A DNA stretch of 21,636 nucleotides, taken from a virus. The notes under the pieces are model-generated. The model ran no database searches. It was given only the letters and a program-made list of their open reading frames with translations, and was not told the DNA's origin. This document shows positions 1 to 21,636 of the stretch, in pieces. Positions within the stretch are counted from its first letter, which is position 1. Every line of letters starts with the position of its first letter. The translations under genes and the position numbers were made by a program. The stretch lies in the IMG/VR virus record IMGVR_UViG_3300027793_001680, positions 1 through 21,636 of that record. One strand, 5' to 3'.

Positions 1-111
1 CTTAACAATGAAAAAGTTGGTCAGGTGATTGACCCTAGTATTGATCTGATTACAACTTGGATGAAGAACGAAACCGCTGAAATCAAGAAAAAGATGGAGA
101 CAAAACAGTGA
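1..111 (+). CDS. 3' end of an unidentified protein (partial)
   Basis: The first frame is open from the window edge to a TGA at 109-111 and encodes the last 36 residues of a protein that starts upstream. The tail is hydrophilic and rich in Lys and Glu (ending KKKMETKQ), so it is probably an exposed helical C-terminus. The stop overlaps the GTG start of the next gene (GTGA), the tight junction used throughout this arm, which supports both frames. There is too little sequence to assign a function. Confidence 0.65.
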   Translation, partial: LNNEKVGQVIDPSIDLITTWMKNETAEIKKKMETKQ

Positions 112-473
112 TTCTAGAAGTACTAGAAATCAAGGATAATGATGACGGTTCTGCCATCATTACATTGGATATGGATCATGAAACTTTAAAGACATTTGCT
201 GGTATTGGTATCATCAAGGCACTAAAAGACAGTGCTGAGGAAGTTATCAATACTCAAAACCTTGACGAGGTAAACAATAATCCTTCAGAACCAAAACCTG
301 ATGTTGCAGCTCAATATCTTGATGATGCAATCAAAGTTCTAGAGAATAGAATGACTGATATCACAACCGCATGTGATCAAAAATATATCCTTGACACACT
401 GATGGAAACGTGTCAAAATGCACTAGAAATCCTTATTGTGGCAAAGTCATTTCTTGAACACAATAAAATTTGA
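108..473 (+). CDS. Conserved-looking phage protein of unknown function, 121 aa
   Basis: The frame opens with GTG overlapping the upstream stop and encodes 121 residues. The first 45 residues alternate beta-like and helical stretches (MILEVLEIKDNDDG, then LKTFAGIGIIKALKD). After a Pro/Asn-rich linker near residues 55-65, the C-terminal half (about 66-118) is predominantly helical with regularly spaced hydrophobic residues. There is no signal peptide, membrane segment or recognisable catalytic motif. It lies four genes upstream of nrdA in the same transcription direction, so it is probably co-expressed with the nucleotide-metabolism genes. I do not recognise the family. Confidence 0.75.
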   Translation: MILEVLEIKDNDDGSAIITLDMDHETLKTFAGIGIIKALKDSAEEVINTQNLDEVNNNPSEPKPDVAAQYLDDAIKVLENRMTDITTACDQKYILDTLMETCQNALEILIVAKSFLEHNKI

Positions 474-600
474 TAAGTTTACACAACTTCCTTGCCATAC
501 TTGGTGTGGTCCCGATTGTACTTGTTATCCATATCGGATACAAGATAAAGATGAAAGCAAAAAGGAACAAGTATTAAATGAATCTGGAAAGTTTCTTTGA
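454..600 (+). CDS. Possible small Cys-rich protein (48 aa, TTG start)
   Basis: A 48-residue frame begins at TTG 454, inside the end of the previous gene, and stops at 598-600, inside the start of the next. It fills an otherwise empty gap of about 100 bp. The translation contains PCHTWCGPDCTCYPYR, four cysteines and a histidine within 16 residues, which could bind a metal, followed by a charged tail (QDKDESKKEQ). A competing frame here (TTG 471) would give a short hydrophobic peptide. The start codon is weak and no good Shine-Dalgarno is visible, so this is tentative. The Cys spacing is the main reason to list it. Confidence 0.4.
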   Translation: MNTIKFDKFTQLPCHTWCGPDCTCYPYRIQDKDESKKEQVLNESGKFL

Positions 601-889
601 AGATAAAAAGGAAGATCTTTATTCTGAGAGGGTTGATCTAGAGACTAGACGTAGGTCTAGACTTGCAGTTGCAGCATATGCATATGAAATCATCGGTCAA
701 CCTATTATGACTGATGCAGAGTTTGATACTTTAGCAAAACAGATTGATCTCTCTATCAATACTCGGCGCCCAGAGTTGGATAAATGGTTTAGAGAAAACT
801 TTGAGCCACATACTGGAATGTGGGTACACAATCATCCAGACAGGCGCCGACTAGACCAACTTGCAACCAATATTTTAAGTAAAAGATAA
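578..889 (+). CDS. Small protein resembling NAD-dependent ligase domain Ia, 103 aa
   Basis: The ATG at 578 is preceded by AAGGA and encodes 103 residues. The middle part (about 28-57: AYAYEIIGQPIMTDAEFDTL) resembles the N-terminal Ia segment of bacterial NAD-dependent DNA ligases, where a Tyr-rich helix is followed by (I/M)(S/T)DAE(F/Y)D and contacts NMN. The rest of a ligase, including the catalytic Lys domain, is absent. It could therefore be a standalone fold derived from domain Ia, or a helical protein with a chance likeness. The C-terminus is rich in Arg, His and Asp (VHNHPDRRRLD). It ends four bases before thyX, so the two are probably translated from one message. Confidence 0.7.
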   Translation: MNLESFFEDKKEDLYSERVDLETRRRSRLAVAAYAYEIIGQPIMTDAEFDTLAKQIDLSINTRRPELDKWFRENFEPHTGMWVHNHPDRRRLDQLATNILSKR

Positions 890-893
890 TATT

Positions 894-1544
894 ATGAATA
901 CAGCAAAGATTGTAGCTATTACTAACCCACTCGTCGATGGAGTAAAATCTGCCGACGAGTTTATTGCCTATACTGCCAGAGTTTCAAATCCTTCCAATCA
1001 AATGAACTCAGAAACGGCTGAAAAACTTTTACGTTATTGCATTCGGAATAAACATTTCAGCATTTTTGAAATGGTGAATGTAGTTATGGAAGTTACTACT
1101 ACCAGGGATATAGCTCGACAAATCCTTAGACATCGCTCATTTTCATTTCAAGAGTTCTCTCAACGATATGCTGATCCTACTAAAGATCTAGGGTTTGCTT
1201 CACGTGAAGCAAGACTTCAAGATAAAAAGAATAGACAAAACTCAATCTCAGTTGATGATATGTATTTACAACAAGATTGGGAAAATAGACAAAAATATTT
1301 ACTAGAGATTGTAAAAGAACAATATAACTGGGCTATTGAGAATGGTATTGCCAAGGAACAAGCACGAGTAGTACTACCGGAGGGATTGACAGTATCCAGA
1401 ATGTACATGAATGGTACTCTTCGGAGCTGGATTCATTATGCAGAGCTCAGAATGGCAAATGGAACTCAAAAAGAACATCAACTGGTTGCTGAATCCGCTT
1501 GGCAAGAGATTGGTAAATACTTCACATTTTTAACAAGAGAATAA
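894..1544 (+). CDS. thyX: Flavin-dependent thymidylate synthase ThyX
   Basis: This 216-residue protein is a typical-length ThyX, which makes dTMP from dUMP using methylene-tetrahydrofolate and reduced FAD/NADPH. The diagnostic ThyX signature is present: RHRSFSFQEFSQRY at residues 79-92 (RHR, the downstream Ser, then the Arg-Tyr). The upstream KHFSIFE (53-59) matches the family's H-x-S-x-x-E segment. The C-terminal part has the conserved ARxxLPxxL (157-165), the LR (185-186) and the TQKEH segment (191-195) that follow in the family. It sits just ahead of nrdA, forming a deoxynucleotide-supply block. The Shine-Dalgarno is weak (AAAAGATAA), so coupling to the upstream gene is likely. Confidence 0.96.
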   Translation: MNTAKIVAITNPLVDGVKSADEFIAYTARVSNPSNQMNSETAEKLLRYCIRNKHFSIFEMVNVVMEVTTTRDIARQILRHRSFSFQEFSQRYADPTKDLGFASREARLQDKKNRQNSISVDDMYLQQDWENRQKYLLEIVKEQYNWAIENGIAKEQARVVLPEGLTVSRMYMNGTLRSWIHYAELRMANGTQKEHQLVAESAWQEIGKYFTFLTRE

Positions 1545-1554
1545 GAGGGACTAT

Positions 1555-3843
1555 ATGACGATTAATGTAAAGAAAAGAGATGGATCTATTGAACCACTAA
1601 ATCTGGAAAAGTTCCATCGAGTGGTATCATGGGCGTGTGAAGGATTATCAAATGTTTCCGAGTCCGAAGTAGAAATCAAGTCACAAATTCAGTTCTATAA
1701 TAATATCAAGACCAATGATATTCAGGAAACACTTATCAAAGCCGCTTCAGAACTAATCACTGAAGCTACTCCAAACTATCAATACGTAGCATCACGTCTT
1801 ATCAACTATCATCTTCGCAAGCAAGTCTATAACGGACCAAATCCATGTTCTCTTTTTCAACATGTAGTCAATGTAGTTTCTGAAGGTTATTACGAACAAA
1901 ATCTACTATCCTGGTATGATGATGAAGAATACAAGATTCTGAATAGTTATCTAGTACATGACCGGGATTTTAATATTCCATATGCAGGAATGGAACAACT
2001 TCGTGGTAAGTATCTAATCAGAAACCGTGCTACAAATAAATATTATGAAACACCACAGATGAGCTACATGCTCATTGCTATGGTTCTATTCCACAAATAT
2101 CCAAAGAATGAACGTCTGAAGTGGGTAAAGGACTTTTATGATGCGACCTCAACTTTCGAAATCTCTCTGCCGACTCCTATCATGGCTGGTCTACGCAGTC
2201 CACAAAAGCAATTTAGTTCTTGTGTGCTGGTGGACTCGGATGATTCTCTAGATTCTATTAATGCCACTACATCATCTATTGTAAAATATGTTTCACAAAA
2301 GGCAGGTATTGGTATCAATGCAGGCCGAATCCGTGCTATTGGTTCACCTATTCGTAATGGTGATGCAACACACACTGGTGTGATTCCATTTTATAAGATG
2401 TTTCAGTCTGCAGTTCGTTCCTGCTCTCAAGGTGGTGTTCGTAATGGTGCTGCAACTCTTTATTATCCAGTCTGGCACTATGAAGTTGAGGATCTTCTAG
2501 TCCTAAAGAACAATAAAGGGACTGAAGATAATCGAATTCGTCATATTGACTATGGTGTTCAGTTCAATAAACTCATGTATGAACGACTACTCTCTGGTGG
2601 TAATATTACACTATTTTCACCATCCGATATTCCTGGTCTATATAATGCATTCTTTGTGGATTATGACAAGTTCAAGCAACTATATGAGGAAGCTGAACAA
2701 AATCCAAATATCCGCAAAAAGAGTATTTCAGCTCTAACTTTATTTGGTTCGTTTATTCAGGAACGTAAAGATACCGGTAGAATCTATCTAATGAATGTGG
2801 ATCATGCAAATGACCATGGTGCATTTATTAAAGAAGATGCTCCTATCTATCAAAGCAATCTTTGTGCAGAAATAGCATTGCCTACTAAACCATTACAGGA
2901 CGTTTTTGATCCTAATGGTGAAATCAGTCTCTGCACTCTTGCAGCAATCAACTGGGGAAAAATCCGTGCTACTTCTGACTTTGAGCGTCCTGCTCGACTT
3001 ATCGTTCGGGCTCTTGACGAGCTTCTTGATTATCAAGATTATCCTGTTTTGGCAGCAAAGAACTCTACTATGGCGAGGCGCCCTCTTGGTGTTGGTATCA
3101 TTAACTTTGCTTACTGGCTTGCTAAAAATGATCTTACTTACTCTAATATTGGTGTAGAAGGTCTAAAGAAAGTACATGAATTTGCCGAGGCTTGGTCATA
3201 TTACCTTATCAAGGCCTCTGCGGATCTAGCACAAGAAAGGGGTGCCTGTCCTAAGTCAACTGAAACCAAATATTCTCTCGGTATGCTTCCCATTGATACT
3301 TACAAGAAAAATGTTGACAATCTAGTGGATCCGGTTTATAAAATGGATTGGAACTCTCTGCGTATTCAGCTATCAGAACATGGAATTCGTAACTCTACAC
3401 TAATGGCTCTAATGCCTGCCGAGACTTCCGCACAGATCAGTAACTCTACAAATGGTATTGAACCAGTACGATCACTTATTTCCATCAAACAAAGTAAGGA
3501 TGGAGTATTGAAACAGGTTGTACCAGAAATCAAAAGACTTAAAAATAAATATGATCTTCTATGGGATCAAAAGTCTCCAGAAGGTTATCTTCAAATCTGT
3601 GCAGTACTACAAAAGTTTATTGATCAAGCTATCTCCGTAAATACTAGTTATAATCCTAAGCATTATGATAATGACCAAATTCCAATGTCAGTCCTAATGA
3701 AGGATATCATTCAGTTCTATCAGATGGGTGGAAAAAATCTTTATTATTGCAACGTATTTGATGGCGCTGGTGAACAAGAAGTACTACCAGAACTAGAACA
3801 ATCTAAAGTTGATGATGAAACTTGTGATAGTTGCACAATATGA
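1555..3843 (+). CDS. nrdA: Class Ia ribonucleoside-diphosphate reductase, large (alpha) subunit
   Basis: The 762-residue product has the length and residue layout of E. coli-type NrdA, which reduces ribonucleoside diphosphates to deoxy forms. An N-terminal ATP-cone (about 1-90, starting VKKRDGSIEPLN) is the allosteric activity site. The catalytic core keeps the redox pair C223 and C460, the radical Cys C437 in NLCAEI with N435 and E439, and the radical-transfer tyrosines Y730-Y731. The C-terminal tail ends ETCDSCTI, so the shuttle pair is C757/C760 with CxxC spacing. It should pair with NrdB encoded at 4032 and be re-reduced by the glutaredoxin encoded at 7516. The start follows GAGGGA. The stop overlaps the next ATG. 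Confidence 0.98.
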   Translation: MTINVKKRDGSIEPLNLEKFHRVVSWACEGLSNVSESEVEIKSQIQFYNNIKTNDIQETLIKAASELITEATPNYQYVASRLINYHLRKQVYNGPNPCSLFQHVVNVVSEGYYEQNLLSWYDDEEYKILNSYLVHDRDFNIPYAGMEQLRGKYLIRNRATNKYYETPQMSYMLIAMVLFHKYPKNERLKWVKDFYDATSTFEISLPTPIMAGLRSPQKQFSSCVLVDSDDSLDSINATTSSIVKYVSQKAGIGINAGRIRAIGSPIRNGDATHTGVIPFYKMFQSAVRSCSQGGVRNGAATLYYPVWHYEVEDLLVLKNNKGTEDNRIRHIDYGVQFNKLMYERLLSGGNITLFSPSDIPGLYNAFFVDYDKFKQLYEEAEQNPNIRKKSISALTLFGSFIQERKDTGRIYLMNVDHANDHGAFIKEDAPIYQSNLCAEIALPTKPLQDVFDPNGEISLCTLAAINWGKIRATSDFERPARLIVRALDELLDYQDYPVLAAKNSTMARRPLGVGIINFAYWLAKNDLTYSNIGVEGLKKVHEFAEAWSYYLIKASADLAQERGACPKSTETKYSLGMLPIDTYKKNVDNLVDPVYKMDWNSLRIQLSEHGIRNSTLMALMPAETSAQISNSTNGIEPVRSLISIKQSKDGVLKQVVPEIKRLKNKYDLLWDQKSPEGYLQICAVLQKFIDQAISVNTSYNPKHYDNDQIPMSVLMKDIIQFYQMGGKNLYYCNVFDGAGEQEVLPELEQSKVDDETCDSCTI

Positions 3844-4028
3844 TACTTCAACTTAATACACCACTTCCCCTTGAAACACCTCAGGGTAAAGCATGGGCAC
3901 ATTTTATGATAGATTATGGACTTGAGCATGATCTACTTTGGGTGTGTTTTCAAGATGAAACAAGAGAATGTTGGACTTGGTCTAATAAACAAATTAAGAT
4001 ACAGAAAAACATTACTATAGGTAGGTAA
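3840..4028 (+). CDS. Small conserved phage protein between nrdA and nrdB, 62 aa
   Basis: The ATG at 3840 overlaps the nrdA stop (ATGA), making translational coupling likely; a TTG nine bases upstream is a less likely start. The product is 62 residues with LxTPLPLETPxGKAWAHFMIDYG near the N-terminus and HDLLWVCFQDETRECWTW in the middle. This looks like a family I have seen as small uncharacterised proteins in phages and some bacteria, with a proposed all-beta fold; no enzymatic motif is known to me. Its position between the two reductase subunits may reflect gene order rather than a role in reduction. It ends four bases before nrdB. Confidence 0.8.
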   Translation: MILQLNTPLPLETPQGKAWAHFMIDYGLEHDLLWVCFQDETRECWTWSNKQIKIQKNITIGR

Positions 4029-4031
4029 AAA

Positions 4032-5114
4032 ATGACTTATAGCGTATTTGATTCTTCAAATAAAAAGAGTCATCTTAAATCCAGACTTTTCTTTGATGAA
4101 GCACCTACGATTGCTAGGTTTGATAAGCAAAAGTATCCTTTTCTAGAAAAGTTAACTAGAAGTTCTATGGGTTTCTTTTGGGTGCCGGAAGAGGTTGATC
4201 TTCTAAAGGACTCAAAGGACTTCCGTGATCTATCAAAGCATGAACAACATATTTTTACAAGTAATCTAAAGCGCCAGATTCTGCTTGACTCAGTGCAGGG
4301 TCGGGCGCCCACGGTTGCATTTGGACCTATTTGTTCTTTACCTGAACTAGAAAACTGGATTGTGGCATGGACATTTAGTGAATCTGTCCATTCACGATCC
4401 TATACGCACATCATTCGTAATGTGTATTCTGATCCATCAAAGGTGCTAGATGAGATTTTAGAACTACAAGAGATTGTAGATTGTGCTAAGGATATCAGCA
4501 AGAACTATGATGAGTTGATTGAACATAATACTAGAACTAATATCGGTTCATTTGAACATAAAAAAGCTCTTTGGCTTACTCTTATGTCAGTCAATATTCT
4601 TGAGGGTATCCGTTTCTATGTTTCTTTTGCTTGTTCATGGGCATTTGCAGAACTGAAAAAGATGGAAGGTAATGCTAAAATCATCAAGCTTATTTGTCGT
4701 GATGAAAACTTACATCTAGCTAGTACACAACAACTTCTAAAAGTACTTCCTCTGGATGATCCTGATTTCAAGCAAATCCAAGAGGAAACAAAAGCGGAAT
4801 GTATTGCAATGTTCCGTAATGCAGCAGAGCAAGAAAAAGCATGGGCTGAATATCTATTCAAAGACGGCTCAATGATTGGTCTGAATAAACAACTTCTAAA
4901 TGAATATGTGGAATGGATTACCAATCGTCGTCTCACGGCAGTTGGTCTACCACATCTATATAAGACTGGATCTAATCCATTACCATGGACAGGTAAATGG
5001 ATTTCTGGTGGAGAAGTACAAGTAGCTCCCCAGGAAACACAAATAACTTCCTACATTATTGGTGGAGTGAAGAACGATGTATCAACTGAATCATTAAAAG
5101 ATTTTAAACTATAA
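4032..5114 (+). CDS. nrdB: Class Ia ribonucleoside-diphosphate reductase, small (beta) subunit
   Basis: The 360-residue protein is a complete NrdB, which houses the di-iron centre and the stable tyrosyl radical used by NrdA. Metal ligands can be placed by alignment with E. coli: D86 (LLDS), E117 (FSES), H120 (VHSRSY), E191 (LEGIRFY), E225 and H228 (RDENLHL). The radical tyrosine is Y124 in SRSYTH, so this is not one of the tyrosine-less subclasses. The acidic/hydrophobic C-terminus (LKDFKL) resembles the tail that docks onto NrdA. The start is preceded by a weak AGG, four bases after the 62-aa gene. With nrdA, thyX and glutaredoxin it gives the phage its own dNTP supply. Confidence 0.98.
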   Translation: MTYSVFDSSNKKSHLKSRLFFDEAPTIARFDKQKYPFLEKLTRSSMGFFWVPEEVDLLKDSKDFRDLSKHEQHIFTSNLKRQILLDSVQGRAPTVAFGPICSLPELENWIVAWTFSESVHSRSYTHIIRNVYSDPSKVLDEILELQEIVDCAKDISKNYDELIEHNTRTNIGSFEHKKALWLTLMSVNILEGIRFYVSFACSWAFAELKKMEGNAKIIKLICRDENLHLASTQQLLKVLPLDDPDFKQIQEETKAECIAMFRNAAEQEKAWAEYLFKDGSMIGLNKQLLNEYVEWITNRRLTAVGLPHLYKTGSNPLPWTGKWISGGEVQVAPQETQITSYIIGGVKNDVSTESLKDFKL

Positions 5115-5124
5115 GGAGAATAAT

Positions 5125-5388
5125 ATGGGTTGGTCAACAGGTAGTGATCTTTTTGCAGAGGTAGCAGAAAGCATTGAACGACATGTACATGATGAACAAA
5201 TCAAGATCAATATTTACTATGAGATAATTTCCTCATTTGAAGATTATGATGCTGATACACTTGAAGAATGTTTAGGAATCAGTGATGCACTAGATTCAGT
5301 TCTAAAAGAAGTCTATAATATAGATGATCCGGATAAAGATGAGGATGAGGATCTATGGGATGGTGGTGGTAGGGAAAACTTTGGTTAA
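5125..5388 (+). CDS. Small acidic phage protein, 87 aa, unknown function
   Basis: A strong Shine-Dalgarno (AAGGAG, eight bases before ATG) precedes this 87-residue frame. It starts MGWSTGSDLFAEVAESIERHV, a segment seen in a family of small phage and bacterial proteins beginning MGW-x-TGS, followed by a helical region containing FEDYDADTLEEC. The C-terminus is strongly acidic (DDPDKDEDEDLWD) and ends in a Gly-rich tail. No catalytic motif or membrane segment is visible. It is the last gene before a possible late promoter and hairpin at 5399-5427, so it may mark the end of the nrd transcription block. Confidence 0.8.
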   Translation: MGWSTGSDLFAEVAESIERHVHDEQIKINIYYEIISSFEDYDADTLEECLGISDALDSVLKEVYNIDDPDKDEDEDLWDGGGRENFG

Positions 5389-5398
5389 ACTTAGGTAG

Positions 5399-5406
5399 TA
5401 TAAGTA
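5399..5406 (+). promoter_or_regulatory. T4-late-like promoter octamer TATAAGTA
   Basis: TATAAGTA differs by one base from the T4 late promoter TATAAATA. With T4 spacing (octamer at about -13 to -6), transcription would start near 5412, inside the 5' arm of the hairpin at 5408-5427. That placement, more than the octamer itself, is why it is listed. Confidence 0.45.
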
Positions 5407-5407
5407 T

Positions 5408-5427
5408 AGGGAAAGGAGACTTTCCCT
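5408..5427 (+). promoter_or_regulatory. Hairpin that hides the ribosome binding site of the GIY-YIG gene
   Basis: A perfect 8-bp stem (AGGGAAAG 5408-5415 with CTTTCCCT 5420-5427) is closed by a GAGA tetraloop of the stable GNRA type. The Shine-Dalgarno AAGGAGA is split between the 5' arm and the loop, and the start ATG follows the 3' arm directly. Read-through transcripts would therefore be poorly translated. A transcript starting near 5412 would lose half of the 5' arm and free the site. This is the logic known for T4 late genes such as e, soc and I-TevI. Confidence 0.75.
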
Positions 5428-5838
5428 ATGACTTTATGGCTATATGATGGAAAACCTATAGACCCTGAAAAAACGGTTGACTTTATAGGCTTTATATATA
5501 TAATAACTAATGAGACCAATGGTAGACAATATATCGGTAAGAAACTGTTGAAGGTCAAAAAGACCAAAACAGTCAAAGGTAAAAAGAAAAAGTTTTTACA
5601 TGACTCCGATTGGCAAACCTACTGGGGTTCAAATGACGAACTAAAAGATGATATAAAACGATTAGGTGAATCCAACTTTAGAAGAGAAATCATAAGATTT
5701 TGTACTTCAAAAAGTGAGTTAACTTATTTTGAGTTGAAAGAACAAATACTTCGAGGTGCTCTAGAATCGGATGCTTATTACAATGCATGGATTATGGTCA
5801 GAGTCCGAAAAAGTCACCTCAAGTTAAAGGAGAAATGA
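5428..5838 (+). CDS. GIY-YIG domain protein, putative phage endonuclease, 136 aa
   Basis: The protein carries a GIY-YIG-type core: FIGFIYIITNETNGRQYIGKK at residues 19-39, with Y24 as the first Tyr and YIG at 35-37. A basic insert follows (40-56), then HDSDWQTYWGSNDELKDDI (59-76), FRREIIRF (84-91), a conserved glutamate region (YFELKEQ, 100-106) and YYN (117-119). This arrangement matches a family of small T4-like phage proteins annotated as putative endonucleases rather than the larger Seg enzymes. It may cut DNA as a homing or intergenomic competition enzyme, or act in nucleic-acid processing. Translation appears to be controlled by the hairpin ending directly at its ATG. A promoter-like sequence lies inside the gene at 5477-5504. 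Confidence 0.85.
   Translation: MTLWLYDGKPIDPEKTVDFIGFIYIITNETNGRQYIGKKLLKVKKTKTVKGKKKKFLHDSDWQTYWGSNDELKDDIKRLGESNFRREIIRFCTSKSELTYFELKEQILRGALESDAYYNAWIMVRVRKSHLKLKEK
5477..5504 (+). promoter_or_regulatory. Possible internal sigma70-like promoter
   Basis: TTGACT (5477-5482), a 16-bp AT-rich spacer and a perfect TATAAT (5499-5504) lie within the GIY-YIG gene. If active, it would transcribe the 30-residue basic gene, the YkuK-like gene and the rlpA-like gene without the upstream hairpin. The TTGACTTTA start resembles promoters in the right arm. The codons VDFIGFIYIIT could produce this by chance. Confidence 0.35.
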
Positions 5839-5839
5839 T

Positions 5840-5932
5840 ATGCCATGGGCACACAAAAGTAAATCAGGTAAAGGCCGACGTAAAATCGGTTCAGGTAAAC
5901 GAAAGAAACGACGTTTAAATAGAAAGAGGTAG
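5840..5932 (+). CDS. Tiny strongly basic protein, 30 aa
   Basis: The ATG at 5840 follows a good AAGGAGA and lies just beyond the preceding TGA. The 30-residue product is almost entirely Lys, Arg, Gly and Ser after MPWAH (for example GKRKKRRLNRKR near the C-terminus), with no acidic residue. Such a composition is typical of proteins that bind nucleic acid electrostatically, such as small ribosome- or DNA-associated proteins, but the family is not known to me. It ends four bases before the next GTG start. The strong RBS, clean stop and exact fit between neighbours argue for a real gene despite its size. Confidence 0.7.
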   Translation: MPWAHKSKSGKGRRKIGSGKRKKRRLNRKR

Positions 5933-5936
5933 TATT

Positions 5937-6410
5937 GTGCAAAAGTTCGACTTGGAAAAGGTGAAGCAGTTTATTTCTGATTCTTCACAAGAGTCAAAGA
6001 TCTATATCGGTGCAGATTCTGAACGTTTCAAGCTTAATGGAGTTTGGCATGCCGATTATTGTGTTGCGGTTATTATTCACAAAGACGGTAAGCATGGTTG
6101 CAAGGTCTTTGGTGATATTGCAAGACAAAAAGACTTTGATGCAAAACCAGGTCGCCCAGCACTTAGACTCATGAACGAAGTTTACATGGTTCATGAAATG
6201 TATGAAAAACTTGCCGAAGTTATTGGTGAGAGATATGTGGAACTACACTTGGATATTAATCCTTCAGAAAGGCATGGTTCATCCTGTGTAGTAAATCAAG
6301 CTATTGGCTACATTAGAGGTGCCTGTAATATTATACCTCAGGTTAAGCCACAAGCTTTTGCGGCTTCTATTTGTGCAGACAGACTAAAAGGTCTACTAGA
6401 AGCAGCTTAA
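5937..6410 (+). CDS. YkuK/DUF458-like protein with RNase H fold, 157 aa
   Basis: The GTG at 5937 starts a 157-residue protein resembling the YkuK (DUF458) family, thought to adopt an RNase H-like fold. Visible landmarks are IYIGADSE (22-29) with D27, an acidic E81 in RLMNEVY, LHLDINPS (103-110) with D106, IGYIRGA (123-129), and KPQAFAASICADR (137-149) with D148. Four acidic residues at the ends of predicted core strands and helices fit a two-metal nuclease site, though activity has not been shown here. Family members are found in spore-formers and phages. It may act on RNA or DNA during infection. It is followed by a strong AAGGAG for the next gene. Confidence 0.85.
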   Translation: MQKFDLEKVKQFISDSSQESKIYIGADSERFKLNGVWHADYCVAVIIHKDGKHGCKVFGDIARQKDFDAKPGRPALRLMNEVYMVHEMYEKLAEVIGERYVELHLDINPSERHGSSCVVNQAIGYIRGACNIIPQVKPQAFAASICADRLKGLLEAA

Positions 6411-6433
6411 ATAAAACAAAAAGGAGTAAAACG

Positions 6434-6814
6434 ATGAGAAAGCGTCTGATTGGCGCTATTCTGAGTGTAGGACTTTTGTTTTCAACACAAGCCTATGCTC
6501 ATGAGCGCCCACCAGCAGCGGTCAAGGTCGTCAAAACTTATAAGGCTAAAGTTTCATGGTATAAACATGGTAGAAAAACTGCAAATGGAGAGTTCTTTAA
6601 TCCATATGCATATACTGTAGCCCATAAGACTTTACCATTTGGCACTCTTGTAAGATTTACAAATATGGAAACTAATAGACAAATCATTGCAAGAGTGAAT
6701 GACCGTGGACCTTTTATCAGAGGACGAGAGTTTGATCTATCACTTAAATGTGCTGCCCTTCTTGGCATCAAGAAAGATGGTATTGCAACATTAAAGATTG
6801 AAATCATAGGATAA
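6434..6814 (+). CDS. Exported RlpA-like lytic transglycosylase (double-psi beta-barrel), 126 aa
   Basis: An upstream in-frame extension exists, but the ATG at 6434 follows AAGGAGTAAAACG and opens a classic signal peptide: MRKR, a hydrophobic stretch, then AYA-HE with cleavage likely after A22. The mature part is a single RlpA/DPBB domain: SWYKHGRKTANGEFFNP (41-57), TVAHKTLPFGT (61-71), VNDRGPF (88-94) and DLS (101-103). E53, H64 and D101 correspond to residues important in Pseudomonas RlpA, which cuts glycan strands lacking peptides. It would act in the periplasm, perhaps loosening peptidoglycan for release or assisting infection. There is no SPOR domain and no lipobox, so it would be soluble. 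Confidence 0.9.
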   Translation: MRKRLIGAILSVGLLFSTQAYAHERPPAAVKVVKTYKAKVSWYKHGRKTANGEFFNPYAYTVAHKTLPFGTLVRFTNMETNRQIIARVNDRGPFIRGREFDLSLKCAALLGIKKDGIATLKIEIIG

Positions 6815-7380
6815 TGTTTATAAAATGGATAAAGGATAAAGTAATGAGTGGTATGAAACTTGGTTCGTTCTTTTGGTTTACAAATGGTGAAAAAGAATTA
6901 AGAGTTCTCAAGGAAGAAGCAGAGGCATTTGCGGAAGCAAATCCTGAATATCGTCGTGGTAAACTGAATACAGGACCTAGAAAAAAGGAAGTTGTTATGG
7001 AACAACCAAAAGAATATAACTATGAAGAAGACATGGCTCAACTAGGTCAAGCACCACGTTGGGTAGAAGCTGATGGTGTCAATAATAATGTATTGACAAT
7101 GAATAAACCAGTTGTAGAATCTAGACCGTTTCAACTAGGAGAAACAGTACCAGTAGGAACTCGTATTAGCACCAACATGTTCCTTGTAGAAGGAACTGTG
7201 CAAATGCGCCCAACACCTGGAAGCAATAGAACTCCTATTACAGCAGATCAACGTCGAATTGTTCTTGCCTCAAATATTGATGAAGCCATTCAGAAGTACG
7301 TAAATCATTTTGCAAGTCTAAATACTGCTTTAGAGACTTATGTAGTAGTAAATGCCGCAGCATCTGAGGCTATTGGTTAA
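6814..7380 (+). CDS. Phage protein of unknown function, 188 aa
   Basis: The ATG at 6814 overlaps the rlpA-like stop (TAATG). An internal ATG at 6844 has a better Shine-Dalgarno (AAAGGATAAAGTA), so the product may be 178 residues instead of 188. The N-terminal part is amphipathic and Lys/Trp-containing (WIKDKVMSGMKLGSFFWFTNGEKE), then helical (EEAEAFAEANPEYRRGK), then a linker. The C-terminal half has ETVPVGTRISTNMFLVEGTVQMRP (about 120-143) and a final helix. No known domain is recognised. Its co-directional place between the cell-wall enzyme and the glutaredoxin is not informative about function. Confidence 0.75.
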   Translation: MFIKWIKDKVMSGMKLGSFFWFTNGEKELRVLKEEAEAFAEANPEYRRGKLNTGPRKKEVVMEQPKEYNYEEDMAQLGQAPRWVEADGVNNNVLTMNKPVVESRPFQLGETVPVGTRISTNMFLVEGTVQMRPTPGSNRTPITADQRRIVLASNIDEAIQKYVNHFASLNTALETYVVVNAAASEAIG

Positions 7381-7526
7381 TGACTACACGTTTGGTATGT
7401 GGTGAACTTGAAGTTATGGTGATTCAAGATATGATGGATCTAGGTATGGATCCAGCAAATCCAGATCACGTGCAACAGTTCTGGGAAGATAGATTACCAC
7501 AAGAGGAAGTAAAAGATGCTAATTGA
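7380..7526 (+). CDS. Small acidic protein, 48 aa
   Basis: This frame starts with an ATG overlapping the upstream TAA (TAATG) and stops at 7524-7526, ten bases inside the glutaredoxin gene. It fills the only gap in this stretch. The 48-residue product is Met-rich and acidic (ELEVMVIQDMMDLGMDPANP, then FWEDRLPQEEVKD), probably a short helical protein. Both junctions match the overlap style of this arm, and the AGAGGAAGT near its end serves as the Shine-Dalgarno for glutaredoxin. The function is unknown. Confidence 0.65.
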   Translation: MTTRLVCGELEVMVIQDMMDLGMDPANPDHVQQFWEDRLPQEEVKDAN

Positions 7527-7773
7527 AATCTACACTAAGGATAACTGTGGATATTGTACTGCGGCTAAAAGTCTATTAGAGGATAATAAGATCAGTTTCA
7601 AAGAATATAAACTAAATGCTGATTTTACTCGTGAGATGGTGAAGGAAAAGTATCCATCTGCCACCAGTTATCCTGTAATAGTGGTTGACGGATACTACAT
7701 TGGTGGTTATAATGAGGTGAGACCTCTTGTTGAAGAACATAAACTTACCACTCAAAAATACCTAGCAGGATAA
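7516..7773 (+). CDS. Glutaredoxin (NrdC/GrxC-type electron donor)
   Basis: This 85-residue protein is a complete single-domain glutaredoxin with thioredoxin fold. The dithiol active site is C11-G-Y-C14 near the N-terminal end of the first helix, the cis-proline loop is SYPVI (P53), and the glutathione/substrate-binding GGYN is at 63-66. It would reduce the C-terminal CxxC of the phage NrdA using host glutathione, completing the class I reductase system, much as T4 NrdC does. It overlaps the preceding small gene by eleven bases and uses AGAGGAAGT as Shine-Dalgarno. Codon use is AT-rich like its neighbours. Confidence 0.94.
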   Translation: MLIEIYTKDNCGYCTAAKSLLEDNKISFKEYKLNADFTREMVKEKYPSATSYPVIVVDGYYIGGYNEVRPLVEEHKLTTQKYLAG

Positions 7774-7787
7774 AGGAATAATATATT

Positions 7788-8063
7788 ATGTTTCAGCGTG
7801 ATACAGTACTCAAGGATCTTCGGAATAATGTTCTAGAAGTGACCTTTACAAAGGTAAATGGTGAAGAACGCCAGATGCGTTGCACACTTCTACCAAAGTT
7901 TCTACCAGAATCCTATCGTGAAAGTGTAGAAGAACAGACCAGTGAAAAGTCCTTTCATCGTGATAATCCAGATGTGATTGCCTGTTGGGATATTACTAAG
8001 GGTGGTTGGCGCTCTTTCCGGATCGACTCCATTATCTACACTCAAGTTATCGACTCTTATTAA
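7788..8063 (+). CDS. WYL_2/SH3 beta-barrel-like protein, 91 aa
   Basis: The 91-residue sequence follows the pattern of the small SH3-barrel (WYL_2, formerly DUF2693) proteins common in T4-like phages: a helix, LEVTFTKVNGEERQMRCTLLPKFLPE (about 16-41), a variable loop, then VIACWDITKGGWRSFRIDSI (64-83). In the family, the two halves form an Sm-like barrel suggested to bind nucleic acid or ligands; no activity is established. The start follows AAAGGAATAATATT. The spacing to glutaredoxin upstream and the SpeD-like gene downstream is short, suggesting one transcript. Confidence 0.85.
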   Translation: MFQRDTVLKDLRNNVLEVTFTKVNGEERQMRCTLLPKFLPESYRESVEEQTSEKSFHRDNPDVIACWDITKGGWRSFRIDSIIYTQVIDSY

Positions 8064-8073
8064 GGAAAAATAA

Positions 8074-8445
8074 ATGACAGAAATCAAGAGCTGGGGTTAT
8101 CATCTAATGCTTGATGCCTCTGGATGTGACCATGAAAAGATTACATCCTATAATAATATTTTTGCTTTTGCTACTCAGCTAGTAAAAGATATTGATATGA
8201 TTGCTTATGGCGATCCACAGATTGTGAACTTCGGTTCTGGTGATAAGTCCGGATATACTCTAATTCAGCTTATTGAAACCAGTAATATTGCTTGTCATTT
8301 TGTAAATGAAATAGACACTATGTATCTTGATGTTTTCTCTTGTAAGAACTTTGATCAAAAAGTTGTTGAAGATCTAGTGGTTAAATACTTTGGTGCTAAA
8401 AGAGCTCGTAAGTCTTTCACACTAAGGCAAGCCCCAACTGAATAA
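8074..8445 (+). CDS. S-adenosylmethionine decarboxylase-like pyruvoyl proenzyme, 123 aa
   Basis: The length and pattern match bacterial class 1B SpeD proenzymes, which self-cleave at a serine to form a pyruvoyl group and decarboxylate AdoMet for spermidine synthesis. Seen here: WGYHLMLDASGCD (7-19), FGSGDKSGYTLIQLIETSN (53-71) and a core ending LDVFSC (85-90). S70, H75 and C90 have exactly the spacing of Ser63, His68 and Cys83 of the Thermotoga enzyme, and E79 is also kept. The residue before the serine, normally Glu, is Thr69, and the residue after it, normally His, is Asn71. Processing may therefore be altered, or the substrate different. The ATG follows AAGGAAAAATAA. No spermidine synthase is in the window. 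Confidence 0.82.
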   Translation: MTEIKSWGYHLMLDASGCDHEKITSYNNIFAFATQLVKDIDMIAYGDPQIVNFGSGDKSGYTLIQLIETSNIACHFVNEIDTMYLDVFSCKNFDQKVVEDLVVKYFGAKRARKSFTLRQAPTE

Positions 8446-8867
8446 TGAAAGATAATAATATTATTGGCTTCACTTGTGGAGCGTTTGATCTTCTTCACCC
8501 AGGGCATCTATCATTTCTAGAACGCTGTAAAAAAGAATGTGATGATCTTTGGGTCGGTTTACATACCGACCCAACTCTGGATCGACCAGAGACTAAAGAA
8601 AAACCTGTTCAGTCAATGTTTGAAAGATTTATTCAGATCAATACTTTAGGTTTTGTGTCGTCCATAATTCCCTATGATACAGAACTTGATCTAGAAAATA
8701 TGATGGCTATTCTTCCAATCAAGAAGCGCTTTGTTGGATCTGAATATAGTGGCACTAGACTTACTGGTCAAGATATTTGTGACCACAGGAAGATCCAGAT
8801 CGTGTTTATTGACAGACTACATAACTATAGTTCTACAGAACTTAGAACCAGGATTCGAGGATATTAA
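8445..8867 (+). CDS. HxGH nucleotidyltransferase (cytidylyltransferase-like), 140 aa
   Basis: A single cytidylyltransferase-fold domain is seen: GFTCGAFDLLHPGHLSFLE (8-26) with the nucleotide-binding HPGH at 18-21, the VGLHTDP segment (37-43), KPVQSMFER (53-61), and the C-terminal YSSTELRTRI (128-137), equivalent to the ISST..R.RI motif. Relatives transfer CMP, AMP or GMP onto glycerol-phosphate, ethanolamine-phosphate or heptose-phosphate (TagD, HldE C-terminal domain). The neighbouring GmhA-type isomerase makes a sugar-nucleotide role the better guess, but substrate choice cannot be read from sequence alone. The ATG overlaps the SpeD-like stop (TAATG). Confidence 0.9.
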   Translation: MKDNNIIGFTCGAFDLLHPGHLSFLERCKKECDDLWVGLHTDPTLDRPETKEKPVQSMFERFIQINTLGFVSSIIPYDTELDLENMMAILPIKKRFVGSEYSGTRLTGQDICDHRKIQIVFIDRLHNYSSTELRTRIRGY

Positions 8868-8870
8868 AGT

Positions 8871-9566
8871 ATGGGTGTTATTCGATTTAATGATGAAGAA
8901 GTATTCGGTACTGATTCTCAAGAATATGAGATTCTACATCGGGCCGCAATGGCTATTAAAGGTGTAGAAGGCGCCATTGTAGAGATTGGCACTCGACGTG
9001 GTGGATCCGCAAAGCTTATTATTGATACTCTAGTCCATAATCAAGATACCAACCGTTCAATGTTCTGCATTGATCCATATGGTAATATTGAGATCGAATG
9101 CACTAATAAGAATATCACATATCATATTCCACAAGTAAAGACTGAAGGCGATCCAGAATCCACTGAGATTACTAAGCCTCTACGATTTGATTACACAAAT
9201 GATATGAGAAACAGGATCATTCCTTCTCTCTATTATTATGCTTATTCTAAAGGTCTAAACTTTACTTTCTTTTGTATGGAAGATAATGAGTTTGTCAAAC
9301 GCTTTTCTGATGGTGTTCCAGTCTATAATGACTTCAAGAAACTAGAAAACACTTATGCATTAGTATTTTTTGATGGTCCACATCATAATGAAGCCGTTGA
9401 TCTTGAAACAAACTTCTTTGTTGAACGAGCTACAATCGGCACAGTTTTTGTTGCAGATGATATCTGGATGTATGACCATGAACGATTTGAAAAGATTGTT
9501 TTCAGTCATGGTTTTGAGATTCTAGAAAAGGGTAATGTCAAGGCATCTTATAGAAAGACTAAATAA
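8871..9566 (+). CDS. Class I SAM-dependent methyltransferase-like protein, 231 aa
   Basis: The 231-residue sequence shows a Rossmann-type methyltransferase of the TylF/class-24 style. Motif I is VEIGTRRGGSAKLI (37-50), the acidic end of strand 2 is in FCIDPYG (65-71), and later come LVFFDGPHHNEAVDLET (164-180) with a possible metal-binding Asp, and VFVADDIW (192-199). Members methylate sugars or small molecules, and several sit in glycan gene clusters. Here it is flanked by a nucleotidyltransferase and a SIS isomerase, so sugar O-methylation is plausible. It starts three bases after the previous stop and overlaps the next ATG by one base. Confidence 0.8.
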   Translation: MGVIRFNDEEVFGTDSQEYEILHRAAMAIKGVEGAIVEIGTRRGGSAKLIIDTLVHNQDTNRSMFCIDPYGNIEIECTNKNITYHIPQVKTEGDPESTEITKPLRFDYTNDMRNRIIPSLYYYAYSKGLNFTFFCMEDNEFVKRFSDGVPVYNDFKKLENTYALVFFDGPHHNEAVDLETNFFVERATIGTVFVADDIWMYDHERFEKIVFSHGFEILEKGNVKASYRKTK

Positions 9567-10150
9567 TGAGTCACGTTGAAAACTTTTTAATCCTAGCAAG
9601 TACTACAGCTAATCTAATCCATACGACCGACATTGAAGATATCATTCAAGATCTTATTGAAGTTCGAGATAATGGTGGTAGAGTCTTTGTTCTAGGTGCT
9701 GGTGGTTCTGCCGCTAATGCATCCCACATGGTAAATGATCTTCGTAAGCTTTGTAATATTGAAGCTTATTGCCCTACTGATAATGTTTCGGAACTTACAG
9801 CTCGAGTCAATGATGAAGGTTGGGAAAGTTTCTTTGTTAAATGGCTAGCTGTTTCCAAGTTTAATAGTAAAGATGCTCTATTCATTCTGTCAGTTGGCGG
9901 TGGTGATGCTGAAAGAAAGATCTCTGTAAATCTAATCCGAGCTACTGATTATGCTCATGTACATGGCGGTAGAGTCATGGCTATTGTAGGTAAGCAAAAT
10001 GGATATGTTGCTAGATATGCTGAATCCTGCTGCGTGATTCCAGAATCCGAGCCAAGTCTAGTGACTCCAATGAGCGAAGCATTCCAGGGTATTGTCTGGC
10101 ATTGCATTGTTTCTCATCCACTTCTACAAGTTCAAAAAACCACATGGTAA
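9566..10150 (+). CDS. SIS-domain sugar isomerase, GmhA (phosphoheptose isomerase)-like, 194 aa
   Basis: The protein is one SIS domain of GmhA length. It has VFVLGAGGSAANASHMVND (40-58), matching the phosphate-binding GNGGSAADAxHF segment of sedoheptulose-7-phosphate isomerases with Asn replaced by Ala in the first loop, then ELTARVNDEGWES (76-88), the second SIS loop LSVGGGD, and the C-terminal EAFQGIVWHCIVSHPLL. GmhA converts sedoheptulose 7-phosphate to D-glycero-D-manno-heptose 7-phosphate, the first step of ADP- or GDP-heptose synthesis. A dedicated heptose kinase is not seen in this window. It overlaps the upstream gene by one base (TAATG). Confidence 0.88.
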   Translation: MSHVENFLILASTTANLIHTTDIEDIIQDLIEVRDNGGRVFVLGAGGSAANASHMVNDLRKLCNIEAYCPTDNVSELTARVNDEGWESFFVKWLAVSKFNSKDALFILSVGGGDAERKISVNLIRATDYAHVHGGRVMAIVGKQNGYVARYAESCCVIPESEPSLVTPMSEAFQGIVWHCIVSHPLLQVQKTTW

Positions 10151-10167
10151 AATAGGATATATAATTA

Positions 10168-11166
10168 ATGTTTGAAGAAAATGAAATCTCCAAAAATGCC
10201 AATGGTGGCACAGAGATCGCTAAGAGAAAACTAGCATCTATTATTGATCCATCACTATTAGAACATTTTCAAATTATCTCTTCTCGTGTAAGAGAATTAA
10301 ATGAAGATAAGATTAGAATACTTTGGCATCATGATTTACCAAATGATCCTGAATCAGCTAAACTGAAAGATAAAAGCTTTCAGGATAAATTTCATAAGTT
10401 TGTGTATATCTCAAACTGGCAAATGAATCAATATCATTCTTTTTATGGAATCCCTTATGACACTAAATCTATTGTTCTTGAGCACGGTATTGAACCTGCT
10501 GATCCAATAGCACGATGGTCACACGGTGATGGAAAGATCCGTCTAGTCTATACATCAACTCCACAACGTGGTCTGGATATTCTAGTCTCTGTCTTTCAAT
10601 ATCTAGCAGAGAAATATGATGATATCCATTTAGATGTATTTTCTAGTTTTAAGATCTATGGTTGGGAAGATGCTGATAAGCAATATGAACCTCTATACGA
10701 ACAAATCAGAAATCATCCTCAGATGACTTATCATGGTTTTGTTCCCAATGAACAACTTAAACATCATCTAAACTCATGTGATATTTTTGCTTATCCATCA
10801 ATCTGGATGGAGACTAGTTGCCGTGCTATGCTTGAAGCTATGTCTGCTCAGTTAGTTTGTGTTCATCCAAACTACGGTGCTCTAGCCGAAACTTCTGGTG
10901 CATTAAATGTCATGTATCAAGGTACACTAGATAAAGTAGAACATTCAAATATTTTTGCTTCACATCTAGAAGCCGCAATCCAGTTTGTTCGTGATAAAAA
11001 CCATAAAGAAATGGTGCAATTCAATAAGGTTTATGTTGACAGCCGTTATTCTCTTGATAGAATCAAGAGGCAATGGGAGGTCATGCTTACTGATCTATTA
11101 AAGAAATATCCCACTGAAGAAAGTCGCCAATTCCCGAAACAACAATTTGTGTATAGAACTTCATGA
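10168..11166 (+). CDS. GT4-family (group 1) glycosyltransferase, 332 aa
   Basis: The sequence has GT-B organisation. The N-terminal NANGGTEIAKRKL (10-22) is the glycine-rich start of the acceptor domain, although it is shorter than in most GT4 enzymes. LEHGIEP (104-110) and IRLVYTSTPQRGLDILV (124-140) begin the nucleotide-sugar domain, and the signature EX7E is E215/E223 within YPSIWMETSCRAMLEAM. Such enzymes retain sugar configuration and use NDP-sugars. The adjacent isomerase and nucleotidyltransferase suggest the donor could be a nucleotide heptose; the acceptor (DNA, phage protein or host glycan) is unknown. The start follows AGGATATATAATTA. It is the last gene before a strong promoter. 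Confidence 0.9.
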   Translation: MFEENEISKNANGGTEIAKRKLASIIDPSLLEHFQIISSRVRELNEDKIRILWHHDLPNDPESAKLKDKSFQDKFHKFVYISNWQMNQYHSFYGIPYDTKSIVLEHGIEPADPIARWSHGDGKIRLVYTSTPQRGLDILVSVFQYLAEKYDDIHLDVFSSFKIYGWEDADKQYEPLYEQIRNHPQMTYHGFVPNEQLKHHLNSCDIFAYPSIWMETSCRAMLEAMSAQLVCVHPNYGALAETSGALNVMYQGTLDKVEHSNIFASHLEAAIQFVRDKNHKEMVQFNKVYVDSRYSLDRIKRQWEVMLTDLLKKYPTEESRQFPKQQFVYRTS

Positions 11167-11195
11167 TTGACAACATATGAGAAGTGTGGTATATT
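11167..11195 (+). promoter_or_regulatory. Strong sigma70-like promoter TTGACA-N17-TATATT
   Basis: TTGACA (11167-11172), a 17-bp spacer and TATATT (11190-11195) directly follow the glycosyltransferase stop. This is the only near-consensus intergenic promoter seen in the left arm. The -10 ends five bases before the ATG at 11201, so the transcript would begin at or next to the start codon, leaving no room for a Shine-Dalgarno. Confidence 0.75.
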
Positions 11196-11200
11196 AAACT

Positions 11201-11578
11201 ATGACTCAAGCCAATAATGTTGTCCTATTTCCTACTCGGAATAATAAGTACAATGGACCTCAAACCATTGAGGAAGTTGATGAGTCGATGGATATGGTAA
11301 AACAGTTCCATATTCAGGAAACTATCGAGACTATTATACCATCACTTTTTGACCAGCTACATGTAGCTGGATTTCAACCAGATGAAGATGATGACGATAT
11401 TCTTAAGCATTCAGCAATGGTAGTAGAATCAATCCGTTCTCTACTTTGCATGCTCAAAGGTATTGACCATCCACTTCAACTGATTGCGGATAATCTTTTT
11501 ATTCAAACTTCTGATGGACTAGCAGTTTCCGATAAAGTTAAAATCATTATCACTCCAAAAGAAGGAAAGGGTGAATAA
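11201..11578 (+). CDS. Acidic phage protein of unknown function, 125 aa
   Basis: This 125-residue frame begins with the first ATG after the promoter at 11167-11195 and may be translated from a leaderless transcript. The next in-frame methionines lie about 29 codons in. After VVLFPTRNN near the N-terminus, the protein is helical (EEVDESMDMVKQFHIQETIETII), has an Asp-rich loop (DEDDDDI, near 61-67) and ends in a beta-like segment (VSDKVKIIITPKE). Small phage proteins with an N-terminal VVxFP motif occur in T4-like cyanophages, but their role is unknown to me. It lies directly upstream of the split RNase H gene. Confidence 0.8.
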   Translation: MTQANNVVLFPTRNNKYNGPQTIEEVDESMDMVKQFHIQETIETIIPSLFDQLHVAGFQPDEDDDDILKHSAMVVESIRSLLCMLKGIDHPLQLIADNLFIQTSDGLAVSDKVKIIITPKEGKGE

Positions 11579-11583
11579 CCCTT
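11561..11583 (+). promoter_or_regulatory. Shine-Dalgarno followed by a bridging hairpin before rnh
   Basis: GAAGGA (11561-11566) is too far (23 bases) from the ATG at 11590 to act directly. Between them AAGGGT (11567-11572) pairs with ACCCTT (11578-11583) around a GAATA loop. Folding leaves six A residues between stem and ATG, an ideal effective spacing. T4 genes 25 and 38 are known to use such a hairpin to bring a distant Shine-Dalgarno to the start. The upstream gene's stop lies in the loop and arm. Confidence 0.55.
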
Positions 11584-11589
11584 AAAAAA

Positions 11590-12093
11590 ATGCTTATCAT
11601 TGATTTTTCCCAGGTGATGCTTTCCAATATCATGGTTCAGATTGGTAATCATACCAATGCTCAACTAGATGAAAATATGGTAAGACATATGGTATTAAAT
11701 TCAATCCGTATGTACAAGACCAAGTTTGGTCCAGAATATGGTGAAGTTATTATTGCATGTGACGCCACAAACTACTGGCGCCGCACACTCTTTCCTTATT
11801 ACAAGGCTAATCGTAAGAAGTCACAGGCTGCTTCCGAACTAGACTGGAAAGCAATCTTTGAATGTCTCAACAAGATTCGTGATGAACTTCTGACGGTATT
11901 TCCATATCGTGTCATTCGAGTGGATACAGCAGAAGCCGATGATATCATCGGCACACTTGCCAAGGAGTTTGGTAATACTTCAGAGAAGCTTCTAATCATC
12001 TCGGGCGACAAGGACATGGTACAATTAATGGTTTATGATAATGTAACCATTTATCAACCAGTAAAAAATGTCTTAATCAAGAGGAAAGATTGA
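11590..12093 (+). CDS. rnh: T4-type RNase H/5'-3' exonuclease, N-terminal part (gene split by insertion)
   Basis: This is the N-terminal (PIN/FEN catalytic) half of a T4 RNase H-like exonuclease, which removes RNA primers and flaps from lagging-strand DNA. Metal-site residues are D5 in IIDFSQ, D58 in ACDATNYWRR, E115/D117/D118 in AEADDIIGTLA, and D140/D142 in ISGDKD. Homology to T4 RNase H runs to about VTIYQPVKN (152-160). The last seven residues (VLIKRKD) come from inserted DNA and end at a stop 24 bases into the insertion. The remaining part of the enzyme is encoded from 12783. Whether the two halves assemble or the gene is dead is unresolved; both frames are intact, which favours function. 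Confidence 0.88.
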   Translation: MLIIDFSQVMLSNIMVQIGNHTNAQLDENMVRHMVLNSIRMYKTKFGPEYGEVIIACDATNYWRRTLFPYYKANRKKSQAASELDWKAIFECLNKIRDELLTVFPYRVIRVDTAEADDIIGTLAKEFGNTSEKLLIISGDKDMVQLMVYDNVTIYQPVKNVLIKRKD

Positions 12094-12720
12094 CCAACCA
12101 GTTGTATTTTCTCTTCTTTCTTTGTGCACAAGTTTGGTTGCCTTAATGCTTATTGATCCTATGGTACCGCCGTTATTTTCATTTAAACATCTATATAAAG
12201 TTTTAAAACTTATATTTTTCTCTTCACAAAAAGAAACAAGAGTACCATGAATAAAATATTCTTTGCCATTAGGATCAATAAGTTTTACTTTTCTTGCATG
12301 TACATTACCAGCACCGCTATGTCTTTTCTTCATGGCAAGCTTATGATTTTCAACTTGTAGAGGGTTAAACCATTCTTCCATTTTCTTATTTTTTCGATGA
12401 TAACCTGGATTATCTTCCCCATGATATACAGGGAACTTTCCACCACCTTCACATATATTATAACCATCTTCTATAGTATTAAATAACTTAATAAAATGAT
12501 TTTCCATAACTTTCAATGTATATTCAGAATCATCATTTTCATATAATATTTCTTTTTCAATATTTTCAAATCCATATTTTCTAATAGCACAATGAAGTTT
12601 TGTTTTACCACCATTTAAAGCACTATAATGATGATCATGCCATCTTTTATTTACGCTATTTACTGTAAATCCTACATATTTTTTGCCATTGGGAAATGTT
12701 AATGCATATATAAAAGCCAT
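12073..12720 (-). CDS. GIY-YIG homing endonuclease inserted in rnh, 215 aa
   Basis: The N-terminal catalytic domain reads FIYALTFPNGKKYVGFT (3-19), with the GIY-equivalent IY and YVG, R26 in NKRWHDHH, the metal-binding E73 in VMENHFIKLF, and GYNICEGGG (86-94). A short NUMOD3-like linker follows (GEDNPGYHRK, near 100-109). The C-terminal half holds a DNA-recognition module: KLIDPNGKEYFIHG, then a helix-turn-helix-like stretch (FCEEKNISFKTLYRCL), ending with NTTGWSI, as in several phage GIY-YIG homing enzymes. It lies antisense within the rnh gene, so it probably cuts intact rnh alleles and spreads by repair. Its 3' end overlaps the N-terminal rnh frame by 21 bases. A Shine-Dalgarno AAAGG lies 10 bases upstream. 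Confidence 0.92.
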   Translation of the reverse strand: MAFIYALTFPNGKKYVGFTVNSVNKRWHDHHYSALNGGKTKLHCAIRKYGFENIEKEILYENDDSEYTLKVMENHFIKLFNTIEDGYNICEGGGKFPVYHGEDNPGYHRKNKKMEEWFNPLQVENHKLAMKKRHSGAGNVHARKVKLIDPNGKEYFIHGTLVSFCEEKNISFKTLYRCLNENNGGTIGSISIKATKLVHKERRENTTGWSIFPLD

Positions 12721-12750
12721 TTTATTATACCTTTAAGTTGTTATATTTGT

Positions 12751-12764
12751 TATTTATATTTATA
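12751..12764 (-). promoter_or_regulatory. Two overlapping T4-late promoter octamers (TATAAATA) on the minus strand
   Basis: On the minus strand the sequence TATAAATATAAATA contains two exact copies of the T4 late promoter octamer sharing two bases (forward TATTTATA at 12751-12758 and 12757-12764). The downstream copy would start transcription near 12745, about 25 bases before the endonuclease ATG and ahead of its AAAGG. The region is AT-rich, so chance is possible, but the position is right. Confidence 0.5.
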
Positions 12765-12782
12765 AGGATTTCCACCAAAATC

Positions 12783-13175
12783 ATGCGCTACACAACAAAA
12801 TATATTACTAAATCGGAAGCAGAAAAGTTCCTTAAGGAACATATCATTAAGGGTGATTCTGGTGATGGTATTCCAAACTTCCTATCAGATGATAACTGTC
12901 TTGTGGTTGGTACTCGCCAGAAGCCAGTAACACAAAAGAAACTGGATGAATACCTCAAGAAGAATCCAGAGGAGTTTTGCCAGACTCTTACTCAACTTCG
13001 TAACTATAAGCGTAATCAGCAGCTTATTGATCTATCTAAGATTCCAGAAACTGTAATGGAATCCATTATGGTAGAATATAATGCTCAGGCTAATAAAAAA
13101 GCACCAGAGCTAATGAACTATTTCATCCAACACAAACTCAAGAATCTAATGGAACACATCAATGAATATGTTTGA
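12783..13175 (+). CDS. rnh: T4-type RNase H/5'-3' exonuclease, C-terminal part (gene split by insertion)
   Basis: This 130-residue frame continues the T4 RNase H-like protein. FLKEHIIKGDSGDGIPNFLSDD (16-37) matches the helix-hairpin-helix region of FEN/5' nucleases with the conserved GDxGDGIPN; D25 or D28 would be a remaining metal ligand. The rest is helical and ends HKLKNLMEHINEY, like the T4 tail (KLTNSINEF). The frame stays open upstream to about 12738, but those residues come from the insertion. ATG 12783 is the first ATG; AAGGA lies 14 bases before it, which is long. Separate translation could give a partner for the N-terminal half. Confidence 0.85.
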   Translation: MRYTTKYITKSEAEKFLKEHIIKGDSGDGIPNFLSDDNCLVVGTRQKPVTQKKLDEYLKKNPEEFCQTLTQLRNYKRNQQLIDLSKIPETVMESIMVEYNAQANKKAPELMNYFIQHKLKNLMEHINEYV

Positions 13176-13188
13176 GGAAAAAGTCTAA

Positions 13189-13602
13189 ATGAAGCTAGGA
13201 GTTGCAGAAATACTTGAAAAGACTTCAGGTATGACTAGTCGATCTGATAGGATCAGAATGCTTCAAGAGAATAATAGCGTAGCACTTCAGACAGTACTAC
13301 GTGGTGCATTTGATCCTGCTATTAAATGGCTTCTTCCAGAAGGTGATCCGCCATATAAGCCAAATGATCTAGTGGATCAGGAACATATCTTCTATCATGA
13401 ATGTCGTAAGATGTATCTATTCATTGAAGGTGGTAATCCAGATCTTAAGCAACTTCGACGTGAAGCACTATTTGTTCAACTACTTGAAACTGTATCAGCC
13501 AAAGATGCTAAAGTGCTTCTAGCTATTAAAGACAAACATCTACCATACCCTGGCATTACGCCAGACATTATTCAGGAGGCATTTCCAGGTCTACTTCCAT
13601 GA
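13189..13602 (+). CDS. DUF6433-like T4-superfamily protein, 137 aa
   Basis: The protein fits a conserved family of T4-like phages, especially cyanophages (DUF6433). It has VAEILEKTSGMTSRSDRIRMLQENNSVALQTVLRGAFDP near the N-terminus, PEGDPPYKPND (50-60), then REALFVQLLETVSAKDAKVLLAIKDKHLPYPGIT and a final IIQEAFPGLLP. It is largely helical, with no catalytic motif. The function is unknown, but in relatives it sits near replication and recombination genes, as here beside rnh and phoH. It starts 13 bases after the rnh C-terminal stop. The start sits after GAGGAAAAAGTCTAA. Confidence 0.88.
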   Translation: MKLGVAEILEKTSGMTSRSDRIRMLQENNSVALQTVLRGAFDPAIKWLLPEGDPPYKPNDLVDQEHIFYHECRKMYLFIEGGNPDLKQLRREALFVQLLETVSAKDAKVLLAIKDKHLPYPGITPDIIQEAFPGLLP

Positions 13603-13769
13603 GCAAAAGCAAGAAAATCTATAAAGATCATGATGGTTATGATGAAGATGAATATTATGAGAATGTTCTAAGAGATCGAGAACGACGAAAGAACAAACGA
13701 CTTGCTAATGCTCTACGTTCCAAAAATATCAATGACCTAATGCGTCTAGAAGAAGATGAGGAAGACTAA
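13599..13769 (+). CDS. Small highly charged protein, 56 aa
   Basis: The ATG overlaps the upstream stop (ATGA) and the stop overlaps the next start (TAATG), an exact fit between two genes. The 56-residue product is dominated by charged residues: an Asp/Glu/Tyr-rich N-terminal part (DGYDEDEYYENV), a central basic helix (RDRERRKNKRLANALRSKN) and an acidic end (RLEEDEED). Similar short charged proteins follow DUF6433 genes in other T4-like phages as far as I recall. The function is unknown; interaction with nucleic acid or protein through charge is only a guess. AGGAGGC lies 20 bases upstream, with TACTTCC nearer the start. Confidence 0.72.
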   Translation: MSKSKKIYKDHDGYDEDEYYENVLRDRERRKNKRLANALRSKNINDLMRLEEDEED

Positions 13770-14017
13770 TGCCAACTTACATGTTCAAAGATATAAATAC
13801 GGATGAGGAGCAAGAGCTCTTCATGTCAATAACTGAAAGGGACAAGTACTTAGAGGATAATCCACATATTATTCAACTTGTTCACGGTGCACCTTCTATC
13901 GGGGATCCAATCAGACTAGGTCTAAAGAAACCCGATGATGCTTTTAGAGACAGACTAAAAGATATTAAAAAGCATCATTCTAGGGGTATTACCAAAAGCT
14001 CGATAAACACATTCTAG
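13769..14017 (+). CDS. Conserved T4-like small protein with FmdB-like start, 82 aa
   Basis: The 82-residue protein begins MPTYMFKDINTDEEQELFMSI, like the first strands of FmdB-type zinc-ribbon proteins, but it has no cysteines, so no zinc site can form. It continues ERDKYLEDNPHIIQLVHGAPSIGDPIRLGLKKPDDAFRDRLKDIKK, a pattern I recognise from small proteins of T4-like phages. The role is unknown. It overlaps the previous gene by one base and ends 36 bases before phoH. A TATAAATA string inside the gene (13792-13799) matches the late promoter octamer but lies within codons and has no obvious target start. Confidence 0.78.
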   Translation: MPTYMFKDINTDEEQELFMSITERDKYLEDNPHIIQLVHGAPSIGDPIRLGLKKPDDAFRDRLKDIKKHHSRGITKSSINTF

Positions 14018-14053
14018 GTGTAATCGTGAACTATACTAGTAAAGGTTCACTGC

Positions 14054-14797
14054 ATGTCAGCACCGCCTAAGAAGAGACTAAGTCGTAAAGAAAAAAGACA
14101 AATCAGAGAGAACAATGGAGCAATAGGAGAAAAGATTAACTTTAATCTTCAAGATGTTTATCCTTTGACTGAAAATCAAAAGCTTACATTTAATGCTTAT
14201 GGTCAAGGTAAAAATCTAATGCTTCATGGTATTGCCGGTACTGGAAAAAGTTATATTTCCATGTATCTGGCACTCAATCAAATACTAAGTGAAGATTCTC
14301 CCTATAAAAAACTTTATATTGTAAGATCGGTAGTACCGACAAGAGATATGGGTTTCTTGCCAGGAAATAATAAGGAAAAAGCTAAAGTTTATGAAGCTCC
14401 ATATTATGCAATTTGTTCCGAACTCTTTAAACGTGGTGATGCCTATGACTATCTAAAACAAAAGAATATAATCGAGTTTATTTCTACCTCATTCATTAGA
14501 GGTATTACTCTAAATGACTGTATCATTGTAGTAGACGAGATGCAAAATGCGTCACTCCACGAACTTGACTCAGTCATTACACGTGTAGGAAAGAACTGCA
14601 AGATTATATTCTCTGGTGACTTTACACAGTCTGATTTCACCAATGAAAAAGAAAAGAATGGTCTACCTCAGTTTATGAAGATTATTCGTGGTATAAAGAG
14701 CTTTAAGTTTGTTGAGTTTAATAAGAATGATATTTTGAGGAGTGATCTAGTACGTGACTATATTATTGAAAAAGACCGACTCGGGATTGCAGCCTGA
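14054..14797 (+). CDS. phoH: PhoH-family P-loop ATPase
   Basis: The 247-residue PhoH-like protein has Walker A GIAGTGKS (59-66), a basic N-terminal extension (PPKKRLSRKEKRQIREN), TENQKL (39-44) resembling the Q-motif, VRSVVPTRDMGFLPG (90-104), Walker B IIVVDEMQN (157-165) and a sensor-like IIFSGDFTQSD (184-194). PhoH proteins share the superfamily 1 helicase ATPase core; they are widespread in T4-like marine and rhizobial phages, but their role in infection is not settled, with RNA-related functions proposed. AAAGG lies about nine bases upstream of the ATG. The 3' end overlaps the next reading frame. Confidence 0.95.
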   Translation: MSAPPKKRLSRKEKRQIRENNGAIGEKINFNLQDVYPLTENQKLTFNAYGQGKNLMLHGIAGTGKSYISMYLALNQILSEDSPYKKLYIVRSVVPTRDMGFLPGNNKEKAKVYEAPYYAICSELFKRGDAYDYLKQKNIIEFISTSFIRGITLNDCIIVVDEMQNASLHELDSVITRVGKNCKIIFSGDFTQSDFTNEKEKNGLPQFMKIIRGIKSFKFVEFNKNDILRSDLVRDYIIEKDRLGIAA

Positions 14798-15011
14798 TTG
14801 GAGTCCTATTGAAACTTATGTTCCTAGAGAGCATGGGTTTATTATAGTTGCTAATGAACATAGAAAATGGATTAGATTTGGTAGACTATATCCTGGATTG
14901 AATCGGTGGTATTATTCAGGTACCACCGAACAGGCTCAATACTCAGAAGGTCATGATGATAAGGATAAGCCTACGCATTGGGCTCCAATGTTTAAAGCAC
15001 CATGGGATTAA
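14754..15011 (+). CDS. Small Trp-rich phage protein, DUF551-like, up to 85 aa
   Basis: The open frame runs from a GTG at 14754 (44 bases inside phoH), with alternative TTG starts at 14766 and 14787. The last gives a product beginning QPDWSPIETY and is attractive because WxPIET is the usual N-terminus of DUF551-type phage proteins. The body contains VANEHRKWIRFGRLYPGLNRWYYSGT and ends THWAPMFKAPWD. It is rich in Trp and Tyr, probably a small beta protein. No function is known. It ends three bases before the nuclease gene. The true start cannot be fixed from sequence alone. Confidence 0.75.
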   Translation: MTILLKKTDSGLQPDWSPIETYVPREHGFIIVANEHRKWIRFGRLYPGLNRWYYSGTTEQAQYSEGHDDKDKPTHWAPMFKAPWD

Positions 15012-15014
15012 ATA

Positions 15015-15653
15015 ATGTTTAAACATGAACTACTAAATCTAGCACCACTAGAGCGTACTGAAAAAGACGGAAAGAGATACTACATCACACCAGATGGAGT
15101 ATTTCCTTCCGTCACTACAGTATTAGGGGAGAAGTTAGATAAGTCTGGGCTAGAACTCTGGAAAGCTCGAGTCGGTGCAGCAGAAGTCGAAAAAGTCTCT
15201 AGACTAGCAGCTAATAGAGGTACCGCAATCCATAAACTTTGTGAGGATTATCTCATGAATGTGGAGATTGATTCTCGTAAAGTCATGCCATTTAATATGA
15301 TGATGTTCAATACCATCAAACCTATTCTTGCTAAAAATGTAAGTAAGGTCTATGGCATTGAATCTATGCTTTATTCAAAAGTATTAAAGGCTGCAGGTAC
15401 ATCGGATCTATTGGCAGAATATAATGGAATCAACTCCATTGTTGACTTCAAGACTTCCAAAAAAGAGAAAAAGGAAGAGTGGATTCAGAACTACTTCATT
15501 CAAGCCACAACTTATTCTATTATGGCTGAAGAGTTGACTGACCTTAAGTTCCCACAAATAGTTATTATCATAGCAAATGATGATTATGAAACTCAGGTTT
15601 TTGTCAAGAATAGAGATGACTATAAAGAAAGAGTCTTAGAAATCTTTGGATAA
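15015..15653 (+). CDS. PD-(D/E)XK nuclease, RecB/Cas4-like exonuclease, 212 aa
   Basis: All landmarks of a RecB/Cas4-type PD-(D/E)XK nuclease are present in order: RGTAIHKL (68-75) with H73, E116 in YGIESMLY, GTSDLLAEY (128-136) with D131, IVDFKTSKK (142-150) with D144 and K146, and QNYFIQATTYSIM (158-170) with Q163. T4-like phages encode similar proteins annotated as exonucleases, probably used in recombination, DNA processing or host DNA degradation. There is no Cys cluster, so no Fe-S domain as in Cas4. It lies directly before the holin-like gene. Its final codons overlap the late-promoter-like GATAAATA, so transcription of the next gene may start here. Confidence 0.9.
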   Translation: MFKHELLNLAPLERTEKDGKRYYITPDGVFPSVTTVLGEKLDKSGLELWKARVGAAEVEKVSRLAANRGTAIHKLCEDYLMNVEIDSRKVMPFNMMMFNTIKPILAKNVSKVYGIESMLYSKVLKAAGTSDLLAEYNGINSIVDFKTSKKEKKEEWIQNYFIQATTYSIMAEELTDLKFPQIVIIIANDDYETQVFVKNRDDYKERVLEIFG

Positions 15654-15656
15654 ATA
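15649..15656 (+). promoter_or_regulatory. T4-late-like promoter octamer GATAAATA
   Basis: GATAAATA differs by one base from T4's TATAAATA and overlaps the nuclease stop codon. Using T4 spacing, transcription would begin near 15662, inside the 5' arm of the next hairpin (15658-15665), leaving only about four of eight base pairs. The geometry is the same as at 5399-5427. Confidence 0.45.
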
Positions 15657-15657
15657 A

Positions 15658-15692
15658 GTTCGGGCAGCGAAGGAGAGTTTATATGTCCGAAC
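15658..15692 (+). promoter_or_regulatory. Hairpin that hides the start of the holin-like gene
   Basis: GTTCGGGC (15658-15665) pairs with GTCCGAAC (15685-15692), eight pairs including one G-U. The 19-base loop holds the Shine-Dalgarno AAGGAG (15670-15675), and the G of the ATG (15683-15685) is in the stem. Read-through transcripts should be translated poorly, while late transcripts starting within the arm would escape. Such control would suit a lysis protein. Confidence 0.65.
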
Positions 15693-16087
15693 ACAAAGAC
15701 TCTATCCGCAAACTCGAAACCGAAGCACAAATTGAGCTCAAAAGAATAGAGGCAAACTCCACATCTAAGGAAGTTGCCTCTAAAGTGATAGGTAAAACAG
15801 CGATCCCCTGGATCGTTCTTCTTGTCTGTGTTGGTGTAGGTGCTAGTGCCTATCTTGAAAAAGAAGCACTTACGGCCGTTATAGGTCTAGTCTCTACAGC
15901 AGTTATGGCACTTATAGCTATGGTTACCGGTATTACTGGTAAACAAGAAAAAGAAGAAAAACCTGAAATGAGAATATTAGAGCAACTCGTGAATACTCTT
16001 AAAGAAAAAGAACCTATGGAAGTCCATGTGGACAATGATAAAGTTATCATTAGCAAAGGTGAGAGCAAAACGGTTGTGAATAAATAA
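15683..16087 (+). CDS. Two-TM membrane protein, holin-like, 134 aa
   Basis: The protein has a charged N-terminal helix (1-38), then two strongly hydrophobic segments at about 41-58 (IPWIVLLVCVGVGASAYL) and 63-84, separated by a short turn with EKE. A long charged C-terminal tail follows (KQEKEEKPEMRILEQ to the end). Two membrane passes with both ends cytoplasmic and a charged C-terminus resemble class II holins; it could also be another inner-membrane phage protein. Hidden translation start, late-promoter-like octamer and following terminator all fit a lysis gene. No endolysin is adjacent, though the window contains the rlpA-like cell-wall enzyme at 6434. Confidence 0.75.
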   Translation: MSEHKDSIRKLETEAQIELKRIEANSTSKEVASKVIGKTAIPWIVLLVCVGVGASAYLEKEALTAVIGLVSTAVMALIAMVTGITGKQEKEEKPEMRILEQLVNTLKEKEPMEVHVDNDKVIISKGESKTVVNK

Positions 16088-16089
16088 AG

Positions 16090-16118
16090 AAAAGGGGAGC
16101 TTAATGGCTCCCCTTTTT
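16090..16118. terminator. Bidirectional intrinsic terminator
   Basis: GGGGAGC (16094-16100), loop TTAATG, GCTCCCC (16107-16113), with AAAA before and TTTTT after. The stem is seven GC-rich pairs extended by A-T pairs. It lies between the ends of convergent genes (16087 on plus, 16121 on minus), so it can end transcription from both sides. Confidence 0.92.
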
Positions 16119-16120
16119 AG

Positions 16121-16402
16121 TTAACTAATCCATTCAACCTTATATCTAAACTTCACATTGGAAGAGGTACCTTTACCTAGAGTCTTATTAATGCTATGTC
16201 TGAGTTCATTGGATGCTAGTCGGATTGCTTCATCGCCAGATTTAGCAAAGACAACAGACTCTTCCTTTGCAATATCAACTTCTTCATATGCAGTACAGAG
16301 AACTTTGTACTTCTTTTTACCTTTCATGTTCTTCATCATATTTGTGAAGTAACCATGAGGCTTATTGTTCCAGATATCTTCTAGATCTTGTTTAGTAAGC
16401 AT
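16121..16402 (-). CDS. Small phage protein of unknown function, 93 aa
   Basis: This minus-strand gene is the last of a leftward operon. Its ATG (16400-16402) follows AGGAG six bases upstream, a strong Shine-Dalgarno that overlaps the stop of the neighbouring gene. The 93-residue product has a basic helical N-terminal part (DIWNNKPHGYFTNMMKNMKGKKK), followed by a strand-rich YKVLCTAYEEVDIAKEESVVFAKSGDEAIRLASNELRHSI and a C-terminal FRYKVEWIS. The YKVLCTAYEE...VFAKSGDEA arrangement suggests a small alpha/beta fold. No family is recognised. Transcription ends at the shared terminator. Confidence 0.78.
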   Translation of the reverse strand: MLTKQDLEDIWNNKPHGYFTNMMKNMKGKKKYKVLCTAYEEVDIAKEESVVFAKSGDEAIRLASNELRHSINKTLGKGTSSNVKFRYKVEWIS

Positions 16403-16410
16403 GATGACTC

Positions 16411-16701
16411 CTACGAGAAGTTAACAGCAAATGAAGCTTTGTATTCCATATAGCACTCAGGCCATTCTTCCATAGCCTTTCGGAGAGCATCTGTAATCAG
16501 AAATGGTGCACCTTCAAAGTCAAAATAATAACCATCATATACAGTTGCACCTTGAGCATAGTATGGATTAAACTCTTTACTGAACTTTTGAAGAGCCTTT
16601 GCTTTATTTAAAGCAAACGTAAAAAGTACCATATAAGTTTGACCTTCACCAGTAGCACCATAAGAGCATGCTACAGTAAAGAAGTTTGGTCTATTAATCA
16701 T
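16411..16701 (-). CDS. Small phage protein of unknown function, 96 aa
   Basis: Although the frame stays open to 16752, the ATG at 16699-16701 is preceded by AAGGA seven bases upstream, so the start is placed there; the longer form would overlap the ATPase gene. The 96-residue product starts MINRPNFFTVACSYGATGEGQTYMVLFTFA and continues KALQKFSKEFNPYYAQGATVYDGYYFDFEGAPFLIT, then a helix (DALRKAMEEW) and an aromatic C-terminus. It looks like a small alpha/beta protein; no motif is recognised. It lies between the AAA ATPase and the 93-aa gene in one operon. Confidence 0.78.
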   Translation of the reverse strand: MINRPNFFTVACSYGATGEGQTYMVLFTFALNKAKALQKFSKEFNPYYAQGATVYDGYYFDFEGAPFLITDALRKAMEEWPECYMEYKASFAVNFS

Positions 16702-16712
16702 AGGTATTCCTT

Positions 16713-17588
16713 TTAGTTCTTGCAGCAGGTGACAATGGCACGCTTCATCCAACGCCCATCATCCTTGCGGCGAAGGGTGCCGATCTTGAGAGCCATACGG
16801 AGAGACAGCTCACGGAGACGAGAGGCATTCTTCTCGATGAACTGAACCACATCGTCCTGAGCATCATCTGAAAGACCGATGTTCTTGAGCAGACCCTGCT
16901 TGACCACCTGCCGAATACGGATGAGGTAGTCACGCTGAGTCTTCATTGCCAGGTCGATATAGTGGGCACGAGACACCAGAGCCGACAGATGCGGTGCAAT
17001 CTTGGAGCCACGGTCGATCATGGCATCGAAGTCGTAGTTGGTGATGAACACGACCGTGCCACGGAACTCGAAGCTCTTGGGCATACGCTCGGCAGTCTCT
17101 TCGTCGATCAGCGAACCCTCGGTCATGTACGAGATGATGCGCTTGTCGGTAGTGTCCAGAGCCGCCTTGAGCAGACCGATTGCAGTCTCATCAAGAAACA
17201 CATCGTCGGCGTCGTCAAACACGAGCACCGAACCAGCGGAACGGTGCTGATACAGCAGCTTGTAGAGCGCCGGAGCCTTGACGTAACCCTTCACGATCCG
17301 ATGGGACGTGGCATTGGGATCCCAAGCCTCGAGCGCCTTCTCGACGGTGAAGGACTTGCCGAGACCGGCAGGACCGGACACGATCAGCGCACGGACGTCA
17401 CCGTCGATTGCAGCATTGGTCATATCGGACAGGATCTCGAAGCGATCGGTCAGCTTCTGCTCGATCTCTTCGTCGGTCTCAACAATGACGGGCTCGGTGG
17501 GCTGAGTCACGTTCATGATCTTAGCGATCTTATCCGTCTTAGCGGTACGGGTCTTGCGGTAGCCGTTCTTGGGGATGCCACGGGGCAT
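16713..17588 (-). CDS. AAA-family ATPase, 291 aa
   Basis: Walker A is GPAGLGKS (72-79), Walker B VLVFDDAD (121-128), and a sensor-1-like asparagine lies in VVFITNYDFDAM (N184). The C-terminal region is helical, as an AAA lid. The N-terminus is basic (MPRGIPKNGYRKTRTAK), possibly for nucleic-acid contact. Similar ATPases occur in T4-like phages with no established role; loader or remodelling functions are possible. The gene is GC-ending in its codons, unlike the left arm. AAAGGA lies upstream of the ATG, and a TTGACT promoter lies at 17618-17646. It is the main gene next to the repeat-rich region, which may be relevant to replication. Confidence 0.9.
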   Translation of the reverse strand: MPRGIPKNGYRKTRTAKTDKIAKIMNVTQPTEPVIVETDEEIEQKLTDRFEILSDMTNAAIDGDVRALIVSGPAGLGKSFTVEKALEAWDPNATSHRIVKGYVKAPALYKLLYQHRSAGSVLVFDDADDVFLDETAIGLLKAALDTTDKRIISYMTEGSLIDEETAERMPKSFEFRGTVVFITNYDFDAMIDRGSKIAPHLSALVSRAHYIDLAMKTQRDYLIRIRQVVKQGLLKNIGLSDDAQDDVVQFIEKNASRLRELSLRMALKIGTLRRKDDGRWMKRAIVTCCKN

Positions 17589-17617
17589 GTCAGTGTCCTT
17601 TGTAAGTGTATAGTCAG

Positions 17618-17646
17618 ACCTTATCCCATTCTGGGATTAAAGTCAA
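17618..17646 (-). promoter_or_regulatory. Minus-strand sigma70-like promoter with inverted repeat, for the AAA ATPase operon
   Basis: Reading leftwards: TTGACT (17646-17641), 17-bp spacer TTAATCCCAGAATGGGA, then TAAGGT (17623-17618), a weak -10. The spacer contains ATCCCA and TGGGAT around GAA, an inverted repeat placed like an operator. The -35 overlaps the stop of the upstream small gene. The TTGACTTTAATC start is shared with promoters at 18498 and 18792. Confidence 0.6.
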
Positions 17647-17759
17647 CGGTTATCTTCGAGGGTGGAGAGGTATTCTTCGTACTCCGCCAGATCGGCGGCA
17701 GTCGGCTCGTAAGCCTCCTCGCAGGAGACCTCGAGGTCGAAATCGTCGGGGTAGGTCAT
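17643..17759 (-). CDS. Small acidic protein, 38 aa
   Basis: On the minus strand the frame reads from ATG at 17757-17759 to TGA at 17643-17645. The product, MTYPDDFDLEVSCEEAYE followed by a Glu-rich helix ending in TLEDNR, is strongly acidic. A longer 44-residue form from ATG 17777 is possible, but GAGGTG six bases before the inner ATG gives the proper Shine-Dalgarno. The promoter at 17784-17812 would start its transcript at about the outer ATG. The leader matches that of the divergent gene at 18258, which supports both starts. Codons are GC-rich. The function is unknown. Confidence 0.72.
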   Translation of the reverse strand: MTYPDDFDLEVSCEEAYEPTAADLAEYEEYLSTLEDNR

Positions 17760-17783
17760 GAGCACCTCATTCATCATAGGTCT

Positions 17784-17812
17784 CTTATACCACCGATCAC
17801 TTTAAAAGTCAA
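17784..17812 (-). promoter_or_regulatory. Minus-strand sigma70-like promoter TTGACT-N17-TATAAG
   Basis: Leftward TTGACT (17812-17807), a 17-bp spacer and TATAAG (17789-17784). The transcript would start about 17777 with the leader ATGATGAATGAGG, which also begins the transcript of the divergent gene at 18258. It drives the 38-aa gene and possibly the ATPase operon. Confidence 0.72.
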
Positions 17813-17819
17813 CCAAACA

Positions 17820-18195
17820 AAATCAATGGGTTAGCCAGGTTGATATCCTAACCCATTGAAATCCTTATAAAAACTTTTTTCGGTCGTCCAAAACTTTTTT
17901 CAGCCCACCTCGAGGTCGAGCCCTTCTCGAGGTACTAAGATGGTAAAACCTAATCTTTTCAATGGGTTAGCCGTTTTATAAAAGTCAATGATATCAATGG
18001 GTTAGGTGCTCACGACGTTTCTCGGCGACCTAAGCCACTGTGGATGGGTTATCCTACCGCTAGGATCGCTTAGGACGATCAGGGACGTTTTTAGCACCTA
18101 TCCCATTGATATCATTAGGGCTCAAACTTTTTTGAAAAAAATGCAGATTTTTTCCTCAATGATATCAATGACTTAAGCCTAACCCATTGACAAAG
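17820..18195. repeat. Iteron-like intergenic region: 12-bp repeats, GATATC elements and A/T tracts
   Basis: No gene is seen between 17760 and 18257. Copies of TCAATGGGTTAG occur forward at 17823, 17959 and 17994, and inverted (CTAACCCATTGA) at 17848, 18179 and, with one mismatch, 18098. GATATC occurs four times (near 17842, 17990, 18108 and 18161), three of them inside AATGATATCAAT or its complement. Homopolymeric tracts (AAACTTTTTT) recur near 17870, 17891 and 18124. TGTGGATGG (18039-18047) resembles a DnaA box imperfectly. This combination is typical of replication origins or multi-site repressor regions. Confidence 0.8.
17987..18116. repeat. 130-bp nested inverted repeat
   Basis: The 24-bp outer arms 17987-18010 and 18093-18116 are inverted copies with a single mismatch. 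Within the 82-bp interior, CCTAAGC (18029-18035) pairs with GCTTAGG (18068-18074), and ATCCTA (18051-18056) pairs with TAGGAT (18061-18066) around CCGC. The three levels are nested, so the strand could extrude as a cruciform or, if transcribed, form a long hairpin. Confidence 0.82.
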
Positions 18196-18201
18196 CAGGG
18201 G

Positions 18202-18230
18202 TTTACTTTTATCTCATATGGGGTTATAAG
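18202..18230 (+). promoter_or_regulatory. Sigma70-like promoter TTTACT-N17-TATAAG
   Basis: TTTACT (18202-18207), 17-bp spacer, TATAAG (18225-18230). The transcript would begin about 18237 with ATGATGAATGAGG, the same leader as the divergent 38-aa gene. A repeat copy ending in TTGACA (18187-18192) sits just upstream. Confidence 0.65.
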
Positions 18231-18257
18231 GTACATATGATGAATGAGGAACTGAAC

Positions 18258-18488
18258 ATGACCAACCTCCCCACCTACCTGCCCAACCGCACGGACATCC
18301 GCATCTCCGCCGAAGGCGACTACTACGACGGCAAGTTCACCATCGAGGTGGAGTCCTACTGGAACATGTCGGAGAAGTCCTGGGCTATGCCCGCCTGGGA
18401 GGAAATGGGCTACCCCGACCTCCACCACCACTTCGACTCGGTCGAGGAGGCGCTGGCTGCCCTCCGGGCGGATTATCTGATCGACTGA
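18258..18488 (+). CDS. Small protein of unknown function, 76 aa
   Basis: The frame is open from ATG 18237, but GAGGA (18246-18250) seven bases before the ATG at 18258 marks the inner codon as the start. The product is MTNLPTYLPNRTDIRISAEG, then a beta-like region with DYYDGKFTIEVESYWNMSEKSW, and a C-terminal helix with HHHFDSVEEALAALRADYL. It is acidic and aromatic, with no known domain. Codons are strongly GC-ending. It is the first gene of the rightward set and is followed within 10 bases by another promoter, so it is probably its own small transcription unit. Confidence 0.75.
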   Translation: MTNLPTYLPNRTDIRISAEGDYYDGKFTIEVESYWNMSEKSWAMPAWEEMGYPDLHHHFDSVEEALAALRADYLID

Positions 18489-18497
18489 CTTTCCCTA

Positions 18498-18526
18498 TTG
18501 ACTTTAATCTCAGATTAAGATATAAG
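18498..18526 (+). promoter_or_regulatory. Sigma70-like promoter with palindromic operator in the spacer
   Basis: TTGACT (18498-18503), 17-bp spacer, TATAAG (18521-18526). The spacer begins with TTAATCTCAGATTAA (18504-18518), a perfect palindrome of 7-bp arms around a central C. A repressor bound there would block RNA polymerase. It would drive the 74-aa gene at 18563. Confidence 0.75.
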
Positions 18527-18562
18527 TTAAGTCATACCAACGACACCAACGAAAGGCCTACC

Positions 18563-18787
18563 ATGACCGTGTTCTCCGGCGACAAGACCAAGACCAACGT
18601 GACCGTGGCGTCCGATGGGCGCTACCACACTTCCAGGGACAAGTACCGCAAGGGTGACCTGCGGAAGACCAACCTCGAGGAGTTCGGCACCACCTCGTTC
18701 GGCACCGATGGGTACTACGATGGCGCCCCCGGCCGCAAGAAGCGCAAGAAGTGGAACCGGACGGAAAAGCCGTCTTATCTCGACTGA
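18563..18787 (+). CDS. Small basic protein of unknown function, 74 aa
   Basis: ATG 18563 follows GAAAGG nine bases upstream. The 74-residue product is Lys/Arg/Thr/Gly-rich: GDKTKTNVTVASDGRYHTSRDKYRKGDL, then a Gly/Tyr-rich centre (FGTDGYYDGAPG) and a basic end (RKKRKKWNRTEK). It appears disordered and could bind nucleic acid or a host protein; this is inferred from charge alone. Codons are GC-ending. It has its own promoter and is immediately followed by a second promoter of the same type. A competing frame across the gene is a shadow. Confidence 0.72.
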   Translation: MTVFSGDKTKTNVTVASDGRYHTSRDKYRKGDLRKTNLEEFGTTSFGTDGYYDGAPGRKKRKKWNRTEKPSYLD

Positions 18788-18791
18788 GGGG

Positions 18792-18820
18792 TTGACTTTA
18801 ATCTCAGATTAGGTTATAGG
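18792..18820 (+). promoter_or_regulatory. Sigma70-like promoter with palindromic spacer, second copy
   Basis: TTGACT (18792-18797), 17-bp spacer, TATAGG (18815-18820). The spacer has TAATCTCAGATTA, the 13-bp core of the palindrome at 18504. Downstream, GGTTAAGTTATA also resembles the stretch after the 18498 promoter (AGTTAAGTCATA), so the two are duplicates of one cassette. Confidence 0.72.
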
Positions 18821-18847
18821 TTAAGTTATAACAAGGAGACTACCGAT

Positions 18848-19021
18848 ATGGATATCTCGACCGTTCTGTCCCGCATGTACGCCTTCGCCAAGACCACCAA
18901 GGACGATGTGGCCTCCAATGAGGTTGCTCGAGTCGCTGACCGTCTGGCTCACCAGGGTCCGTTTGAGGCTCAGCTGACCAACGCTGAGATGACTGTCATT
19001 GCCCGCTTTGTCGGTTCATAA
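18848..19021 (+). CDS. Small protein of unknown function, 57 aa
   Basis: ATG 18848 follows AAGGAG nine bases upstream and runs to TAA 19019-19021. The 57-residue product starts MDISTVLSRMYAFAKTTKDD, is helical throughout and ends MTVIARFVGS. The composition is balanced, with moderately hydrophobic helices, so it may be a small helical bundle. No family is recognised. The gene sits between two promoters and uses GC-ending codons, like its neighbours. Confidence 0.72.
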   Translation: MDISTVLSRMYAFAKTTKDDVASNEVARVADRLAHQGPFEAQLTNAEMTVIARFVGS

Positions 19022-19027
19022 AACCTA

Positions 19028-19055
19028 TTGACATTTACCCCAGACTTGATATAAT
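19028..19055 (+). promoter_or_regulatory. Consensus-like sigma70 promoter TTGACA-N16-TATAAT
   Basis: TTGACA (19028-19033), 16-bp spacer, TATAAT (19050-19055), both hexamers perfect. It starts seven bases after the previous stop and drives the tetrapeptide-repeat gene at 19088. Confidence 0.85.
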
Positions 19056-19087
19056 GGTTCATGACCGAATAAGGATGGTATAAGGTA

Positions 19088-19267
19088 ATGAATAAAGTCG
19101 AGAATCAAGTCAGGAATCAAGTCTTGGATCAAGTCTGGAACAAAGGCTGGAATCAAGTCTTGGATCAAGTCAGGAATCAAGTCTTGGATCAAGTCTGGGA
19201 TCAAGGTAAGAATCAAGTCTGGGTTCAAGTCAGGAATCAAGTCTGGGATCAAGTCTGGGATCAAGAA
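19088..19267 (+). repeat. Fifteen degenerate 12-bp tandem repeats
   Basis: Units close to TGGAATCAAGTC follow without interruption from the start codon to the last sense codon. Variation falls mainly in the first and fifth positions (TGG/AGG/TTG and AAT/GAT). The in-phase unit length allows gain or loss of copies without frameshift, so copy number may vary between related phages. Confidence 0.9.
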
Positions 19268-19270
19268 TGA
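19088..19270 (+). CDS. Protein made entirely of tetrapeptide repeats, 60 aa
   Basis: The frame from ATG 19088 to TGA 19268-19270 consists of exactly 15 units of four residues, consensus [W/R/L]-[N/D]-Q-V, starting MNKV-ENQV-RNQV-LDQV and ending WDQV-WDQE. It could form a coiled or solenoid structure with Val and the aromatic/Arg positions on separate faces, or be unstructured. Because the DNA unit is 12 bp, other frames on both strands are open too, so coding is not proven by openness. The perfect promoter at 19028, AAGG before the ATG and overlap with the next gene (ATGATG) favour this frame. The function is unknown. Confidence 0.6.
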   Translation: MNKVENQVRNQVLDQVWNKGWNQVLDQVRNQVLDQVWDQGKNQVWVQVRNQVWDQVWDQE

Positions 19271-19452
19271 TGTATCTGGTAAGTTTTACTAACTTTGGTT
19301 ATACTAAAGACTTTGACTCTAAGGAAAAAGCTCTTATCTATATGGAAAGAGCTTGTCTTGAGTCTGTTCTTATGACTGAGAAGGGTGAAGTTCTTGGTGG
19401 ATTCTCTCCCATCTCTGGTTACAAAAAAATGGTTGACTTTAATCTGACTTGA
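19267..19452 (+). CDS. Small protein of unknown function, 61 aa
   Basis: The ATG at 19267 overlaps the stop of the repeat gene (ATGATG), and a second in-frame ATG follows directly. The 61-residue product, MMYLVSFTNFGYTKDFDSKEKALIYMERAC and onward to an end at VDFNLT, looks like a small alpha/beta domain: strand, then helix (SKEKALIYMERACLESV), then hairpin (TEKGEVLGGFSP). Such short beta-alpha-beta proteins are common in phage early regions. Its last codons contain the -35 of the next promoter, an economical overlap. Codons are less GC-rich than in the genes at 18258-19021. Confidence 0.7.
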   Translation: MMYLVSFTNFGYTKDFDSKEKALIYMERACLESVLMTEKGEVLGGFSPISGYKKMVDFNLT

Positions 19453-19460
19453 TATAAAAT
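19433..19460 (+). promoter_or_regulatory. Sigma70-like promoter TTGACT-N16-TAAAAT
   Basis: TTGACT (19433-19438), 16-bp spacer, TAAAAT (19455-19460); TATAAA with a shorter spacer is the alternative. The TTGACTTTAATCT start is identical to that at 18498 and 18792, but the palindrome is broken (CTGACTTG replaces CAGATTA). It drives the DUF932 gene. Confidence 0.7.
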
Positions 19461-19488
19461 CCGACTATCAACACAAAAGAGGAAGACA

Positions 19489-20442
19489 ATGGCTCACAAT
19501 ATCGAAATGATCAACGGTAAGGCTCAGATGGCATATGCTGGTGCTAAGCCTTGGCACGGTCTTGGCACGGAAGTTCCTGCCGACCTGACTCCCGTCCAGA
19601 TGCTTGAGGCTGCAGGTCTCAACTGGGAGGTGGAGAAGATCAAGGCTTATGCTAAGGTTGGTGGTAAGAACATCGACGTTGGTCGCTCTGCTCTTGTTCG
19701 TAAGATGGACAATAAGATCCTGGATATCGTGTCGAACGACTGGAATCCGGTGCAGAACTCTGAGGCGTTTGAGTTCTTCAACGACTTCATCGCCGAGGGT
19801 GACATGGAAATGCACACCGCCGGCTCTCTGGCCGATGGTCAGATTGTCTGGGCTCTGGCAAAGGTTAAGGACGGGTTCGACCTGTTCGGTGGTGATGAAG
19901 TCGAGTCCTACCTGCACTTCACCAACTTCCACAAGTACGGCTTCTCCACCGACGTTCGGTTCACTCCGATCCGTGTGGTCTGCAACAATACTCTTACGCT
20001 CTCTCTTAACACCAAGGTAGAGCGCTTTGTCAAGATCAGCCATCGCCGTGAGTTCAATGGTGATAACGTGAAGCTGATGCTTGGTATTGCCCAGGAGAAG
20101 CTTGCCAAGTACAAGGAAATGGCAGCATTCCTTGGCACCAAGCGCTACACCAACGAGAACATGGTTGACTACTTCAAGCGTGTGTTCCCGGTTGCTGGTG
20201 GTCCTGATGCTAAGAAGGAACTGAGCAAGAACGCTAAGGTTGCTCTGTCCGTGGTCGATACTCAGCCTGGTGCTGACTTTGCCCGTGGTTCTTTCTGGCA
20301 GCTGTTTAACACGGTGACCTATACCGCCGATCATCTTCTTGGTCGTACTCAGGATTCTCGACTGCAGTCTGCTTGGTACGGCAATGGTCGTAACATGAAG
20401 ACCAAGGCTCTGGAGACTGCTTTAGAGATGGCAAACGCCTAA
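19489..20442 (+). CDS. DUF932 family (phage/plasmid-like) protein, 317 aa
   Basis: The 317-residue protein matches the phage/plasmid-like DUF932 family in order: PWHGLGTEVPADLTPVQMLEAAGLNWEVE (21-49), a strand-rich region, SALVRKMDNKILDIVSNDWNPVQNSEAFEFFND (67-99), HTAGSLADGQIVWALAKV (109-126), YLHFTNFHKYGFSTDVRFTPIRVVCNNTLTLSL (140-172), and a helical C-terminal half. Family members are common on phages, plasmids and integrative elements; their biochemical function is not established. GAGGAA lies upstream of the ATG, and promoter 19433 drives it. Codons are moderately GC-ending. An antisense open frame of similar length is a shadow. Confidence 0.93.
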   Translation: MAHNIEMINGKAQMAYAGAKPWHGLGTEVPADLTPVQMLEAAGLNWEVEKIKAYAKVGGKNIDVGRSALVRKMDNKILDIVSNDWNPVQNSEAFEFFNDFIAEGDMEMHTAGSLADGQIVWALAKVKDGFDLFGGDEVESYLHFTNFHKYGFSTDVRFTPIRVVCNNTLTLSLNTKVERFVKISHRREFNGDNVKLMLGIAQEKLAKYKEMAAFLGTKRYTNENMVDYFKRVFPVAGGPDAKKELSKNAKVALSVVDTQPGADFARGSFWQLFNTVTYTADHLLGRTQDSRLQSAWYGNGRNMKTKALETALEMANA

Positions 20443-20450
20443 AAAATAGG

Positions 20451-20479
20451 TTGACACAACTTCCACTTTGATATATAAC
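20451..20479 (+). promoter_or_regulatory. Sigma70-like promoter TTGACA-N17-TATAAC
   Basis: TTGACA (20451-20456), 17-bp spacer, TATAAC (20474-20479), nine bases after the DUF932 stop. It drives the 117-aa gene at 20513, with a leader of about 27 bases and a good Shine-Dalgarno (AAAGGAC). Confidence 0.78.
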
Positions 20480-20512
20480 TATACTTACCAAAACACAGAA
20501 AGGACTAAAAAC

Positions 20513-20866
20513 ATGAAGACTTTTACTCGTATGGCTGCCCAGGGTGACTTCCTCATTCTGCGGATCGACACTCTTCCTACAAACGTGGAGCGCATTGCTC
20601 CCAACGAGCGTAACCATATCGTGGTTGCCCATTCTGAAACTGGTCATGACCACGTGATGGTTGCTGATCGTGTGACTGCCTACAAGACCACTGGTACCAA
20701 GGACGTTGACCTCTACGAGATGTTCCTCTCCGTTGAGGCTCCTACGGAAATCAACCACCTTCGTTCCTTTGATACCCACGAGACTCTTCTGGTTCCTCCT
20801 GGTAACTACACTGTTCGCCGTCAGCGTGAATATGTTGCCGAGGGCTTCCGTCGGGCTCAGGACTAA
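20513..20866 (+). CDS. Conserved phage protein of unknown function, 117 aa
   Basis: The frame extends upstream to about 20468, but those codons lie in the promoter; AAAGGACT and the ATG at 20513 define the start. The 117-residue product reads MKTFTRMAAQGDFLILRIDTLP, then a region with HIVVAHSETGHDHVMVADRVTAYK, LRSFDTHETLLVPPGNYTVRRQREYV and a final AEGFRRAQD. The alternating beta pattern with several histidines (SETGHDHV, DTHE) suggests a small barrel that might bind metal. I have seen similar sequences beside DUF6745-type genes in phages and bacteria. No function is known. Confidence 0.82.
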   Translation: MKTFTRMAAQGDFLILRIDTLPTNVERIAPNERNHIVVAHSETGHDHVMVADRVTAYKTTGTKDVDLYEMFLSVEAPTEINHLRSFDTHETLLVPPGNYTVRRQREYVAEGFRRAQD

Positions 20867-20894
20867 CTCTTACACCTCTTCAGTCTGTCATTAA

Positions 20895-20900
20895 TATAAT
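20895..20900 (+). promoter_or_regulatory. Possible promoter -10 element TATAAT
   Basis: A perfect TATAAT lies 15 bases before the ATG at 20916. No good -35 is found at 16-18 bp (TTACAC at 20870 has a 19-bp spacer), so it would be weaker than its neighbours or need an activator. AGGAG follows for the next gene. Confidence 0.4.
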
Positions 20901-20915
20901 CTAGGAGTCTATACT

Positions 20916-21636
20916 ATGAAGAAGATCGACAAGCTTACTCCTGCTCAGGAAGCTATGCTAGAGGTCTATCGTGACAAGTGGATCAAGATCGGTCTGTCCA
21001 CCGACCGTGTTGATCCTGCACAGGCTGAAGAGGCTGTAAAGCTTCTGTATAAGTGCGGTGGTCTTAGTGCACCTGATAAGATCGTGTTTGCCAATGGCCC
21101 ACTTCATGCCAAGAAGATCCTTGGCGATCGGTCCGTGACTGAGAGCTGTGTTTATGGTTCTCATGAGGCCGCATGGCTTTCCTTCTATGACTTCATGCAG
21201 AATGAGGTTGGTATTGACCTTGAAGGTAAGCTTGATGGTCTCTGGGCTGTTGCCAAGACTTGCGGTTGGGTTTCCTGCTATGACACTCTAGCGGTTGTGC
21301 AGGATCGCCCAGTCCACATCAAGATGGATGAAGACAACCGACTGCATTCCGAGACTGGTCCTGCCATTCTCTATGCTGATGGGTTTGCCGTCTATGCTTG
21401 GCATGGTGTCCGTGTTCCTTCGGAATGGATTGAAAACAAGTCCAGTCTGACTGCTAAGATGGCACTGACTTGGGAAAACATGGAGCAGCGTCGAGCTGCT
21501 TGTGAAATCCTTGGTTGGGTTCATATCCTTGATGAACTTAATGCCACTGTGATTGACCAGGATGAGGATCCTCAGATCGGTACCCTTCTGGAGGTTGATA
21601 TTCCTGACATTGGTCGGGAGAAGTTCCTCAAGGTAC
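20916..21636 (+). CDS. DUF6745-like protein, 5' part (partial)
   Basis: ATG 20916, after AGGAG, opens a frame without stop to the window edge (240 codons). The first part is helical (MKKIDKLTPAQEAMLEVYRDKWIKIGLSTD), and later comes RPVHIKMDEDNRLHSETGPAILYADGFAVYAWHGVRVPSEWIEN, then ENMEQRRAACEILGW. This is the pattern of DUF6745: a degenerate hydrophilic D-x-x-x-R-L-H-S-x-x-GPA-x-x-Y-x-DG repeat followed by the W-x-GVxVP turn and an N-x-E-x-R-R helix. Proteins of this type occur in phages and bacteria, with no known activity. Its pairing with the preceding 117-aa gene may be conserved. Confidence 0.85.
   Translation, partial: MKKIDKLTPAQEAMLEVYRDKWIKIGLSTDRVDPAQAEEAVKLLYKCGGLSAPDKIVFANGPLHAKKILGDRSVTESCVYGSHEAAWLSFYDFMQNEVGIDLEGKLDGLWAVAKTCGWVSCYDTLAVVQDRPVHIKMDEDNRLHSETGPAILYADGFAVYAWHGVRVPSEWIENKSSLTAKMALTWENMEQRRAACEILGWVHILDELNATVIDQDEDPQIGTLLEVDIPDIGREKFLKV

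Follow-up and report, generated by a model that had tools for sequence, protein, structure and literature searches.

A repeat island with seven helically phased sites as a candidate bidirectional early-promoter control region in an uncultured T4-like phage

Repeat sites in the gap between divergent genes

The 21,636-base fragment of one virus record analysed here (the window) contains a gap between divergent genes that is crowded with short repeats, which raises the question of what these repeats serve. The original prediction was a replication origin opened by a repeat-binding protein. We prefer to read the gap as a bidirectional early-promoter control island, the organiser of which would be a sequence-specific protein that probably bends DNA; judging from sequence comparison, we give this reading a probability of about 0.62. 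The whole island spans 17778-18236 between two divergent gene leaders, and this layout is kept in the related records L008, L012, G001 (three copies), G010 and L028.

The predicted 12-mer repeats are real and occur in the gap in both orientations. The six copies claimed were all found, five being exact copies of TCAATGGGTTAG and one having a single mismatch, whereas a seventh, the variant TCAATGACTTAA, had been overlooked. All seven sites lie within 17823-18190. From the left, these are S7 (17823-17834, + strand, exact), which adjoins the left -35 element; S6 (17848-17859, - strand, exact), which faces S7 with 13 bp between them; S5 (17959-17970, + strand, exact); S4 (17994-18005, + strand, exact and in the extended form TCAATGATATCAATGGGTTAG); S3 (18098-18109, - strand, the one-mismatch copy TCAATGGGATAG); S2 (18165-18176, + strand, TCAATGACTTAA); and S1 (18179-18190, - strand, exact), which faces S2 across 2 bp and adjoins the right -35 element. 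Outside the gap, no copy of the 11-mer core with zero or one mismatch was found in the window, and matches with two mismatches occurred at about the chance level. When the region was shuffled 200 times, no 12-mer exceeded two copies.

A central inverted repeat occupies 17987-18116, with arms at 17987-18035 and 18068-18116 that are 80% paired around the core GGATGGGTTATC. This central element is kept in the alignment of the relatives, and a perfect 18-bp version of it was observed in the first of the three G001 islands (island a). Perfect inverted repeats of 23-25 bp were also seen in L015 (3884-3958 and 3965-4032) and L018 (3632-3705 and 3712-3782); their arm sequences differ between the related phages, the two arms having changed together, and some hold site-like sequence. 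The divergent gene pair and the recurring A/T tracts were confirmed, the tracts being two copies of AAAACTTTTTTC at 17870-17901, with similar tracts in the relatives, and CAAACTTTTTTGAAAAAAA...TTTTTT at 18123-18153.

Other elements of the prediction fared less well. Four GATATC elements are indeed present in the region, but ten more occur elsewhere in the window. Rather than forming a separate element, they either mark the middle of the extended site or arose by chance. The DnaA-like box (TGTGGATGG, 7/9 by eye) is kept by the nearest relatives only and was lost in the others, and the alignment thus ruled it out as a conserved feature. Structured RNA was rejected, because no Rfam family reached the gathering threshold in the whole window, and the sole sub-threshold match in the region was to a eukaryotic snoRNA model. 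When the literature was searched for the 12-mer and for its variant, only unrelated papers came up.

The first left gene (17643-17759, - strand) encodes 38 aa by translation, or 44 aa when read from the leader ATG (up to 17777), and the first right gene (18258-18488, + strand) encodes 76 aa. An AAA ATPase had been taken for the next gene on the left; however, the 38-44 aa ORF intervenes, and the ATPase gene (16713-17588, - strand, phrog_1250) lies behind its own promoter at 17627. The ATPase is a relative of T4 NrdC.10 (BLASTP, 39% identity over 246 aa, E = 2e-60), which is annotated as hypothetical in T4.

Conservation, order and spacing of the sites

The ATPase query retrieved 80 loci from IMG/VR. 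Among the nearest loci (88-100% identity), the island was present wherever the contig extended far enough. More distant loci (L014-L032) carry a degenerate island with a shifted consensus (ATCAACCACTTAG, TTTCAACGACTTAG and ATCAATACGTTAG), likewise upstream of the ATPase gene; most of the loci with less than about 60% identity lacked the 11-mer near this gene. In the relatives, the island of about 450 bp occurs up to three times per 60 kb. The 60.9-kb contig G001 has islands at 8.6, 24.7 and 41.7 kb, each flanked by divergent small genes, whereas 82 kb of G002 contain one. The site variant differs between phages and is repeated within one island (TACG in L028, TGGC in L021 and TGGT in L022). 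Many of the aligned islands are orthologous or paralogous and hence not independent.

The partial gp23 (major capsid protein) of G001 is closest, among named phages, to those of Stenotrophomonas phage DLP6 (81%) and Sinorhizobium phages phiM12 and phiN3 (both 78.7%). These members of the T4 superfamily, with 79-81% identity in partial gp23, differ from the window group in having no array: it was absent from the named relatives phiN3, phiM12, DLP6, Melnitz, HTVC008M and C48C1, and the whole genomes of phiN3, phiM12 and DLP6 each hold at most two scattered copies of TCAATNNNTTAG.

When complete islands are oriented alike, they share the order S1(+) S2(-) S3(+), central inverted repeat, S4(-) S5(-) S6(+) S7(-). 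The centre-to-centre gaps are 28, 53, 118, 35, 97 and 39 bp in the window and 28, 53, 118, 35, 98 and 39 bp in L008; two islands of G001 have 28, 44, 118, 35, 88 and 28 bp and 39, 53, 109, 35, 98 and 39 bp. Across the islands, the gaps are thus either fixed or 9-11 bp apart (28/39, 44/53, 109/118, 35, 88/97-98 and 28/39), a difference that is one helical turn. One site in the third G001 island (G001c) is the variant TCAACCACTTAG. The extended logo of the sites, AACCTAAT-(G/C)ATA-TCAATGGGTTAGC, is a near palindrome about the junction of GAT and ATC, and the extended consensus is AACCTAAT-GATATC-AATGGGTTAGC.

Facing pairs were then sought throughout IMG/VR with any spacer of 0-30 bp and with near-duplicates removed, which avoids choosing islands by eye. 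The 25 GGG-type pairs had a spacer of 13 bp in 16 cases, 2 bp in three, 24 bp in one and another length in five; nine of the 17 GAC-type pairs had a spacer of 12-13 bp. For 20 of 25 pairs at 2, 13 or 24 bp, the binomial probability under a flat expectation is about 2e-16, a value that serves as a guide only, since it treats the pairs as independent and many are related by descent. Because the seven-site layout is conserved, the sites are helically phased and variants are shared within one phage, a repeat-binding protein predicted to act at the island is strongly supported.

Promoters at a fixed distance from the sites

Each island end carries TTGACT-N17-TATAAA/G, the right promoter of the window having TTTACT instead. 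The left outward promoter in the window is TTGACT-N17-TATAAG (17784-17812, - strand; d = 9 and spacer 17 in the site-to-promoter scan), and the right one is TTTACT-N17-TATAAG (18202-18230, + strand; d = 10, spacer 17). Both are followed, about 7 bases past the -10 element, by the leader ATGATGAATGAGG. As this leader carries a Shine-Dalgarno-like GAGG, the first ATG probably belongs to the leader and the gene probably starts at the ATG behind it. Both outward promoters were missed by a generic sigma70 scan, which requires T at the last -10 position, where they have G.

Twenty-two gene-leading promoters (from the window, G001, G002, G004, G010, L022 and L028) have a site whose centre precedes the -35 element by 9 or 10 bp and thus lies near position -45; most of them have the 17-bp spacing to -10. 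The fixed distance from -35 and -10 that marks a promoter-linked regulator site was accordingly observed at 22 promoters. Four of these, all in G010, lie outside islands and have one full site each at the same distance, two of them with a partial second copy as well. This fixed placement is the strongest argument for the repeat being a transcription regulator site. Other promoters in the window have no site.

A second type of promoter without the 12-mer, TTGACTTTAATCTNAGATTA, was observed at 18498-18517, 18792-18811, 17627-17646 (minus) and 19433-19452, two of the copies being exact and two near, where 0.04 would be expected. It has a palindrome between -35 and -10, which is possibly the operator of another regulator.

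Taken together, these features suggest the following arrangement for the control island. One sequence-specific protein would occupy the seven dyad-like sites; the outermost two, about 45 bp upstream of both divergent sigma70-type start points, could touch RNA polymerase, and the inner five, placed at whole helical turns around the central inverted repeat, would fold the region up, giving a single complex by which both promoters are controlled jointly. The sequence itself shows the sites, their order and phasing, their fixed distance to the promoters and their conservation; we infer the binding of the protein, the bending or looping of the DNA and the sign of the control. Such an island would give a concrete, testable layout for the switch-on of early genes in an uncultured large T4-like phage.

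The extended motif in unrelated phages

The exact 21-mer TCAATGATATCAATGGGTTAG was found in 23 IMG/VR stretches, on many contigs of widely differing GC content, and the degenerate form TCAATGATATCAANNNNTTAG in at least 119, some of which are chance or coding matches. Among the degenerate matches listed, 43 of 112 had TGAC or TGGG as N4. The motif with N4 = TGRS is almost absent from bacterial genomes, with four matches in 257 Gb. Near-exact intergenic matches in named phages were nearly all in phages of Proteobacteria, the exception being Bacillus phage G.

In the unrelated phages, the commonest neighbour families were terminases: of 128 neighbour proteins, 11 belonged to phrog_2, and each of the four most frequent families was a terminase subunit (raw counts). 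An XerCD dif-like sequence lay within 80 bp of the motif at nine of 54 loci (L096, L108, L111, L119, L144, L151, L163, L169 and L175), some of them on related contigs, compared with five of 2,700 random positions. The motif as a simple attP mark of a tyrosine integrase was ruled out, because PF00589 was present in only three of 43 unrelated motif records. No tRNA genes were found beside the motif in 43 loci.

When similarity to the site pair was searched for in named phages, one weak 18-bp match was obtained, in Roseobacter phage CRP-212 (L236, 2820-2900). Here, TCAATGATATCAATGGGTTA lies beside a sequence resembling a tRNA 3' end, near an integrase and directly upstream of the primase gene; this locus may be an attachment site. 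Near the left end of Pseudomonas phage JBD30 (L237), two divergent genes (171-830 and 1071-1427) are separated by an intergenic gap that contains a 17-bp version of the motif, GATATCAATGACTTAGC, at 906-922.

The 21-bp motif therefore points to a shared phage DNA element that is seemingly undescribed, as no relevant paper on the 12-mer was found. We tentatively propose that it is one phage-selected element (TCAATGATATCAATG[A/G][C/G]TTAG, frequently paired face to face at a distance of about one helical turn) with one common binding factor, which would serve as an architectural site for different DNA transactions in many unrelated phages: early promoters in the T4-like group, dif-type attachment and packaging regions in others. 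The seven-site island would be its most elaborate form.

Candidate binding proteins

The most likely binder is host IHF, to which we give somewhat less than an even chance; otherwise, it would be a dimeric regulator of the phage or the host. By analogy with known structures, the IHF pseudo-dyad would fall at the dyad centre of the site; against IHF, two of its dimers would seem cramped on facing pairs whose centres are separated by 28 bp. The site core ATCAA-N4-TTA fits the published IHF consensus WATCAANNNNTTR (PMC8942017). In the window, strict agreement with it was seen at three of the seven sites, the others having TTCAA or GTCAA; the position preceding TCAA is occupied by A in 35 and by T in 17 of 54 sites. 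N4 is strongly fixed, its third and fourth bases being G in 47 and 51 of the 54 island sites, and the free N4 positions of an IHF array were found neither in the islands nor in unrelated phages (TGAC in 24 and TGGG in 19 of the 112 matches listed). On account of these fixed bases, IHF is put forward as a candidate only. No HU/IHF gene was found in 68 phage records, many of which are fragments; hence, an IHF-type binder would come from the host or be encoded outside the fragments.

The alternative, a variant of the control-island reading, is that a classical dimeric regulator other than IHF, encoded by phage or host, represses or switches both early promoters through seven operators and DNA looping. 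The extended site, which is nearly palindromic over about 22 bp and has fixed bases in each half, the helical phasing of the facing sites and the lack of an HU/IHF gene in the 68 records are in line with such a regulator. However, the phages that carry the 21-bp motif have no obvious regulator gene in common; the gene clusters shared by motif-bearing phages are mostly packaging genes or come from close relatives of the window. This favours a host factor, and we consider the classical regulator a possible but not a probable binder.

IHF acts at sites of integration and transcription, and the Mu early region and lambda attP are organised by it. It also acts at packaging sites, as at site I1 of lambda cosB (PMC4856287). 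These combined roles would explain the spread of the motif. The island resembles these regions of Mu and lambda in that the core of WATCAANNNNTTR fits its sites, strictly in three of seven, and that bending sites would be arranged to build one complex; a further parallel is that other phages have the extended motif close to terminase genes or dif-like sequences. On the other hand, the known examples use one to three IHF sites, whereas the island has seven near-identical predicted sites with fixed N4 bases and facing pairs.

Relation to replication origins

Of the predicted origin, the protein acting at the repeats is retained as a strongly supported prediction, whereas positive evidence for the origin itself was not obtained. 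According to this explanation, the island would be one of several T4-like origins, at which a repeat-binding protein opens the DNA beside the early promoters, possibly through R-loops, alone or besides promoter control. T4 has several origins, some at points of transcriptional divergence; its oriE (repEA/repEB) contains evenly spaced 12-nt repeats, the role of which is undefined, and depends on an early promoter (PMC3016281). The island resembles oriE in belonging to the T4 superfamily and in its 12-nt repeat cluster, early promoter and divergent transcription, and it offers a comparison for the unexplained oriE repeats. The density of the islands (up to three in 60 kb), their position between divergent genes in every case, and their A/T tracts and central inverted repeat would also suit an origin, as would the related motif directly upstream of primase genes in CRP-212 and RHph_N65.

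However, oriE repeats are direct and even, whereas the island copies are both inverted and direct, mostly in facing pairs and helically phased; the multiple direct repeats of an iteron origin were thus not found. The island further differs from oriE in sequence and gene neighbourhood, in its two outward promoters at a fixed site distance and in its several copies per genome. GC skew, proposed as a check, showed no turn where the islands lie, and the DnaA box lacks conservation. Contigs also differ in how many islands they carry: G002 has one in 82 kb and G001 three in 61 kb. No known replication initiator was recognised near the repeats, the nearby AAA ATPase being a NrdC.10 relative. The original prediction itself had named occurrence of the 12-mer at promoters throughout the genome as evidence against an origin, and in G010 it was found singly at ordinary promoters. 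We therefore regard the origin explanation as unlikely, with an additional origin role of the islands being possible. Chance repeats or an assembly artefact, which the change in GC content from about 37% to 55-58% beside the island might suggest, are hardly credible, as no 12-mer reached five copies in the shuffles, and are refuted by independent contigs of other samples, in which the island recurs with this gene order and GC pattern.

Other features of the window

The window genes presumably include nrdA, nrdB, thyX, a PhoH-type gene and other T4-like genes, as named from their translations; the PhoH-type gene is backed by BLAST. The GC content jumps near 16.7 kb. When 16713-21635 was compared with 1-16700, a sharp shift in codon use was seen: GC3 is 0.24-0.33 in the left genes (thyX, nrdA, nrdB and phoH), rises to 0.72 in the AAA ATPase gene and reaches about 0.9 in the two genes that follow the island on its right, before falling to 0.49. 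The islands of G001-G004 and G010 likewise tend toward GC-rich gene clusters.

A T4 RNase H-like gene (11590-13175) is interrupted by an AT-rich insert. On the strand opposite to the gene, this insert has an ORF for a GIY-YIG-like endonuclease (12073-12720), and no Rfam intron model matched at the gathering threshold; the G010 counterpart of the gene is uninterrupted and encodes 286 aa. Small ORFs with tandem repeats of the NQVxDQV type, which match DUF4816 weakly, were observed in the window (19088-19270), in L086 (2011-2307) and at several places in G010, and the relatives have several per genome.
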